From a virus, in the IMG/VR virus record IMGVR_UViG_3300035682_001576, positions 1-53,693 of that record: a stretch of 53,693 bases of DNA; one strand, 5' to 3'. Made by a program: the position numbers and the translations under genes. Below are positions 1 through 53,693 of this stretch, in pieces (the stretch's first letter is position 1; the number at the start of each line of letters is the position of its first letter). The notes under the pieces were generated by a model. That model ran no database searches, was not told where the DNA came from, and saw only the letters and a list, made by a program, of their open reading frames with translations.

Positions 1-157
1 GTTCTAGAATTTCTGAATCTCTAACAGGATTATCGTCAATTCCCCAGTCAATATTAACTCGTTTAAACTTTTGTGATAGTTGTTCCGCCAACCATTGTTG
101 AATCATAGTCTTTCCGGATCCTGCAACTCCAGATATAGTGATTGTAATTTTTTTCAT
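1..157 (-). CDS. P-loop NTPase/kinase, N-terminal part only
   Basis: The gene runs off the left edge of the window, so only the first ~52 residues are visible. They start MKKITITISGVAGSGKT: a beta strand followed by a Walker A loop (GVAGSGKT, residues 10-17) that binds nucleotide phosphate. The next stretch (QQWLAEQLSQKFKRVNI) fits the helix and second strand of a small nucleotide kinase or DnaB/AAA-type phage protein, but the specificity cannot be told. Its ATG overlaps the previous gene's TGA by 4 bases (ATGA), as do the other genes of this operon. Confidence 0.7.
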   Translation of the reverse strand, partial: MKKITITISGVAGSGKTMIQQWLAEQLSQKFKRVNIDWGIDDNPVRDSEILE

Positions 158-408
158 TCTTTAACTCCGAAACGTTTCTTCATTTCTGCAATAGCTTCAT
201 CACATCCGTGTACATATCCTCGTGAATAGTCACGGGCTGAGTCTGATATTCTAGCATCATACCATTCTTTAGCGCAGTTAATACAATCCCGAATAATCAG
301 CTCGGCGAACTTTTCTGTAAATTCTTTTGGGATATTTGCATCACTTTTATACACTGATTCATATTCATTGAATGCTTGTTCAGCAAGCTCTTGAATTCTT
401 TTGTTCAT
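154..408 (-). CDS. Small phage protein, KFAELI family
   Basis: An 84-residue soluble protein of unknown function. Residues ~32-50 (KFAELIIRDCINCAKEW) match the same stretch in the neighbouring upstream gene (KFAELIVQECANVCRD), so the two are paralogues. Small proteins with this KFAELI.xC motif are common in T4-like phages; I know no assigned function. Start and stop overlap both neighbours by ATGA, indicating translational coupling. Confidence 0.7.
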   Translation of the reverse strand: MNKRIQELAEQAFNEYESVYKSDANIPKEFTEKFAELIIRDCINCAKEWYDARISDSARDYSRGYVHGCDEAIAEMKKRFGVKE

Positions 409-641
409 TCTTCAACTCCGAAATGTTCTTTAATCTTATAACATAGTGCATAAGCCACACCTGCTTCCACTTTATCATCTTGCTCTTGAAACCAACGACC
501 GTCATCTCTACAAACATTGGCACATTCCTGAACAATCAACTCGGCAAATTTTTCCAGATTGAATTCGTTAGCAGCACCCAGCTCTCCGTCCCATGGTGGG
601 TTTGTAGACTGGTTCAATAGTTCTTTAAATTTCTCTTTCAT
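405..641 (-). CDS. Small phage protein, KFAELI family (paralogue)
   Basis: A 78-residue paralogue of the next gene downstream. I chose ATG at 641 (MKEKFKELL) rather than the in-frame ATG at 656 because 641 gives the ATGA overlap with the upstream gene's TGA that all genes in this block share. Two cysteines (ECANVC) lie in the shared motif. Function unknown. Confidence 0.65.
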   Translation of the reverse strand: MKEKFKELLNQSTNPPWDGELGAANEFNLEKFAELIVQECANVCRDDGRWFQEQDDKVEAGVAYALCYKIKEHFGVEE

Positions 642-904
642 ATTCTTTTTCCACAAGCGTGTACTTTGTCTTTCAACAGACCACTACTGTATGCAGTTCT
701 CCAACCATGTGAAGTTTCTATCCACTTTAGATTTTCAAAATCACAAATTCTACACTTGACTGGTCTAGGTTCATTATGATTATAAAATGTCTGATTGGAA
801 CGCCGGCGACTTCGGCCACTGCTCCACTCACCCTGTTCCTAATCATCACGATATTCTTCACCAAAGAATTCATCACCGTTTAAATCACCAACAAACGGAA
901 ACAT
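638..904 (-). pseudogene. Zinc-ribbon-like small gene interrupted by in-frame TAG
   Basis: Reading from the ATG at 904 gives 21 residues (MFPFVGDLNGDEFFGEEYRDD), then TAG at 839-841, then 66 more codons in the same frame to a TGA at 638-640. The second part carries CRICDFENLKWIETSHGW and a later C, a possible metal-binding CxxC. Both gene borders keep the operon's overlap logic (TAATG at the start, ATGA at the end), which says the two parts were one 88-codon gene. It is either a nonsense mutation, an assembly error or a readthrough site. Confidence 0.6.
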
Positions 905-1095
905 TACCAAGCCTCTACACCGTTGACTTCGACCGTTATTGTGGCAGTATAATCTTTCACAAATGTTCCGCACGACAAGATCAATACTGATCCAATACCA
1001 CTTACACCTTCTTGTTTAAGAGTAAACTCTTCTATTCCAAGTTCAGTAACTATGTCTTTGATCTTTTTCAGATCGTCAATTGTTAGTCTAATCAT
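904..1095 (-). CDS. Hypothetical small protein
   Basis: 63 residues, MIRLTIDDLKKIKDIV..., with a beta-rich C-terminal half. Not recognised. Its TAA overlaps the ATG of the interrupted gene that follows (TAATG), and it sits in the same minus-strand operon. Confidence 0.6.
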   Translation of the reverse strand: MIRLTIDDLKKIKDIVTELGIEEFTLKQEGVSGIGSVLILSCGTFVKDYTATITVEVNGVEAW

Positions 1096-1124
1096 TCTTC
1101 AACTCCAAATTCATCTCGTTTCAA

Positions 1125-1295
1125 TTAGAGACGAGTTACAAACTTAAGACCTAAGGCCTTGTTACGAATAACACGAAGCTCAACACCGTACTTTTTGCAA
1201 GTGCGAATTGGAATGTCGGAATTATATTCAAACAGAAAGTGACTGCCCGGCTTTGCCTTGAGCAATTTCATTGTGGTATCGCCTACTTTAATCAT
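1125..1295 (-). CDS. Hypothetical 56-residue basic protein
   Basis: A short gene with ATG at 1295 preceded by AAAAGGATATTTTT (Shine-Dalgarno AGGA). The product MIKVGDTTMKLLKAKPGSHF...KFVTRL is basic and contains no motif I recognise. It lies between the prohibitin-like gene and the 63-residue gene, same strand, short spacing. Confidence 0.55.
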   Translation of the reverse strand: MIKVGDTTMKLLKAKPGSHFLFEYNSDIPIRTCKKYGVELRVIRNKALGLKFVTRL

Positions 1296-1342
1296 AAAAA
1301 TATCCTTTTAGTGTTAATTTTGTCTATATTTGTTCGTTTATA

Positions 1343-2140
1343 TTACTTGCCAATCATCAAACCAGTCATATTGCTTGGAACAATAATGGTCTGAACTTTT
1401 CCGTTCTTAACTCCCTCAGAAATATTCAGTGCCGCTTGAGCGTTCATGTAAGCAATACTAGCAGAACTTTGATTTGTAAGTGCTGCCATACGGCGTGATT
1501 CTGCTTCGGCAGTTTTAACTTCAACTTCCTTTTGTAACAGTTCGTTCTTAGAACGTACCAATTCATTGGCACTAGCTACAACCGAATCTGCCGGAGTAAG
1601 AGCGCGAATAAGAACTTGACTTACTGTAATTGAACCAGCCAGATTTTCATCTGCCAATGTCTTGGCAATGATATCCTTCATATCTTGTTCCATTTGAGCA
1701 CGACTATCATTCATAGTCAATGCATCATACTTACGAGCGGCTTTGTATGCTGCATTTCGTGCGGCATTGAATATGTAGTTGTACATCAAGTAAGTATCGC
1801 CGTCATGGACAACGTGAAAACTACGATTCTTGCTCACATACAATTCACTAACTTGAGTGGGATTGATGTTATAGATAACAGTAACATCCATGTCTTTCAT
1901 AGTACTGTTATCTTGAGCCAAGGGAGTCATGTTGTCAATCTTAACCGATACATCACGAATTGGAAATGTAAGTACATCACCAATTAGTGTTTGATTAAAT
2001 GATCCCGGCAGCAATTCGCCTGGTTTTACCTGTTTGTCAAATCCAACACGTACACCGACTTCTCCGGTTTCAATACGAGTACATCCAACAGTGGTGGCAA
2101 TAAGAGCAGAAATAACTGCAAGTTTGAAAGTGCGATTCAT
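1343..2140 (-). CDS. Prohibitin/SPFH-domain lipoprotein
   Basis: 265 residues from ATG 2140 (AAGGAATTAT just upstream); an upstream in-frame ATG at 2200 has no ribosome site. Residues 1-20 form a lipoprotein signal ending ATTVGC (lipobox). The body (IETGEVGVRVGFDKQVKPGE..., then a long AEAESRRMAAL helix) is a band-7/prohibitin fold. Such proteins form membrane-associated oligomers that scaffold or protect other membrane proteins; in phages they are usually linked to membrane remodelling or lysis control. The exact role here is inference. Confidence 0.8.
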   Translation of the reverse strand: MNRTFKLAVISALIATTVGCTRIETGEVGVRVGFDKQVKPGELLPGSFNQTLIGDVLTFPIRDVSVKIDNMTPLAQDNSTMKDMDVTVIYNINPTQVSELYVSKNRSFHVVHDGDTYLMYNYIFNAARNAAYKAARKYDALTMNDSRAQMEQDMKDIIAKTLADENLAGSITVSQVLIRALTPADSVVASANELVRSKNELLQKEVEVKTAEAESRRMAALTNQSSASIAYMNAQAALNISEGVKNGKVQTIIVPSNMTGLMIGK

Positions 2141-2148
2141 ATAATTCC

Positions 2149-2325
2149 TTAAAATAAAATAACAAAAGTGGTTAATACTACAATAGATAGCGCAGAACAT
2201 ACTGCGCTAATTGTTAAAAGTTTAGTCAATTTCCATGCTTTCTTTTTAGTAATTACTCTAATCCCGCCAATGCCGTAATAGAAAAAACAAAATAATACGG
2301 CAAAGGCTAATAATTATTTAATCAT
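2149..2325 (-). pseudogene. Small membrane protein interrupted by TAA at codon 4
   Basis: An ATG overlaps the NAMPT stop (ATGA at 2322-2325) and gives M-I-K followed by TAA (2314-2316). The same frame then continues for 54 hydrophobic codons (LLAFAVLFCFFYYGIGG... and a second segment ending TFVILF) to TAA at 2149. Two membrane segments separated by a Lys-rich loop look like a real small membrane protein. It is either disabled by an early stop or uses an unusual start after it; no AUG/GUG/UUG is suitably placed. Confidence 0.5.
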
Positions 2326-3818
2326 TCTGCCGACACTCTGGCACGAATCGTTTCAATTGAATCATTGACAAGAATTTCACCATTTAGAAACACAGTCTTC
2401 AATTCACCGTTACGTTCACCTTCTACTGTAACACCATCAACTAAGATGTAATCACCTGATAGTGGGCTACGATGTACACATAACAAACCCTTGGCTGATT
2501 TCTTAGTACCAGAATCAGTTTTTGGATCTTTGAAAATCGCTACACCTTCACCATTAGTAACACGATGAGTAGCCTTCATGGCAAACCCAAGAGAGTCACG
2601 AGTGGCAAATTGATACGTGTACGAACCAATTCCAAATACAATGTTATCACTAGCGAAACCTTTAGCGGTCAATTTGACCAAGATAGCCTCACAACGTAAA
2701 ACTGTAATACTGTCACCGTAGATAAGACCAACACGTTGATTCAGTGTTTTGTAACCTTTGTCGTTAACTGTACCACCAAAGATTTCCCACAAACATTCAA
2801 CTGCCCCTTTGTGTTCAGGTGAACCCACTGGTGCATCAGGATCACCAGTAATAATTTTAACTGGATCACCCGAATCAGGACGAAACACAACTTTAGCCAA
2901 ACCAAGTGAATCTGGGACACGATTCAAAATATCGTCTTTAAGAATAGTGGCGTATGTAGTAATCACTTGGAAAAAGTCGTATGTATCTGATACAAGCGAA
3001 ACAACTCCACTTGGGTACTTACTCAAAATGTAGCGATACGTATCCAACTCAGCATCACGGCTTGAAGAACTCATTACGCTATGTTCTGAGGCAGGCACCG
3101 AACCACCAACAAAAGTTGATTTACCATTGTAGTAGTCGTTAATGTACTTTACTGCCGACAGTACATCAGTTCCAGTAAAACTTAGTAAGTGACCAGCGCC
3201 AGATTTGGCACCATCGGCAATACCTGACATTCCTCTCATAGAGAAGTCATGACCTTGCCATGTAACAAACTCTTTGCTTCCGCCAGTAAGATCAGCGTAT
3301 GAGTCGATAATTTTACGATATACACGAGCCATAGTGGCACTAGTTGAAGACTTCCACAATTCACTTGACAACCAAGTTTCTAGAAAGTTAGGCAACCAAA
3401 ATGCAGATGCAACTGTGTTAGTAACAGTTAATACTGGCACACCAATTGGTACTCGTGATCCTTCTGGCAGAGATTTAATTTCAAGTGGCAAATATCCAAT
3501 ACGATGTAATTCACGAATACGTTCGATATTGAAGCCGTTGGGTCCGACAAATGGAGCTACAAGTTCAAGAAACTCGGAACAAACTTCATCTTCTGGCAAA
3601 TCGAAAAATGTTTCTCGCCAAACTGCATTGAGTTCATGTAAGAAACCTTGTAAACCAAACCAAACAATTTTCTTGTCGGCTTTGTATTCATCAGGCACAT
3701 TGAAATGTGACATTGAACGTGGAGTAAAGTTTGAGTAAACTTTAGTAGTGCCTTCAGGGTACATTTCCCCGTGACCTAATTTGTAGGAATCCATTGAAGT
3801 AAGAGCGGTGATTTTCAT
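2322..3818 (-). CDS. nadV: Nicotinamide phosphoribosyltransferase (NAMPT)
   Basis: 498 residues, full length. The enzyme joins nicotinamide and PRPP to make NMN, the limiting step of NAD salvage. Visible family signatures: DSYKLGHGEMYPEGTT (10-25), DFSMRGMSG (191-199), SVPASEHS with the catalytic-type His 246, and VFRPDSGDP with Asp 315, matching human NAMPT His247/Asp313. AAGGAAAAG precedes the ATG and a perfect sigma70 promoter lies at 3850-3878. The neighbour Prs supplies PRPP. Phage NAMPT-Prs pairs are known from large phages (e.g. vibriophage KVP40) and can replenish NAD, including after host NAD-depleting defences. Confidence 0.95.
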   Translation of the reverse strand: MKITALTSMDSYKLGHGEMYPEGTTKVYSNFTPRSMSHFNVPDEYKADKKIVWFGLQGFLHELNAVWRETFFDLPEDEVCSEFLELVAPFVGPNGFNIERIRELHRIGYLPLEIKSLPEGSRVPIGVPVLTVTNTVASAFWLPNFLETWLSSELWKSSTSATMARVYRKIIDSYADLTGGSKEFVTWQGHDFSMRGMSGIADGAKSGAGHLLSFTGTDVLSAVKYINDYYNGKSTFVGGSVPASEHSVMSSSSRDAELDTYRYILSKYPSGVVSLVSDTYDFFQVITTYATILKDDILNRVPDSLGLAKVVFRPDSGDPVKIITGDPDAPVGSPEHKGAVECLWEIFGGTVNDKGYKTLNQRVGLIYGDSITVLRCEAILVKLTAKGFASDNIVFGIGSYTYQFATRDSLGFAMKATHRVTNGEGVAIFKDPKTDSGTKKSAKGLLCVHRSPLSGDYILVDGVTVEGERNGELKTVFLNGEILVNDSIETIRARVSAE

Positions 3819-3849
3819 TTTCTTTTCCTTTTCTTTAGTCTATGTAAAT

Positions 3850-3878
3850 ATTATATCAAAATACTGATTTATTGTCAA
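3850..3878 (-). promoter_or_regulatory. sigma70 promoter of the NAMPT gene
   Basis: TTGACA (3873-3878), 17-bp spacer, TATAAT (3850-3855): both hexamers match consensus. The transcribed leader holds the ATAGACTAAAGAAAAGGA-type sequence found after many early promoters in this window. Confidence 0.85.
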
Positions 3879-3884
3879 GTTTTA

Positions 3885-4697
3885 TCACATTGAGTGATTA
3901 AATGAGTCTAAATCAACGTTATTAATGTTGTTCATTGTGTGAATTTCATCAAAATCCTCAAGAAACACATCCAGACCTTTAGAGAAGATTCCGTGAGTAA
4001 CACACAGTACTAAGGTACCTTTAAACCCGCTATCACGAATTACTTTTGCCAATTCTATAAATGTTCGTCCACCGTCACAAATATCGTCAACGATAACAAC
4101 TCGTTCAAATCCAGAAAGTTTGGATCCATCAACTTCTGTCTTGACAATATGACCCGTAGCCACGTCGCGAATTTTCTTGGCTTCAACTACAGATTGACCA
4201 GTAGCCTCTGCCACTTTGTAAATTTTCTTGAGGGCGCCGGCATCAGGCGATACAATAACGGTTGTTTCTGATTTTGTCATGTCACGAATGGATTCAGCCC
4301 ACAAGTCGGCTTGTGTAACATTATGAAATACACCGGCTGGGAACATTGCGCCAGCTACATCACTGTGAATATCCCAAGTGGTAACTTTACTAAAATTACA
4401 CATTTTGATCATATCAATCGCAACTTGAAGTCCGAATGATTCGCCACTAGTCATAACACGATCTTGCCGACTAAATGGGAAATATGGAACAGACAGATTA
4501 ATGCCAATTTCTGGCCCATACATGTGTTTGAGTGCATTTACCGCCAACATCATATCCACCAAATCATCTGAACTCTTGAAATCCATACGCATTTGAATTG
4601 GCATACAATTTGTTTGCCCATCTGGTGTCAATTTTACTGAACGTTCCCCACCGGGAAATGTCCAGAATTTGTCGTCAAAACCTTGTACTGTGATCAT
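3885..4697 (-). CDS. prs: Ribose-phosphate pyrophosphokinase (PRPP synthetase)
   Basis: 270 residues, shorter than the ~315 of bacterial Prs but with the working parts: flexible-loop motif PYFPFSRQDR (71-80), PDAGA (151-155) and the PRPP-binding loop VIVDDICDGGRT (201-212). It transfers pyrophosphate from ATP to ribose-5-phosphate, giving the PRPP used by the NAMPT encoded next. It has its own consensus promoter 29 bp upstream, so the two genes are separately controlled but adjacent. Confidence 0.93.
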   Translation of the reverse strand: MITVQGFDDKFWTFPGGERSVKLTPDGQTNCMPIQMRMDFKSSDDLVDMMLAVNALKHMYGPEIGINLSVPYFPFSRQDRVMTSGESFGLQVAIDMIKMCNFSKVTTWDIHSDVAGAMFPAGVFHNVTQADLWAESIRDMTKSETTVIVSPDAGALKKIYKVAEATGQSVVEAKKIRDVATGHIVKTEVDGSKLSGFERVVIVDDICDGGRTFIELAKVIRDSGFKGTLVLCVTHGIFSKGLDVFLEDFDEIHTMNNINNVDLDSFNHSM

Positions 4698-4725
4698 AAT
4701 TTTCTCTTTTTTCAGTTTATAATAT

Positions 4726-4754
4726 ATTATACAGAATTATCAATTTAGTGTCAA
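4726..4754 (-). promoter_or_regulatory. sigma70 promoter of prs
   Basis: TTGACA (4749-4754), 17-bp spacer, TATAAT (4726-4731), directly upstream of the prs ATG at 4697. Confidence 0.85.
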
Positions 4755-4764
4755 GTGTTTTTTA

Positions 4765-5085
4765 TTAGAATGTATTCAATTTTGGATTAAATTCACGAAT
4801 CAATTCACGTTCACGACTATGAGCCGCTAAACGACCACGTACACTTTCAACAAATCCATAAGTAAAAGATTTTGATCCATGTTTACGAATTGATTCAGAT
4901 AATGCCCAACCCTTGTCTTCAGCCAAAGCACGTTGTACGTGTTTTTGAATACGGCGATGAAGTGTCTTTTTAATTCCGCCCACATTCTTAACAGTGATTC
5001 CGATATATTGATCACCTGTCACTATGTTATTAATAACATAGATTAAGTGAGTACAATCGTTTCTCCGTTTTCTTGTGACCGTCAT
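4765..5085 (-). CDS. GIY-YIG family nuclease
   Basis: 106 residues from ATG 5085. The core reads HLIYVINNIVTGDQYIGITV, the YVI...YIG strand pair of the GIY-YIG fold, followed by LHRRIQKHVQRA and, near the end, HSRERELIREFNPKLN, where the conserved Arg and Glu and the terminal NP(K)LN are expected. Homing and group-I-associated nucleases share this fold. I placed the start at MTVTRKRR, 7 nt after the previous gene's stop; the longer reading into that gene is unlikely. Confidence 0.75.
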   Translation of the reverse strand: MTVTRKRRNDCTHLIYVINNIVTGDQYIGITVKNVGGIKKTLHRRIQKHVQRALAEDKGWALSESIRKHGSKSFTYGFVESVRGRLAAHSRERELIREFNPKLNTF

Positions 5086-5089
5086 ATTA

Positions 5090-5278
5090 TTAAAAGTCTC
5101 CGGCAAAGTAATCAACAGGCAATCCATACTTAGTACAAACCTCATCACGACTTAATACAACGCCGTCATGTTCAGACATCCAACGAATGGCTAATGGGCG
5201 AGTCATTAACCCCCACTCTATCAAATGAGCAATACTGTCTTCAAACATCTTAACAGCTTGAGTTTCTTTTGTAGTCAT
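5090..5278 (-). CDS. Hypothetical small protein
   Basis: 62 residues, MTTKETQAVKMFEDSI..., preceded by GGAGTAGTCA. Soluble, slightly acidic, no recognised motif. It starts 3 nt after the stop of the 70-residue gene upstream, in the same operon. Confidence 0.6.
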   Translation of the reverse strand: MTTKETQAVKMFEDSIAHLIEWGLMTRPLAIRWMSEHDGVVLSRDEVCTKYGLPVDYFAGDF

Positions 5279-5281
5279 TGA

Positions 5282-5494
5282 CTACTCCTTAGTGTTAAAA
5301 GGATTTGTGACGTAACGAATGCCATTGCCATCATACAGACCACTTAAGTCCATCTTGGCATATATCTCTTGTAGTGGCCGACAGTATAGTAACAACTCAA
5401 TGTCAGTAATCAACCCAGTGTTGTACTGATTGATAACACTCAAGAGCTCTTTGTGAAGTACTTCAATGTGAGTGGGCTTTCTTACTTTAGTCAT
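5282..5494 (-). CDS. Hypothetical protein, tandem paralogue A
   Basis: 70 residues. The segment ELLSVINQYNTGLITDIELLLYC and the C-terminal PFNTKE match the neighbouring gene (ELMSVVSQYSTGLLTDIELLQCC ... PFNTKE). The intergenic sequence after both stops (TAAGGAGTAGTCAATGAC) is also repeated, so this is a recent tandem duplication. Function unknown. Confidence 0.65.
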   Translation of the reverse strand: MTKVRKPTHIEVLHKELLSVINQYNTGLITDIELLLYCRPLQEIYAKMDLSGLYDGNGIRYVTNPFNTKE

Positions 5495-5497
5495 TGA

Positions 5498-5731
5498 CTA
5501 CTCCTTAGTGTTAAAGGGCGAGTAATTCTTAGGGTAACGTAACCCAGTGTTTGGGTCACACAACTCACTCAAATCAATTGAGGCATACAACTCTTTCAAC
5601 TTGTCACAACACTGAAGTAACTCAATGTCAGTAAGTAACCCAGTTGAGTACTGACTCACTACACTCATGAGCTCTTTATTAAGCTCTACGTTGTTGTACT
5701 GTTTCAAGTCCTTCTCCGTTTCATTAACCAT
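5498..5731 (-). CDS. Hypothetical protein, tandem paralogue B
   Basis: 77 residues from ATG 5731 (MVNETEKDLKQYNNVELNKE), a paralogue of the next gene downstream. A longer frame starting at 5800 would run through the promoter. TATAAT (5738-5743) ends only 6 nt before this ATG, so the mRNA would be leaderless or nearly so. Confidence 0.65.
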   Translation of the reverse strand: MVNETEKDLKQYNNVELNKELMSVVSQYSTGLLTDIELLQCCDKLKELYASIDLSELCDPNTGLRYPKNYSPFNTKE

Positions 5732-5737
5732 ACATCT

Positions 5738-5766
5738 ATTATAGGGTATATCTGATATAATGTCTA
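5738..5766 (-). promoter_or_regulatory. sigma70 promoter, likely leaderless transcript
   Basis: TAGACA (5761-5766), 17-bp spacer, TATAAT (5738-5743). The expected start point falls on or next to the ATG at 5729-5731. A degenerate copy of the GTTGTA-TACAAC palindrome lies upstream at 5783-5798. Confidence 0.6.
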
Positions 5767-5807
5767 CTAAAATCTTCTTAATGTTGCATAAAAACAACAC
5801 ATTTTAT

Positions 5808-5837
5808 AGCGTTTTTGAGCGTTTTTTTAGCGTTTTT
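5808..5837. repeat. Three direct copies of AGCGTTTTT
   Basis: AGCGTTTTT occurs at 5808-5816, 5818-5826 and 5829-5837, that is at 10- and 11-bp steps, one helical turn each. It lies between the 77-residue gene's promoter and the small membrane protein gene. Phased A/T tracts of this kind bend DNA or bind a repeat-recognising protein. Confidence 0.6.
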
Positions 5838-5881
5838 GATACTAGATGACATGAAATCAAAACAAATGGCTTAGGGAGCGG

Positions 5882-6106
5882 CTAAACCAGTCTGATAATC
5901 AAACCATGAGCGTAAATTAACATCATAACCACATTGACCGCTAAGATACTATACTCACGAATTCTTAGTGACCAAATGATCCAAAATACACTTCCAGCGT
6001 TTAGCAAATATATATTAAGTGGGTCAATTTTATAGCTAATAGCTAACGCTCCCAAGATGGTTAAAATCGTGGCAGTCCATTTTAAAAAGTTGTTTAATTT
6101 TATCAT
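5882..6106 (-). CDS. Small integral membrane protein
   Basis: 74 residues with three hydrophobic segments (WTATILTILGALAISY, IYLLNAGSVFWIIWSL, ILAVNVVMMLIYAHGLII). It resembles small membrane proteins of T4-like cyanophages that carry an LNKFLKW start and an LN.GS..W.IW core; no function is established. It has its own consensus promoter. Confidence 0.65.
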   Translation of the reverse strand: MIKLNNFLKWTATILTILGALAISYKIDPLNIYLLNAGSVFWIIWSLRIREYSILAVNVVMMLIYAHGLIIRLV

Positions 6107-6112
6107 AGACTG

Positions 6113-6141
6113 ATTATATTATAAACTAGATTTATTGTCAA
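6113..6141 (-). promoter_or_regulatory. sigma70 promoter of the 74-residue membrane protein
   Basis: TTGACA (6136-6141), 17-bp spacer, TATAAT (6113-6118); the ATG is 7 nt further at 6106, again allowing almost no leader. Confidence 0.8.
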
Positions 6142-6209
6142 GTAAATTTAAGTGACAATATATTATAGTTATTTTTTATATCACTATCATAAGTAAATAA
6201 TAGTTCATT

Positions 6210-6217
6210 GATAAATA
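6210..6217 (+). promoter_or_regulatory. T4-type late promoter, 5 nt before ATG
   Basis: GATAAATA followed by exactly 5 nt and ATG 6223. In T4 late promoters the octamer occupies about -13 to -6, so transcription would start at the A of the ATG. Confidence 0.6.
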
Positions 6218-6222
6218 AAAAT

Positions 6223-6972
6223 ATGATTACTATACACGATTTATATACAGATCATTTATTATTATTATCGGCGAAACAATCTAATAAAAATTGGGCAGAA
6301 TCCGACTCAGAATCATTATATAAAGAAAATCTTAAAACACAATCGGAAGATTGGTATTATCGAACACATTCAATTACATATAAACACAACTCGAACAAAT
6401 ACAGATGTGCTGAATGGAATGATATAACTTGGAGTAATAGTTGGATTGTATTAGGATGTTCTAGTGTAGAAGGTATTGGTCTGGATGAATCTGACGTATT
6501 ATCTACCAGACTTTCTGAACTATTAGATAGTCCTGTAATAAATTTAGGTGTAGGCGGAACTGGAGCAGATGTTACATTGTTTAATAGTATACGATTAATT
6601 GATAAAAATATAAGACCAAAAGGAGTAATTATAATAAATGGCGATTTTACATTAACTCGGCTTTCATTATTTACATCGACAGGATCAATAGCCATTGGAA
6701 ATTGGAGTTTTGATAAAAAAATAAATCAAGGAAAATTTTCAAATTTGTATTCATTATGGACCAATGAAGCAGGACACGCAGAAACATATTCTTATATGTG
6801 TCTTAGAGGAGCAATTTCCATGTGGAAGACTGAAAACATACCAACATTTTATTTCAATATTGAACGAGATTTACCTAAAAAAAGTGACTTAGCAAGAGAT
6901 TTGTCACATTGGGGTAGAGAAACAATAAAATTGTGGGCAAAGTCTATTGTAAACACAATTATAATTCAGTAG
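6223..6972 (+). CDS. SGNH/GDSL-like hydrolase-fold protein
   Basis: 249 residues. WIVLGCSSVEGIGLDESDVLS followed by VINLGVGGTGADV and GVIIINGDFTLT are the blocks of an SGNH fold: nucleophile Ser in GCSS, the GxGGxGxD oxyanion-hole block and a later strand. The protein is related in these blocks to the gene at 12114-12833. SGNH enzymes remove or transfer acyl groups on sugars and lipids; the substrate is unknown. I start at ATG 6223 because a TTG start at 6208 would lie inside the late promoter. Confidence 0.65.
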   Translation: MITIHDLYTDHLLLLSAKQSNKNWAESDSESLYKENLKTQSEDWYYRTHSITYKHNSNKYRCAEWNDITWSNSWIVLGCSSVEGIGLDESDVLSTRLSELLDSPVINLGVGGTGADVTLFNSIRLIDKNIRPKGVIIINGDFTLTRLSLFTSTGSIAIGNWSFDKKINQGKFSNLYSLWTNEAGHAETYSYMCLRGAISMWKTENIPTFYFNIERDLPKKSDLARDLSHWGRETIKLWAKSIVNTIIIQ

Positions 6973-7000
6973 ATATTTTTAAATTGATCTATTATAAATA

Positions 7001-7031
7001 CAAAAAGCCCCAAACCGTTAGGAATGGGGCT
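7001..7031 (-). terminator. Rho-independent terminator
   Basis: On the minus strand AGCCCC (7031-7026) pairs with GGGGCT (7011-7006) across a 14-nt loop, followed by TTTTTG. It ends transcription after the 163-residue gene and separates it from the plus-strand SGNH gene. Confidence 0.8.
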
Positions 7032-7043
7032 ATAAGTAATTCA

Positions 7044-7535
7044 TTAGGCTACCATTTGACGTTGATATTCGGTCAATGATTTGAATCTATCAGCCGCATA
7101 ACTGGCAGCAAATGCACGTGGTTTAACCAATGGTATAACTCCACACATGCCTTTGATATATCCCATAGCTTCGTTTACTACGATACTACTATTATGAAGT
7201 TCATTTGGATTAATATCTAAGTGAACTTCAATGTCATGTGCCACAACTTTACTCAATGTAAGATACAAATCCGCAATTTTATAAACTTCTGTCATTAGAC
7301 GCATACGTGGTTTATTAGATTGTTGATCATAGTCACGTTCTCTATTAACGGCACCAAAAATCTTACATCCGTTATTGCCATTAACGTGTACTACAACTGC
7401 GGTAATATAGTCGGCATACCAGACATTATTCAATTGAAATCGTTCACTATCACAACCAATATAAATCTTGGTGTCAGTGTCACAAGTTTCCAGAAATGCT
7501 ACTACTTCGTCTATATCTATTTGTTTCTTATACAT
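7044..7535 (-). CDS. RNase H-like protein (YkuK/DUF458 type)
   Basis: 163 residues. IYIGCDSERF, an acidic residue on the first strand, then ADYITAVVVH, and later HLDINPNELHNSSIVVNEAMGYIKG match the predicted RNase H-fold family of Bacillus YkuK (DUF458). KPRAFAASYAADRF forms the last conserved block. The family is predicted to cut or bind nucleic acid; no substrate is known. It is followed by a strong terminator and sits downstream of the omega-like gene. Confidence 0.7.
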   Translation of the reverse strand: MYKKQIDIDEVVAFLETCDTDTKIYIGCDSERFQLNNVWYADYITAVVVHVNGNNGCKIFGAVNRERDYDQQSNKPRMRLMTEVYKIADLYLTLSKVVAHDIEVHLDINPNELHNSSIVVNEAMGYIKGMCGVIPLVKPRAFAASYAADRFKSLTEYQRQMVA

Positions 7536-7541
7536 GATACT

Positions 7542-7811
7542 CTACCTTTTATGTTTATTAAAACCTCTGTTCTTTTTCTGTGGACGATTAAGAGCTTTAA
7601 TTAAATAATCTCGTTTAACTAATCCACTTTCAATATCGGCAACCGCTTGTTGTGTTGGTGTCAATTGTTTTTTATATTCACCAAGAATATAAAGTCCTGA
7701 TTCTGAATATTTACTATAACGAATCTCTCTGATTTCTCTGGCTCGTGCTGCAGCCATTAATACTGTTTCATAAAGATTAATACTTGTACCAATTACTCTA
7801 TCGTGTTTCAT
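7542..7811 (-). CDS. RNA polymerase omega-like subunit
   Basis: 89 residues. INLYETVLMAAARAREIR (11-28) aligns with the omega signature of E. coli RpoZ (NRFDLVLVAARRARQM), and TPTQQAVADIESGLVKRDYL (51-70) with its second helix (KTTVIALREIEEGLIN). Omega helps assemble the beta-prime subunit and carries a ppGpp site in proteobacteria. A phage copy could join or replace the host subunit on polymerase. The C-terminal tail (RPQKKNRGFNKHKR) is strongly basic. Identification rests on motif similarity only. Confidence 0.65.
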   Translation of the reverse strand: MKHDRVIGTSINLYETVLMAAARAREIREIRYSKYSESGLYILGEYKKQLTPTQQAVADIESGLVKRDYLIKALNRPQKKNRGFNKHKR

Positions 7812-7823
7812 ATATTTCCTTTA

Positions 7824-8390
7824 TTAATTGTCTTCTAAATTATCTACTACAATCCAACCTAGTTTTAGTAAATCTTTTCTAATCTCGTCAGTAACTACAC
7901 TTTCTGGAACATACTCACGCTTATCTTCATCTAGTTCAGGTATATATCCATCTAAACCGTAACCATCTTCTTGACTACCAATGCCGCTACAGTACCAATC
8001 AATGTAATCACCCTCTTGTCTCATATTGGAAATGATTCCACCAGCACTACGCCAACTGGCTGACCAATAATTTTCTTTTAAGATTTGAATTACATCTTCT
8101 TTTATAAAATCATTATTACATATTGCGGCATAAAGATTTTGGGCATAGTTATCGCTATTTCTAACTTTTTTTAGAATCCAATCTGTGGTTCTTAAATCCC
8201 ATTCCATGTTATTCTTTTTCCAAGTTGGATCAGATTCATGTTCAAGATCAAGTTTATCCCAACTTTCATACCAATCTATCATACTTTTTACCGTTGGATC
8301 AGTCATACTTTTCCCTTTCTCTATAGCACGTTTAATATAATTATTTTTTTGAAATGTATTTCTGTTTGGACTTTTGCTAAGTTTAGTCAT
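7824..8390 (-). CDS. Hypothetical protein, 188 residues
   Basis: An acidic, Trp-rich soluble protein (WYESWDKLDLE..., ENYWSASWRSAGGII..., DWYCSGIGSQEDGYG). No family recognised. A good promoter ends 8 nt before its ATG, so the leader would be 1-2 nt long. Confidence 0.65.
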   Translation of the reverse strand: MTKLSKSPNRNTFQKNNYIKRAIEKGKSMTDPTVKSMIDWYESWDKLDLEHESDPTWKKNNMEWDLRTTDWILKKVRNSDNYAQNLYAAICNNDFIKEDVIQILKENYWSASWRSAGGIISNMRQEGDYIDWYCSGIGSQEDGYGLDGYIPELDEDKREYVPESVVTDEIRKDLLKLGWIVVDNLEDN

Positions 8391-8398
8391 AATAAGTA

Positions 8399-8427
8399 AG
8401 TATACTCTAATTAATATAATATGTCAA
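8399..8427 (-). promoter_or_regulatory. sigma70 promoter of the 188-residue gene
   Basis: TTGACA (8422-8427), 17-bp spacer, TATACT (8399-8404). It faces away from the late promoter at 8436-8443. Confidence 0.75.
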
Positions 8428-8435
8428 ATGTTATG

Positions 8436-8443
8436 GATAAATA
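8436..8443 (+). promoter_or_regulatory. T4-type late promoter, 5 nt before ATG
   Basis: GATAAATA, 5 nt, ATG 8449. No Shine-Dalgarno is present between them. Confidence 0.6.
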
Positions 8444-8448
8444 ATTTA

Positions 8449-9108
8449 ATGAAAACAATGTTAATAACAGGTACTAGTCGTGGAATTGGACTTGGTTGTG
8501 CCAAGAAATTTTCCAATACATATAATATAGTTGGTATTTCCAGAACTCCTGGTGAATTTGTAACTGATGTTGGTGATTTAACTGATAATGATTTTAGACT
8601 ATCTATAATAGAAAAATACAACCCAGACATATTTATCAACAATGCTGGTATAGGTGGATCATCAGTTAAACCTATTTTAGATACAAATTCTGTAGCTTCT
8701 ATAGATTTGCTCATCAACTTTTTTAAAAAAATGAAGTCTGGATCTGATATTATAAACATTAGTAGTTACTCAGGATGGCAACAAGGAAATGCCAATTGGT
8801 CATTGCCTTTAATAATTTATAGTGCCTCTAAACATGCACTAAGTGCCGCAAGTCAAATGTTGGCATCTAAACAAGAACAAATAAGAGTAATGACCTTAGA
8901 ACCTCAAGTTATTGAAACTAGAATGACCAATAGAGATTATCTAACAAATCCTGTAGATCAGAGTGTATACGATAATTTTGATGGAACACGAAAAGCACCA
9001 ATGAAAGTTGAGTATATAGTAGATGTTATTGAATGGATGATTTCACAACCTAGATGGGTAAATGTTCAGACACTTAGATTAACCAACAGTTACAAATATA
9101 ATATATAA
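8449..9108 (+). CDS. Short-chain dehydrogenase/reductase
   Basis: 219 residues with a complete SDR core: NAD(P)-binding TGTSRGIG (7-14), NNAG motif (INNAGIGGS), a Ser in ISSYSG and the YSASK catalytic Tyr-Lys pair. It reduces a carbonyl or oxidises an alcohol with NAD(P)H; the substrate is unknown. I use ATG 8449 because the longer frame (8374) crosses the late promoter. It is isolated on the plus strand between minus-strand genes, typical of cargo here. Confidence 0.88.
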   Translation: MKTMLITGTSRGIGLGCAKKFSNTYNIVGISRTPGEFVTDVGDLTDNDFRLSIIEKYNPDIFINNAGIGGSSVKPILDTNSVASIDLLINFFKKMKSGSDIINISSYSGWQQGNANWSLPLIIYSASKHALSAASQMLASKQEQIRVMTLEPQVIETRMTNRDYLTNPVDQSVYDNFDGTRKAPMKVEYIVDVIEWMISQPRWVNVQTLRLTNSYKYNI

Positions 9109-9112
9109 TGAT

Positions 9113-9646
9113 CTAATCTTTTATATTTCTATACTTTTGTAAATACTTATTTCTGTTTGAAAACTTTTTATTTCTACTACCCAATCCTTTGCTACCAAAT
9201 GTTTCTGTTTGAGTATGACAATTAGGACACAATAGTCTTAAATTATCTGGAAAATTATTATCACTATCTCCATCAATATGATCTAATTGTAGTGTTAGTG
9301 GTTTTTTATTCCATTCAGGACCCAAATTACATTCAGAACATTTTTCCTCGCGAGTTTCTTTCAGATATTTTTTTAAAGGTTTTACTTGATTATGAGTTAA
9401 TTCCCCACGTTCAATTTTTGGTATTGTTTCATTTACCCATTGATACTCACCCTGACATTTATTAGAACAATAAATATTTCGTTGATTCTTTTTTACAATA
9501 GATTCTTTTTTACAATGAATACAATCAAACATTTCTGATTTTGGCCAAACTCTGGAATTTGCGCAAGATCGTGAACAGAATTTTTTAATTCCCCATTTAC
9601 CTTGTTCATCAAATTCTATATTACATTTTGGACAATTTGTTGTCAT
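9113..9646 (-). CDS. HNH endonuclease with N-terminal zinc finger
   Basis: 177 residues. The N-terminus (CPKCNIEF...FCSRSCANSR, then CIHCKKE...YCSNKC) has two Cys4 zinc fingers. The C-terminal part LQLDHIDGDSDNNFPDNLRLLCPNCHTQ is the HNH core (His-Asp, Asn-Leu, CPNCH). It starts 12 nt after the 3' end of tRNA-Val. Two other tRNA-flanking HNH genes (16452-16988, 32807-33313) share the FCSxxCxNSR finger, so this is a homing-type family living in the tRNA array. Confidence 0.88.
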   Translation of the reverse strand: MTTNCPKCNIEFDEQGKWGIKKFCSRSCANSRVWPKSEMFDCIHCKKESIVKKNQRNIYCSNKCQGEYQWVNETIPKIERGELTHNQVKPLKKYLKETREEKCSECNLGPEWNKKPLTLQLDHIDGDSDNNFPDNLRLLCPNCHTQTETFGSKGLGSRNKKFSNRNKYLQKYRNIKD

Positions 9647-9658
9647 ATTTTTGTTAAA

Positions 9659-9734
9659 TGGTGGATCGTGTAGGGATCGAACCTACGACTTTTTCCGTGT
9701 AAGGGAAACGCTGCTACCGCTGAGCTAACGATCC
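9659..9734 (-). tRNA. tRNA-Val(TAC)
   Basis: Cloverleaf with acceptor GGATCGT/ACGATCC, anticodon loop CTTACAC, T-arm GTAGGTTCGATCCCTAC, discriminator A and encoded CCA. Confidence 0.93.
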
Positions 9735-9739
9735 ATGTT

Positions 9740-9823
9740 TGGTGCGAGAGGAGGGATTTGAACCCTCAATCCCTAAGGCGGGAAATTTTAAGTCTCCAGT
9801 GTATACCGTTCCACCACTCTCGC
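9740..9823 (-). tRNA. tRNA-Leu(TAA)
   Basis: Class II tRNA with acceptor GCGAGAG/CTCTCGC, anticodon loop CTTAAAA, a long variable arm, T-arm GAGGGTTCAAATCCCTC and encoded CCA. Confidence 0.93.
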
Positions 9824-9831
9824 AATACTTT

Positions 9832-9972
9832 TTACTGCCGATCACCTGCATTACAAGTGACATTGTACATACTACCCTGATATAATGTTTTCTGCCAACA
9901 AACTTGACCACGTGGGCCCATTACACAGCCAGATAACATTACTATTAATATAACTAATAGTGCTGATTTCAT
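9832..9972 (-). CDS. Small lipoprotein hidden between tRNAs
   Basis: 46 residues from ATG 9972: MKSALLVILIVMLSGCVMGP..., a hydrophobic signal ending in the lipobox LSGC (Cys 16), then a short polar tail with two more Cys (QVCWQKTL...NVTCNAG). GAGATAA lies upstream. Tiny phage outer-membrane lipoproteins are often spanin (Rz1-like) or superinfection-exclusion proteins; nothing here decides between them. It sits between tRNA-Arg and tRNA-Leu. Confidence 0.7.
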   Translation of the reverse strand: MKSALLVILIVMLSGCVMGPRGQVCWQKTLYQGSMYNVTCNAGDRQ

Positions 9973-10008
9973 ATTAATTTATCTCAATTAAAACAACACA
10001 CAGAATTT

Positions 10009-10083
10009 TGGTCCGGCGTAGAGGAATCGAACCTCTATTAATAGCTTAGAAGGCTACTGTTCTATCCGTTGAACTAACGCCAG
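10009..10083 (-). tRNA. tRNA-Arg(TCT)
   Basis: Acceptor CTGGCGT/ACGCCGG (one T-G pair), anticodon arm GTAGC-CTTCTAA-GCTAT, T-arm AGAGGTTCGATTCCTCT, A discriminator, CCA encoded. Confidence 0.92.
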
Positions 10084-10086
10084 TTT

Positions 10087-10162
10087 TGGTGCCTCCGGAG
10101 GGATTTGAACCCCCGACCAAGCGATTATGAGTCGCCTGCTCTCACCACTGAGCTACAGAGGC
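10087..10162 (-). tRNA. tRNA with CAT anticodon, probably tRNA-Ile2
   Basis: Anticodon loop CTCATAA. The central part (AGAGCAGGCGACTCATAA and what follows) is nearly identical to E. coli ileX, whose CAU is modified to lysidine to read AUA, and unlike elongator Met. CCA encoded. Confidence 0.85.
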
Positions 10163-10192
10163 ATTTCTATCAATCTTTCATTCTAAGATACT

Positions 10193-10221
10193 ATTATACA
10201 ACAATAATGATTTATTGTCAA
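10193..10221 (-). promoter_or_regulatory. sigma70 promoter of the first tRNA block
   Basis: TTGACA (10216-10221), 17-bp spacer, TATAAT (10193-10198). It would transcribe tRNA-Ile2, tRNA-Arg, the lipoprotein, tRNA-Leu, tRNA-Val and the HNH gene as one unit. Confidence 0.85.
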
Positions 10222-10240
10222 ATATCATTGATCCGAATTT

Positions 10241-10720
10241 TTATACTACACCAACCAAATGTAGTCTATGTTGATCACTACAATTTATAAATGTATGAGC
10301 TTTAGTTGTATCAACACGCCATACAAATCCTGTTTTTAAATTTGTAAGTCGTCCAGTACGAAAAAGAAAATAACATTCTGAATTGGTTATTAACGGAATA
10401 TGAATTCTAGAAGTTTCATCTTTATGTATACTATAACATGCATATGGTCCGACCCACATTAATCTAGTTCTAAGTAGTTTGTATTTGTCAATTAATTCTT
10501 CAAATATAGTATCTTTAAAAAATGGATTTAAATTAGTATATGAAAGTTCTTCACCATTACTTTTTCCAACTGCACTAGTCCATGGATCTTCATTATCTTT
10601 ATATTGTAATCCTGTTTGTTTACCTTTATGACCGTAATCGGTCCATTGTATACTAGATTCTAATAAATTGTATGCATCTAATACTAGTTGATAGTTTATT
10701 GTTTCTAAAATTGTTATCAT
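10241..10720 (-). CDS. 2OG-Fe(II) oxygenase fold (Asp/Asn hydroxylase-like)
   Basis: 159 residues. The jelly-roll iron triad is visible as HKDE (His 99, Asp 101) and AHTFI (His 142), with HRLHL (Arg 152) as the 2-oxoglutarate binding residue. The stretch LMWVGPYACYSIHKD...IHIPLITN is typical of the aspartyl/asparaginyl hydroxylase branch. It hydroxylates a side chain or small molecule; the target is unknown. It is one of 13 proteins of this fold in the window. Confidence 0.75.
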   Translation of the reverse strand: MITILETINYQLVLDAYNLLESSIQWTDYGHKGKQTGLQYKDNEDPWTSAVGKSNGEELSYTNLNPFFKDTIFEELIDKYKLLRTRLMWVGPYACYSIHKDETSRIHIPLITNSECYFLFRTGRLTNLKTGFVWRVDTTKAHTFINCSDQHRLHLVGVV

Positions 10721-10774
10721 AATATTAGTCTCGTGACAGTTAGTTATTCATATGTATTTAACTCTATATATATT

Positions 10775-10782
10775 TATAAATA
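10775..10782 (+). promoter_or_regulatory. T4-type late promoter
   Basis: TATAAATA; start expected near 10788, leaving a 12-nt leader that contains GGAG before ATG 10800. Confidence 0.7.
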
Positions 10783-10799
10783 TATTATGGAGAAATTAT

Positions 10800-11531
10800 A
10801 TGAAGTGGGCACCTAACAACATTCAACCGTTGGCAATAATATCACATCAACGTTCCGGTAGTACATGGATTTGTGATTCAATTAATCATTATAAATCATA
10901 TGATGAATTTTTTAATCCTAATATAAATCTAATATTAGATCATAATTTAAATATAATAACTAAAGAATTCAATGCTCATGTTAAATTTAAAGAAAAAATA
11001 ATTGAAGAAAGAATAAATTGGTATTATAATATACTTAAAATTCCAAAACTTCATGTTATTAAATTGCAAGCCAATCAACACATGTATTATAATAATGATA
11101 TTTATAATATAATTAAAAATTATCAAATTGTGTTTCTAAAAAGAAAATCTTTTTACGATATTTTCTGGAGTTTTTTAATATCACGACATTTTAATTCTTG
11201 GGATTCAATAACTGATAAACAAAAACTATCAAATAGTATATCAATAACATATGATGAGATAGTATATACTGATCAATTTATAAACTCATTTGAAGATAAT
11301 TTTTGTACAATGCAAGATAAATTAGAAATTCAAAATCCTGAAATAATTTATTATGAAGATTTGGTTTCTTCAAATATATCTTGGATCACTAAAGATAGTA
11401 AATATGTCATTCAAAATAATAAACACAAATTAATTATTGAAAATAAAGAAGAAGTAATATTGTGGTGTCATAAATTATTTGATAAAAACAAATCAATTGG
11501 TTTAATTAATTCATTGAATATCTCAAACTGA
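10800..11531 (+). CDS. Sulfotransferase-like P-loop protein
   Basis: 243 residues from ATG 10800 (GGAG upstream). SHQRSGSTWI (15-24) is the PAPS 5'-phosphosulfate loop of sulfotransferases, and YQIVFLKRKSFYDIFWSFLISRHF fits the 3'-phosphate block (KR.S..D...S). It would move sulfate from PAPS to a glycan or small molecule. The upstream frame (10752) overlaps the late promoter and is rejected. Its end overlaps the convergent oxygenase gene by 26 bp. Confidence 0.7.
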   Translation: MKWAPNNIQPLAIISHQRSGSTWICDSINHYKSYDEFFNPNINLILDHNLNIITKEFNAHVKFKEKIIEERINWYYNILKIPKLHVIKLQANQHMYYNNDIYNIIKNYQIVFLKRKSFYDIFWSFLISRHFNSWDSITDKQKLSNSISITYDEIVYTDQFINSFEDNFCTMQDKLEIQNPEIIYYEDLVSSNISWITKDSKYVIQNNKHKLIIENKEEVILWCHKLFDKNKSIGLINSLNISN

Positions 11532-12117
11532 TTCCTAACTTTTCACCGTTCATTTTAGATGTACAATGTATTTTTTTATTATTAAAGATTATCATACTTC
11601 CTGGCTCAAACAAATATGCAGTTCCTGATAACTCTAATAATCCATGTTTTGGATAATGAGATAGATATTGATTATATAAAGTTTCATCTATTGATTTTCC
11701 TGTTTTATTTGTTATAGGATACTCACGAGGATAACCTTTTACACCTATATTTGTTGAAAAATACATTACATTATGTTGCATACACCAAGTAACGCTATCT
11801 TGTTCCCACTCTTGATCAAATATAATTAAACTAGCCTGTGATCCAGTGTACATTAGTGGTATTACCACATTGATAGTATTGTTATGATATGTTTTATAAT
11901 CTGTATGTGGTAAATATGGAGCAGAGTGTTTATAAAAATTTCCACTTTTGTAAACTAGTTGTTTATCTAATATTCGTTCTATAATAGGAGTAAACAATTC
12001 AAGACTACTACCGGGTCCAGCCTTGTTCATTAAGGTTGTATCATACAAGATTCTACTATTATAATCATTGATGGAATCATTGATTATCTCTTGAGAGACT
12101 ACATTATGATATATCAT
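11506..12117 (-). CDS. 2OG-Fe(II) oxygenase-fold protein
   Basis: 203 residues. PHTDYK (His 71, Asp 73), KKIHCTS (His 184) and ISLRY (Arg 199) form the iron/2OG site; the fold resembles prolyl-hydroxylase/PhyH types. The ATG overlaps the SGNH stop (ATGA). Last gene of a six-gene coupled operon. Confidence 0.75.
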   Translation of the reverse strand: MIYHNVVSQEIINDSINDYNSRILYDTTLMNKAGPGSSLELFTPIIERILDKQLVYKSGNFYKHSAPYLPHTDYKTYHNNTINVVIPLMYTGSQASLIIFDQEWEQDSVTWCMQHNVMYFSTNIGVKGYPREYPITNKTGKSIDETLYNQYLSHYPKHGLLELSGTAYLFEPGSMIIFNNKKIHCTSKMNGEKLGISLRYSMN

Positions 12118-12833
12118 ATTATATTATGTAACATTTTTGAAATTATTTCTGCTAGATTTTGATGAGATTTTTCTCCCATATGTCTACCGTCAGATCCAAA
12201 ATCTATATTTTCAATACTACTAGCATTTGGAAAAATTTTATTAAAATCACCGTATTTAAATTCAGTGAAATTTATTTTGTGTAAATTTAAAAACTCAATA
12301 AGTTCTAGTCTAGAATTAATACTTAGTTGACTGAATTTATCTATATTACTAAGATAAATTGATTGAAATTCATACTCTTTTTTCCATAAATTATGTCTAA
12401 AATTTTTGTCAATTGTCCATGGACCTAGATGATATAATTCTTGATCTTTTATATAATACATTCTAGAATCTGGACAACTCCATTGTACTATAACATGTTT
12501 TGGTTTAATACGAAAGTTGAGAATCCATTCTTGAATATTTTTACTAATAAAATCACACCCACTGCCACCAATACTAATATTATATACTGGCATTTCTAAT
12601 AAATCTTGTAATATACTACTATATGTTTTCTCAAGAGACACAGATTCCCCTTGACTTTGACTGCATCCACACACTAACACGTAATCGGAAGTAATAGATT
12701 CTGTTGAAATGGTTCTATGATATTCGCTGTTCATTTCTGAACGATGAATTCCATTGAAACTCTCTATCTTTTCATATCTAGAGTCTCCGTAGCAATAGTT
12801 ATATTTTTTACTACCCATTATTTTTGTTATCAT
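12114..12833 (-). CDS. SGNH/GDSL-like hydrolase-fold protein
   Basis: 239 residues from ATG 12833 (AGGATC upstream, ATGA overlap). VLVCGCSQSQGESVSLEKTY, NISIGGSGCDF and VIVQWSCPD are SGNH blocks I-III with nucleophile-type Ser in GCSQ; DGRHMGEKSHQNLAE near the end gives the DxxH block with its catalytic Asp/His. Similar to the protein at 6223-6972. Probably an esterase or O-acetyl transferase on a sugar or lipid. Confidence 0.65.
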   Translation of the reverse strand: MITKIMGSKKYNYCYGDSRYEKIESFNGIHRSEMNSEYHRTISTESITSDYVLVCGCSQSQGESVSLEKTYSSILQDLLEMPVYNISIGGSGCDFISKNIQEWILNFRIKPKHVIVQWSCPDSRMYYIKDQELYHLGPWTIDKNFRHNLWKKEYEFQSIYLSNIDKFSQLSINSRLELIEFLNLHKINFTEFKYGDFNKIFPNASSIENIDFGSDGRHMGEKSHQNLAEIISKMLHNII

Positions 12834-13306
12834 ATTTTTTGATCCTGACAATATTTTTTTACAGTGTCGTAATCATAATTGTTAAATCCCATACTTAATA
12901 GATATCTAACATTGTTACCATTTCTAACCGCATGTTTCTTACGTGTGTTTAATAAGTAATATCTGTCTGATTCATACTTTAACTCAGTAACATTTTCAAT
13001 GACTTCTTCGTTATCAGTCTGATCACCATAATAGCAATTACTATCTAGTCCAGTTAGTAACAAATTAATAGCACATTGTCTACGTTCATCAGTATGAAAT
13101 CTATAAAATGTATTTGGATTCATTTTAAAAACAATAGCACTCCCATTAAATTTAAATTTAATTTTTAATAATGTTGTATCTAATAAATTGTTGGGAATTT
13201 TAAGTATGTCAAATCCGTTACTAGAAAACCATTGATCACTAGACTCAACATAATTGAGTATATTTGATTTAACTGTACTAACAGTGTTTAATGGATAGTA
13301 ATTCAT
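12830..13306 (-). CDS. 2OG-Fe(II) oxygenase-fold protein
   Basis: 158 residues. RFHTDERR (His 71, Asp 73), KKHAVRNG (His 125) and NVRYLLSMGF (Arg 134) give the metal and 2OG ligands of the Asp/Asn hydroxylase-like branch. Coupled to both neighbours through 4-bp overlaps. Confidence 0.75.
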   Translation of the reverse strand: MNYYPLNTVSTVKSNILNYVESSDQWFSSNGFDILKIPNNLLDTTLLKIKFKFNGSAIVFKMNPNTFYRFHTDERRQCAINLLLTGLDSNCYYGDQTDNEEVIENVTELKYESDRYYLLNTRKKHAVRNGNNVRYLLSMGFNNYDYDTVKKYCQDQKI

Positions 13307-13866
13307 TCTATAATATGATTAAAATATTCTTTGGGATTAAAAGTATTTACATCTTCTGGATCAAAGCATAAACTTATAATTGTTCTGAACTGTCCTTCTT
13401 GTTGTCCTTTAACTCCATGCCATGCTGGATTTACATGTATCAAATGCCATCTTTTTTCTTCAATTTGATGTTCTTCTATTACTGTAATTTTATCATCCAA
13501 GTACCAACTAGTAATAGGTTTAGAACCACCTAGTGTTAAGATATAATTAAAAGCATATTTTCGTGCATAATCTATATGTATAGGATGTACTCCTTTTCCT
13601 TGACTATGCTCAATATATTTGTTAATATGTAACATCATTTTATTTATTAATTCTGGATGTTGAGATTCTGGATCTATAATAGGTATAATATTTTTTATAA
13701 TCCAATTTTTAACTATAGGTGGCAAATAAGTTAAACTATGACTAATTCCTTCTTTTTTGTTTAATTCTAATAGTCTATTATCAGTCCAACTTAATGGAAT
13801 TAAGTTCAAACATCGTTGTTCAAATTCCACAGGTAGATTTGGCAAGTTTACATAAGTGAAATTCAT
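13303..13866 (-). CDS. 2OG-Fe(II) oxygenase-fold protein
   Basis: 187 residues. HIDYARKYAFNYIL (His 97, Asp 99), NPAWHGV (His 150) and GQFRTIISL (Arg 161). SWYLDDKITVIEEHQIEEKRWHLIHVNPAW is a typical second half of the jelly roll. Coupled by 4-bp overlaps. Confidence 0.75.
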   Translation of the reverse strand: MNFTYVNLPNLPVEFEQRCLNLIPLSWTDNRLLELNKKEGISHSLTYLPPIVKNWIIKNIIPIIDPESQHPELINKMMLHINKYIEHSQGKGVHPIHIDYARKYAFNYILTLGGSKPITSWYLDDKITVIEEHQIEEKRWHLIHVNPAWHGVKGQQEGQFRTIISLCFDPEDVNTFNPKEYFNHIIE

Positions 13867-14387
13867 GATAATATATTATTCAATCTTTCAAAGTTATTAT
13901 CTAAAAATCTAATACTAATACAATGTCTTGGATTAATATCGTTATTGACAATTCTATGTGGAATATCTACTCTAACTAAAAAAGCATCTTTGGAGTTATG
14001 TTTTGATAAAAATTTACATTCGGACTCTTTTAATTTCATATAAGATGTAGTTCCTGAAGAAACAAATTTGTCTAATTCAGTATTATTCAGTCTAGTAAAC
14101 CATTCCATTTCCCATTTTGTATTATTATTTATTACTAAATTAACCGCTCCTATGCCATTACTACTGTCATGACCATCAATATGTATTTGAAACTTCTGCA
14201 TAGGATTAGATGAGAATAACTGAACTTCTCTAACCTCACAATTTAATGATTGTAATAAGTTTAATGTTTCGTTAGATAATACTTGATCAGGAGAATATCT
14301 TTGTATTCTGTATTTTTCTACAAGTTCTGATATTTTAAACTTAGAACTCAAAGATATAGGTAAACTTAATGGTTTGAATACTAACAT
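13863..14387 (-). CDS. 2OG-Fe(II) oxygenase-fold protein
   Basis: 174 residues from ATG 14387, 5 nt after the radical SAM stop; a longer frame begins inside that gene and is unlikely. QIHIDGHD (His 69, Asp 71), DIPHRIVNN (His 144) and CISIRF (Arg 160) form the active site. It is the first oxygenase behind the radical SAM enzyme. Confidence 0.72.
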   Translation of the reverse strand: MLVFKPLSLPISLSSKFKISELVEKYRIQRYSPDQVLSNETLNLLQSLNCEVREVQLFSSNPMQKFQIHIDGHDSSNGIGAVNLVINNNTKWEMEWFTRLNNTELDKFVSSGTTSYMKLKESECKFLSKHNSKDAFLVRVDIPHRIVNNDINPRHCISIRFLDNNFERLNNILS

Positions 14388-14392
14388 TAATA

Positions 14393-15409
14393 TTACACCC
14401 AAGAAAATAACTTTTGTGACAATCCAACAGTATTCCAACGAATATCACTTTTTATTGCCCATGTTCTAAATACAGATAAAAATGCATCTGAATTTGCACC
14501 AGTAGAAAACGGTATAGATTGCCAATTATCAGTACATTCTATTATTCGTTGTGGGAATTTTAACATATTACAATGATCTGGATATACAATAGGAAAACCA
14601 TTAAATGAATATTTTTTACTCCAATATTCGTTTGCTGTATGATAGTTTTGAAATGTAAATGGAGTTATAGAATAGTTGATAGACAAGTTAGTATGTTGTG
14701 TCAATACTGTTATATTATTCAATAGTTCTGTCCAACTTGCACCTCTTCTGAACCATTCGTAAGTATCTTCAAATCCATCAACACTCACACTACATTTAAT
14801 TTCGCGCCATCCTTCCCATAAGTCAATACGAGGTTTGACTAATCCGTTTGTGATGTACTGTATTTCACAATGACTACGATCAACATGTTTTAATCTATCA
14901 AGTAGTTTCCAATGATCTGGGTCTAAGAACGGTTCTCCACCACTAAATTTAAGTACAGTGATATTTGGTAATAATTCTATTAGTTCTTCAACAAATTTAT
15001 TAGTAATTTCAAATGCTACTTTAACATGTGGAGTTATATTTAATACTTTTGCCCAAGTACTACTACGATCAGGCCCACAATGAGCACATGCCAATTGACA
15101 TTTGTTGCTCATTTTAAATTGTAGAACTTTTAATTCTCTAGTATCACTAATAAACTTAGTTGACGTTCGCATACTAGGTTGATTGTTAACTTCAAGTTGT
15201 TCGCATCTACCACAATAATTTTTAGTTTTTTCAGAATATCCGTCTATGAGATTATTTCGCAAATCTAATAGACGATGATGATTAAAAGCATTTTTAATAC
15301 CATCATCTATAGAAATAATTTTGGCCAGATCAGATGTTTCTAAACAGCAAGGACGTGTCCATCCGTCTGTTTCAATACTCATCATATTTTCTACCCATGC
15401 ACACTTCAT
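14393..15409 (-). CDS. Radical SAM enzyme (twitch/SPASM-like)
   Basis: 338 residues. MSNKCQLACAHCGPDRSS holds the CxxxCxxC motif for the [4Fe-4S] cluster that cleaves SAM; FSGGEPFL is the GGE SAM-binding motif. The N-terminal CCLE and YCGRC cysteines may hold an auxiliary cluster, as in the twitch-domain radical SAM proteins of cyanophages. It probably modifies a peptide or small molecule. It leads the oxygenase/SGNH operon and is driven from a late promoter. Confidence 0.85.
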   Translation of the reverse strand: MKCAWVENMMSIETDGWTRPCCLETSDLAKIISIDDGIKNAFNHHRLLDLRNNLIDGYSEKTKNYCGRCEQLEVNNQPSMRTSTKFISDTRELKVLQFKMSNKCQLACAHCGPDRSSTWAKVLNITPHVKVAFEITNKFVEELIELLPNITVLKFSGGEPFLDPDHWKLLDRLKHVDRSHCEIQYITNGLVKPRIDLWEGWREIKCSVSVDGFEDTYEWFRRGASWTELLNNITVLTQHTNLSINYSITPFTFQNYHTANEYWSKKYSFNGFPIVYPDHCNMLKFPQRIIECTDNWQSIPFSTGANSDAFLSVFRTWAIKSDIRWNTVGLSQKLFSWV

Positions 15410-15445
15410 ATCAGATTTCTCTCAGTAATATTCATTTTCTAGTGA

Positions 15446-15453
15446 TATTTATC
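15446..15453 (-). promoter_or_regulatory. T4-type late promoter of the radical SAM operon
   Basis: GATAAATA on the minus strand; start near 15440 leaves a ~31-nt leader with GAGAGAAATCTGAT before ATG 15409. Confidence 0.6.
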
Positions 15454-15490
15454 TATTTTTAGATTAGAATATTATGATATAATCATTGAT

Positions 15491-16063
15491 TTAAATCAAA
15501 CCTTCATCTGTCAATACTTTGACTGTTTCATCAGCCAATGGAATTTCTGTTTTGATATTCAATTCCAGAATCTCATCATTGAGTTTCTGTTTTTCTTTTT
15601 TCAAATACAAAATTTCACTTTTGATCTTACTCAATCGTAATGATGTAATCACTGAGGTTTGTACTGTGTCTGGATTACCATAGATATTTCTACGTTGACT
15701 TTGATCACCTTCTTTGATTTTTGCCAAACGACCATTGATAACATCAATACTATCTACTGGTGATAAACTAGCAAATTCTGACAATTGAACGATACGTTTG
15801 TCAATAAATGCGGCTTTAGACAATGCCAAATCAACCCCACTAGCACTATTAGCTGCACCAACCAATCCACGAATGTTATATAATGATAACAATAATAGAT
15901 TACGGCGCTGATCATTTTCCCACAATGTTTCACTAGCCTGATTCAACATTGTTTCAGCGTCTTGAAACTCATTCAATTGAATTGAAGTTTCAATTTTAAT
16001 TTCACGAATTGCCTCCAAAATACGATTCTGAATAGCACTTGCCTTACGTAATGAAATGTTCAT
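15491..16063 (-). CDS. Coiled-coil protein, unknown function
   Basis: 190 residues from ATG 16063 (AAGGAATAAT upstream). Heptad-rich, helical throughout, with a C-terminal coiled coil (RLSKIKSEILYLKKEKQKLNDEILEL). No membrane segment. The in-frame extension to 16150 is hydrophobic and lacks a ribosome site. Role unknown. Confidence 0.65.
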   Translation of the reverse strand: MNISLRKASAIQNRILEAIREIKIETSIQLNEFQDAETMLNQASETLWENDQRRNLLLLSLYNIRGLVGAANSASGVDLALSKAAFIDKRIVQLSEFASLSPVDSIDVINGRLAKIKEGDQSQRRNIYGNPDTVQTSVITSLRLSKIKSEILYLKKEKQKLNDEILELNIKTEIPLADETVKVLTDEGLI

Positions 16064-16369
16064 ATTATTCCTTGATTTTAATTTAAAATGATTAACGAGT
16101 AATAAAAGGTCAAGTAATAGACCGGACAATAAACAATAGAAGATGTACATAGACTATCTTCAATACAATTGTCAAAATACAAATAAGCAGAAGACTTTAT
16201 ATTCATGATCAGCAATATACAAAATGTTTTGGATCACAACACAAAGTACGAATTATCAAGATGTGTCGTTAATTAGTCTTGCGACCAAGTAACTATCAAT
16301 CTACTCTCATCTACCTTTTACTTACACGGTTGATTGATAACATTTTAAGTTATCTTATCAACAAAACTT

Positions 16370-16450
16370 TGGCTCCGCGATTAGGAATCGAACCTAACTA
16401 GCTTTCGCACAGATTAACAGTCTGCTGCCACACCTTGCGGCTCTCACGGA
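16370..16450 (-). tRNA. tRNA-Asn(GTT) with small extra arm
   Basis: Acceptor TCCGTGA/TCGCGGA, anticodon loop CTGTTAA, T-arm TTAGGTTCGATTCCTAA, G discriminator, CCA. The variable region is 11 nt and contains GCGAAAGC, able to form a GAAA-capped mini-hairpin, unusual for Asn. Confidence 0.9.
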
Positions 16451-16451
16451 A

Positions 16452-16988
16452 TTAAACTTTTACTACATCTTGCCATCTTACGACTAAACTTCTATCGTAA
16501 TTCTGCGTTCTATTCTTTCTTCTATTTTCCATTGCTGGAAGATATTGTAAATTGTCTTCGTGATGTTTACCACCCTCGCTAATAGCTATAACGTGATCAA
16601 CTTCATACCCTGTCGGACAACTTTCGTAAATCATTCTGATCAATTTTCTATCAGCATCGTGTGGTGTTGCGTCATACTTTCTTGATCTGTATGCCTGAAC
16701 TCCTTCGACTCGTTTCGCCTTTAGTTCTTGATCAGTATATTCTTTTCTGCCAACTTTATCATAATATTCTATGCTTCGTTGACGTTTTATTTCTTTCTGT
16801 TCATCTGTATGTTTCCATCCAGATACTCCTAGTTGTGGATGTCCATGCTCTTCATGATGAAGAGCGACTTTCTTGGAACGACTTTCATTTTGTTCCTTAG
16901 TCCACGTTCTGGAATTTCCGCATTTTTTAGAGCAGAATTTTCCGTTCATCGTGTGTTCAACATTACATTTTGGACAAACTTTTATCAT
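16452..16988 (-). CDS. HNH endonuclease with N-terminal zinc finger
   Basis: 178 residues. N-terminal CPKCNVEH...FCSKKCGNSRTW zinc finger, then a middle segment with the NUMOD-like SGWKHTDEQKEIKRQRS, and an HNH core GYEVDHVIAISEGGKHHEDNLQYLPAMENRRK. The C-terminal half is nearly identical in layout to the gene at 32807-33313. It starts 9 nt after tRNA-Thr and ends 1 nt before tRNA-Asn, wedged between tRNAs. Confidence 0.88.
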   Translation of the reverse strand: MIKVCPKCNVEHTMNGKFCSKKCGNSRTWTKEQNESRSKKVALHHEEHGHPQLGVSGWKHTDEQKEIKRQRSIEYYDKVGRKEYTDQELKAKRVEGVQAYRSRKYDATPHDADRKLIRMIYESCPTGYEVDHVIAISEGGKHHEDNLQYLPAMENRRKNRTQNYDRSLVVRWQDVVKV

Positions 16989-16997
16989 TTATATTTT

Positions 16998-17071
16998 TGG
17001 TGCCCCCACACAGAATCGAACTGCAAACTGCGGATTACAAAACCACCGTTATACCATTTAACTATGGGGGC
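16998..17071 (-). tRNA. tRNA-Thr(TGT)
   Basis: Acceptor GCCCCCA/TGGGGGC, anticodon loop TTTGTAA, T-loop TTCGATT, CCA encoded. Its 3' end is 9 nt from the HNH start codon. Confidence 0.88.
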
Positions 17072-17078
17072 AAAACTT

Positions 17079-17285
17079 TTATTCGGTTACTTCAGTACTA
17101 ACAACTTTTTCAACATAGTCTTTACGACTAGTTACAATACGAATCTGATTAAGAATCTTTGCCTTAATTTTCTTCTTACCTTCTTTCTCAACCATAGTAG
17201 TAAGTTGACTTACTGTTAATCCACCTAAACGTGGTTTACCAGTTTTGGTTTTGTTTGGATCTCGTTTTTGATTACGTTGTGCCAT
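17079..17285 (-). CDS. Small basic protein
   Basis: 68 residues, very basic N-terminus (MAQRNQKRDPNKTKTGKPRL) and a Lys-rich helix (EKEGKKKIKAKILN); likely binds nucleic acid. CAGGAGAAGTAAA precedes the ATG. It lies just upstream of tRNA-Thr in the transcript. Confidence 0.6.
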   Translation of the reverse strand: MAQRNQKRDPNKTKTGKPRLGGLTVSQLTTMVEKEGKKKIKAKILNQIRIVTSRKDYVEKVVSTEVTE

Positions 17286-17286
17286 T

Positions 17287-17442
17287 TTACTTCTCCTGAG
17301 ATAATTCGTTAGTAACTCGTTGTGGTATAGTTTCGTCAGTAAGAGGCAACGTTAATTCAGACAATGTTTTGCTCAACTCTGATCTTTTTTTTCTTATTTC
17401 TTCGTCTCTTCTTAATAGTTCTAATGGTGTTGGATTGCCCAT
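17287..17442 (-). CDS. Hypothetical 51-residue protein
   Basis: ATG 17442 after AAAGGAAGTAAA; product MGNPTPLELLRRDEEIRKKR..., charged and helical. No family recognised. An in-frame ATG at 17493 lies inside the upstream gene and has no ribosome site. Confidence 0.55.
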   Translation of the reverse strand: MGNPTPLELLRRDEEIRKKRSELSKTLSELTLPLTDETIPQRVTNELSQEK

Positions 17443-17452
17443 TTTACTTCCT

Positions 17453-17710
17453 TTAAATAAGTCCTGATAAAACTCGCCAATGAGCATTGGCAAAATCTAA
17501 AATATCAGTGGCTAAAATTTCACCACTATTCCAATCCCATAATTCTAGTATTTCATCGTCTGTTAAATTTTTAACTGTTGGATTTAAACTTGCATTATCT
17601 TGTAATACTAAACTGGCAAACTTTCTAGCAATTTCCCACGATTTTTCATCAGTGGATCCACCTGCCTCAATCATTAATTGTTTTAAACGATCTTCAGTTA
17701 TTACAGCCAT
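17453..17710 (-). CDS. Hypothetical 85-residue protein
   Basis: ATG 17710 after ATAGGAAGTAAA; product MAVITEDRLKQLMIEAGGSTDEKSW..., acidic and helical. The frame extended to 17761 would run into tRNA-Gly. Function unknown. Confidence 0.6.
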   Translation of the reverse strand: MAVITEDRLKQLMIEAGGSTDEKSWEIARKFASLVLQDNASLNPTVKNLTDDEILELWDWNSGEILATDILDFANAHWRVLSGLI

Positions 17711-17728
17711 TTTACTTCCTATAAAATT

Positions 17729-17802
17729 TGGAGCAGGGTAAGAGAATCGAACTCTCAGCATTAGCTTGGAAGGCTAAGGTATTACCACTATACGAACCCT
17801 GC
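17729..17802 (-). tRNA. tRNA-Gly(TCC)
   Basis: Acceptor GCAGGGT/ACCCTGC, anticodon loop CTTCCAA, T-arm GAGAGTTCGATTCTCTT, T discriminator, CCA encoded. Confidence 0.92.
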
Positions 17803-17850
17803 ATTTGTTACTACTATTTACTATCTATCATTATAGACTATAAAAAAACT

Positions 17851-17938
17851 TGGCGGGCAGTATTGGATTCGAACCAATGCACCCCTTTCGGAATGACAGA
17901 TTAGCAATCTGTTGCCTTAACCACTCGGCCAACTGCCC
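17851..17938 (-). tRNA. tRNA-Ser(GCT)
   Basis: Class II with long variable arm; acceptor GGGCAGT/ACTGCCC, anticodon loop TTGCTAA, T-arm ATTGGTTCGAATCCAAT, G discriminator, CCA. Confidence 0.93.
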
Positions 17939-17961
17939 AACTTACTCTCTACTATTTAACT

Positions 17962-17990
17962 ATTATACATTGACTCTGATTTAAAGTCAA
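17962..17990 (-). promoter_or_regulatory. sigma70 promoter before tRNA-Ser
   Basis: TTGACT (17985-17990), 17-bp spacer, TATAAT (17962-17967); transcribes tRNA-Ser, tRNA-Gly and the small genes that follow. Confidence 0.8.
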
Positions 17991-18004
17991 TGTATTTCGG
18001 ACGA

Positions 18005-18613
18005 CTACATTTCTCTTTTAAAATTGCCATTACGAAAACCAACAGTACCACCCTCATATTCAATTCTCATGATAACATCATCAAATGAAATTGGGGCATA
18101 TTCAGTTTGTTCTACACATACACAATGATAACGAGTATCAATCTCAGTACTATACAAGATTTCTCCTGTTCTGGCATCAACACCACGAGCCTTACGAACT
18201 CGTTTTTCATGTAAATGACCATGAATATTGGTACCAAATCTACCAAGACTATCTGGGTGAATAGGTATATGACTAAGAATCATACCATCCAGTATGTGAT
18301 AACCACGTACATCTCTAAAGTATTTGGAATAATCCTTTAACTTATAGATATCATGATTACCTCTAATCAATACTTTATCACCATTAAGTCTGGGCATAAC
18401 TGCATCTAATGCCTTTTTATTAATAACAATATCACCCAAAAAATAAACTTTATCTCGTGGGCTAACAGTGGCATTAAATCTTTCTATCAAATACTCATCC
18501 ATTTCTGCTGCATCTTCAAACGGTCTCAATTTAGTCACGCCATCTGCTCTGAAAAATTGGCAAATACCTGCGTGACTAAAATGAGGGTCTGAATATAAAA
18601 ATGCCGTGGGCAT
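18005..18613 (-). CDS. Calcineurin-like metallophosphoesterase
   Basis: 202 residues with all metal motifs: SDPHF (8-12), GD (60-61), GNHD (85-88), SHIPIH (114-119) and GHLH (132-135). Such enzymes hydrolyse phosphate mono- or diesters; several small phage and bacterial members act on RNA ends or cyclic phosphates. It follows rtcB by 10 nt, so a shared role in RNA end healing is plausible but unproven. Confidence 0.88.
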   Translation of the reverse strand: MPTAFLYSDPHFSHAGICQFFRADGVTKLRPFEDAAEMDEYLIERFNATVSPRDKVYFLGDIVINKKALDAVMPRLNGDKVLIRGNHDIYKLKDYSKYFRDVRGYHILDGMILSHIPIHPDSLGRFGTNIHGHLHEKRVRKARGVDARTGEILYSTEIDTRYHCVCVEQTEYAPISFDDVIMRIEYEGGTVGFRNGNFKREM

Positions 18614-18623
18614 AATTTTCTCC

Positions 18624-19811
18624 TTACCCTTTAATACACATTACCTGTTTTAGAGTATGTACAATCTCAACTAAATCAGTTTGTGCAGCCATAACTTGAT
18701 CAATGTCTTTATAAGCGCCTGGAATTTCATCCAATACACCATCATCTTTACGACATTCAACACCCATAGTTTGTACTGATAAGTCCTCTAAGCTGAATAA
18801 CTTTCGAGCCCCATTACGTGAATGTTTACGACCAGCACCATGACTACATGAACAATATGAATCTTCGTTACCCTTACCTTGTACAATGAATGATTTAGCA
18901 CCCATAGAACCAGGAATGATACCCATTTGACCAGCTTTTGCAGATACAGCACCCTTACGAGTAATCCACATATCTTGACCAAAATGATTTTCAAAGTTAG
19001 TAAAGTTATGATGAGCATTTACAATTTCACCAAGAGTTTTCATCTTAGGAAACATATGAAGCAGATTTTGTAGTACAATTTGCATCATAGTATCACGATT
19101 AAGCATTGCATAATCCTGTGCCCATTGCATAGCTTCAATATACATATTGAATTCAGCCGTACCTTCATCTAACCATGCCAAATCTGAATCTACCAATTTA
19201 CGTTGTTCACGTATAGCAATTTCTTTAGCCATGTTAATAGCTACAGTACCGATTTGGTTACCAATTCCACGACTACCAGAATGTAACATAACCCAAACAC
19301 GGTTTTCGCTATCTAAACAAAGTTCAATAAAGTGATTTCCTCCACCCAAAGTACCAATTTGATTGGCAATTTTGTATGGATCAGCACGACCTAGTTTGTC
19401 TCGCAATGTCAACTTTTCCCAACGTTGAAACATTTTAGTTTCAGCTTGACGTAACTTATCTGCAGCTGCACCTTTAACTTTAATTGAACTACGGCTATGT
19501 TCATTGAATCCAACTGGAACACCACGTTCAATAGAGTTACGTAATGAAAACAATGACTCTGGTAAATCTTCGGCAGTTAAGTTAGTCATTACTGCACACA
19601 TTCCACAACCAATATCTACACCAACTGCGGCTGGTATAATAGCACCACGAGTTGGTATAACTGATCCAACAGTAGCACCCTTACCCATATGAACGTCTGG
19701 CATTACTGCCATATGTCCAGCCAAGATTGGCAATTCTGATATATTACGAATTTGATCTAGAGCGGCACGTTCTACTTCCATATCGCCGATCCACATTTTA
19801 ACGTTTTCCAT
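18624..19811 (-). CDS. rtcB: RtcB RNA ligase
   Basis: 395 residues from ATG 19811 (AAAAGGAAGTAAA upstream); the longer frame enters the upstream tRNA. GVDIGCGM (64-71) with the metal-binding Cys, HSGSRGIGN, and SHGAGRKHSR with the guanylylated-His region are RtcB hallmarks. RtcB joins 2',3'-cyclic phosphate or 3'-phosphate RNA ends to 5'-OH ends using GTP and Mn, which repairs tRNAs cut by anticodon nucleases. That matches its place inside a ~35-tRNA array. Confidence 0.95.
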   Translation of the reverse strand: MENVKMWIGDMEVERAALDQIRNISELPILAGHMAVMPDVHMGKGATVGSVIPTRGAIIPAAVGVDIGCGMCAVMTNLTAEDLPESLFSLRNSIERGVPVGFNEHSRSSIKVKGAAADKLRQAETKMFQRWEKLTLRDKLGRADPYKIANQIGTLGGGNHFIELCLDSENRVWVMLHSGSRGIGNQIGTVAINMAKEIAIREQRKLVDSDLAWLDEGTAEFNMYIEAMQWAQDYAMLNRDTMMQIVLQNLLHMFPKMKTLGEIVNAHHNFTNFENHFGQDMWITRKGAVSAKAGQMGIIPGSMGAKSFIVQGKGNEDSYCSCSHGAGRKHSRNGARKLFSLEDLSVQTMGVECRKDDGVLDEIPGAYKDIDQVMAAQTDLVEIVHTLKQVMCIKG

Positions 19812-19827
19812 TTTACTTCCTTTTATT

Positions 19828-19922
19828 TGGTAGTAGCGTAGAGATTCGAACTCTACCGTTGCAGCCCATCTGACCACTCTCCAGGACTTATAAGATCCCG
19901 CCGCACACCAGTGCTCGCTACC
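19828..19922 (-). tRNA. Atypical tRNA, anticodon loop CTTATAA (TAT?)
   Basis: Acceptor GGTAGCG/CGCTACT and T-arm TAGAGTTCGAATCTCTA with CCA are canonical, but the body is ~20 nt too long. It begins with a GCAC-TGGT-GTGC hairpin (4-nt loop, too short for a D-loop), then GGGAT-CTTATAA-GTCCT, then a ~27-nt region containing GAGTGGTCAGATGG. Read literally the anticodon is TAT (Ile). It may be a remodelled or non-coding tRNA-like gene. Confidence 0.55.
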
Positions 19923-19927
19923 ATTAA

Positions 19928-20317
19928 TTATTTAATTTTTGCAAAATTGACACTTTCAGAATAGTATCCGTTACTTTCACCTAACCAGCGAATGTCAACG
20001 TAACCTTTTCTAGTTGCCAATTTATAAAAAGTCCATGTGTAAGATTCTGCATATTTGTCTTCAGTCCAACCCTCAGGATTTTCACCCGATACTTCTTCTG
20101 CCAACAAAATTTCAGAATCTAACAAATCATCTAAATCACCAACAATAGATTCAACATATACATTTTCACAACAATCTTGTGAATGATACATTAAATACGA
20201 ACTACCATCTGATGTTTCAATAGAGATAGTGTCATCTGTTTGTGTTACTTTTGTGATTACTTGACCTTTTAGTGTTTCAAATGCTACTTGTTTGTTCCAT
20301 AAATCCCATAAATTCAT
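19928..20317 (-). CDS. DUF7448-like hypothetical protein
   Basis: 129 residues. LMYHSQDCCENVYVESIVGDLDDLLDSEILLAEE is the conserved stretch of a common phage/bacterial family, now usually named DUF7448, with paired Cys and acidic residues. Its biochemical role is not known. AAAGGAGAAAGAAT precedes the ATG. It lies between tRNA-Lys and the atypical tRNA. Confidence 0.7.
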   Translation of the reverse strand: MNLWDLWNKQVAFETLKGQVITKVTQTDDTISIETSDGSSYLMYHSQDCCENVYVESIVGDLDDLLDSEILLAEEVSGENPEGWTEDKYAESYTWTFYKLATRKGYVDIRWLGESNGYYSESVNFAKIK

Positions 20318-20346
20318 ATTCTTTCTCCTTTGATAATTTTGATAGT

Positions 20347-20421
20347 TGGTTGACCACTACGGTATCGAACCGTATTCTTTCGGGTAAGAGCCGAATGCTT
20401 CACCATTAAAGCTTGTGATCA
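20347..20421 (-). tRNA. tRNA-Lys(CTT)
   Basis: Acceptor TGATCAC/GTGGTCA, anticodon arm TTCGG-CTCTTAC-CCGAA, T-arm TACGGTTCGATACCGTA, A discriminator, CCA. Confidence 0.9.
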
Positions 20422-20433
20422 ATTATTGAATAG

Positions 20434-20518
20434 TGGTGGAGATTACTGGGATCGAACCAGTCGTGCGCAAGCGCGGCGGATTTACAGTCCACTGCATCAC
20501 CATTGATGCTTCATCTCC
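20434..20518 (-). tRNA. tRNA-Tyr(GTA)
   Basis: Class II: acceptor GGAGATG/AATCTCC, anticodon arm GTGGA-CTGTAAA-TCCGC, variable arm GCGCTTGCGC, T-arm ACTGGTTCGATCCCAGT, CCA. Confidence 0.93.
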
Positions 20519-20526
20519 GAAATGAA

Positions 20527-20697
20527 TTTGTAAGTAGTTCCACCTCTCACTATTGGAACCATTTGAGTCTTTGAATCAAGGGCGCCTGACTTTCAAGGGT
20601 ACGTTACTAGGGAGATACTTGTTTGCTACTAGGCTAATTAGGCCCAACTCACCTTTATCTTGCGGAACAGGCTTTCTCTCTTGCTAACACTTACAAA
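20527..20697 (-). ncRNA. Stem-closed structured RNA E10
   Basis: A perfect 9-bp terminal stem (TTTGTAAGT at 20527-20535 with ACTTACAAA at 20689-20697) encloses ~150 nt with no ORF. An internal GTTCC...GGAAC stem sits near the 3' side of the transcript. It fills the gap between tRNA-Asp and tRNA-Tyr exactly, leaving 3 and 8 nt, so it is processed together with tRNAs. Confidence 0.5.
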
Positions 20698-20700
20698 ACT

Positions 20701-20775
20701 TGGCGACTCGTGGGAGAATCGAACTCCCATAACAGGATAGACAATCCCGTGTAATAACCATTATACTAACGAGCC
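20701..20775 (-). tRNA. tRNA-Asp(GTC)
   Basis: Acceptor GGCTCGT/ACGAGTC, anticodon arm CGGGA-TTGTCTA-TCCTG, T-arm GGGAGTTCGATTCTCCC, G discriminator, CCA. Confidence 0.92.
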
Positions 20776-20781
20776 ATAATT

Positions 20782-20856
20782 TGGTACAGCTAAGGAGAAT
20801 CGAACTCCTCTTACCGCCGTGAAAGGGCAGTGTCCTAACCGATAGACGATAGCTGT
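20782..20856 (-). tRNA. tRNA-Glu(TTC), first copy
   Basis: Acceptor ACAGCTA/TAGCTGT, anticodon loop CTTTCAC, T-arm GAGGAGTTCGATTCTCC, A discriminator, CCA. Confidence 0.9.
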
Positions 20857-20865
20857 ATGTAATAC

Positions 20866-21060
20866 TTAACTTGTTTTTGCTTCTTTACGAGCGTTTTTCT
20901 CTGCAGTGATTTCATTACGGCGTAATTTAATCAACTTGGCTAGTTCACCTAATGCCTTACGGGCACGAGTACCAGCGGCCGAATTTCCACCTGCAAACTT
21001 TGTATCTTCTGTTTGCCATGCTTCGACTTGCTCGTTAATTTGTTTAATAGTTGTTGACAT
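20866..21060 (-). CDS. Histone H1-like (Hc1-type) basic protein
   Basis: 64 residues. AGGNSAAGTRARKALGELAKLIKLRRNEI matches the small bacterial/phage Hc1-type family (AG.KAAGTRARK.L.EL.K). These bind DNA through Lys/Arg-rich helices and may compact or shield it. It has its own promoter and heads a tRNA-bearing transcript. Confidence 0.6.
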   Translation of the reverse strand: MSTTIKQINEQVEAWQTEDTKFAGGNSAAGTRARKALGELAKLIKLRRNEITAEKNARKEAKTS

Positions 21061-21098
21061 TTTATTTTCCTTTTGTGAATGTATATTTAATACAACGT

Positions 21099-21127
21099 AT
21101 TATCTCACAAAATTAATTTAATGTCAA
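21099..21127 (-). promoter_or_regulatory. sigma70 promoter of the H1-like gene and tRNA block
   Basis: TTGACA (21122-21127), 17-bp spacer, GATAAT (21099-21104). Confidence 0.75.
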
Positions 21128-21150
21128 CAGAATTTGGATATATTAATATT

Positions 21151-21852
21151 TTATGGTGTCCAACGAATAGATAAATCAGAGTATTTTTCTGCTGATTGTA
21201 CTATCAAATCTTTTACTGAAGAAGATATCTTATCTGATTTCATTTCGGTAATTATTAATACTGCCAATCTTATGGAATTAGGTCTATCAACATTTACAGT
21301 ATGTATCGATCTAACATTATTAAGATAAAATCCATTATGAGATTTTAAAATTTTAGCTGAATATGTTATATCTTGTACTTTGGGAGTAATACCATTTTCT
21401 GGTATTTTACCCAATTCTTCCCTAGATTGATATTTTTTCTTGGTTGGTTTAATTAATAAAAAATCTCTATCAATTTCATCATTTTCAAGATACAATCTTA
21501 ATCCAATTTCATCAGGGTCGGCATGCCAATAGGTTGAACCAACATAATGTGATTTCATTGGAAGTAATATTGCGGCCATTAATTCTGATTCTTGTAATGA
21601 AAATGCAGAATAAAAATATTCTGCCAATTCTGGAAAATTTTTATCAAAATCTTCCAACCAATTTCCATTTTTTCTGGCATAAACAATATCCCAAGGATAG
21701 ATATCGTCTATTGTAATTTTGCTACCATCAATACGATTCTGTATTGTTTGAATTTGATTTTTTTTACACCATTCATTTAGTTTTAATCTGTCAAATACAG
21801 GGACAGGTTTAACATCAATTGGAGTATAAAGAATATCTAAAATATCAGTCAT
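21151..21852 (-). CDS. 2OG-Fe(II) oxygenase-fold protein
   Basis: 233 residues. STYWHADPDEIGLRLYLEN (His 110, Asp 112), NVRSIHTVNVDR (His 184) and NSIRLAVLI (Arg 195) give the jelly-roll iron/2OG ligands. The N-terminal 100 residues are unlike the other family members here. It follows a 109-residue gene by 20 nt. Confidence 0.65.
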   Translation of the reverse strand: MTDILDILYTPIDVKPVPVFDRLKLNEWCKKNQIQTIQNRIDGSKITIDDIYPWDIVYARKNGNWLEDFDKNFPELAEYFYSAFSLQESELMAAILLPMKSHYVGSTYWHADPDEIGLRLYLENDEIDRDFLLIKPTKKKYQSREELGKIPENGITPKVQDITYSAKILKSHNGFYLNNVRSIHTVNVDRPNSIRLAVLIITEMKSDKISSSVKDLIVQSAEKYSDLSIRWTP

Positions 21853-21872
21853 GAACTGTTACCTTTAAAATT

Positions 21873-22202
21873 TTATGTAATAGCGTATTTCTTTTCTAGA
21901 ACATTTCCTAATACTCGTGAAAATGAAGGGCGATTTAATAAAAATGTACGACCCAAGATATCACCACGTTTAACGTTTTCACTATCTTGTTTCACTATAT
22001 AACTACAGAATTTTTTACCTTTTTGCACTTTAAGTAATGGTTCACGAGCAGTAATTTTTACATTATTCTGATCTTGTTTAACAATATCATCGTCCCATTG
22101 AGCACTTTGATAACTTTGAGTTTCTATGGTTTTCTTGATATAATTCAAGTAACTATCAACTGCATTTCGTAATTCTATATCTGTGCGAAGTTCATTTGTC
22201 AT
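21873..22202 (-). CDS. Hypothetical 109-residue protein
   Basis: Polar, mostly helical N-terminal half and a basic C-terminus (LGRTFLLNRPSFSRVLGNVLEKKYAIT). AGGAGATACTACT precedes the ATG. No family recognised; probably translated with the oxygenase gene downstream. Confidence 0.6.
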   Translation of the reverse strand: MTNELRTDIELRNAVDSYLNYIKKTIETQSYQSAQWDDDIVKQDQNNVKITAREPLLKVQKGKKFCSYIVKQDSENVKRGDILGRTFLLNRPSFSRVLGNVLEKKYAIT

Positions 22203-22267
22203 AGTAGTATCTCCTATTATTATTTAGTCATGTAACAATCACATAGACTTAATTAGTAATGTGATAT

Positions 22268-22330
22268 ACCATATTGAAACACACTTATCAGCGAATGAAA
22301 CGACTTACGATAAATGTACTTCAATATGGT
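22268..22330 (-). ncRNA. Stem-closed element E1 (63 nt)
   Basis: Minus-strand RNA ACCATATTGAAGTACATT ... AGTGTGTTTCAATATGGT forms a ~18-bp terminal stem with G-U pairs. The 28-nt insert is itself closed by TTATC/GATAA. It is the smallest member of the repeated family. Confidence 0.7.
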
Positions 22331-22446
22331 TCCGAGATTTCGATCCAGTCACGGTTCTTCAGCCTCAGATTCACAACCACTGAGAGACCACTGTATTGCA
22401 CGATGACTAGTCGGCCACGATGGTAGTCCTGTATTGTTGTTACTTA
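22331..22446 (-). other. Non-coding spacer between E1 and E2
   Basis: About 115 nt without ORF, GC-richer than the genome; contains short self-complementary stretches (for example GGAT-CGAA-ATC) but no canonical tRNA. Confidence 0.3.
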
Positions 22447-22525
22447 CCATATTGAAATACACTTACACTCCCTACGCATCCGACAACAATGCCACGCATC
22501 CAAGGCAAAATGTACTTCAATATGG
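22447..22525 (-). ncRNA. Stem-closed element E2 (79 nt)
   Basis: Same terminal stem (CCATATTGAAGTACATT / AGTGTATTTCAATATGG). The ~45-nt insert holds two copies of GGATGCGT (GGATGCGTGGC and GGATGCGTAGG). Confidence 0.7.
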
Positions 22526-22650
22526 CGTCTTATCGTCTGATCCTGTGGCAGCTGGTCAAAGCGACACATTCACCTATTGTAGACTTCTAGCGACTCTGTT
22601 TGGGGTCCACTGTGACTAGCAGCGACCTCCCGCCCGATCTACTATACTAA
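22526..22650 (-). other. Non-coding spacer between E2 and E3
   Basis: About 125 nt, no ORF, ~50% GC. I see no tRNA and no long stem. Confidence 0.3.
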
Positions 22651-22770
22651 CCATATTGAAACACTCTGTCATTTCAGACTATACACCCTTGCCAGATGTC
22701 AACCATAATAGGTTCCTGTCAATTCAGGTACTGTAAAACTTCTTTCATAAAGTTTTGTGCTTCAATATGG
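22651..22770 (-). ncRNA. Stem-closed element E3 (120 nt)
   Basis: Terminal stem CCATATTGAAGCACA / TGTTTCAATATGG. The insert has an internal hairpin AAAACTT-TATGAAAG-AAGTTTT and a CTGAATTGACAG stem. Confidence 0.65.
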
Positions 22771-22778
22771 CATATCCA

Positions 22779-22858
22779 ATAACACTCGGAATTGAACCGA
22801 AAAGACCGTAGTACAGTCTGCGACCACGCTAAATTGTTGCAACAACCTTTGTGTTAAT
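22779..22858 (-). ncRNA. tRNA-like sequence, not canonical
   Basis: Read on the minus strand: ATTAACAC / GTGTTATT acceptor-like stem, T-arm-like TCGG-TTCAATT-CCGA, and AGACT-GTACTAC-GGTCT anticodon-like arm. The D-arm is reduced to GCG-TGGT-CGC, an extra TTGTTGCAACAA hairpin precedes it and no CCA is encoded. A degenerate or specialised tRNA-like RNA rather than a decoding tRNA. Confidence 0.4.
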
Positions 22859-22941
22859 GTGTTGATAGTGTCCGAGATTCCGAGCCTCGATGTACCACTT
22901 CGTGTCAGTCCCATATATGACCCACTAACAACTGATATAAC

Positions 22942-23051
22942 CATATTGAAATACACTCTACAGGAATCGAACCTGTCAACATTGATCCATTACGGGGCAA
23001 TGCTATGTCCACCACTCAGCGTGCGCTACGCCTTGAATGTACTTCAATATG
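22942..23051 (-). ncRNA. Stem-closed element E4 with tRNA-like insert
   Basis: CATATTGAAGTACATTC / GAGTGTATTTCAATATG form a 17-bp stem that runs directly into a T-arm (ACAGGTTCGATTCCTGT). The insert adds a GCGT-AGCGC-ACGC hairpin, a D-arm-like GCT...AGC with GAGTGGTGG, and CATT-GCCCCGT-AATG, a 7-nt loop without U33. It looks like a tRNA whose acceptor stem has been extended to 17 bp. Confidence 0.6.
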
Positions 23052-23318
23052 ATTGCTCATATCGATCTTAACGATCTCCCACTGCTTACAACTGCTTCCC
23101 AATTTCCCGTCAATCTGCACCTGTGGTCAGGCAAAGATCCTCATCGGCCCAATTTTCTAGAATTGGTGATCCTTGGGAAAGGACTGTATGGCCTAAACCT
23201 GCCATACCTCAGGCTATTAAATTTCTGGCCGGTGTTTCACGAGGTTATCTACCGGCCCCACCTCGACTTTACGGCGATTTTTCAGTCACGTGCCTTACTG
23301 GTCGCTATCTTATGTACT
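23052..23318 (-). ncRNA. Hairpin-rich non-coding segment
   Basis: About 265 nt before the tRNA at 23319 with strong hairpins: CCAATT...AATTGG (23149-23166), GTATGGC...GCCATAC (23186-23207) and GGCCGGT...ACCGGCC (23227-23257). GC near 50% against roughly one third in the genome. A plus-strand frame runs through it but lacks codon character, so a structured RNA is likelier. Confidence 0.45.
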
Positions 23319-23402
23319 TGGTGTGTGATGTAGGGATCGAACCTACCCGCCCTAAGGCCACTGGGTTACAACCAGCTAGAACGCCATTGTTCCATACCAC
23401 AC
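23319..23402 (-). tRNA. Class II tRNA, anticodon loop TTGTAAC (GTA, Tyr-like)
   Basis: Acceptor GTGTGGT/ATCACAC, D-arm GAAC-AATGGC-GTTC, anticodon arm GCTGG-TTGTAAC-CCAGT, variable arm GGCC-TTA-GGGC, T-arm GTAGGTTCGATCCCTAC, CCA. By position the anticodon is GTA; a normal tRNA-Tyr exists at 20434, so isotype is uncertain. Confidence 0.65.
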
Positions 23403-23415
23403 ATTAAACTTTTAC

Positions 23416-23490
23416 TGGGGTGACTACTGAGTACCGACCTCAGGCTAACTCCTTCACAGGGAGGGGTGCTTCCATTACACTATAGCCACC
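23416..23490 (-). tRNA. tRNA-His(GTG)
   Basis: Starts GGTGGCTATAG and ends GTCACCCCA like E. coli tRNA-His, so G-1 pairs with C73. Anticodon loop CTGTGAA; T-arm CTGAG-GTCGGTA-CTCAG. CCA encoded. Confidence 0.9.
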
Positions 23491-23491
23491 A

Positions 23492-23704
23492 TTGTTATTA
23501 GTTGTATTGTTTCGTTATAGACAACAATAACCCTATTGTCGTTTGCTTTTATCGCCCAAACATTATACAAGGACACTGGCCAGTGTTGATCTTGATTTCG
23601 TTTGGCACAACTGTATATTCGATGCCTGCAGGACAGAGCGAAAATCGCCAGTGCATTAATCTGGTGAACACAGATTTTTTCCAAAACAATACAACTAATA
23701 ACAA
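23492..23704 (-). ncRNA. Stem-closed RNA E11, perfect 21-bp stem
   Basis: TTGTTATTAGTTGTATTGTT(T) at 23492-23512 is exactly complementary to 23684-23704. The ~170-nt insert holds CACTGGCCAGTG and other short hairpins and no credible ORF. It abuts tRNA-His by 1 nt, so it is in the same precursor. Confidence 0.65.
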
Positions 23705-23955
23705 TAAGTGCTTTCTCCCTGCGGCGGTAACTATAGCATAGAGAAGTTGACTAACTATGCCTTCCATCCGCTCCCACAGGGAGAACTCTCGTGTTGCAAA
23801 CGCCGGTTAGGTTAGACCGCAGCTTTCGCTGAAGCAGATTCTTCACCCTTTGTTACCAAAGGCAGACCCTTGCTTGAACCACCCGTAGCCATCACAGCTA
23901 CTTCATCGTCTGGGCTCAGACTAGGCGCTGATTAGGCACCGTGCTCGTTACTACA
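23705..23955 (-). ncRNA. Large structured RNA, GOLLD-like by context only
   Basis: About 250 nt of hairpins on the minus strand: GTCTG-AGCC-CAGAC, GTAGC-TGTGATG-GCTAC, CCTTTG-GTAA-CAAAGG, CAGC-GAAA-GCTG and a 9-bp TTCTCCCTG/CAGGGAGAA closing stem. With E11-E13 it spans ~700 nt. Giant ornate RNAs such as GOLLD are known beside tRNAs in lake phages; I cannot confirm homology without a covariance model. Confidence 0.4.
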
Positions 23956-24027
23956 TCATTATAAAACACATTACAGCTTGTGGCCTTTCTACCATAATAC
24001 TCGGTTCGGCAATGTGTTTTATAATGA
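23956..24027 (-). ncRNA. Stem-closed RNA E12, perfect 17-bp stem
   Basis: TCATTATAAAACACATT (23956-23972) and AATGTGTTTTATAATGA (24011-24027) are exactly complementary and enclose 38 nt. Confidence 0.65.
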
Positions 24028-24104
24028 AGACTTCAGTAGTGTCTCCCGACAGGACTACGTTTCCCAACGTAAAGAAGTCAACGTACTTCTATTGTGATTT
24101 ACAC

Positions 24105-24204
24105 AATATTTTTATGTCTTCTGCACCGATCTGTCGAACCCGTATTTCCTCAATACGGTAGAAGAGGTTGCTAGTCTTCTAAAGGGCAAAGACATAAAAA
24201 TATT
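24105..24204 (-). ncRNA. Stem-closed RNA E13, 16-bp stem
   Basis: AATATTTTTATGTCTT (24105-24120) pairs with 24189-24204. The insert holds CCGTATT-GAGGA-AATACGG and GGGTTCGACAG, a T-loop-like motif. Confidence 0.6.
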
Positions 24205-24212
24205 ATGTAACA

Positions 24213-24333
24213 CAATATTGAAATACACTGAATGTAGCGATGATCGTTACCTCGGCTGAACCAGCCACTCTAGAAGTGCTGTAGTTCTCGTTCAGGCTCA
24301 ACTACTAACGGCTTACAATGTACTTCAATATTG
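24213..24333 (-). ncRNA. Stem-closed element E5 (121 nt)
   Basis: CAATATTGAAGTACATTG / CAGTGTATTTCAATATTG. Compared with E1-E4 the outer C-G pair has become A-T on both arms, a covariation that supports base pairing. It is the first sequence transcribed after promoter/boxA repeat A. Confidence 0.7.
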
Positions 24334-24353
24334 CGTCTAATTTTTAAAGAACG
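24334..24353 (-). promoter_or_regulatory. rRNA-like boxA (repeat A)
   Basis: Minus-strand CGTTCTTTAAAAATTAGACG resembles the NusB/NusE-binding boxA of bacterial rRNA leaders (E. coli TGCTCTTTAACAATT). It lies between promoter A and E5. Confidence 0.5.
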
Positions 24354-24372
24354 ATTTACTTACTGAACTTCT

Positions 24373-24401
24373 ATTATAACTGATTACTGATTTATCGTCA
24401 A
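24373..24401 (-). promoter_or_regulatory. sigma70 promoter A of the stable-RNA operon
   Basis: TTGACG (24396-24401), 17-bp spacer, TATAAT (24373-24378), followed by the boxA-like leader and E5. Confidence 0.8.
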
Positions 24402-24422
24402 GTCTTTTTTTTATATTCTACA

Positions 24423-24694
24423 CAATATTGAAACATACTTACTAAGGGAGGACAGAAATTCTAGCTCGGCTCGTTTTCCAAGATATCGAAATCATTCTCA
24501 TTACTCTCGCCTGTTATGTCCGCCATATACCGATCCAACCCATACGGAATCCGTGGCTGGCGTTATAGTCCATGTTTCGTATGAGCAACATCTGCGACCA
24601 GACATGGGAATCATACTAACCTAACGGAAGCGATAACCTTAGTGTACTTACACAGGCATGACCCATGTACTCACAAAAATATGCTTCAATATTG
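24423..24694 (-). ncRNA. Stem-closed element E6 (272 nt)
   Basis: CAATATTGAAGCATATTT / AGTATGTTTCAATATTG. The largest insert (~235 nt), with a run of internal hairpins, sits between promoter/boxA repeat B and promoter A. Confidence 0.65.
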
Positions 24695-24713
24695 CGTCTA
24701 ATTTTTAAAGAAC
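24694..24713 (-). promoter_or_regulatory. rRNA-like boxA (repeat B)
   Basis: A second copy of CGTTCTTTAAAAATTAGACG upstream of E6, identical to repeat A. Confidence 0.5.
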
Positions 24714-24735
24714 GTTTACTACTTACTATACAACT

Positions 24736-24764
24736 ATTATAACTGAATACTGATTTATTGTCAA
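24736..24764 (-). promoter_or_regulatory. sigma70 promoter B of the stable-RNA operon
   Basis: TTGACA (24759-24764), 17-bp spacer, TATAAT (24736-24741). The ~75-bp unit (promoter plus leader) is duplicated at 24334-24401. Confidence 0.85.
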
Positions 24765-24769
24765 GCTTT

Positions 24770-24961
24770 TTATTCGCCGTCAATATCAATACCGAGTTCA
24801 ATCATATAGGCATCAAGAGCATCAGAATAATAATCTTCTGCCATTACTCTCATGATCAAACTACGATCAAACTTCATGCCGTGAATAACAACGGGACCTT
24901 CGGCATCTAATTTATCACAAAATTTCTCTTCTGCACATGCCATCTGATTTAGTAAATTCAT
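24770..24961 (-). CDS. Hypothetical 63-residue acidic protein
   Basis: MNLLNQMACAEEKFCDKLDAEG..., acidic, no recognised motif. Own promoter plus palindrome box upstream; GAAAAGGAAGTAAAA precedes the ATG. Its stop lies just before the -35 of promoter B. Confidence 0.6.
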   Translation of the reverse strand: MNLLNQMACAEEKFCDKLDAEGPVVIHGMKFDRSLIMRVMAEDYYSDALDAYMIELGIDIDGE

Positions 24962-24992
24962 TTTTACTTCCTTTTCTCTAGTGTATGTGTAT

Positions 24993-25021
24993 ATTTTACA
25001 CTAAAATTGAATTATCGTCAA
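24993..25021 (-). promoter_or_regulatory. sigma70 promoter of the 63-residue gene
   Basis: TTGACG (25016-25021), 17-bp spacer, TAAAAT (24993-24998). Confidence 0.75.
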
Positions 25022-25029
25022 GTTATTTT

Positions 25030-25045
25030 GTTGTATTTTTACAAC
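25030..25045. promoter_or_regulatory. Palindrome box GTTGTA-N4-TACAAC
   Basis: GTTGTATTTTTACAAC, 8 bp upstream of the -35. One of seven 16-bp copies beside early promoters; likely an operator or activator site. Confidence 0.6.
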
Positions 25046-25083
25046 ATTATTAATCATGATTTTATCTTATAATGACTTAATAT

Positions 25084-25091
25084 TATAAATA
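25084..25091 (+). promoter_or_regulatory. T4-type late promoter, 5 nt before ATG
   Basis: TATAAATA, 5 nt, ATG 25097; no Shine-Dalgarno. Confidence 0.65.
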
Positions 25092-25096
25092 TATAT

Positions 25097-25696
25097 ATGA
25101 AATTTAATGGAAATATAAACACTTTATCAACTATTACTAATAGTGATGTTTTATCACTATTACAAATTAAACTTAATAATTATGATTGGGATCATGATCC
25201 ATGTTTATTATACAACAAAGAAAAAGATGTAGCATTTAATGATAGTTACTGTATTCAATTTACTCCAAGTTCATTGATGTGTCATATTCGTTCAACTTAT
25301 AAACAAAATTATACAGAATCCACATTAGAACTTACTAAACTTGGAGATATAATTTCATCAGAAATTCATCAATTGTTCCCAGATCATTACCATCTTAAAA
25401 GTCATTTTGTTGCTATTATCCCACATGGAAAACAAATACGACATACTGATGAATCATTTTATCATAGATATTCCAAAAGATTAGTTGTTCCTATTATTAC
25501 CACTAATTTATCATATACAAATTTTGATAATGATATATATACACTTGAAGTCGGTACAATTTATGAAATGAATAATCGTGTGCCACATTGGAGCGAAAAT
25601 AATGATGATGAGATTAGAGTATTTCTATTCATGGATTTAATTTCTCCAATAAATTTACAAATTATAAAAAATCATTATAAATATTATCATGAGTAA
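25097..25696 (+). CDS. 2OG-Fe(II) oxygenase fold (Asp/Asn hydroxylase-like)
   Basis: 199 residues. QIRHTDESF (His 116, Asp 118), RVPHWSENN (His 164) and EIRVFLF (Arg 174) form the active site; SHFVAIIPHGKQIRHTD...LVVPIITT is the usual Asp/Asn-hydroxylase frame. Predicted leaderless late mRNA. It overlaps the following HNH gene by 8 nt. Confidence 0.75.
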   Translation: MKFNGNINTLSTITNSDVLSLLQIKLNNYDWDHDPCLLYNKEKDVAFNDSYCIQFTPSSLMCHIRSTYKQNYTESTLELTKLGDIISSEIHQLFPDHYHLKSHFVAIIPHGKQIRHTDESFYHRYSKRLVVPIITTNLSYTNFDNDIYTLEVGTIYEMNNRVPHWSENNDDEIRVFLFMDLISPINLQIIKNHYKYYHE

Positions 25697-25961
25697 AGAA
25701 AGAATTCCAACTAACATGAGACGTATTGTAATTGAACGTGATGGATTACGTTGTGTATATTGTGATATAGATTTACTTAAAAATGAAATACATTTAGATC
25801 ATGTAATACCAGAATCCAAAGGTGGGCCAACTTCAATTAGTAATTTACAAGTTACTTGTGGTAAATGTAATCTTGAAAAAGGTATTTTAACCGAAAGTGA
25901 ATTTGAAAATAAACTACGTACACGAGCATTAAACATCTTGAATAGATTAGGTTTCAAATAA
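25689..25961 (+). CDS. Small HNH endonuclease
   Basis: 90 residues, the compact HNH form: RDGLRCVYCDIDL...HLDHVIPESKGGPTSISNLQVTCGKCNLEKG. CxxC pairs (CVYC, CGKC) hold the structural zinc and HLDHV/SNLQ/CN the catalytic core. Unlike the three tRNA-linked HNH genes it lacks the long N-terminal finger. Confidence 0.9.
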   Translation: MSKERIPTNMRRIVIERDGLRCVYCDIDLLKNEIHLDHVIPESKGGPTSISNLQVTCGKCNLEKGILTESEFENKLRTRALNILNRLGFK

Positions 25962-25963
25962 TA

Positions 25964-26191
25964 TCAAATTCTACGCTTTTTCCAAGTGTAATCTTCACCA
26001 TTTGGAAGTTTACCATCTTCTATACTATCCACTCCCATTTTGCCAACTTGATTTGGATTCTCTCCTACCATGGCCACATAACTACGACCTACAGTACGCA
26101 TATTATTGACTCGTGTTAGTGCCTCTATCATTTCTAAATAATCTTCACTACGTGCTTGACCGTCTTCTTCAGTCCAATATACTTTATACAT
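25964..26191 (-). CDS. Hypothetical 75-residue protein
   Basis: MYKVYWTEEDGQARSEDYLEMIEAL..., a short alpha/beta protein of the type common in T4-like phages. GAAAAGAAGAA precedes the ATG. Function unknown; it converges on the HNH gene. Confidence 0.6.
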   Translation of the reverse strand: MYKVYWTEEDGQARSEDYLEMIEALTRVNNMRTVGRSYVAMVGENPNQVGKMGVDSIEDGKLPNGEDYTWKKRRI

Positions 26192-26212
26192 TTCTTCTCT
26201 TTTCGCATTATA

Positions 26213-26809
26213 TTAATTATTGTATATCAACACCGCGTCATCAGCAGTTCTTTCTTTAAGTTCATATCCATTATTAATATATAGTTCTATAGTGTCATCA
26301 ATGATCTTAAGATCCGTTAATCCATTGCATTCAAATCTTATTTTTTTAGGATAATTACTTGTTGGTCTAGATTTTAAATAGTTCAACAAATGTCTTAAAA
26401 TAAAACAATCACTACCTTCGGTATCTATTTTTAAGTAATCAACTGATTCTACTGTATTATCTATGAATAATTGAGAGATAGGAATCTGTAATACGTTTTT
26501 TTCTATAGACACTAAGTGTTTATATTTTGTGTGTTGATAATGATAATACCCTACTTTATTGCATCCCTTGATCTTGTTGGTTAATTGATTTTGATAAATT
26601 ACATTGTCAGGAATATAATAAACATCAACGTAACTCTGAGAATTATCTGCACTAATAGCACAATTTATTTTCTTAACATTCTTTGGACTTGGTAAGTTAT
26701 CTAAATAAAATTTTAAAGGTTCTACAGAAATTCCCACAGTATCATCGTTGGAACCTTGAATCAATGTATCGTAATCACTAGTTCCAATTTCTATAAAATT
26801 ATAATGCAT
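26213..26809 (-). CDS. FkbM-family methyltransferase
   Basis: 198 residues. NFIEIGTSDYDTL is a SAM-binding glycine motif, GISVEPLKFYLDNLPS its acidic second strand, and VDYLKIDTEGSDCFILRHL the FkbM hallmark (KIDTEG). FkbM enzymes O-methylate glycans, lipids or natural products. Late promoter 28 nt upstream with AGGATAAAAAT ribosome site. Confidence 0.8.
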   Translation of the reverse strand: MHYNFIEIGTSDYDTLIQGSNDDTVGISVEPLKFYLDNLPSPKNVKKINCAISADNSQSYVDVYYIPDNVIYQNQLTNKIKGCNKVGYYHYQHTKYKHLVSIEKNVLQIPISQLFIDNTVESVDYLKIDTEGSDCFILRHLLNYLKSRPTSNYPKKIRFECNGLTDLKIIDDTIELYINNGYELKERTADDAVLIYNN

Positions 26810-26836
26810 ATTTTTATCCTATATAATATAGTATAT

Positions 26837-26844
26837 TATTTATC
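26837..26844 (-). promoter_or_regulatory. T4-type late promoter of the FkbM gene
   Basis: GATAAATA on the minus strand, ~28 nt before the ATG. Confidence 0.6.
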
Positions 26845-26872
26845 TGTACAAACTGTTATAGCCATTATTTAT

Positions 26873-26948
26873 TGGTGCTAACTGTTGGAATCGAACCAAC
26901 TTCAACGGTTCTTCAAACCGCCGCTATGACCACATCAGCTAAGTCAGC
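26873..26948 (-). tRNA. tRNA-Phe(GAA)
   Basis: Acceptor GCTGACT/AGTTAGC, D-arm GCTGATGTGGTCATAGC, anticodon loop TTGAAGA, T-arm GTTGGTTCGATTCCAAC, CCA. Its D-arm resembles that in E8. Confidence 0.9.
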
Positions 26949-26954
26949 ATGTTA

Positions 26955-27048
26955 CCATATTGAAATACACTCTTATCATTATCCCAGCGTCCGGATACGG
27001 TTTAACAGGACCCAACGTCAGAGGTCAGGTGAATGTACTTCAATATGG
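26955..27048 (-). ncRNA. Stem-closed element E7 between two tRNAs
   Basis: ACCATATTGAAGTACATTC / GAGTGTATTTCAATATGGT enclose ~60 nt (CTGACCTCTGACGTTGGGTC...). The first ACCA of the element is also the 3' ACCA of the tRNA at 27046-27119, so tRNA 3' processing would release it; tRNA-Phe starts 6 nt after it. Confidence 0.7.
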
Positions 27049-27119
27049 TAGGTTCTAAAAGAATCGAACTTTTGTCTACTGGATGTCGACCAGTAATTCT
27101 CCCATTGAACTAAGAACCT
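27046..27119 (-). tRNA. tRNA with GAC anticodon (Val?), C at position 33
   Basis: Perfect acceptor AGGTTCT/AGAACCT, D-arm GTTC-AATGGGA-GAAT, anticodon arm ACTGG-TCGACAT-CCAGT, T-arm AAAAGTTCGATTCTTTT, A discriminator, CCA shared with E7. Position 33 reads C instead of the near-invariant T. Confidence 0.7.
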
Positions 27120-27171
27120 AATTTGCATAGAACTTGTCACATTATACGCCCTATGCAAGGGCGAGCTACTT

Positions 27172-27489
27172 TCAATACCAATAAGGCAAGTGTGGTTTTG
27201 TTTCAATTACAACATCTTCCGCTTTACCATGCATATAATTGTGTATCAATCTTTTTGAACGAGCACGATATGGCGCTTGTGAACATTCACGGCGAAACCA
27301 AGCGGGCCCATTCCAATGCATGATAAATTTGCCTGAGCGGCGCTCGGCGATTTGTTTTTTACCTTCTTTACTCTTTGGATTCAGATAGAATTTATAATGA
27401 GTGTAATGATATTCATCCATTCTTACCCATTCATAAAGTTTATCTTTGATCATATACTCATCGTGTCTAAAACGATATGTTCTACTCAT
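27172..27489 (-). CDS. Hypothetical basic protein, 105 residues
   Basis: MSRTYRFRHDEYMIKDKLYE...; rich in Arg, Lys, Tyr and Trp (HWNGPAWFRRECSQAPYRARSKRLIH), suggesting RNA or DNA binding. ATAAGGAGAAATAC precedes the ATG. Similar short MSRTYR proteins occur in large phages; role unknown. Confidence 0.65.
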   Translation of the reverse strand: MSRTYRFRHDEYMIKDKLYEWVRMDEYHYTHYKFYLNPKSKEGKKQIAERRSGKFIMHWNGPAWFRRECSQAPYRARSKRLIHNYMHGKAEDVVIETKPHLPYWY

Positions 27490-27567
27490 GTATTTCTCCT
27501 TATACGTAACCTAACGCATTCGGAAAAAATACCTTTCTATAAATTTAAACATAACTACTCCTAAAAT

Positions 27568-27657
27568 TGGAGGGAAAGGTGAGATTCGAACTCACGGAGC
27601 GTTTCCACTCGACAGTTTTCAAGACTGTTGCAATAAACCGGACTCTGCCACTGACCC
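27568..27657 (-). tRNA. tRNA-Ser(TGA), mispaired acceptor
   Basis: Class II: anticodon arm ACAGT-CTTGAAA-ACTGT, variable arm GAGTGGAAACGCTC, T-arm GTGAGTTCGAATCTCAC, CCA. The acceptor GGGTCAG/CTTTCCC has two central mismatches (T-T, C-T), so it may be decaying or edited. Confidence 0.8.
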
Positions 27658-27658
27658 A

Positions 27659-28195
27659 TTACTTACTCAAATATTTTTCAATATCTTCCATTACTAATTG
27701 AAACCCACGTTTATTAAATCTATGTGTTTCACCATCAACAATAGTAATCAAACTTGGTTTAACTTCTGTAATTAATTCACTATGATCAATAACTTCATCA
27801 TATTTGGAAAGAAAATATCTAACCATTGTTTCTGGGGGAATTATTTTTTCATATTTGTTGGCAATTTCTGATTCTACTTTTAATTCAACCAAAGTTTTAC
27901 TTGGTTCAAAACATGGATTTGCCAACCACATTTCGGCATGATATATGTCTGCTAGTTTTTTGGCATACCATGCACCCAAACTAGTACCGACAAAAACTAC
28001 TTTTCTGTATTTGTGAACACCATCAATAAGTGTAGAATCAAGTTTTATACATAATTCTTTAATTGAATGTTCGGGATCACGATGATCAATATTCCATGAT
28101 AAAACTATATCATTTGGGAATGCTGCCCCTAATTGTCTTACTTTATCAGAATTGGCATTAGAGCCAAAACCATGGAAATAAACTATTAAATTCAT
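27659..28195 (-). CDS. YqiA-like alpha/beta hydrolase (esterase)
   Basis: 178 residues. YFHGFGSN (oxyanion region), FVGTSLGAWYAK with the nucleophile Ser in GTSLG, and a late DGETHRF with the catalytic His match the UPF0227/YqiA esterase family. Short-acyl esters are the likely substrates; natural substrate unknown. Promoter at 28218-28246 with a palindrome box above it. Confidence 0.78.
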   Translation of the reverse strand: MNLIVYFHGFGSNANSDKVRQLGAAFPNDIVLSWNIDHRDPEHSIKELCIKLDSTLIDGVHKYRKVVFVGTSLGAWYAKKLADIYHAEMWLANPCFEPSKTLVELKVESEIANKYEKIIPPETMVRYFLSKYDEVIDHSELITEVKPSLITIVDGETHRFNKRGFQLVMEDIEKYLSK

Positions 28196-28217
28196 GTGAT
28201 CTCCTATCTACATAACT

Positions 28218-28246
28218 AGTGTATCATAGATAGTAATTATTGTCAA
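28218..28246 (-). promoter_or_regulatory. sigma70 promoter of the esterase gene
   Basis: TTGACA (28241-28246), 17-bp spacer, TACACT (28218-28223). Confidence 0.6.
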
Positions 28247-28256
28247 GTATTTTTTT

Positions 28257-28272
28257 GTTGCATTTTTACAAC
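28257..28272. promoter_or_regulatory. Palindrome box (GTTGCA variant)
   Basis: GTTGCATTTTTACAAC, one base off the GTTGTA-N4-TACAAC box, 10 bp upstream of the -35. Confidence 0.5.
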
Positions 28273-28280
28273 ACTAAGAC

Positions 28281-28838
28281 TTACTTGGGATATCCCAAAC
28301 CAATTTTGCGATGTGAATATCCGCCAATATCACGATGATAATGATCTGGGGATTCTGGATCTAACTGTATTTTCTTACCAGTCAAGTTTTTAATTCGTTC
28401 TGGTTTAATAAGAGGAAAATCTTTCTTTCTAAGAATATGTTCTATTGCCCCAGAAAATTCTCCCCATGATCTTTGCATTTTCTTATCATCATCAATTATT
28501 TTCATCAAATCTGATTTGCCTTCTTTTGTACCATTAGTGGCAACAGCAATAGATTTTCTTCCATGATTTAATTTGTATATTAAAGTAGCAGTTATTACAC
28601 CATTACGCTCAACCATTTTGATTGCTGAATTAGAGATATCATTATTAATGGATTTTAATTCTTCATCTTTATCTGATATTCCCCCATAACCATTAATATC
28701 TTTATACGAGTTTTGTAACATTGTAATGAGTTGATCACGATATTTCTCACGATATTTTTCATCTTTGGGATTTATTCCAACACTAATAAATCGTTCATTG
28801 AGAACGTTTTCTTTTAGAATTTCATTGATTGCGACCAT
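28281..28838 (-). CDS. Hypothetical protein, 185 residues
   Basis: Starts MVAINEILKENVLNERF at ATG 28838; the GTG at 28853 lies inside the late promoter. The middle (IKMVERNGVITATLIYKLNHGRKSIAVATNG) is a beta sheet followed by charged helices. I do not recognise the family; an N-acetyltransferase-like layout is possible but unproven. Confidence 0.6.
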   Translation of the reverse strand: MVAINEILKENVLNERFISVGINPKDEKYREKYRDQLITMLQNSYKDINGYGGISDKDEELKSINNDISNSAIKMVERNGVITATLIYKLNHGRKSIAVATNGTKEGKSDLMKIIDDDKKMQRSWGEFSGAIEHILRKKDFPLIKPERIKNLTGKKIQLDPESPDHYHRDIGGYSHRKIGLGYPK

Positions 28839-28843
28839 AAATC

Positions 28844-28851
28844 TATTTATC
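28844..28851 (-). promoter_or_regulatory. T4-type late promoter, 5 nt before ATG
   Basis: Minus strand GATAAATA, GATTT, ATG 28838; leaderless mRNA predicted. Confidence 0.65.
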
Positions 28852-28863
28852 ACAAAACTATAA

Positions 28864-28941
28864 TGGACGTGCCGGTCAGATTCGAACTGACGGTTTTAGG
28901 GATTTGCAGTCCCTTGCATTGGGCCACTCTGCCACAGCACG
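28864..28941 (-). tRNA. tRNA-Cys(GCA)
   Basis: Acceptor CGTGCTG/CGGCACG, anticodon arm AGGGA-CTGCAAA-TCCCT, T-arm GTCAGTTCGAATCTGAC, T discriminator, CCA. Confidence 0.92.
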
Positions 28942-28950
28942 ATATTACTT

Positions 28951-29028
28951 TGGTACCCTGTCTCAGATTTGAACTGAGAGAATTTCTCCTTTTGAGAGAG
29001 ATGACTTTGCCAATTTGTCCAACAGGGC
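28951..29028 (-). tRNA. tRNA with CAA anticodon (Leu), short variable loop
   Basis: Acceptor GCCCTGT/ACAGGGT, anticodon arm TCTCT-CTCAAAA-GGAGA, T-arm CTCAGTTCAAATCTGAG, CCA. CAA should be Leu, but the long variable arm of a Leu tRNA is missing, so identity is less sure. Confidence 0.75.
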
Positions 29029-29036
29029 ATAATATT

Positions 29037-29111
29037 TGGTACTCGGTATTGGTAACGATCCAATATCTGCGCCTTATCAAGACGCTGCTAATCCATTTCA
29101 GCTAACCGAGC
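29037..29111 (-). tRNA. tRNA-Ile(GAT)
   Basis: Acceptor GCTCGGT/ACCGAGT, anticodon arm GCGTC-TTGATAA-GGCGC, T-arm ATTGG-ATCGTTA-CCAAT (T-loop starts AT, not TT), CCA. Confidence 0.87.
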
Positions 29112-29120
29112 ATTAAAACT

Positions 29121-29197
29121 TGGAACCCATGGAGGAAGTCGAATCCCCAACCTTTTCGTTCGTAGCGAAGTGCTCTAATCCATTGAGCTACACGGGT
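29121..29197 (-). tRNA. tRNA-Arg(ACG)
   Basis: Acceptor ACCCGTG/CATGGGT, anticodon loop CTACGAA (A34 normally becomes inosine), T-arm GGGGATTCGACTTCCTC, T discriminator, CCA. Confidence 0.88.
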
Positions 29198-29204
29198 ATA
29201 ATTA

Positions 29205-29281
29205 TGGTAGTGAAGAGTGGATTCGAACCACCGACCTTGTGAATATGAGTCACCTGCTCTAACCATCTGAGCTACATCACC
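29205..29281 (-). tRNA. tRNA-Met(CAT), elongator or Ile2-like
   Basis: Acceptor GGTGATG/CTTCACT with one T-T mismatch, anticodon arm GGTGA-CTCATAT-TCACA, T-arm GGTGGTTCGAATCCACT, CCA. Its 5' end overlaps the TGA of the sulfotransferase-like gene by 5 nt. Confidence 0.85.
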
Positions 29282-29897
29282 ATTTTACTGTTCTTGGTAA
29301 ATCATTAATGATAATTTTAATTTCTTCCCAGTTTAGTATCCAATCTGAATACTTTCCAGGATTTTTAATTGGCATTTTTACTATGTCTAATTCTACTTCA
29401 TATCCAAGAATCTTGGGTATATTATTAATATCGTTACAAAATTCCGAATAATCAATTATTATTGTATTTTTTTGTAATTTATTATCGATAGTTTTAAAGA
29501 ATTGTACTACACGATTATAGTGATGAAAAAAATCATTTATATTCAGTATAAATGGTTTAATGATTATATTTGGTATATTATAATGTTTGAATATATGCCA
29601 ATGTCCTATATGAGGTTGAATACAAAAACTTAAAGCCGATTCAACCATATCACGAGTACTTAAGATACACTGTGTATCTTCTAAGATTAGATCAAGATCA
29701 TCTATTATATGTGTATGAACCAAATCTAGATATTTCATTGGCAAATGATTATTAATACCTGCATGATGAAACTTAAGATTATTATTATAAATATTCTGTA
29801 ATGATGCACAAATTAATCTACTACCTGTTCGTCCAGGACTTATTACTATCCAACTATCAGTATTATTAGGATATCTTTTCATATCTTGTATTGTCAT
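29277..29897 (-). CDS. Sulfotransferase-like P-loop protein
   Basis: 206 residues from ATG 29897. WIVISPGRTGSRLIC has the PAPS-binding loop (PGRTGSR), and QCILSTRDMVESALSF the RD..ES block that contacts the 3'-phosphate. Related in layout to the gene at 10800. Its start codon lies within the 3' arm of RNA element E8, so the hairpin would bury it; an alternative ATG is at 29882. Confidence 0.65.
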   Translation of the reverse strand: MTIQDMKRYPNNTDSWIVISPGRTGSRLICASLQNIYNNNLKFHHAGINNHLPMKYLDLVHTHIIDDLDLILEDTQCILSTRDMVESALSFCIQPHIGHWHIFKHYNIPNIIIKPFILNINDFFHHYNRVVQFFKTIDNKLQKNTIIIDYSEFCNDINNIPKILGYEVELDIVKMPIKNPGKYSDWILNWEEIKIIINDLPRTVKW

Positions 29898-30012
29898 ATT
29901 GAAACACACTATACAGGACTTGAACCTGTTGACCTACAAGACCACTAGGATCCGGCTATGACCACTCATATCAGCGACCGCGATGATCGCCTTGATGTAT
30001 TTCAATATGACA
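29892..30012 (-). ncRNA. Stem-closed element E8 with tRNA-like insert
   Basis: TGTCATATTGAAATACA / TGTGTTTCAATATGACA pair over 17 bp, with the outermost bases covarying relative to E1-E7. The insert has a GCGA-TCA-TCGC hairpin, D-arm-like GCT...AGC with GAGTGGTCAT, GGATC-CTAGT-GGTCT, and T-arm ACAGGTTCAAGTCCTGT running straight into the stem. It follows tRNA-Lys by 2 nt and overlaps the start of the next CDS. Confidence 0.65.
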
Positions 30013-30208
30013 ACTGGTAGGGGCACAGAGACTTGAACTCTGATTTATCGGTTAAAAGCCGATTACTTTCGCCACTTAAGTTATACCCCCGTTGTTTTTC
30101 CTGCTTTCGTACAGCCTTGTTAGACTTACGATGACTACCTGCCCCTGTCTTTTTTAGTACCAAACAAACGAAGGGATTACGTTTGGGTACGGTCAGTTTT
30201 GACTTCAT
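30002..30208 (-). CDS. Small basic protein whose 3' half overlaps tRNA-Lys
   Basis: From ATG 30208 (AAGGAGTAGTAAA): MKSKLTVPKRNPFVCLVLKK..., then KSNKAVRKQEKQRGYNLSGE. Short proteins of the type ...PKRNPFV...KAGAHRK..KA.RR..K are common in phages; there they end about where tRNA-Lys begins here. The last ~25 codons lie in tRNA-Lys and E8, so the original 3' end was probably replaced by the tRNA insertion. Confidence 0.5.
   Translation of the reverse strand: MKSKLTVPKRNPFVCLVLKKTGAGSHRKSNKAVRKQEKQRGYNLSGESNRLLTDKSEFKSLCPYQLSY
30015..30090 (-). tRNA. tRNA-Lys(TTT)
   Basis: Acceptor GGGGGTA/TGCCCCT, anticodon arm ATCGG-CTTTTAA-CCGAT, T-arm CAGAGTTCAAGTCTCTG, A discriminator, CCA. Confidence 0.9.
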
Positions 30209-30212
30209 TTTA

Positions 30213-30341
30213 CTACTCCTTTTCAATTTTACGACCGCTTTTGCGTGACTTCACGCCAACGGTAAACTTGACTTTCTTACCACGGCCTGCTTGAGTAACA
30301 CGGCAGTCGTGATAGCAACGCTTAGATCCATAAGCTCTCAT
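30213..30341 (-). CDS. Small basic protein, 42 residues
   Basis: ATG 30341 after AAAGGAGTAATTA; product MRAYGSKRCYHDCRVTQAGR... then KKVKFTVGVKSRKSGRKIEKE. About one third Lys/Arg with two Cys, likely nucleic-acid binding. A consensus promoter and palindrome box precede it; the next basic gene follows by 4 nt. Confidence 0.6.
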   Translation of the reverse strand: MRAYGSKRCYHDCRVTQAGRGKKVKFTVGVKSRKSGRKIEKE

Positions 30342-30368
30342 TAATTACTCCTTTGATTCAATATAATA

Positions 30369-30397
30369 ATTATACAATAATTATGATTTATTGTCAA
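30369..30397 (-). promoter_or_regulatory. sigma70 promoter
   Basis: TTGACA (30392-30397), 17-bp spacer, TATAAT (30369-30374); drives the two basic proteins and tRNA-Lys. Confidence 0.85.
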
Positions 30398-30407
30398 TTA
30401 TTTATGT

Positions 30408-30423
30408 GTTGTATTTTTACAAC
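30408..30423. promoter_or_regulatory. Palindrome box GTTGTA-N4-TACAAC
   Basis: GTTGTATTTTTACAAC, 10 bp above the -35, 6 bp from the 3' end of tRNA-Trp. Confidence 0.6.
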
Positions 30424-30429
30424 AGTATT

Positions 30430-30504
30430 TGGCGGGCACCCTAGGACTCGAACCTAGATGAATGGATTTGGAGTCCATAATCTTGCCAATTAGATGAAGC
30501 ACCC
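30430..30504 (-). tRNA. tRNA-Trp(CCA)
   Basis: Anticodon arm ATGGA-CTCCAAA-TCCAT, acceptor GGGTGCT/GGTGCCC, T-arm CTAGGTTCGAGTCCTAG, G discriminator, CCA. Confidence 0.92.
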
Positions 30505-30519
30505 ATATGACCTATAAAC

Positions 30520-30603
30520 TGGTGCCCCAAGAGAGATTTGAACTCTCACACCTTTCGGTACTGGCTTCTAAGACCAGCGTGTCTGCCGTTCCACCATCGG
30601 GGC
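30520..30603 (-). tRNA. tRNA-Leu(TAG)
   Basis: Class II: acceptor GCCCCGA/TTGGGGC, anticodon arm CTGGT-CTTAGAA-GCCAG, T-arm GAGAGTTCAAATCTCTC, CCA. Confidence 0.92.
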
Positions 30604-30615
30604 ATATTTAAAACT

Positions 30616-30690
30616 TGGAGCAGGATATCGGGTTCGAACCGATGACATTTTCGTTGGCAACGAAACATTCTACCACTGAATTAATCCTGC
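30616..30690 (-). tRNA. tRNA-Gly(GCC)
   Basis: Acceptor GCAGGAT/ATCCTGC, anticodon arm TTTCG-TTGCCAA-CGAAA, T-arm ATCGGTTCGAACCCGAT, T discriminator, CCA. Confidence 0.93.
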
Positions 30691-30697
30691 TTAAAAC

Positions 30698-30773
30698 TGG
30701 TCTGAGTACAAGGATTTGAACCTTGGACGCCTGGTCCCAAACCAGGTATGTTACCAGACTACACTATACTCAG
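30698..30773 (-). tRNA. tRNA-Pro(TGG)
   Basis: Acceptor CTGAGTA/TACTCAG, anticodon arm CCTGG-TTTGGGA-CCAGG, T-arm CAAGGTTCAAATCCTTG, A discriminator, CCA. Confidence 0.93.
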
Positions 30774-30779
30774 ATGAAA

Positions 30780-32153
30780 CTACTTAACCACCCACCAACA
30801 AGCGCCAATAAATCCCACTTTAGTAAGTAATTCATTTACTGATCGTCTGACAGGTAAATGTGGATAATCATGTCCACTAATTATACCACCCTTTTTTACT
30901 TTTGGTAACCATGATATAATATCTTGTTTAACACTATCATAATCATGTGCCGCATCAATAAATACAAAATCCAAACTATTATCTAAATATGTTTCTGCAG
31001 CCTCAATACTAGACATTCTTTTAGCATTATAGTAACCTTCAACTGGTTTCATGTTTGAAATAAACACTTCATACAATTGATTATTAACTACATCCGAATC
31101 CTCAAATGATTGACCCTGTTGATGTTCTTCACTACCCTGCCAAGTATCTACACAATCAAATGTGATTGATTTGCCACTGTTGACAATTTCAACCGCCATG
31201 TAACTACTACTACGACCTTTATAACTTCCAATTTCTACAAAATGAGCGGGACCAGAAAACTTCTCTAACATCTTTCTGAGAAAAATAAAATCATGATCAT
31301 TAAAAAATCCATCAATCTTTTTATAAAAATGTGGAATATGTTTAACAACACAATTTTTATCAAATGCCAATAGAAAATCTTTTGGTAATGTATTCTTATC
31401 AAACTTGATAAATTGATTGTCTAATCTTCCAAATAAATCTTTACCCTGTTCAATAGCAGATTGAATATTTTCAATACTATTATATTGTTCTGTATTATAT
31501 TCCTGATGAGCAAAACTATTTAATTTAGTTTTAATATGTTCTACATCACCCCAATAACTTAAATGCCAACCACCATTTGAAATTCCAGATAGTGTATTTC
31601 TATTTGATCTAAACCATTGCGGACCGCGTTGTTTCATATTTTTAACAGTAGTAACAACTGATCCAGACCATGAATTAACTTGTTTCTGATTAAAGTTATA
31701 ATAAAACATATCTTGAATCAGTGAAAGTGCATATTCTTCATTTACTACATAGTTTAATTGTCTGACACTTTCTTTAATGGCAGTAATATTTGGTATTTCA
31801 TCTACATCACTAATAATAACAATATCATCATCTTTAAATAATTTAATCGCCTGAGAAATATGATTACGTTGAGCATTTTCAACCGCCCATTGTGGTGAAA
31901 ATGATTCAGTACGTTGAGATTTTATATTCCAATTATACTGACTAGCATCAATTGATAATGGAAAATATAATATTTTTTTGGAATATTTTCTATATCTGTC
32001 AATGTTATTGGCATAATTTAATGATTTAGATTTTCCACTGTGGGTGATATCACTTTCAACTATAACAAAATAGTCTACAGTATCATATAGATATTTCAAT
32101 CTACCTTCTAGAATATCATACTCATTGAAAAACATAAAACAATCTATTATCAT
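30780..32153 (-). CDS. GT17 glycosyltransferase fused to SAM methyltransferase
   Basis: 457 residues. Residues 1 to ~275 follow the GT17 (beta-1,4-GlcNAc transferase) pattern: MIIDCFMFFNEYDILEGRLKYL..., VIVESDITHSGK and VIISDVDEIPN (the DxD metal site). From ~290 a second domain begins: HFVEIGSYKGRSS (SAM loop), FVFIDAAHDYDSVKQD and GGIISGHDYP, a class I methyltransferase of the Methyltransf_24 type. One protein could add and then methylate a sugar on capsule, LPS or virion glycan. It sits in the tRNA array between tRNA-Pro and tRNA-fMet. Confidence 0.82.
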   Translation of the reverse strand: MIIDCFMFFNEYDILEGRLKYLYDTVDYFVIVESDITHSGKSKSLNYANNIDRYRKYSKKILYFPLSIDASQYNWNIKSQRTESFSPQWAVENAQRNHISQAIKLFKDDDIVIISDVDEIPNITAIKESVRQLNYVVNEEYALSLIQDMFYYNFNQKQVNSWSGSVVTTVKNMKQRGPQWFRSNRNTLSGISNGGWHLSYWGDVEHIKTKLNSFAHQEYNTEQYNSIENIQSAIEQGKDLFGRLDNQFIKFDKNTLPKDFLLAFDKNCVVKHIPHFYKKIDGFFNDHDFIFLRKMLEKFSGPAHFVEIGSYKGRSSSYMAVEIVNSGKSITFDCVDTWQGSEEHQQGQSFEDSDVVNNQLYEVFISNMKPVEGYYNAKRMSSIEAAETYLDNSLDFVFIDAAHDYDSVKQDIISWLPKVKKGGIISGHDYPHLPVRRSVNELLTKVGFIGACWWVVK

Positions 32154-32170
32154 ATAATTATCTTTAATTA

Positions 32171-32249
32171 TGGAAGCGGAGGCAGGATTCGCACCTACGA
32201 TCTCTAGCTTATGAGACTAGCGGGGACGACTAGACTCCCCTACTCCGCG
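32171..32249 (-). tRNA. Initiator-type tRNA-fMet(CAT)
   Basis: Starts CGCGGAG and ends CTCCGCT, so position 1 (C) and 72 (T) cannot pair, the mark of bacterial initiators. Anticodon arm CTAGT-CTCATAA-GCTAG lacks the usual three G-C pairs; T-loop TGCGAAT. CCA encoded. Confidence 0.8.
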
Positions 32250-32268
32250 TCAGAACTACTATTTACTC

Positions 32269-32297
32269 AGTATAACATTGTTAAAATTAAATGTCAA
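32269..32297 (-). promoter_or_regulatory. sigma70 promoter before tRNA-fMet
   Basis: TTGACA (32292-32297), 17-bp spacer, TATACT (32269-32274); TSS about 13 nt before the tRNA. Confidence 0.8.
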
Positions 32298-32303
32298 TTG
32301 ATT

Positions 32304-32378
32304 TGGTGCTCTTACACAGAATCGAACTGAGATTTCTGACATACCAAGTCAGTGTTATAACCATTAAACTATAAGAGC
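32304..32378 (-). tRNA. tRNA-Thr(GGT)
   Basis: Acceptor GCTCTTA/GTAAGAGC region, anticodon arm CTGAC-TTGGTAT-GTCAG, T-loop TTCGATT, A discriminator, CCA. Confidence 0.9.
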
Positions 32379-32385
32379 AAATATT

Positions 32386-32463
32386 TGGCATCCCCCCAAG
32401 GATTTGAACTTGGACCGCTCGGCTCCAGACCGACTACGCTACCAGATTACGCCATACGGAGAT
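32386..32463 (-). tRNA. Degenerate tRNA, Pro-like
   Basis: D-arm GGCGTAATCTGGTAGCGT matches tRNA-Pro. The anticodon loop reads TCTGGAG (TGG with C at 33, or GGA if shifted), the T-loop has 8 nt and the acceptor pairs over only 6 bp. Probably poorly functional or awaiting editing. Confidence 0.55.
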
Positions 32464-32470
32464 AAAAACT

Positions 32471-32559
32471 TGGTGGACGAAGGTAGGACTCGAACCTACT
32501 ACAAAGCTACGAAGGCAGCATAACTCATGCTACGAGCCGTTTCCTAACGGCGTTCGCCC
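32471..32559 (-). tRNA. Atypical tRNA-like gene with enlarged body
   Basis: Acceptor GGGCGAA/TTCGTCC and T-arm TAGGTTCGAGTCCTA with CCA are good. Between them lie GCCGT-TAGGAA-ACGGC, then AGCAT-GAGTT-ATGCT, then ~18 nt; no standard 7-nt anticodon loop with U33 is clear. Same design as the atypical tRNA at 19828. Confidence 0.5.
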
Positions 32560-32567
32560 ATAAAACT

Positions 32568-32642
32568 TGGTACTGCATACGGGTTACGATCCCGTCTGGT
32601 CACCTTGAAAGGGTGATGACCTCACCAGAAGTCCAATGCAGC
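32568..32642 (-). tRNA. tRNA-Glu(TTC), second copy
   Basis: Acceptor GCTGCAT/ATGCAGT, anticodon arm TCACC-CTTTCAA-GGTGA, T-arm ACGGG-ATCGTAA-CCCGT, A discriminator, CCA. Confidence 0.85.
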
Positions 32643-32724
32643 ATTGATCTGTGCCTTACTCCTTAAGTCACTTCCACTACTTTTATAAGTAGGGCGAGTT
32701 AGGCTAATCCATTATGGGCGAATT

Positions 32725-32801
32725 TGGCAGGGATAGTTGGATTCGAACCAACGATACTGATTTCAAAGACCAGTGCCTTAGACCAACTAGGCGATATCCC
32801 A
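32725..32801 (-). tRNA. tRNA-Gln(TTG)
   Basis: Anticodon arm CTGGT-CTTTGAA-ATCAG, T-arm GTTGGTTCGAATCCAAC, G discriminator, CCA. Position 1-72 is T-T, a weak first pair as in E. coli Gln. The HNH gene begins on the other side of a short spacer. Confidence 0.9.
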
Positions 32802-32806
32802 ACAAA

Positions 32807-33313
32807 CTATAAAATATCTTTCCATCTGATTACTAACGATTCGTTGTAAACAGACCTCTTACCTTTTCTTGCATTTTCTCTACGAGGAAGATATTGTAAA
32901 TTGTCTTGATGATGTAATCCACCGTTGGCTAATGCAACAATATGATCAACTTGATAACCATCAGGAGTTGACTCGTATATTAATTTAATCAATACTAAAT
33001 CTGCATCTGGAGATATAGCGTTTTTCTTTTTTGCTCTGTAAGCATTAACTTTTGCCTTGTTCCCAGATTTCTTATGCTCTTCGGATACTCTTCCTCTTAG
33101 ATCCCAATATAATTTTTTCTTTTCTGATAACATGTCTAAGACATCTTGTTGAAAGGTTTTTCCTTTGAACCCGCTAACTTTACCTTTGTTGGCAATACTT
33201 TTTTTAAGTTTACTATCTTCTGTAAATTTTCTACTATTAGCACATGATCTTGAACAAAATTTCCCAGATCCAAAAGATCCATCGTGATCTACATTGCATT
33301 TAATACATAACAT
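32807..33313 (-). CDS. HNH endonuclease with N-terminal zinc finger
   Basis: 168 residues. Zinc finger CIKCNVDHDGSFGSGKFCSRSC, NUMOD-like GKVSGFKGKTF, and HNH core YQVDHIVALANGGLHHQDNLQYLPRRENARKGK. Closest relative in the window is 16452-16988. A late promoter and GGGAGAATAACTT precede the ATG; an orphan T-arm fragment lies directly upstream. Confidence 0.88.
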   Translation of the reverse strand: MLCIKCNVDHDGSFGSGKFCSRSCANSRKFTEDSKLKKSIANKGKVSGFKGKTFQQDVLDMLSEKKKLYWDLRGRVSEEHKKSGNKAKVNAYRAKKKNAISPDADLVLIKLIYESTPDGYQVDHIVALANGGLHHQDNLQYLPRRENARKGKRSVYNESLVIRWKDIL

Positions 33314-33331
33314 AAGTTATTCTCCCAACTG

Positions 33332-33339
33332 TATTTATA
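33332..33339 (-). promoter_or_regulatory. T4-type late promoter of the HNH gene
   Basis: TATAAATA on the minus strand, ~18 nt before the ATG, directly after a GTAGGTTCGATT tRNA T-arm fragment. Confidence 0.6.
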
Positions 33340-33353
33340 CAATCGAACCTACG
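33339..33353 (-). other. Orphan tRNA T-arm fragment
   Basis: Minus-strand ACGTAGGTTCGATT is the 5' strand and loop of a tRNA T-arm with no partner strand; the sequence continues into the HNH late promoter. A remnant of a disrupted tRNA. Confidence 0.5.
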
Positions 33354-33368
33354 TTATAAATTACTTTT

Positions 33369-33446
33369 TGGCTGTCCGGTTTGGAATCGAACCAAACTTT
33401 ATACTGATTAACAGTCAGTCGCATACACCTTGCTTGCTCCCGGACA
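33369..33446 (-). tRNA. tRNA-Asn(GTT), second copy
   Basis: Perfect acceptor TGTCCGG/CCGGACA, anticodon arm ACTGA-CTGTTAA-TCAGT, T-arm TTTGGTTCGATTCCAAA, G discriminator, CCA. Confidence 0.92.
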
Positions 33447-33453
33447 ATAAATT

Positions 33454-33528
33454 TGGTGGACCGTAAGGGAATCGAACCCTTGCCTCATGCTTGCAAAGCA
33501 CATGTGCTACCATTATCACTAACAGCCC
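33454..33528 (-). tRNA. tRNA-Ala(TGC)
   Basis: Acceptor GGGCTGT/ACGGTCC, anticodon loop TTTGCAA, T-arm AAGGGTTCGATTCCCTT, A discriminator, CCA. Confidence 0.92.
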
Positions 33529-33534
33529 ATATTA

Positions 33535-33617
33535 ACAATTTATTGAACACACTATACAATTAAACCGTTGCAATGCCATTGCTGATTCAGGTTCGTGTAA
33601 TGCGCTCAATAAATTGT
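33535..33617 (-). ncRNA. Stem-closed element E9
   Basis: ACAATTTATTGA / TCAATAAATTGT (12 bp). Its 3' part, CAACGGTTTAATTGTATAGTGTGTTCAATA, is clearly homologous to E8 (CAACAGGTTCAAGTCCTGTATAGTGTGTTTCAATA) although the outer stem sequence has changed, which argues that the fold is kept. Confidence 0.6.
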
Positions 33618-33749
33618 AGTGGCTGTCCCACTACTGTCCATCTTACTTTTGCCGTTACCGCCAGCAATTTCAACTCCGGAACCCCGCCCATTTAGTGTTT
33701 TATTATAGTGATTCACACGGCTCTCGTTGCCTACATTCACTTACTACAA
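33618..33749 (-). other. Leader region of the last tRNA block
   Basis: No gene. Contains a 7-bp hairpin GTAGTGG-CTGTC-CCACTAC next to E9 and a TATAAT at 33702-33707 that could start the Ala/Asn tRNA transcript, though no good -35 is in place. A 34-codon ATG frame is present but unsupported. Confidence 0.35.
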
Positions 33750-33782
33750 AAACAAAAAACCTCAGACTTTTGATCTGAGGTT
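33750..33782 (-). terminator. Rho-independent terminator
   Basis: Minus strand ACCTCAGA-TCAAAAG-TCTGAGGT followed by TTTTTTGTTTTT. Separates the 64-residue gene from the tRNA array. Confidence 0.9.
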
Positions 33783-33810
33783 CTTAGAATTTTGGTGTTA
33801 GATTATCAAA

Positions 33811-34005
33811 TTACGATACACTACACCCTTCTAGAACCTCAGTACTGCCGCGATCTTTCCCACAAATTTCTGTGGCCGGATTACTGGCTGTATTCTGATT
33901 ATGTTGTTCTGATGCCAATACATAAAAACTGGGCCAATAACCTTCCGCGGATGTTCTAAACATCTCTAAAGTTGGTATTGAGCGAATGAGTTTTGTATTC
34001 ATCAT
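33811..34005 (-). CDS. Hypothetical 64-residue protein
   Basis: M(M)NTKLIRSIPTLEMFRTSAEGYW..., no recognised family. TATAAT ends 6 nt before the first ATG, so the message is expected to be leaderless. Followed by a strong terminator, so it is a single-gene unit. Confidence 0.55.
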   Translation of the reverse strand: MMNTKLIRSIPTLEMFRTSAEGYWPSFYVLASEQHNQNTASNPATEICGKDRGSTEVLEGCSVS

Positions 34006-34011
34006 GTTAGT

Positions 34012-34040
34012 ATTATATAGTAAGTTAAATTAATTGTCAA
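34012..34040 (-). promoter_or_regulatory. sigma70 promoter of the 64-residue gene
   Basis: TTGACA (34035-34040), 17-bp spacer, TATAAT (34012-34017). Confidence 0.85.
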
Positions 34041-34063
34041 GCTATTTTTACTTCTTTGTATAG

Positions 34064-34150
34064 TTATTTATCCAATCGACAAAATAACTGTATATTATGT
34101 ACATATTTAGCTTGTTTTATCATATCTAAAAAATTATCAGACTTATTCAT
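34064..34150 (-). CDS. Possible 28-residue peptide
   Basis: MNKSDNFLDMIKQAKYVHNI... overlaps the end of the membrane micropeptide frame (ATGAATAA). Weak evidence: position and coupling only. Confidence 0.3.
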   Translation of the reverse strand: MNKSDNFLDMIKQAKYVHNIQLFCRLDK

Positions 34151-34214
34151 ATCGTACCAATATAAAAATAGCAATGGCTACGATTAGAATAACAAAATCA
34201 AAAACAGTAAACAT
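34143..34214 (-). CDS. Possible 23-residue membrane micropeptide
   Basis: MFTVFDFVILIVAIAIFILVRYE: a single hydrophobic helix with a charged tail, starting 1 nt after the macrodomain stop. No clear ribosome site; translation would depend on coupling. Confidence 0.4.
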   Translation of the reverse strand: MFTVFDFVILIVAIAIFILVRYE

Positions 34215-34215
34215 A

Positions 34216-34734
34216 TTATTTTTGTTCAAATTCAACTAGTGTAAATGACCCACCAGTTTCAGCAATCTTTAATGAAAATTCTGCCAACATACCCATGATC
34301 TTAACTTTATTACCACCAGCTAATCCCATACCAATCATAGGAAATCCAAATCTGGATATTGGGTATTCATGTGCCAACTTTTGTAAGATCAGTTTAAAAC
34401 TATCGTACTCAAATACGTCATTGAACACTTGACCGTTTACGCCAGATCCATTGAAGTTGTATTGAGTGTATGCATTAATAATAACAAACGTACTCTCATC
34501 TGAATTGAAACTTGATGGAGGCATGAAACTTGACAAGGCCATAGTGTAGTTTCCAAGCTTGTTGTAGTCGCCCTGTTTCGTAGAAAGATCAGCCATGTAT
34601 GCCTGTGGATATCGTTCACGAATCTCACGTGCAATACCACTACCCATTGTACAGTGACAATTACAACCTTGTACGATAATATCAAACTCGCCGGCTTCCG
34701 CCATATCAATTAAATTGCCTTTTACTATATTCAT
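34216..34734 (-). CDS. Macrodomain (ADP-ribose-binding) protein
   Basis: 172 residues. DIIVQGCNCHCTMGSGIAREIRERYP and the late FGFPMIGMGLAGGNK are the ADP-ribose and phosphate loops of the Appr-1''-p phosphatase (Poa1p-like) branch. These hydrolyse ADP-ribose-1''-phosphate, a tRNA-splicing by-product, or ADP-ribosyl marks. That links it to RtcB, the tRNA array and NAMPT, or to removing host ADP-ribosylation defences; sequence does not decide. Confidence 0.88.
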   Translation of the reverse strand: MNIVKGNLIDMAEAGEFDIIVQGCNCHCTMGSGIAREIRERYPQAYMADLSTKQGDYNKLGNYTMALSSFMPPSSFNSDESTFVIINAYTQYNFNGSGVNGQVFNDVFEYDSFKLILQKLAHEYPISRFGFPMIGMGLAGGNKVKIMGMLAEFSLKIAETGGSFTLVEFEQK

Positions 34735-34754
34735 TTTTTTCTCAATATAAAAAT

Positions 34755-34786
34755 AAAAGTCTCTTAAAAATCAAGAGACTTTTATA
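34755..34786 (-). terminator. Terminator after rIIB, bidirectional form
   Basis: GTCTCTT / AAGAGAC stem with T-runs on both sides; on the minus strand it follows the rIIB stop and ends with TTTTATTTTTAT. Confidence 0.85.
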
Positions 34787-34809
34787 CTACAAAGTTTCTT
34801 GATTTATTA

Positions 34810-35586
34810 CTATACTTGAACTTCGCCCCAACCATCTACAGATTGATAGTCATTGGCATTTTCCTGTACTGAACTAGTAAAAGCATCTTCAGGATTTACA
34901 CCCAATTCACCTACTACTTCATAACGACAAGTACGACCTTTACTATCATTGTAGTCACTTGGAATACTAACAACGTCACGAGGATTGACTTTGACAATCA
35001 TGGTACGTTCACCACCAAAACTTCGCAAATACTCTTGACTACAAAAATGTAATCCAGTTGAACATGTACGATCTTTGTCATCGTCAACATGATTACGTTC
35101 CATTTCACATACTTTACCTACTGAATTGTCAAACGTACCACTATGAACATCCATATAGTTCTCACGAACTTTCTTGTATGCCAAGAATTGACCGTCAGGA
35201 GTAATTGGAAGATTGTTCTTTTCCAAGAACCGATACAACTCATCAACCGCACGCTTACTTGGGTTAGTCATGAGATTTTCCATAAACAGAACCAATGGTT
35301 CAATTGGAAATCCCTCTTGTAACATACTGATCATACGTGTAGTAAGTGCATTGTGCATTTCACGACCACGCCAGAACAATGTTTCGCCCTGAATCTCAAT
35401 ATTACCTTGACCATAATTTAATACGACCTTCTTTGGTTCAATGATATCTTGAACTGTTACCCAATCACCAGACTTGATGGCATCCAATACCTTTTGATAG
35501 GTAATGTGAGTTTTACTGATTGTATGTGGTTGATTGTTGATAACCACAACGATGTTATTGCCTTGAATTAGAAATGGAAAACTCAT
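34810..35586 (-). CDS. rIIB: rIIB-like protein
   Basis: 258 residues. N-terminal HTH-like region (TYQKVLDAIKSGDWVTVQDII), then MISMLQEGFPIEPLVLFMENLMTNPSKRAVDELYRFLEKNNLPITPDGQFLAYKKV, the rIIB core, and a C-terminal CSTGLHFCSQEYL...VVSIPSDYN beta domain. In T4, rIIA/rIIB act at the membrane to protect against RexAB and other exclusion systems. Last gene of the promoter-38740 operon; terminator follows. Confidence 0.88.
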   Translation of the reverse strand: MSFPFLIQGNNIVVVINNQPHTISKTHITYQKVLDAIKSGDWVTVQDIIEPKKVVLNYGQGNIEIQGETLFWRGREMHNALTTRMISMLQEGFPIEPLVLFMENLMTNPSKRAVDELYRFLEKNNLPITPDGQFLAYKKVRENYMDVHSGTFDNSVGKVCEMERNHVDDDKDRTCSTGLHFCSQEYLRSFGGERTMIVKVNPRDVVSIPSDYNDSKGRTCRYEVVGELGVNPEDAFTSSVQENANDYQSVDGWGEVQV

Positions 35587-35587
35587 T

Positions 35588-35788
35588 TTAAATATCCTTT
35601 TGTTTGCTTAAATTAAATAATTCTGTTAAATAAAAATTCATTGAAACTTCATTTTCTTCAGTGAACTCATTTTGACATTCACATCTGATAGTATAATACA
35701 TATTGATAATGCGGTTGCTATGATCAACGCCTACCCGCACACTCTTGCGAACTAATCTCTTAAAAATCCAACGTTCAAATTTGTTCAT
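35588..35788 (-). CDS. Hypothetical protein between rIIA and rIIB
   Basis: 66 residues, basic start (MNKFERWIFKRLVRKSVRVGV) then a beta-rich acidic half. Overlaps the rIIA stop (ATGA). Function unknown; conserved placement suggests an rII-associated role. Confidence 0.6.
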   Translation of the reverse strand: MNKFERWIFKRLVRKSVRVGVDHSNRIINMYYTIRCECQNEFTEENEVSMNFYLTELFNLSKQKDI

Positions 35789-37998
35789 GTTTGATTGTCT
35801 ACTAGGTTAATATACTCTGCAATTTCTTTATGTTTATTATAATTATCACCATATGTAGAGATCAACTTTAACATAGGATAATTATTATATACTTTTTTAC
35901 ATTCTGAATCTAATTCAGTTGCAATTTTATGAATCTTTACTTCAACTTCTGGATTAAATCTTTTTAATAATCTGATTAATGAATGAGTATATTCAACTTT
36001 TTTAATGTCTTTATACTGTGTCACTAGTGTTTTGTATTTACTATTACTATTAGTAATATCAGAAATAATAGTACTATTATACTTTAAAAATTCATACTCG
36101 TCAAGCTTTGACTTGACCAAACTTGTAATTGTACTTTGGTCCAAATTTGTCAATACTGATTGAATATGACTTTCCAAATTAACCCAATTTGGTTGAGATT
36201 TAATAAATTCCAAATCATGTTTACGAACACCATAAACATCAATATAATTAAATTGAAGTAATTTACTTGATTTAAGTAATTCGGCAATTTCTTGTGCCGA
36301 CATATGATGTTCAAGAGTGGGAATCATTTCAAACCCACGAAGTTCAAAATAGTAATATGTTTTGGATTTATCAAAGTCATTTGATTTACCTGCATCACGC
36401 CATCGTAAAGTTCCACCATCATTACGTTTGTAATAAGTAGTCCCTTCATCTTTACGTTGTAGTTTCATAATTGTTACGTTACCACCACGTACATTAAGTG
36501 CACGAGGTTTTTCCAACAAGTTTGACACTTGAACAATTTTACTTGGATTATAAATCTTCTTGAAAAACTCCTTAGTGTTCATCTCCTTGGTTTTATCTTC
36601 AGGAATCAATAGATGAACATGTTGACCGTTTGTGTTTGATACGGGTGATTTAAATGTACGATAATGATATTTTGTTCGCTCAATTGGACCAACTTTAATA
36701 TCACCAATAACAAATACAGATTCAGAATCAGAAGAAACTGAATGTTCATATTCAGTGCGAACAATTCGTGTAGGATCATTAACATCTTTAATATATACAG
36801 AACTTGGTTTTTGTTCAACCATTTGAACTGTACGATTAATATCTTTACGATATGATTTAAGTTTAATGTTATAATCTTTGGCTAATTTCTCCATTGACAA
36901 TTTAAAAACTGTCGCTTGAAGACCCCAATTTTGAACTTGAATTAATGGGAATTTAGTCGTTTTGATATAATCACTTACAGATTTAGTCCACAATTTACTA
37001 CGAGATTTGTCCATTAAAAATGCCGAACGATCCCATAAATTGTCAATCTTATCAGCCTCAGTTGCCACATACACTGTCAATTGATCACTGATTTGTTGTA
37101 ATTTACGCTTGATGGCATTAATAGTTTGTGGGATATATGACAAACCTTCACGACTAGCCTGAAAATCCAATTCACCAATTTCAAATTCAATATGTAAACC
37201 ACATGAAAGCAATGATGCCAAATCACCCAATACAGTTGATGCGTTTGGAACTTGAATTGGATAAGCAATATTACCCATAATTGCTAAACAACTATAAGTT
37301 CCGAACTTACTACGTTCATTGACTTCATGAACTCCGAGAATAATATCACGAGTTTTGAATTCAATTTCACTAATTTTAAAATCACTACTACCACTAACTA
37401 CTGGTTGAAGTTTAAAATGACTATAAACATGAGCAGCTTCTTCTTTGAATTTGCTGTAATCATAACGATCATTAACAGAGAATTTAACTTCTACGCCATT
37501 TGGTTCTTTAGTAGATTCTTCCATCATTTTGGCAATACTGGGAACACCCTCGCCATTAATAAATGCCGAATAGATACCCTTAGTGCCATTCTGAATTGCA
37601 GTTACAGTAAAGTTATCAGTATAACTAAATGGACTTTTACTACCCAAACCTAAGGCGCCAATATACGCATTGCTATCAGTCTTTGTACTTTCAAAGTATG
37701 TAGTATAAATATTGACCACTTGATCATAACTTAAACCCACGCCATAGTCACGAATAGCAAACCATGGTTCCATAGCATTGGGAAGATGTACATCAAATGG
37801 AGTTGTATTGCGATTAGCCGCAACATGACTATCTACTGCATTACATGACAATTCACGAATGATGGCACGAATTTTGTTAGAGTACAATCCACTGGATAGA
37901 ATACTAAACGCTTTGGCACTATTACGAATACGAAATTCGCCAACCTCGCCCACATTGGACAAAATAGCTTCATGTTGAGGTGCTGAACTTAATTTCAT
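35785..37998 (-). CDS. rIIA: rIIA-like GHKL ATPase
   Basis: 737 residues, similar to T4 rIIA (725). GHKL ATP-binding motifs: N-box RELSCNAVDSH (48-58), DYGVGLS (84-90), GALGLGSKSPF (114-124). Thought to be a membrane-associated ATPase needed for resistance to phage-exclusion systems. AAGGAATAATTAA precedes the ATG; cotranscribed with the two upstream small genes and rIIB. Confidence 0.93.
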   Translation of the reverse strand: MKLSSAPQHEAILSNVGEVGEFRIRNSAKAFSILSSGLYSNKIRAIIRELSCNAVDSHVAANRNTTPFDVHLPNAMEPWFAIRDYGVGLSYDQVVNIYTTYFESTKTDSNAYIGALGLGSKSPFSYTDNFTVTAIQNGTKGIYSAFINGEGVPSIAKMMEESTKEPNGVEVKFSVNDRYDYSKFKEEAAHVYSHFKLQPVVSGSSDFKISEIEFKTRDIILGVHEVNERSKFGTYSCLAIMGNIAYPIQVPNASTVLGDLASLLSCGLHIEFEIGELDFQASREGLSYIPQTINAIKRKLQQISDQLTVYVATEADKIDNLWDRSAFLMDKSRSKLWTKSVSDYIKTTKFPLIQVQNWGLQATVFKLSMEKLAKDYNIKLKSYRKDINRTVQMVEQKPSSVYIKDVNDPTRIVRTEYEHSVSSDSESVFVIGDIKVGPIERTKYHYRTFKSPVSNTNGQHVHLLIPEDKTKEMNTKEFFKKIYNPSKIVQVSNLLEKPRALNVRGGNVTIMKLQRKDEGTTYYKRNDGGTLRWRDAGKSNDFDKSKTYYYFELRGFEMIPTLEHHMSAQEIAELLKSSKLLQFNYIDVYGVRKHDLEFIKSQPNWVNLESHIQSVLTNLDQSTITSLVKSKLDEYEFLKYNSTIISDITNSNSKYKTLVTQYKDIKKVEYTHSLIRLLKRFNPEVEVKIHKIATELDSECKKVYNNYPMLKLISTYGDNYNKHKEIAEYINLVDNQT

Positions 37999-38009
37999 TT
38001 AATTATTCC

Positions 38010-38303
38010 TTAGTTATGCCATGTGCGATGACGTTCTGCCACCCATTCATGACCATCATAATCTTCAATATACCAATTTACATCATTGGGAATTTCCACG
38101 ATTTTCAAATTAGCAAAAGAACCGTTTGCCATTCCACCCATTTCTTCTACAACCTGAATCAACGCATCATCATCACGAGGAATATCGCGATCATAAAATT
38201 CATCAGCCTTAGTCATTGTCAAATCAGCCAGTTCTAGATAACGAGCAATAGCCGCATCTGACAAACAAAAACCACCATGACAAGCATTAATTACTACTTT
38301 CAT
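38010..38303 (-). CDS. Conserved phage protein, unknown function
   Basis: 97 residues from ATG 38303 (TTTGGAGTAATT upstream). KVVINACHGGFCLSDAAIARYLEL...RDIPRDDDALIQVVEEMGG...VEIPNDVNWYIEDYDG is a family I know from many phages with no assigned role. The in-frame extension to 38360 reads into the upstream gene. Confidence 0.7.
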   Translation of the reverse strand: MKVVINACHGGFCLSDAAIARYLELADLTMTKADEFYDRDIPRDDDALIQVVEEMGGMANGSFANLKIVEIPNDVNWYIEDYDGHEWVAERHRTWHN

Positions 38304-38305
38304 AA

Positions 38306-38710
38306 TTACTCCAAAATGTAAGGTTTGTTCCAAAGACCAACATTGACATCCACATACCAACCCACATCAAAATAATCGGTCATAATGTCGCTATTGTTAT
38401 GATTACCCATATTCATAACAGTAAAAACTTCTTTCAAAAATGATTTTGCATTTCCAGAAAAATGATCATGATACCAGTATGGATTAACTGACAAACATGT
38501 AGAGCGCATCATTTTATCACCAAGATATTCTGGACGCTTAGAGCGAATATCCTCAAAGTTTTTGATAAAATCAATTTTGCCGGATTTGATGTTCAAGACC
38601 AGTGTAGAGTGATTACGAACAGCCAAGCTACCTTTAACGCCATACTTTTTAAGAATGGATTTGAGTTCTGGGGCAATTTTCGCTTTACGCTCTTGATTCA
38701 TATAAGCCAT
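38306..38710 (-). CDS. Conserved phage/plasmid protein, unknown function
   Basis: 134 residues, MAYMNQERKAKIAPELKSILKKYGVKGSLAVRNHSTLVLNIKSG..., NPYWYHDHFSGNAKSFLKEVFTVMNMGNHNNSDIMTDYFDVGWYV. This family is widespread on phages and plasmids; function not known to me. First gene of the rII operon. Confidence 0.75.
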   Translation of the reverse strand: MAYMNQERKAKIAPELKSILKKYGVKGSLAVRNHSTLVLNIKSGKIDFIKNFEDIRSKRPEYLGDKMMRSTCLSVNPYWYHDHFSGNAKSFLKEVFTVMNMGNHNNSDIMTDYFDVGWYVDVNVGLWNKPYILE

Positions 38711-38739
38711 TTTATTTCCTTTTCTCAGTGTATAGATGT

Positions 38740-38768
38740 ATTATATCAGATAATGAAATTATTGTCAA
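38740..38768 (-). promoter_or_regulatory. sigma70 promoter of the rII operon
   Basis: TTGACA (38763-38768), 17-bp spacer, TATAAT (38740-38745); leader carries the CTGAGAAAAGGAAAT sequence. Confidence 0.85.
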
Positions 38769-38777
38769 ACTCGAAGT

Positions 38778-38793
38778 GTTGTATTTTTACAAC
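38778..38793. promoter_or_regulatory. Palindrome box GTTGTA-N4-TACAAC
   Basis: GTTGTATTTTTACAAC, 9 bp above the rII-operon -35. Confidence 0.6.
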
Positions 38794-38798
38794 ACATT

Positions 38799-39047
38799 TT
38801 ATTCCGCGATCAACTCAAGTGCTGGATCAATGATATCATAGGCTCCGTTGTCATCCGCGAAACCTTGTTCGGCCGCAAAATCAACACTGCTACTTTGAAA
38901 CATTTCATCGGCAAGAGTAACGCCGTTTTCCTGTAGAATATCAACCAGCTGTTTGCTGTCACTTGCCACGCCTACCAAAACTTGATTGATAGAAACTGTT
39001 ATCTGACCATCTTTTGCATCAAAAAATACAAATCTTGATTTAGACAT
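38799..39047 (-). CDS. Hypothetical 82-residue acidic protein
   Basis: MSKSRFVFFDAKDGQITVSINQVLVGVA..., beta-rich start and acidic helical end. Unknown. Own promoter. Confidence 0.6.
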   Translation of the reverse strand: MSKSRFVFFDAKDGQITVSINQVLVGVASDSKQLVDILQENGVTLADEMFQSSSVDFAAEQGFADDNGAYDIIDPALELIAE

Positions 39048-39082
39048 GTTTTCTTTCCTTTGTTTCTCTAGTTTAAGTATGT

Positions 39083-39111
39083 ATTTTACAGTAAAACCGA
39101 TTTAATGTCAA
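39083..39111 (-). promoter_or_regulatory. sigma70 promoter of the 82-residue gene
   Basis: TTGACA (39106-39111), 17-bp spacer, TAAAAT (39083-39088). No palindrome box above it: the next gene's stop overlaps the -35. Confidence 0.75.
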
Positions 39112-39422
39112 GCTACAACTTTACTATTGGCAACTTCCAATAATTGACCCGCATATTTGCAGATTCTAGGGACGCCTTTAGCGTTTGGTTTCAACCAATA
39201 TGACAATTGCTTTTCTGTCAGATACCCACGAGCCGCAAAGAATTTAGCCATGGAAGTTCCCATAAAAGCATCAGCCGGAGTAAAGCCTTCGCCATTACGA
39301 TTTACTGTAGATTCGGAACTTTGTTCGCCAAGAGTTTGACGATTAAACAGAGCAATTAAAGCACGACCCACTGCCTTGTTATTGGTAGTAAGTAAAGTAA
39401 CGATTTGTTCTTTAGTAATCAT
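39108..39422 (-). CDS. Hypothetical 104-residue protein
   Basis: MITKEQIVTLLTTNNKAVGRALIALFNRQT..., helical, later TEKQLSYWLKPNAKGVPRICKYAGQLLE. This layout (few-residue helix-turn-helix-like start and a KPN..G.PRI.KY.GQLL end) recurs in phage/plasmid proteins without known role. Confidence 0.65.
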   Translation of the reverse strand: MITKEQIVTLLTTNNKAVGRALIALFNRQTLGEQSSESTVNRNGEGFTPADAFMGTSMAKFFAARGYLTEKQLSYWLKPNAKGVPRICKYAGQLLEVANSKVVA

Positions 39423-39452
39423 GTTTTTTCCGTTTTCTCAGTGTATACAAGT

Positions 39453-39481
39453 ATTATACAGAAATATTGATTTATTGTCAA
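39453..39481 (-). promoter_or_regulatory. sigma70 promoter of the 104-residue gene
   Basis: TTGACA (39476-39481), 17-bp spacer, TATAAT (39453-39458). Confidence 0.85.
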
Positions 39482-39489
39482 TAAAAAGT

Positions 39490-39505
39490 GTTGTAAAAAT
39501 ACAAC
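39490..39505. promoter_or_regulatory. Palindrome box GTTGTA-N4-TACAAC
   Basis: GTTGTAAAAATACAAC, 8 bp above the -35; its last base is the first base of the next gene's stop codon. Confidence 0.6.
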
Positions 39506-39726
39506 TAAGCCACTTCACGATTTAGATCACAAACACGGGTAATTTGAGAATGTTCCAAAATCACTGAATCCCGCTCAGCCCCATAAACGTTGATTGAGGA
39601 ATCAAGTTTAATATGATGATGAACACGTCCGCCATAAGCTACACGACTAAGTGTAACTTTACCACTAACGGGAAAGTCACCCATATAAGTACCGAACACT
39701 TGCATTCCTTCAAGATGCCAACTCAT
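39505..39726 (-). CDS. Hypothetical 73-residue protein
   Basis: MSWHLEGMQVFGTYMGDFPVSGKVTLSRVAYGGRVHHHIKLDSSI...; a small beta-barrel-like protein (RVAYGG.V.H.I). Ends with TAG. Function unknown. Confidence 0.6.
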   Translation of the reverse strand: MSWHLEGMQVFGTYMGDFPVSGKVTLSRVAYGGRVHHHIKLDSSINVYGAERDSVILEHSQITRVCDLNREVA

Positions 39727-39757
39727 ATTTTTGTCCTTTTCTCTAGTTTAAGTATCT

Positions 39758-39786
39758 ATTATACATGAAAATGGATTTACTGTCAA
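39758..39786 (-). promoter_or_regulatory. sigma70 promoter of the 73-residue gene
   Basis: TTGACA (39781-39786), 17-bp spacer, TATAAT (39758-39763). Confidence 0.85.
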
Positions 39787-39793
39787 TTAATTT

Positions 39794-39809
39794 GTTGTAT
39801 TTTTACAAC
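39794..39809. promoter_or_regulatory. Palindrome box GTTGTA-N4-TACAAC
   Basis: GTTGTATTTTTACAAC, 7 bp above the -35; it contains the stop codon of the 42-residue gene. Confidence 0.6.
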
Positions 39810-39931
39810 GATTTAAGTTGTGATAGTTTGACGATTTCACGAGTTCCATCAGGTTTTCTAATAGAAATCACGCCATTGTTGTCAACAATAACACGAACCA
39901 AACGTCCAGAAACTTTGTCAATTGCAAACAT
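39803..39931 (-). CDS. Hypothetical 42-residue protein
   Basis: MFAIDKVSGRLVRVIVDNNG..., then VISIRKPDGTREIVKLSQLKSL: two beta hairpins, small OB/SH3-like. ACAGGATAAAAAT precedes the ATG and a consensus promoter plus box lies upstream, which makes this a real gene despite its size. Confidence 0.65.
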   Translation of the reverse strand: MFAIDKVSGRLVRVIVDNNGVISIRKPDGTREIVKLSQLKSL

Positions 39932-39962
39932 ATTTTTATCCTGTTTTCTAGTTTATGTATCT

Positions 39963-39991
39963 ATTATACAGAAATATGAATTTGTTGTCAA
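39963..39991 (-). promoter_or_regulatory. sigma70 promoter of the 42-residue gene
   Basis: TTGACA (39986-39991), 17-bp spacer, TATAAT (39963-39968). Confidence 0.85.
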
Positions 39992-39998
39992 CTAATTT

Positions 39999-40014
39999 GT
40001 TGTATTTTTACAAC
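39999..40014. promoter_or_regulatory. Palindrome box GTTGTA-N4-TACAAC
   Basis: GTTGTATTTTTACAAC, 7 bp above the -35. Confidence 0.6.
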
Positions 40015-40022
40015 ATTTAGTA

Positions 40023-40955
40023 TCAGAGATTTTTTATCTTTTTTGTCTCAAGATCACTAAGACTCCAACACTGATTTGTTACACATAATACAGGTTCAGT
40101 GGTGATTTCAAAATCGGTATATATTGACCCAACTTTTCTTCTCTGAGCACACATACTATCAAACATATTTCCATTCCAACCAATATCTAGATGTTTAGTT
40201 TGATTATAGCATGTCCATCCAGTAAAATCATTATCTTGTGAAGTTAATAATTCAGCCGGACTTGTTGAATGTATTTTAACATTATCTTTATTATAAAATC
40301 CAATTGTTTTAAATGTTGATATTTCAATATTATCATTGATCCACGTAAGTTGATCTTTGGTATAAGTTGATAATAGTTTTGAAGTTTTGGATCCAAAATT
40401 TTCTACTAATGGTTTAATATTTACTGATATATTGTTGTTTAGTAATTCATGGTATGATGTCACACAGTCGGCCCATCTATCAGGAATCATGGTTAAATTA
40501 ACCGATCCATTCTTTTTTTTATCATGATAAATTAATTTTGCGGTTTTTAAAAATCTATCTAAATTAGCAAATTCAGTATGAAATGTCAAAGTTACTGCAT
40601 GTAGATTATCTATAATTCTTTCCCAGAACGGGTATGGTCTAGATCCGTTTGATATTACACTAAGTTGTATATTACTGGGAACTTCATTGACTATTCTTTC
40701 AAACTCTGGATGAAAAGTTGGTTCTCCACCAGTAAATTTAATATGAGTTTCCATTGGCATCTTAGATAATTTGTCAATTGTTCTTTGAATCACATCAATT
40801 GGTTGATATTTAACTGATCCATCATGAAACATACTAGGACAATAACTACAATGATAAGTACATATATTGCCCAAAGACCAATAAACATAGAATCTTTGTC
40901 TATTTTTATTTTCAATATAGTATACTGATTCATCATTTAGTTTAAAAGTTGACAT
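40023..40955 (-). CDS. Radical SAM enzyme with SPASM-like C-terminus
   Basis: 310 residues. NICTYHCSYCPS holds CxxxCxxC, FTGGEPTFHPE the GGE motif, and the C-terminus has spaced Cys (WTCYNQ, DSMCAQ, VLCVTNQCW) for auxiliary clusters. SPASM enzymes modify peptides or sugars. It opens the metabolic island and shares architecture with 14393-15409, which likewise accompanies 2OG oxygenases. Confidence 0.87.
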   Translation of the reverse strand: MSTFKLNDESVYYIENKNRQRFYVYWSLGNICTYHCSYCPSMFHDGSVKYQPIDVIQRTIDKLSKMPMETHIKFTGGEPTFHPEFERIVNEVPSNIQLSVISNGSRPYPFWERIIDNLHAVTLTFHTEFANLDRFLKTAKLIYHDKKKNGSVNLTMIPDRWADCVTSYHELLNNNISVNIKPLVENFGSKTSKLLSTYTKDQLTWINDNIEISTFKTIGFYNKDNVKIHSTSPAELLTSQDNDFTGWTCYNQTKHLDIGWNGNMFDSMCAQRRKVGSIYTDFEITTEPVLCVTNQCWSLSDLETKKIKNL

Positions 40956-40975
40956 TTAGGATCCTTATTAATATA

Positions 40976-40983
40976 TATTTATC
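40976..40983 (-). promoter_or_regulatory. T4-type late promoter of the radical SAM gene
   Basis: GATAAATA on the minus strand, ~20 nt before the ATG, with AAGGATCC ribosome site between. Confidence 0.65.
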
Positions 40984-41025
40984 ATTACAAATAACGTAAC
41001 TATTTTTGTTGTATTATAATGACAG

Positions 41026-41033
41026 TATAAATA
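41026..41033 (+). promoter_or_regulatory. T4-type late promoter
   Basis: TATAAATA, 28 nt before TTG 41062; AGGGA lies in the leader. Confidence 0.6.
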
Positions 41034-41061
41034 GTATTATAAAATCACTGTAGGGAATATT

Positions 41062-41679
41062 TTGACTAATTTACATCATAAACTGCTTGGCACTCTTCCG
41101 ATTGAGATAGTTGAAAAATTAAAATCAATGATTCTCAAACATCATGATGATCAAACTACAAAAAAATTTCAAAGAATTGAATTTGATGAAGAAATTTTAA
41201 ATTATCTCAAGACTTTAATAGTCTCTGATATGATAGTTCAAAAAAGTATAGATGGGAAAATGCATATTCAAAAAGTATTCTATAGTGAATCTGATTTTGT
41301 TTATCCTATTCATAAAGATGGAGTTAAATGTCGTAGTGCGTTAAACATTGTTTTACAGTGTAATGATGATGATTGGACTAGATGGTATGATGATACTACT
41401 GTTTTATCAGAAACTGAAACTCAAACAAAATTTTCTACTAGCGGATTTTCATCTCGTGATACTTCTTTATCTGTTAATGTCATTGAAAATTTGAAATTTG
41501 TTGAAGAATTTAAAAGTAAAGTCGGAGATGTTTATCTAATTGACGTAGATACTTTTCACACTTGGAAATGTTCTGGTCCAAATTCTCGTATAGTAATTCA
41601 GACTAAGTTTGCAGGATTTCCAACATTTGATCAACTATGTCATAAAATTTCGTTTGATAATATTATAATTAAACAGTAA
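41062..41679 (+). CDS. 2OG-Fe(II) oxygenase-fold protein (TTG start)
   Basis: 205 residues, starting at TTG after GTAGGGAATATT. YPIHKDGVKCRSALNI (His 84, Asp 86), DTFHTWKC (His 166) and SRIVIQTKF (Arg 176). A close paralogue of 44872-45489, sharing CNDxDWxRWYDD, FYSxS and VDTFHxxKC; the two face each other across the desaturase region. Confidence 0.75.
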   Translation: MTNLHHKLLGTLPIEIVEKLKSMILKHHDDQTTKKFQRIEFDEEILNYLKTLIVSDMIVQKSIDGKMHIQKVFYSESDFVYPIHKDGVKCRSALNIVLQCNDDDWTRWYDDTTVLSETETQTKFSTSGFSSRDTSLSVNVIENLKFVEEFKSKVGDVYLIDVDTFHTWKCSGPNSRIVIQTKFAGFPTFDQLCHKISFDNIIIKQ

Positions 41680-41763
41680 GTAATACATTGTAATTTTCCA
41701 ATGATTTTTAATATATGATAAATATATATACAATGTATTGTATATAATATACAATGTATTGTA

Positions 41764-41771
41764 TATAAATA
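41764..41771 (+). promoter_or_regulatory. T4-type late promoter
   Basis: TATAAATA, 23 nt before ATG 41795. It follows an AT-rich imperfect repeat (TACAATGTATTGTATATAA). Confidence 0.6.
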
Positions 41772-41794
41772 CTTTTGTTAATAATGAGGATAAT

Positions 41795-42112
41795 ATGTAT
41801 CATACTGTAACTGTCACAATCAAACGACCAAATATATATTCTAATTTTTGGTATGAATCTGAGTATTATCAATCGATCAGATTAGAAGTTTTAACATTGT
41901 TTAATAAAGCTGTTGATAATCAACAAATCTTAGATTTTTATCAAAATGAATCATCTGATCAATTGGTATTTACTAGATTTACTATATTCAAAGATGAAGA
42001 ATCTAAAATCACATTTATGAATGAATTTGATAAAAAATTTACCGAGTACGATATAAATCGTCAGACTTATTGTTCAGATAATGAACATAATTTAACAATA
42101 ACTGAAGAGTAA
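41795..42112 (+). CDS. Hypothetical 105-residue protein
   Basis: MYHTVTVTIKRPNIYSNFWYESEYYQSI..., alternating strands and helices with a second TRFTIFKDEESKITFMNEFD half, so a small ferredoxin-like fold is possible. GAGGATAAT precedes the ATG; the longer frame from 41738 crosses the promoter. It is coupled to the desaturase gene 2 nt downstream. Confidence 0.6.
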   Translation: MYHTVTVTIKRPNIYSNFWYESEYYQSIRLEVLTLFNKAVDNQQILDFYQNESSDQLVFTRFTIFKDEESKITFMNEFDKKFTEYDINRQTYCSDNEHNLTITEE

Positions 42113-42114
42113 TA

Positions 42115-42885
42115 TTGTTGAATAATGTGTTTTCCGTTTCAAAAAAATCACTTATATTATATCAAATATTAGCACACTGTGCATTCATTATAATGTTATT
42201 GTACGGGACTGTCATTGAATGGTCTATTGCATTAGGAATTTATATATTGATAAGCACAGTTGGCGGAACCGTTATCTATCATAGACTATTATCACATAAA
42301 TCATTTAATTCTCCAAAGTGGTTTGAATACATAGGTACAATATTGGCCACCATTGGTGGAAACGGAAGCGGCATTACTTGGGCTGCTATTCACAGAGAAC
42401 ATCATCGTTATACTGATCAGAAAAAAGACCCACACTCTCCTAAATATCATGGATACTTTAAGGTTCAATTTTTGTCAATGTTAGATAAACCTAACATAAG
42501 ATACGTTCCAGATTTACTAAGATCAAAATTTCATACGTGGATGCATCAATATTATTGGATAGTTAACATTGTTTATGTAATTACAATAATGTTATTTGAT
42601 CCGTTTGCTATAATTTATGCTTATTTTGTTCCTACTCTTATGGTATGGCATGCGGGAAGTTTGATCAATACATTAAATCATTCAATTGGTTACAGTAATT
42701 ATAAAGTTAACAATGATAGTACTAATAATATTATAACTGGTTACTTAGTAGGAGGTGAAGGGTGGCATAATAATCATCATGCCGAACCTGCCAACCCTAA
42801 TTTTGGCAGACGCTGGTGGGAGTTTGATTTAGGATATTTAATTATTAAACTAGTAGATCAAAAATCACTTGAGTTAAAATCTTGA
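42115..42885 (+). CDS. Membrane fatty-acid desaturase
   Basis: 256 residues (TTG start). Four membrane segments and all three histidine boxes: HRLLSH (56-61), HREHH (93-97) and HNNHH (218-222), plus NTLNH. This is the Delta9-type acyl-CoA/acyl-lipid desaturase family with a di-iron site. A second desaturase is encoded 4 kb away. Substrate could be host lipid or an acyl chain on the phage ACP. Confidence 0.9.
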   Translation: MLNNVFSVSKKSLILYQILAHCAFIIMLLYGTVIEWSIALGIYILISTVGGTVIYHRLLSHKSFNSPKWFEYIGTILATIGGNGSGITWAAIHREHHRYTDQKKDPHSPKYHGYFKVQFLSMLDKPNIRYVPDLLRSKFHTWMHQYYWIVNIVYVITIMLFDPFAIIYAYFVPTLMVWHAGSLINTLNHSIGYSNYKVNNDSTNNIITGYLVGGEGWHNNHHAEPANPNFGRRWWEFDLGYLIIKLVDQKSLELKS

Positions 42886-43623
42886 TTTCTTTTTAAAGGG
42901 AATCAAATCATCTAATCCATTGACCCCTATTACTAAATGAACTCTATCTGAGTTGCCTTTATTAATAGCAAAATGTTCAAATCCCACATTTATATAATAT
43001 AGATGACCATCTGATGGAATATGAAAATATTCAAAATCAGATTTTGGATTTTTTCTAATGGCAATATAACATTCATCATTAGTTTCCAGTGCTAAATGAT
43101 ATCTAACTCCATATCCTACATTGTTATCAATATGTGGTTTAATATCAGCGCCTGATTTCAATCTAGCAAATCTTGCACGAGTTACTTTGTTTTTGAAACT
43201 ACTTAATATCTGTTTAGTATACTCAAGATCATCAATGAACGATCTAAATTTTCCGTAATTCTTTTCATTTTGTTCAGCAACGATTTCTAATACATCTTTT
43301 TTGTATCTACCGTATTTTTGATTGAGACTTTTATCGGCAATTTCTTCTACAGTTTGTTCTGAAATTCCAACATATGTTTCTTTGTCAAATTCAGTCAGTA
43401 CTATTTGATTATAACTACTGAATGATCCATCCGGGTCGGCAAATTTTGCAAGAAGATGCTCTCTGTTCTTTATTAGAGATTCATAATACTTTGTTTCCGG
43501 ATTAATATCCAGCCAATTATTTCTAGTTTCTAACACCGACAGTTCTCTTTTGAGCAAGTTCAAATCTATCTTCATCGGCATTTTTTGAAACAGTGGAAAA
43601 TCTTTTCTGTCTAGTTTGTTCAT
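42874..43623 (-). CDS. 2OG-Fe(II) oxygenase fold (Asp/Asn hydroxylase-like)
   Basis: 249 residues. An N-terminal helical domain (1-145) precedes RFARLKSGADIKPHIDNN (His 164, Asp 166), VGFEHFAIN (His 217) and SDRVHLVIGV (Arg 227). Overlaps the desaturase gene tail to tail by 12 bp and its upstream neighbour by 4. Confidence 0.75.
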   Translation of the reverse strand: MNKLDRKDFPLFQKMPMKIDLNLLKRELSVLETRNNWLDINPETKYYESLIKNREHLLAKFADPDGSFSSYNQIVLTEFDKETYVGISEQTVEEIADKSLNQKYGRYKKDVLEIVAEQNEKNYGKFRSFIDDLEYTKQILSSFKNKVTRARFARLKSGADIKPHIDNNVGYGVRYHLALETNDECYIAIRKNPKSDFEYFHIPSDGHLYYINVGFEHFAINKGNSDRVHLVIGVNGLDDLIPFKKKSRF

Positions 43624-44252
43624 GATTTAAATAATCCGCTTTTTGCATGGCTTTTAAGTTCTTCAAAACTAATTCCAAAATTTACTATTAAATGAACTCT
43701 GGCTAATGTTGAGTTATTAATAACCCCATGAAGTACATTTGTATTTATAGCATAACATTTGCCTGATTCAAAATAATATCTATCTATCTTTTTAGTATCT
43801 AAATTATGTCCCAACATGATATTGTCACTATTGGTTATGATGGGCCAATGAACTCGTGTGATATTTTCCGTATAATCATCAGTATGTAATGCTATCTTTT
43901 TACCAGGATCTATTTTGGCAAATCTAGCTCTATGAGGCAAAAATTTAAATCTATCAAATAATTCTTTTATATAATCATGAACATGATGTGTATGATTGGT
44001 CATTAATTGCCAATTGATATCAGACTCTTTTTTATTTCTCGTTCTACTTATATCTTGATAAATCTTTAAACTGTCCAGTTCTGGAGAGTCGCTTTTTTCA
44101 AAACTGGTTAACCCAATACCATAAAATCCTTGATATTTTTCATCAAATTGAGTATATGATGACCAAGTCTCACTATTTAAGTAACTAATACATTGTGAAA
44201 TATCAATAGAACTATTTGAAATTTCAAAACAAAATTTTTCATTAAGACTCAT
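43620..44252 (-). CDS. 2OG-Fe(II) oxygenase fold (Asp/Asn hydroxylase-like)
   Basis: 210 residues. RARFAKIDPGKKIALHTDDY (His 123, Asp 125), NVLHGVINN (His 175), LARVHLIVNFG (Arg 185). Same RARFA.....G..I..H.D lead as the next gene, so the pair arose by duplication. Confidence 0.75.
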   Translation of the reverse strand: MSLNEKFCFEISNSSIDISQCISYLNSETWSSYTQFDEKYQGFYGIGLTSFEKSDSPELDSLKIYQDISRTRNKKESDINWQLMTNHTHHVHDYIKELFDRFKFLPHRARFAKIDPGKKIALHTDDYTENITRVHWPIITNSDNIMLGHNLDTKKIDRYYFESGKCYAINTNVLHGVINNSTLARVHLIVNFGISFEELKSHAKSGLFKS

Positions 44253-44850
44253 AAAAATCGTATCCTTGAGTTCTCTTGTCGTGAGGTAAAGTATATCTAA
44301 TTACCACTCGTTTTAACTCACTGATGGTATTACCCAACAACATGTTATGAGTGTTAAAAGATGACTGAATTCCAGATTCAATCACCTCTTCCACAGTCAC
44401 CACGTAATCTTTATATTTTGTCCATAATGAACTAAAACCTAAATTTTTTCTTTTTTTGTTTTTAATCGGCCAATGATCTTCTGCTCTAACATAATAAAAA
44501 GTATAATATCCTTTTGATTCCATATCATCTACTACATGATTTAATAAATCTATAACACCACTGTTTTTTAAAGTAAAATACGTGAGACATCCTCTAAGAA
44601 CAAAGAAATTTGAAATGGTATAATACGGCAATGATTTCCATGGAGTAGATGTCAAAAAAGATAATAATTTATCATCAACAAAATAACCAAAAATCACACT
44701 ATTGAATTTAATTAAATTGTCAATCTTTTTTAATGAATGATTTGAAATATCCGAATCTTGTCTCATAAGAGACACACTGTTGGAAATGATGTTTAACATC
44801 TGAGTTCTATCTGATTCAGAATCTAAATTTAGTTGTCTAATATCATTCAT
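44242..44850 (-). CDS. Acyltransferase-like (GNAT-fold) protein
   Basis: 202 residues. VIFGYFVDDKLLSFLTSTPWKSLPYYTISNFFV gives the GNAT beta2-beta4 sheet, GVIDLLNHVVDDMESKGYYTFYYVRAEDHW the helix and strand 5. No classic Q/RxxGxG/A loop is visible, so the acyl donor may not be acetyl-CoA. Similar in size and layout to 47478-48068. Assignment is by pattern, not motif. Confidence 0.5.
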   Translation of the reverse strand: MNDIRQLNLDSESDRTQMLNIISNSVSLMRQDSDISNHSLKKIDNLIKFNSVIFGYFVDDKLLSFLTSTPWKSLPYYTISNFFVLRGCLTYFTLKNSGVIDLLNHVVDDMESKGYYTFYYVRAEDHWPIKNKKRKNLGFSSLWTKYKDYVVTVEEVIESGIQSSFNTHNMLLGNTISELKRVVIRYTLPHDKRTQGYDFYES

Positions 44851-44871
44851 TGATTCAATCTCTTTAACTAA

Positions 44872-45489
44872 TTATTTATTCACATATTCAGTAGACATTA
44901 AGTTTTTAAAACTAGTTTGAGTTAGAGATTTATTTATAGTATGAAAATCAGGAAATCCATCAAATTTAGTTTGAATTATAATTCTTGGTTCAGAACCTAT
45001 ACACTTAAAACTATGAAATGTATCTACATCAAGAGTATATACGTCTCCAATTTCAGTATGTAATTCTTCTATATATTGAATATTTTCATAGTTATATATT
45101 TTTAAATTTCTGGATCTAGATTCAACTGTTTCTATTTCTACGTTTAGACTATTAATAACATCATCATCGTACCAACGAACCCAATCTGAATCATTACAAC
45201 TGATTGCTATATTTAATGCACTTTTACACATTGTTCCGTCGCGATGAATTCTGAATCCATGACCTGAGTCACTGTAAAAAGCTTTTTGTATATATCTATT
45301 ATTTTCAGAATCGTATTGAATTTTTAATTCTGTATTATCAAATATTGAATTGAAATAATTATTCAAATTTTTGTCAAACTGAATCCATTGATATGGATTA
45401 TTTGTTTTTTTCAATTGTAATAATTGATTTTTAAAATTGTCAATAATATTCATTGGCAACTTACCTAGTTTGTTATAATATTTTGACAT
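44872..45489 (-). CDS. 2OG-Fe(II) oxygenase-fold protein
   Basis: 205 residues, paralogue of 41062-41679. RIHRDGTMCKSALNI (His 82, Asp 84), DTFHSFKC (His 159), PRIIIQTKF (Arg 169). A CATAAATA late-type box lies at 45513-45520, ~23 nt before the ATG. Confidence 0.75.
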   Translation of the reverse strand: MSKYYNKLGKLPMNIIDNFKNQLLQLKKTNNPYQWIQFDKNLNNYFNSIFDNTELKIQYDSENNRYIQKAFYSDSGHGFRIHRDGTMCKSALNIAISCNDSDWVRWYDDDVINSLNVEIETVESRSRNLKIYNYENIQYIEELHTEIGDVYTLDVDTFHSFKCIGSEPRIIIQTKFDGFPDFHTINKSLTQTSFKNLMSTEYVNK

Positions 45490-45536
45490 TGAACAATTTG
45501 ATTGATTAATGATATTTATGATTTAAATTAACTCTA

Positions 45537-45544
45537 GATAAATA
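45537..45544 (+). promoter_or_regulatory. T4-type late promoter, 5 nt before ATG
   Basis: GATAAATATTAATATG: octamer, 5 nt, ATG 45550. The identical 16-mer starts the gene at 46661 on the other strand. Confidence 0.7.
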
Positions 45545-45549
45545 TTAAT

Positions 45550-46104
45550 ATGATTATTAATTCTGAATTCTATTGGAAACACATTGACATTGATGATTAC
45601 GACAATGTAATAGACGAAATTCGATACTGCATCTCAGACGAACTTAAAAGTACTGTATATAGAAATGGATTTGATATATATAAAAATAAAAGTAAATTTC
45701 AAGAACGATGTGGTCTTTTTATGAATTGGATGTCTAAACATTCATTAAAGATAAGAAAAATTGCCGTAATTAAATTTCCACCTAATAGAATTCAGAATAT
45801 ACACAGAGATAGTCTAGAAGATTTAACTAATACGTATGGATTAAATTTAAATTTATACAATTGTGAAAATAGCTATACTAGAATGTTTGAATTAATTAAT
45901 AAAAATTATGTTCCAGTAACATCGTATACACCATCCGGTCTACCATTTATACCGTATCCTGATTCTCAATGTCGAGAAGTGACTAGATATAATTTAGCTA
46001 AACCAGTATTGTTAGATTTAAATAAACTTCATTCAGTGGTTAATAATACAAATGATACAAGAATAAGTATATCAATCAGATTTACCACTCAACCAGATTT
46101 ATGA
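45550..46104 (+). CDS. 2OG-Fe(II) oxygenase-fold protein
   Basis: 184 residues. IQNIHRDSLE (His 85, Asp 87), LNKLHSVVNN (His 161) and TRISISIRF (Arg 171). Predicted leaderless late mRNA. It converges on another oxygenase gene whose stop is 5 bp away. Confidence 0.75.
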   Translation: MIINSEFYWKHIDIDDYDNVIDEIRYCISDELKSTVYRNGFDIYKNKSKFQERCGLFMNWMSKHSLKIRKIAVIKFPPNRIQNIHRDSLEDLTNTYGLNLNLYNCENSYTRMFELINKNYVPVTSYTPSGLPFIPYPDSQCREVTRYNLAKPVLLDLNKLHSVVNNTNDTRISISIRFTTQPDL

Positions 46105-46109
46105 TTCAA

Positions 46110-46661
46110 TTAAGATAAATCAGTTATATAATCTTTAAATATTATAAGAGATTCTGCCATAGTTACTCTTTTAAAAGTAAATTTATGTATAGGTACTAAA
46201 CTTACACATAATCTATCCTCGGTTACATCAATAATATTATGTGGAATTCCAACTTGTACAATTGTAGGATTGTAAACTTTAGTTCGTTCTATTTCTTTAA
46301 CTTCATTGAAAGTGTAAATAATACTCTTAGTATTAGTAGATGTGGTATTTACTGGTTTGTCTTTTTTGTCAAGAATTTCATACCAACACATCTGAGATTC
46401 TCCACTTCCATATATCCAATTTAGTTTGATATAATCTCCACCTAAAGAGTCAACATGAATTCCTCCACTATGACCGGCGGCTTTAAAAAATGTCTCAGCA
46501 AAAGTTATTTTTAAATTTAACGAATCAAAAAATGATAATAGTTCTTTGTTTAGAAATTCATAATGATTCAATGTATGAATCATACTTTTTGGTATATCAT
46601 CAATTGATTTTTCATCTTTAAAAAGAGAAATATTTAAATTCAAAAAGCAAAAGTTTTTCAT
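46110..46661 (-). CDS. 2OG-Fe(II) oxygenase-fold protein
   Basis: 183 residues from ATG 46661 (MKNFCFLNLNISLFKDE). GGIHVDSLGGDYIKLNWI carries the HxD motif, QVGIPHNIID the second His, EDRLCVSLV the Arg. The start at 46676 lies inside the late promoter; ATG 46661 follows GATAAATA by 5 nt, within the end of the desaturase gene. Confidence 0.75.
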   Translation of the reverse strand: MKNFCFLNLNISLFKDEKSIDDIPKSMIHTLNHYEFLNKELLSFFDSLNLKITFAETFFKAAGHSGGIHVDSLGGDYIKLNWIYGSGESQMCWYEILDKKDKPVNTTSTNTKSIIYTFNEVKEIERTKVYNPTIVQVGIPHNIIDVTEDRLCVSLVPIHKFTFKRVTMAESLIIFKDYITDLS

Positions 46662-46662
46662 A

Positions 46663-47481
46663 TTAATATTTATCATTTAAAAATGGTAAAAATATTCTGG
46701 CCGGATCCCATTCCCACCAATGACCACTCACACCAGTTCCAAAATCATATGATTTTGGATCATAATGATGATTGTTATGCCAGCCCTGACCCCAACCTAG
46801 ATAGCCCAATAATATATTATTATGACTATTATCTTTTGTATCAAAGTTTCTATATCCAATTAATCCTTTATCATGTCCAAATACATTAATTAAATTGTCT
46901 TGTGTCACACCAATAAATGTTACTAACCAAAATGCACATAAAGCCAATCTCCAATCAAATAATGCCACTATTAGTGGTACACCCCAACAAACTCGTAATA
47001 TATTTTTATGAAACCATATATGATTAGACTTACGTAATAAATCAACAGCATACTTTAGATTAACTGAATCCGTCATTTCTGTTCGTTTAGACTGCCAACC
47101 AATAAATGCATGATATTTTCCATATATTACTGGACTGTGTAGATCCTGTACTTGATCGCTAAATCTGTGATGATAACCTCTATGTACGGCAACCCAGAAT
47201 ATGCTGGCACCTTGACCAGCAAATGAAGCAAAAAATAAAATAATATTTTCTTTCCATCTTGGTAAATCATGAGTTTTATGACTGAATATTCTGTGATAAC
47301 CAACAGCAATGCCCAGACCACATACCAACATCCACATTATTAATGTTGACCATAGATAATATAGTGGAATAATTCCAATAGTCAATAATATTATTGTCAA
47401 AAGTCCTAATATTATTGCCGGTACAAATTGAAACCAAAATGTTTTTGAAATTGTTGTTAAGAATTTAGAGAGTTTTTTCAT
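46663..47481 (-). CDS. Membrane fatty-acid desaturase (second)
   Basis: 272 residues. Hydrophobic segments at 18-60 and ~165-200; histidine boxes HRIFSH (63-68), HRGYHH (100-105) and GWHNNHH, plus NVFGH. Same family as 42115-42885 but only distantly similar, so the two probably act at different positions or chain lengths. GGTGGAAATAT precedes the ATG, which overlaps the acyltransferase-like gene. Confidence 0.88.
   Translation of the reverse strand: MKKLSKFLTTISKTFWFQFVPAIILGLLTIILLTIGIIPLYYLWSTLIMWMLVCGLGIAVGYHRIFSHKTHDLPRWKENIILFFASFAGQGASIFWVAVHRGYHHRFSDQVQDLHSPVIYGKYHAFIGWQSKRTEMTDSVNLKYAVDLLRKSNHIWFHKNILRVCWGVPLIVALFDWRLALCAFWLVTFIGVTQDNLINVFGHDKGLIGYRNFDTKDNSHNNILLGYLGWGQGWHNNHHYDPKSYDFGTGVSGHWWEWDPARIFLPFLNDKY
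46667..46674 (-). promoter_or_regulatory. T4-type late promoter, 5 nt before ATG
   Basis: Minus-strand GATAAATATTAATATG; octamer inside the last codons of the desaturase gene. Confidence 0.65.
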
Positions 47482-48068
47482 ATATTTCCACCTACTGGCA
47501 ATTGTGTTCTATATTCTTGTTTTAAATAACTACAGCGAACTATAGAATCTTCTGGTAATAATAGTCTATGATATAATAATTCCCAATGATTAGTATAGTA
47601 ACTTTTACATCTTGCTGGAACAATACATTCATCAAAATAACCATATCGTTCATTATTATATTCACTATAGCTGAATTTTCTAAGTAATTTAGTATGTTTT
47701 TGATTAACCAATGTATAAAATTTTAATCGGCCATTGGCTTCATTATAACTTATAATTTTATCTAAAATTGATTTTAACAATTGATTATTACCGCTACTTC
47801 TACACATTGTATAATACCAAGCTGGCTCTTCTACGCTCTCATAGAATGACACTGTAGCAGTAACAACGTCATCTTCTATATAACCATAGGCATGAAAATT
47901 CTTAAGATCACTTAGATAATTTGCACAGAATCTATCATAAATCAACTGATTTAATCCTTCGTCAGCCATCATAAATGAGTCTAAATTATCTACACCCATA
48001 TATTTTTTGTGAGTAAATAATTTTTTAATTAATTCGGTATGTGTACTATCTAGTTTAACTACTGACAT
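47478..48068 (-). CDS. Acyltransferase-like (GNAT-fold) protein
   Basis: 196 residues from ATG 48068. FHAYGYIEDDVVTATVSFYESVEEPAWYYTMCRS and LLKSILDKIISYNEANGRLKFYTLV follow the GNAT sheet-helix order, but the CoA loop is degenerate. It sits between the PP-loop protein and the desaturase in one operon with ACP, so an acyl-ACP donor is plausible. Confidence 0.5.
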   Translation of the reverse strand: MSVVKLDSTHTELIKKLFTHKKYMGVDNLDSFMMADEGLNQLIYDRFCANYLSDLKNFHAYGYIEDDVVTATVSFYESVEEPAWYYTMCRSSGNNQLLKSILDKIISYNEANGRLKFYTLVNQKHTKLLRKFSYSEYNNERYGYFDECIVPARCKSYYTNHWELLYHRLLLPEDSIVRCSYLKQEYRTQLPVGGNI

Positions 48069-48069
48069 A

Positions 48070-48987
48070 TTATTTTCCAAATAATTGTTGTTGTAAATCA
48101 GTGATGAATATTCCATCTAAACTGTTTTCCAATCGTTTGACATGACTCTTATACAATACATTATAAGTTTCTACATTGAATCCCATAAGTTTTTCATATC
48201 CATGTGTTTTTTTCTTGTCAATAATTGATGGCATCATACTTTGTAAAATATCATTTTTTGAACTAACACTAGACATTTTATAATTATGTTTATCATTTAT
48301 TAATCGTTGAATATTAGGATGTTCTAAATAATATCCCATCATTTCTGGTGTATAACTAAACCATTCATTGACCAATGGTATATTGTATTTTAAACTAAAT
48401 CGCATGGCACTGGCATCTTCATTCTCACGAAAGCAATAATACCATTGACTGCCATTGATATCAACATGCCGTCTGAGCATCATTTCACCACCCATAATAG
48501 CCGGATGACCTAATTTTAAAATATTATGATATACAGTTAAATATGCCATTTGTCTGCATTGAATGATTTCACTAAATTCATATGCTTGACCACTGTTGTA
48601 GAACTCTTTAACATCAAATTCAATGACTTCAAGTTTAATGTCTAATTCTCTGGTAATAGTCTCAGCTATCTTTAAATCTTCAATGTTATAATCGTTTTTG
48701 AATTTAATAAATATTGATCGTGGTGTAATACCAACATGTTTAAAAGCTCTGAGTACAATCTCACTATCTGTTCCCCCACTAAACATTACAACTAAATCAG
48801 ATCCAAAATCATCATATATTAAATTAGCTGTTCTATATTGTTCATTAAGCCAAGAACTTTTTTTATAATAATCATGATCTATTGAACCACAAGACACTGA
48901 AAACTTTTCATATGGATTTAATCTGATTCCATATAATCTATCATCAATATTATATTTCAAATGATTGTCAAGTGTAAAATTATACAT
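48070..48987 (-). CDS. PP-loop ATP pyrophosphatase (Asn-synthase-like)
   Basis: 305 residues. VVMFSGGTDSEIVL (SGGTDS, 70-75) is the PP-loop that binds ATP and releases PPi while adenylating a substrate, as in asparagine synthase, NAD synthetase and tRNA-thiolating enzymes. MGGEMMLRRH and DKKKTHGYEKL are later conserved-looking stretches. No glutaminase domain is present, so the amine or sulfur comes from elsewhere. Its ATG overlaps the ACP stop (TAATG): ACP and PP-loop protein are translationally coupled. Confidence 0.8.
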   Translation of the reverse strand: MYNFTLDNHLKYNIDDRLYGIRLNPYEKFSVSCGSIDHDYYKKSSWLNEQYRTANLIYDDFGSDLVVMFSGGTDSEIVLRAFKHVGITPRSIFIKFKNDYNIEDLKIAETITRELDIKLEVIEFDVKEFYNSGQAYEFSEIIQCRQMAYLTVYHNILKLGHPAIMGGEMMLRRHVDINGSQWYYCFRENEDASAMRFSLKYNIPLVNEWFSYTPEMMGYYLEHPNIQRLINDKHNYKMSSVSSKNDILQSMMPSIIDKKKTHGYEKLMGFNVETYNVLYKSHVKRLENSLDGIFITDLQQQLFGK

Positions 48988-49220
48988 TACATTAAATTAA
49001 TCAAGTCTCTGACAGTTGTAGGTGATTTAAGAGCATCTGGAAATTCCACATTAAACGCTTCTTCATATTCAACTTGAAGTTCAATAATATCCAAAGAATC
49101 CAGACCTATATTATATAGATTGTCATCAATTGATACTTTAAAATTTTTATCAAATAATTTAGATAATGATGTATGTAAAAACTCTAATTTTTCTGATTCA
49201 GTTGTTGGTTTGTTTGTCAT
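48987..49220 (-). CDS. Acyl carrier protein
   Basis: 77 residues from ATG 49220, the size of a stand-alone ACP. The phosphopantetheine site is GLDSLDIIELQ with Ser 42; IDDNLYNIGLDSLD...EYEEAFNVEFPD...TVRDLI is the standard four-helix pattern. It would be loaded by a host phosphopantetheinyl transferase. The longer frame to 49370 overlaps the upstream gene heavily and is rejected. An ACP next to desaturases, acyltransferases and a PP-loop adenylating enzyme implies acyl-thioester chemistry. Confidence 0.88.
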   Translation of the reverse strand: MTNKPTTESEKLEFLHTSLSKLFDKNFKVSIDDNLYNIGLDSLDIIELQVEYEEAFNVEFPDALKSPTTVRDLINLM

Positions 49221-49752
49221 ATTCTGCTGTCCATTGTTCGGTATAATATATTGTATGTTTGCCAATTGGTTTAAAACGTTTATAAATATCTGGCCAATCA
49301 TTGAACAATACTGTTCGTTTATTCTGACTAACTCTCTCAAAGTATTTATAAATGGAATAATTATGATCATTGACAGTGACCCAAAGTTTGGAATAATTAA
49401 TAGATTCTTGAATCATCTTAGGTAATATGGTATTGCCAATAATATATTGTGCTCTAAACTTGGGAGTAATATACATTCTAGTTAATAACAATGCCACACT
49501 TGAATCTAAATCATATTCATTCCATCCTGCACTACACACATACTTATCGCTATCATCAGTGATCACGAAATATTTACCATGACCACGATGATAACGACCT
49601 TGATCTAAAATATAAAATAAATTACCAGAAATATTACTGTAATCTGGATGATAATTTTTGATAATATTTACATCATTGATATCTAACAGACCATGTTTAA
49701 GAATGTCAATTACTGTTTGATTACTTAGATCGTGTATTTCGTGTATTTTCAT
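49198..49752 (-). CDS. GNAT-family acyltransferase
   Basis: 184 residues. KYFVITDDSDKYVCSAGWNEYDLDSSVALLLTRMYITPKFRAQYIIGNTILPKMI shows the beta2-beta4 strands and a motif-A-like R.....GN.LL helix; YSKLWVTVNDHNYSIYKYFERV is the beta5-alpha4 part (N.....Y...G-like). It opens the ACP operon and overlaps the ACP start by 23 nt. Confidence 0.68.
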   Translation of the reverse strand: MKIHEIHDLSNQTVIDILKHGLLDINDVNIIKNYHPDYSNISGNLFYILDQGRYHRGHGKYFVITDDSDKYVCSAGWNEYDLDSSVALLLTRMYITPKFRAQYIIGNTILPKMIQESINYSKLWVTVNDHNYSIYKYFERVSQNKRTVLFNDWPDIYKRFKPIGKHTIYYTEQWTAEYDKQTNN

Positions 49753-49760
49753 TATTAGAT

Positions 49761-50417
49761 TTATTTAGTTTTAGAATAGAATACATGATTTCCTATTTTT
49801 AATTTTTCATAATATGGCCAACGTGGGTTAACTTTATTATTGTGAAAAAATAAAATATTATTTGGAATATCATTTTTCCATTCATCATTATCTAATACTC
49901 TACGAGCAATCTCTTTTGCTTGAACATATATTGGATTGTCTATATGCGGCTCTTTTTTACGCTGACAAACCCAACTAAACTGGCAATGAGTTGTTGATTG
50001 TTCAGTGTTGGGATTCCAACGAGTGGTCATTTGATATATGACTTTACATGGATTACTTGCAAAACCGTGTAATACACGATTCATGACTACTCTGGCAACC
50101 GCAACTTGACCCATATATGATTCACCACCAGCCTCATGATAGATGTTAACAGCCATACATTTTATTTGCTCTTTACGAGTTAATGCAATTACTTGTTCTT
50201 CATATGTAATTGTTGGTAATTTAACTGGCTGAATCATTTCTACAATTTCTATTGTTGATTCTTCTATTTTGTGTATTTCTACTGCTATGGGATATGTTTT
50301 AACATATGGTCCAATTAAATCATTATTATTATTGTTTGTCAGTGACCAAAGTATGAATACTAATATCGGTATGATCGTACATAATATGATTGGTTTTATT
50401 TTGCTTCTACTAAGCAT
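49761..50417 (-). CDS. Membrane-anchored SleB/CwlJ-type cell wall hydrolase
   Basis: 218 residues. An N-terminal membrane anchor (IILCTIIPILVFILWSL) precedes the Hydrolase_2 domain: CMAVNIYHEAGGESYMGQVAVARVVMNRV (catalytic Glu in YHEAGGE), CQFSWVCQRK and AKEIARRVL. SleB enzymes are lytic transglycosylases; in phages they serve as endolysin or tail lysozyme. AAAGGAGAATAAT precedes the ATG. Confidence 0.9.
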   Translation of the reverse strand: MLSRSKIKPIILCTIIPILVFILWSLTNNNNNDLIGPYVKTYPIAVEIHKIEESTIEIVEMIQPVKLPTITYEEQVIALTRKEQIKCMAVNIYHEAGGESYMGQVAVARVVMNRVLHGFASNPCKVIYQMTTRWNPNTEQSTTHCQFSWVCQRKKEPHIDNPIYVQAKEIARRVLDNDEWKNDIPNNILFFHNNKVNPRWPYYEKLKIGNHVFYSKTK

Positions 50418-50464
50418 ATTATTCTCCTTTCGTTATTACGGGCAAATATAGAACACTATTCTAT

Positions 50465-50484
50465 CCATACCCTATTGGGTATGG
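50465..50484. terminator. Hairpin, probable terminator after the virion gene
   Basis: CCATACCC-TATT-GGGTATGG, a perfect 8-bp stem, between the virion gene stop and the lysozyme gene. No strong T-run on the minus strand, so termination is weak or the hairpin is a processing site. Confidence 0.5.
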
Positions 50485-50507
50485 GATTTGTTTAATAGTC
50501 TATATAT

Positions 50508-53078
50508 TTACAGATTCCAACAGTCACAATTACAGATTGTAACATCGGCAATTGCTTCATCAACTGTTGAGCTTGCCGAGTCTGGCGGTGGCAAGGGTGG
50601 GATAGGTCCGGGTAAATAAGGATTTTCACTAAATGTTGTAAACGGCCCAGGACCTGGAAATGTAACTACATTAGTTAAATCATTATTTGGATTTGCTTGT
50701 GGTGGTGGTGGTTGTTTATTACCTGTTCTATCAGGTGGTTGACAACTCGGTGGTGCTTCTATTGATATTTCTATGTAGGGATATCCAACACCTGGATTTG
50801 CTACAAATAAACTACTGATGGAACCATCCTCTTCGATTACTGGAATTAATTGTCCTCCGTATCCATATGGATATATATAAACCTGTGGTGGATTAGCAAT
50901 ATCATAACCAATACTTCCATTTGTCATGGTTACTGTATTAATTGATCCATTTTGGTTTGTAGATGCCACTGCACTAGCAGCACAATTGTCTATTGCACCA
51001 GGAACACTATTATCTGGAGGTATACCCGCCCAGTTAAGTCTTTCTGCATTTCTGGCTTCTCTCATGGCAGCTATAATACTTTGACCACCAAGATTAGCAA
51101 CATTGCTAATTCGTTCTAATGTTTGAGCACTTTCGCCCTGACCATTATCTTTTCCATATGCCTCTAAAGTCTTGACAAATGTTGAAAAATTCAATTGTTG
51201 ACTACTGGCACTTAGATCAGTAGTTATTGGAACACTATAAGGAATTGCACGTTGTTCAATAAACAATTGATTTCCAATTTGATCCCAATAATAATTAAGT
51301 TGTTTACATTGTCCAGTATTACTTATATATATGTTAGAGATTGCACTTTCAATCTGACCAATCAATGCCACAATTTGTCCATCTAATACTGGATCAAACG
51401 GACTTGGTAATGGGTCTGGTGGTGGATCAGGTATTGGAGTAACTGGAGTTAAACTTAAAGTGTAAAGATTCTTATATAGAATTTGTAATGCAGTAGTAGG
51501 CAATTTAGATATTATAGATTCTACACCCGATAACCATTGATCATAGGGATATCCAGCAGCACAGCCAAAGAAATCACATTGACGATATGTCCCTGTATTA
51601 CCACTACCTAATGCAATATTAGTCAACATAGTATTAGCAGCAGGAATATTGGTTGCCGTACCAGTAACATTGTTTATTTCACCTAAACCTTTATTAGTTA
51701 ATTCTAAATCTACTACCGATAATGCCAATTTCTGAACATCAATTTGCATGATATTTTTAACTTGTTGCATTGTAGTTGAAAATGCACCACAAGCAGTAGC
51801 AATATCTGGTGGAATTACAGCAGCTAAATCAGTGGCTAATTGACCACCTAATGATTGTACTTGTGGATTTACTCCACTATCTGTATATATAAAATAATAT
51901 GTCTTACTGGTTGGTGTATCTGCTCTATATTGAGGTACAGTTAAACTAAGATAACTAGTTGGGAATAATTTCTTTGGATCTAATAGATCAGCAAGTGTGG
52001 TTAAATTATTTAATTTACAATTTAATTGTAATGTAATACCATTACTGGCACTATATAAATCAGGACCACTAACTAATTTAAATGCTTCATAAATTTTCTT
52101 TTCTTGAATTGGTGTAGGAACATATGCTGGATTAAATATCTTACCTAATTCTTGAGCATCTAATCCAGCATATTGAAGTGCCATACCAACTGCTGGTGTC
52201 AATGCACTATACTTTTGCATAGTTAATAACAATACACTTGGTGTTCCAAATCTATGTATATTAGACAAATCAATTACTTTACCAGTATTGATTAAATCAT
52301 TACCCCATAATCTAAATGCCTGTGTAACACCTGATAAATCATTAGTAGTCAAATCATTGATGTTACTAAAGTTACCAGCCATGAATTTTTTACTTTCATC
52401 TAAACTTGATATTTGACCATTTTGTTGTTGACGATAACTATCACTTTGACTAAATGCATTGACAATATCATTATATTGATTAAAGTTACCATTCCACAAT
52501 TCATAATAGGCTTGACGAGCCAATACTGATACAAATCCACGACTAAAGTATTCATCATAATCAGTCATAGTAATAGTATCGGCAGGTAGATACGCTGCTT
52601 TATATGTATCAGTAGTTTTCTGCCAACTATTTTTTCCTGGCCAACCAGTTATATAAGCATAATTACCGTATCCATTAAATATATAACTATATTGCCCACT
52701 ATTAGGATAATTCTTTGGTGGATAACTATCACTACTTAATGTAACGCCAGTCCAACTACCATAACCAGGATAACTTGGTTTAAATGTTGTAGGTATACTA
52801 TTACCTAATGCTGAACAAACTGTACTTCCAAGTTTAAGTAACAATCTCCATGTACTAACATTGATTTGACCAATATTAGCCATGTTATAAATGTTTGGTA
52901 GACTATTAGTTAAAAATTGTAATACATTGTTAGATGTTACTGAACCTTGAGTATAATTAGTTGGAGTCCAAACACCTTGCAAGGCACTAGCAACTGGATT
53001 AATAGTAAATCCACGATCTGCAGATATTTCAGATAATACGTTTATCTGTAGTGGTGTATAATTGCCGTCTAAACTCAT
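50508..53078 (-). CDS. Large virion structural protein (VrlC-like, baseplate/tail)
   Basis: 856 residues. Gly/Asn/Tyr-rich, with Pro-rich linkers (PIPDPPPDPLPSPFDP near 540 and PPPPQANP, PGPIPPLPPPD near the end) and a Cys-rich tail (ICNCDCWNL). No signal peptide. In T4-like cyanophages a similar large protein (VrlC) lies next to a PAAR protein, as here (ATGA overlap). Probably baseplate or tail-spike associated. Confidence 0.6.
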   Translation of the reverse strand: MSLDGNYTPLQINVLSEISADRGFTINPVASALQGVWTPTNYTQGSVTSNNVLQFLTNSLPNIYNMANIGQINVSTWRLLLKLGSTVCSALGNSIPTTFKPSYPGYGSWTGVTLSSDSYPPKNYPNSGQYSYIFNGYGNYAYITGWPGKNSWQKTTDTYKAAYLPADTITMTDYDEYFSRGFVSVLARQAYYELWNGNFNQYNDIVNAFSQSDSYRQQQNGQISSLDESKKFMAGNFSNINDLTTNDLSGVTQAFRLWGNDLINTGKVIDLSNIHRFGTPSVLLLTMQKYSALTPAVGMALQYAGLDAQELGKIFNPAYVPTPIQEKKIYEAFKLVSGPDLYSASNGITLQLNCKLNNLTTLADLLDPKKLFPTSYLSLTVPQYRADTPTSKTYYFIYTDSGVNPQVQSLGGQLATDLAAVIPPDIATACGAFSTTMQQVKNIMQIDVQKLALSVVDLELTNKGLGEINNVTGTATNIPAANTMLTNIALGSGNTGTYRQCDFFGCAAGYPYDQWLSGVESIISKLPTTALQILYKNLYTLSLTPVTPIPDPPPDPLPSPFDPVLDGQIVALIGQIESAISNIYISNTGQCKQLNYYWDQIGNQLFIEQRAIPYSVPITTDLSASSQQLNFSTFVKTLEAYGKDNGQGESAQTLERISNVANLGGQSIIAAMREARNAERLNWAGIPPDNSVPGAIDNCAASAVASTNQNGSINTVTMTNGSIGYDIANPPQVYIYPYGYGGQLIPVIEEDGSISSLFVANPGVGYPYIEISIEAPPSCQPPDRTGNKQPPPPQANPNNDLTNVVTFPGPGPFTTFSENPYLPGPIPPLPPPDSASSTVDEAIADVTICNCDCWNL

Positions 53079-53359
53079 GGTACTTGAACCGTCCCACTAC
53101 CTTGTACTATTTTATGACCACAACTTGTTTGACTTCCTACTCTTACAACTGGAAGCCCATCACAGATTACAGTAGAACTTCCGTCTACTGTAACGCTTGA
53201 TTGATGTGGTGGATGACGTTTTTTTTGCCAAGGAGAATGAGGTGTGACTTTACTAACATGTAGTGCTACTGGTTTGCCATCGCAAATAACAGTAGATGAT
53301 CCTCTCATCAACTGTCCACCTACACTATTCTTATCACCCTTTCTACTTAATGCTGGCAT
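53075..53359 (-). CDS. PAAR-motif spike-tip protein
   Basis: 94 residues. Repeated STVICDG(K/L)PV segments, with HVSKVTPHSPW and CGHKIVQGSGTVQVP, are the PAAR repeats whose His/Cys residues bind the metal at the tip of the tail spike. It sharpens the membrane-piercing spike. AGGATGATAAT precedes the ATG and a late promoter lies upstream. Confidence 0.9.
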   Translation of the reverse strand: MPALSRKGDKNSVGGQLMRGSSTVICDGKPVALHVSKVTPHSPWQKKRHPPHQSSVTVDGSSTVICDGLPVVRVGSQTSCGHKIVQGSGTVQVP

Positions 53360-53376
53360 ATTATCATCCTCTCTAG

Positions 53377-53384
53377 TATTTATA
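53377..53384 (-). promoter_or_regulatory. T4-type late promoter of the PAAR/virion genes
   Basis: TATAAATA on the minus strand, ~18 nt before the PAAR ATG. Its presence before a structural gene supports reading this octamer as the late promoter. Confidence 0.75.
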
Positions 53385-53670
53385 CTAGCGAAATACTGGT
53401 TGTTGACTGAATATATTGATCAGCAAATTGTTTATCAGTGGCTTCTGCTACTGTTACCGTAGTTTTCAACAATTTAATATCTTTTTCTGGACTAACTGTA
53501 AACAAGTATGGCATCAAACCTGGACCCTTAGGACCCATGCCAATCACTTGTGGATGTGAAAGTTTGTAATATGTCGGTGTTTCTTCTGACAATCTAGCAA
53601 CAATTTCTTCACCACTGGTTAACTTCAATGTAATTACTTCACCTGCTGATACGCCTTTATCTATTAACAT
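53380..53670 (-). CDS. Hypothetical Lsm-like small protein
   Basis: 96 residues. VITLKLTSGEEIVARLSEETPTYYKLSHPQVIG is the five-strand start of an Sm/Lsm-like barrel, as seen in small T4-like phage proteins next to virion genes. The role is unknown. AAAGGACAATAAT is upstream of the ATG. Confidence 0.6.
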   Translation of the reverse strand: MLIDKGVSAGEVITLKLTSGEEIVARLSEETPTYYKLSHPQVIGMGPKGPGLMPYLFTVSPEKDIKLLKTTVTVAEATDKQFADQYIQSTTSISLV

Positions 53671-53693
53671 TATTGTCCTTTAATATTAGTGTT

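Follow-up and report, generated by a model that had tools for sequence, protein, structure and literature searches.

A co-inherited gene cassette of uncultured phages with a predicted stand-alone amide synthetase and a candidate acyl-amide product

The auxiliary metabolic genes described in phages are mostly single host-derived enzymes. A 10-kb island in an uncultured virus (IMG/VR record IMGVR_UViG_3300035682_001576, of which the whole 53,693-nucleotide stretch was analysed and is called the window here) holds acyl-carrier, desaturase, PP-loop, GNAT and oxygenase genes, and raises the question of whether these form a pathway and, if so, what it makes. A sequence-only reading had proposed a biosynthetic module in which an acyl chain is loaded, desaturated and transferred to an amine. 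Its inventory of the island was largely right, and its pathway interpretation holds for a smaller core only. This core, which includes a predicted amide synthetase, is passed on as one block in many uncultured phages and suggests that they make a small molecule or lipid of their own.

Gene content of the island

The genes of the interval are listed in Table 1. Both membrane desaturases that had been noticed are complete and of the stearoyl-CoA type (Pfam FA_desaturase). The three GNATs are borne out by predicted structure for GNAT2, by homology to GNAT2 for GNAT1 and by the Pfam matches of relatives for GNAT3, and both the PP-loop protein (PPL) and the stand-alone ACP are present, the DSL site of the latter being invariant in relatives. 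The listed ACP reading frame starts too early; the true gene begins inside the end of GNAT3. The start of GNAT2 is conserved at Met17 of the listed frame. As had also been proposed, the genes appear translationally coupled: the GNAT3/ACP, ACP/PPL, GNAT2/DES2 and DES2/OG6 junctions overlap and PPL and GNAT2 abut, giving an overlapping operon GNAT3-ACP-PPL-GNAT2-DES2(-OG6).

Table 1. Genes of the island, with positions in the window
Gene	Description	Position	Strand	Evidence
GNAT3	GNAT-fold acyl/acetyltransferase, first cassette gene	49198..49752	-	relatives' Acetyltransf_1 matches
ACP	stand-alone, 77 aa, DSL phosphopantetheine site	48987..49220	-	PF00550 1.2e-7
PPL	asparagine/beta-lactam-synthetase-type PP-loop (N-type ATP-PPase), SGGTDS	48070..48987	-	structure prediction
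GNAT2	GNAT-fold transferase, near-obligate PPL partner	47478..48068	-	AlphaFold, Foldseek/VIA
DES2	membrane di-iron desaturase, stearoyl-CoA-desaturase type	46663..47481	-	PF00487 7.4e-11
OG6	2OG-fold oxygenase, accessory, 14-nt overlap with DES2	46110..46676	-	HVD...H...R
OG5	2OG-fold oxygenase, accessory	45550..46104	+	HRD...H...R
OG4	2OG-fold oxygenase, accessory	44872..45489	-	HRD...H...R; 24 loci
GNAT1	GNAT2 homologue, accessory	44242..44850	-	GNAT2 profile 1.6e-16
OG3	Asp/Asn beta-hydroxylase-type 2OG oxygenase	43620..44252	-	PF05118 3.2e-10; family in 51 loci
OG2	Asp/Asn beta-hydroxylase-type 2OG oxygenase	42874..43623	-	PF05118 6.6e-13
DES1	second desaturase, accessory	42115..42885	+	PF00487 3.7e-19
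OG1	2OG-fold oxygenase, accessory	41062..41679	+	HKD...H...R
radical SAM	radical SAM protein, accessory	40023..40955	-	PF04055 1.4e-11; CxxxCxxC, residues 32-39

The oxygenases had been overcounted. Six 2OG-fold proteins lie in the interval, all with HxD...H...R and two of them with Pfam matches; the seventh was not found there. OG6 is homologous to OG5 and OG1 (iterated HMM) and its position is not conserved. Pfam places the hydroxylase-type proteins in Asp_Arg_Hydrox, the family of LpxO and OlsC. The window's Asp/Asn hydroxylases are as similar to enzymes acting on amino acids, such as proline cis-4-hydroxylase, as to those acting on lipids, which we count against the acyl-amide reading preferred below. 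Outside the interval the window has further 2OG/AAH relatives and another radical SAM gene, so that richness in oxygenases characterises the phage as a whole.

The radical SAM assignment stands, but the SPASM domain claimed for this protein was not detected, a SPASM domain being present in a related radical SAM family of other loci. Identification of the protein as a prokaryotic viperin was rejected, because the PADLOC pVip match (3.4e-14) spans residues 23-126 only, the generic core. A defence-system reading of the island was rejected as well, the PADLOC matches being limited to generic QueC and radical SAM cores.

A conserved and co-inherited core

The cassette genes are conserved and inherited together, purifying selection acts on them, and their enzyme folds and key residues are intact. 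A cluster in a hypervariable region might instead be a chance pile-up of independently assorting genes, and for the radical SAM gene, OG1, OG2, OG4-OG6, DES1 and GNAT1, none of them a fixed member, this description holds; relatives of DES1 are also found without PPL (contexts L028 and L029). For the five-gene core it is refuted by the position profile, by correlated divergence and by reciprocal search, which leaves chance as a scarcely credible account of the cluster. The synteny test proposed in the sequence-only reading thus divides the island: PPL, GNAT2 and DES, joined in many phages by GNAT3 and ACP, are inherited together, and the rest is loose.

In the position profile, based on 58 dereplicated IMG/VR loci, GNAT2 directly follows PPL in 51/54 and DES is the second gene downstream of PPL in 37/53; an alternative order, with DES just upstream of PPL, is seen in 10/57. 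The upstream neighbour of PPL is usually ACP or GNAT3. The GNAT3 family is present in 52 loci, and in one relative (L084) GNAT3 is fused to ACP. The order GNAT3-ACP-PPL-GNAT2-DES recurs in contigs that are ~50% divergent in protein and have different flanks, and the genes flanking the cassette show no conservation across loci. Reciprocally, when GNAT2 alone was the query, PPL was directly upstream in 56 of the 61 loci and DES was nearby in 53 of them. Divergence is correlated among the cassette genes, whereas the flanking CWH and BP genes (lysis, baseplate) do not track PPL, which indicates that the cassette moves as a unit; dN/dS is 0.06-0.07 for PPL, GNAT2 and DES2. Asp/Asn-hydroxylase-type 2OG genes and a TauD oxygenase adjoin the cassette in some subclades only.

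The carriers are many uncultured, mostly large bacterial viruses (cassette-bearing contigs reach 524 kb) that pass around the same small gene set. No PPL homologues were found in bacterial genomes, plasmids or named phages at the sensitivity used, no close relatives of PPL in ~85,000 species genomes of bacteria and archaea, and no direct homologues of PPL, ACP or GNAT2 in the named phage records searched. These searches thus gave no support to a bacterial or plasmid origin of PPL. The desaturase matches in 'Acinetobacter phage MD-2021a' were set aside: their neighbours are chromosomal genes of a host, among them those for tryptophan synthase and acetyl-CoA carboxylase, and they are therefore probably host DNA.

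Candidate reactions and product

The predicted structure of PPL (AlphaFold pLDDT 95.3) places it closest to the synthetases of asparagine, beta-lactams and carbapenams. VIA Z scores are 15.6 for human ASNS, 14.6 for beta-lactam synthetase and 10.6 for LarE, and 245-258 residues align with the AsnB/bLS group at 3.7-4.2 A. QueC, LarE and MnmA were rejected as identities on account of weak, motif-only matches that are structurally inferior to the asparagine-synthetase group; the VIA list gives no ground to exclude other PP-loop families, and absences from it were not counted as evidence. Residues S70, G71, G72, D74 and S75 of the ATP motif are invariant in relatives. E168 corresponds to Glu348 of E. 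coli AsnB by hhalign but not by MAFFT, and K260 matched AsnB Lys449 only to within one residue. The protein starts MYNFT and lacks a glutaminase domain with Cys1, for which there is no room, only ~45 residues preceding the synthetase domain. As modelled, PPL is a stand-alone asparagine/beta-lactam-synthetase domain and a predicted amide-forming activator of carboxylates, which makes amide formation likelier than ACP loading.

ACP loading deserves consideration nevertheless, as PPL might adenylate a fatty or amino acid and place it on the phosphopantetheine thiol, providing acyl-ACP for desaturation. Dedicated acyl-ACP loading for desaturation occurs in JamA-JamB-JamC, with a different ligase than PPL, and in nearly all ACP-bearing loci ACP lies just upstream of PPL, adjacent and overlapping. 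However, PPL is unchanged in ACP-less phages, and asparagine-synthetase-type domains are, to our knowledge, known to form amides and not thioesters, so that we regard this role as quite unlikely.

The ACP matches a PDB ACP at 3.1e-10, and DSL is found in 31/31 near-PPL ACPs. It is missing in ~60% of loci; no ACP was found elsewhere in 44/46 records of ACP-less contigs by Pfam, and a family profile that recovered 4/4 positive controls found one in 0/36 such contigs. On the PPL tree ACP was gained or lost at least eight times. ACP is therefore not obligatory, and where the phage lacks it, host ACP probably takes its place. No AcpS was found in ACP-bearing contigs, the single match being in an ACP-less contig, and the cassette showed no gene for making chains, so the supply of acyl chains must be the host's. 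The patchy ACP and the missing priming and chain-making genes weigh against the acyl-amide reading preferred below.

GNAT2 is predicted with a pLDDT of 88, and its fold matches dozens of GNATs (VIA Z 12-14.5, and also Foldseek). Acetyltransf_1 is detected in 11/35 relatives of GNAT3 (best 3.9e-5), the window's own copy having no match, and comparison of the GNAT2 and GNAT3 profiles gave no significant match, indicating separate GNAT families. LuxI, FeeM and OlsB families were not among the GNAT Pfam matches listed at E<=1.

The desaturase family profile matches mouse SCD1 (4ymk) at 2.8e-30. The ligands H63, H68, H100, H104, H105, H203, H235, H238 and H239 are invariant and N199 is nearly so; DES2 has the three His boxes and the extra His/Asn of SCD-type enzymes, with a putative fatty acyl substrate. 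Such an enzyme could simply fluidise host membranes, as a typical auxiliary metabolic gene product, PPL and the GNATs belonging to an unrelated neighbouring pathway. Phage desaturases without PPL do occur, in loci L024, L028 and L029 and in Pelagibacter phage Mosig, and earlier reports already describe lipid desaturases of cyanophages (Roitman et al. 2018, cited in PMC11480375 and PMC8224337) and an acyl-CoA desaturase of a Nitrospirota virus from Lake Baikal (PMC7678222). Yet DES lies beside PPL-GNAT2 in most dereplicated loci, in two orders and with divergence correlated with that of PPL, which argues against an unrelated desaturase and makes membrane remodelling alone unlikely.

It is also conceivable that a free amino acid or small amine, not a lipid, is modified by hydroxylation, amidation or acylation, for example into a precursor of virion or glycan decoration or into a small effector. 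PPL is similar to enzymes whose substrates are amino-acid carboxylates, which they activate; the nearest solved relatives by the AAH family profile are L-proline cis-4-hydroxylase and a beta-hydroxylase; and the islands commonly contain TauD and radical SAM enzymes. The closest solved relatives of DES are, however, all acyl-CoA desaturases or alkane hydroxylase, and the neighbouring baseplate gene is not co-inherited with the cassette. We consider such a product rather unlikely, and give the same low weight to the accompanying idea that the 'desaturase' acts on a small acyl unit bound to a carrier or a membrane.

We tentatively favour, with slightly less than even confidence, a mobile phage cassette whose fixed core of PPL, GNAT2 and desaturase would make an unsaturated compound, either an N-acyl/amide small molecule or an aminolipid. 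GNAT3 and ACP join this core in many phages, and 2OG oxygenases would be frequent tailoring enzymes. A GNAT would take an acyl chain from its carrier, either phage ACP primed by host AcpS or host acyl-ACP/CoA, and attach it to an amino acid or polyamine at an amine. PPL would adenylate a carboxylate and form a second amide, using free ammonia or an amine. The membrane desaturase would introduce unsaturation into the acyl part, to which 2OG enzymes may add hydroxyl groups. The expected product in the infected host is an unsaturated N-acyl amino-amide or an aminolipid of that kind. The earlier scheme of loading, desaturation and transfer to an amine fits the folds, but PPL is likelier to form an amide than to load ACP, and ACP is dispensable. 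One may further speculate, as a possibility on the unlikely side, that this is a horizontally moving natural-product-like pathway for a new class of unsaturated N-acyl amides, serving during infection as signal, membrane agent or inhibitor of competitors, and relying on an amide synthetase family that was not found in the bacterial genomes searched.

Relation to known systems

Literature searches with the phrases phage-encoded ACP and phage-encoded desaturase returned nothing, and broader searching returned single-gene or other reports only. Asparagine synthetase B and the beta-lactam and carbapenam synthetases have the complete fold of the synthetase domain in common with PPL (Z 13-15.6), as well as the SGGxDS motif, and hhalign, though not MAFFT, aligns a Glu of PPL with AsnB Glu348. 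Unlike them, PPL stands alone at 305 aa, without the N-terminal glutaminase and its Cys1, in an acyl-lipid gene context.

The cyanophage and Lake Baikal viral desaturases are likewise phage-encoded fatty-acid desaturases, treated in the accessible text of those reports without a PPL or GNAT partner, whereas the desaturase here belongs to a conserved multi-enzyme cassette. Two co-isolated Prochlorococcus cyanophages encode ACP, ACP synthase and Asn hydroxylases (PMC3037559), and are comparable in that a phage ACP occurs in a single genome alongside Asp/Asn hydroxylases and a TauD oxygenase; they differ in that the PPL-GNAT2 cassette was found in no named phage record searched. Pelagibacter phage Mosig EXVC030M (MT647606), an isolated phage, has at 54.7-61 kb an island with a desaturase, two Asp_Arg_Hydrox proteins, TauD, a GNAT and a MoaA-like radical SAM-type protein, and matches to PPL and GNAT2 were not found in it.

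The ornithine-lipid pathway, finally, uses the acyl-ACP-dependent N-acyltransferase OlsB, OlsC of the OlsC/LpxO Asp/Asn-hydroxylase family and the hydroxylase OlsE (PMC3972451, PMC5767591). An acyl-ACP N-acyltransferase and a lipid hydroxylase of the Asp/Asn-hydroxylase family are the same kinds of parts as those of the phage cassette, by analogy only; in contrast to that pathway, no OlsB family member was detected among the Pfam matches listed for the cassette, and an amide synthetase is added.

Gene order and co-inheritance of the cassette

The cassette is real and moves as a unit. Scanning IMG/VR by alignment gave 234 stretches with relatives of PPL, the stand-alone PP-loop protein with the SGGTDS motif; 80 loci were kept, and dereplication at 85% PPL identity reduced them to 58. 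In the dereplicated loci the GNAT-like protein GNAT2 is encoded directly after PPL (51 of 54), and a membrane desaturase (DES) is the second gene after PPL in 37 of 53, or instead lies immediately upstream of PPL in 10 of 57. The acyl carrier protein (ACP) directly precedes PPL in 22 of 57 and GNAT3 occupies position -2 in 21 and -1 in 11, while beyond positions -2 to +3 every family is found in at most 5 loci. A search that started from GNAT2 alone gave 61 loci: PPL lies directly upstream in 56 and one gene farther upstream in two, and the last three have little upstream sequence. Most loci derived from GNAT3 or the window's DES2 carry the same block. The association of ACP, PP-loop protein and desaturase put forward in the sequence-only reading therefore holds for a recurrent PPL-GNAT2-desaturase block, often with ACP and GNAT3 upstream, but ACP is near PPL in only 31 of 80 loci.

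Pairwise divergence of PPL correlates with that of GNAT2 (Spearman 0.64), ACP (0.47), DES (0.44) and GNAT3 (0.35), all with p = 0.005, the permutation floor, whereas two genes next to the cassette show no correlation with PPL: 0.00 for the cell-wall hydrolase and -0.04 for the baseplate gene. Against the nearest relative, dN/dS is 0.06-0.07 for PPL, GNAT2 and DES2, and higher in the flanks. Independent assortment is thus not seen for PPL, GNAT2, DES, ACP and GNAT3; the radical SAM gene, the oxygenases OG1, OG2 and OG4-OG6, DES1 and GNAT1, in contrast, have no fixed membership in PPL loci. Oxygenases of the Asp/Asn-hydroxylase type are present at 51 loci, and 33 loci have a TauD oxygenase; in the DES-PPL-GNAT2 subclade these genes often lie directly downstream.

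The window, an IMG/VR record of 53.7 kb, carries rIIA (~33% identity to T4-like phages), rIIB, a baseplate-like gene and 32 tRNAs. Nearly all proteins originally listed for 40023-49752 were identified, namely one radical SAM protein, two SCD-type membrane desaturases, three GNAT-like proteins, the PP-loop protein and ACP, together with six 2OG-fold oxygenases with HxD...H...R; a claimed seventh was not found. The proposed operon is borne out by its minus-strand junctions: the 3' end of GNAT3 contains the ACP start codon, ACP and PPL overlap stop to start, PPL abuts GNAT2 (whose conserved start is 48068), GNAT2 and DES2 overlap by ATGA, and DES2 overlaps OG6. The window also has a second oxygenase/radical SAM cluster and a glycosyltransferase-methyltransferase fusion (see table).

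Features of the window and of related phage islands
Feature	Location	Remark
ACP gene	window 48987-49220	corrected coordinates
Second oxygenase/radical SAM cluster	window 10241-15409 and 25097-25696
Asp_Arg_Hydrox genes	window, at 10241 and 25097	second cluster
Three neighbouring 2OG-like ORFs	window 12830-14438	second cluster
Second radical SAM	window 14393-15409	second cluster
Glycosyltransferase family 17 domain + methyltransferase	window 30780-32153	one fusion
GNAT3 + ACP	L084:9234-10001	single 255-aa ORF, natural fusion
AcpS-like gene (PF01648)	L135 record, 219742-220011 (L139)	231 kb contig
SGGADS family	L003:14146-15333, L003:16548-17711	plus 27 other loci
TctC-like periplasmic binding proteins	L024:8274-10810, L078:16487-17356
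~500-aa radical SAM, weak B12-binding match	e.g. L130:19391-20899	recurs, 26 loci

Identity of the cassette proteins

Asparagine-synthetase-type domains adenylate a carboxylate and then form an amide. For the AlphaFold model of PPL (pLDDT 95), the VIA fold comparison ranks three synthetases, those of asparagine (Z 15.6 over 257 residues, 3.7 A), beta-lactam (14.6) and carbapenam (13.8), above LarE (10.6) and NAD synthetase (10.4). Profile comparison with AsnB of E. coli K-12 aligned the PP-loop region and placed PPL E168 on Glu348; a match to Lys449 holds only to within one residue. The glutaminase domain is absent from PPL. A distant family of 376-400 aa with an SGGADS motif, common in these islands and often multicopy, may represent another synthetase-like group.

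The predicted structure of GNAT2 clearly shows the GNAT fold, GNAT3 is assigned through family matches of its relatives, and DES matches SCD1 with a complete ligand set. In L024 the TctC-like proteins occur together with a NeuD-like acyltransferase adjoining a DES2 relative, without PPL. In CAKLQH020000002.1, 'Acinetobacter phage MD-2021a', the desaturase is surrounded by common bacterial genes such as trpA and accD, and this entry is therefore probably host contamination in a phage collection.

The window's ACP is canonical, and DSL is present in every ACP near PPL. The GNAT3-ACP fusion supports cooperation between these two proteins. Of 46 records checked, 44 have no ACP elsewhere, contigs of 145-524 kb included; an ACP family profile, run with positive controls, bore this out. 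At least 8 changes are needed to explain ACP presence and absence on the PPL tree. The phage protein can probably be replaced by host ACP or CoA, which makes it an accessory. No phage AcpS was found in ACP-bearing contigs, and a host enzyme must therefore prime ACP; the AcpS-like gene in the table lies on a contig without detectable ACP.

A possible pathway and its place among known phage genes

Conservation, folds and intact residues of the cassette are observed. The pathway inferred for it is that the GNATs would move an acyl group from a carrier onto an amine, PPL would close an amide, DES would desaturate and the 2OG enzymes would hydroxylate. For acyl transfer there is precedent in OlsB, whose N-acylation depends on acyl-ACP (PMC3972451), and for hydroxylation in LpxO/OlsC, which hydroxylate lipids and belong to the Asp/Asn hydroxylase family (PMC5767591). 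A non-lipid product is nevertheless a live rival, because the phage Asp/Asn-type hydroxylases have matches to amino-acid hydroxylases in the PDB.

No PPL relatives were found in plasmids, in named phages or, at pattern sensitivity, in 85,000 GTDB genomes, and our literature search did not find this gene combination described. Phage desaturases and ACPs are already known singly (PMC7678222, PMC3037559 and PMC8224337, the last citing Roitman 2018 for cyanophage lipid desaturases). The cassette extends this known phage auxiliary metabolism, potentially to something more.
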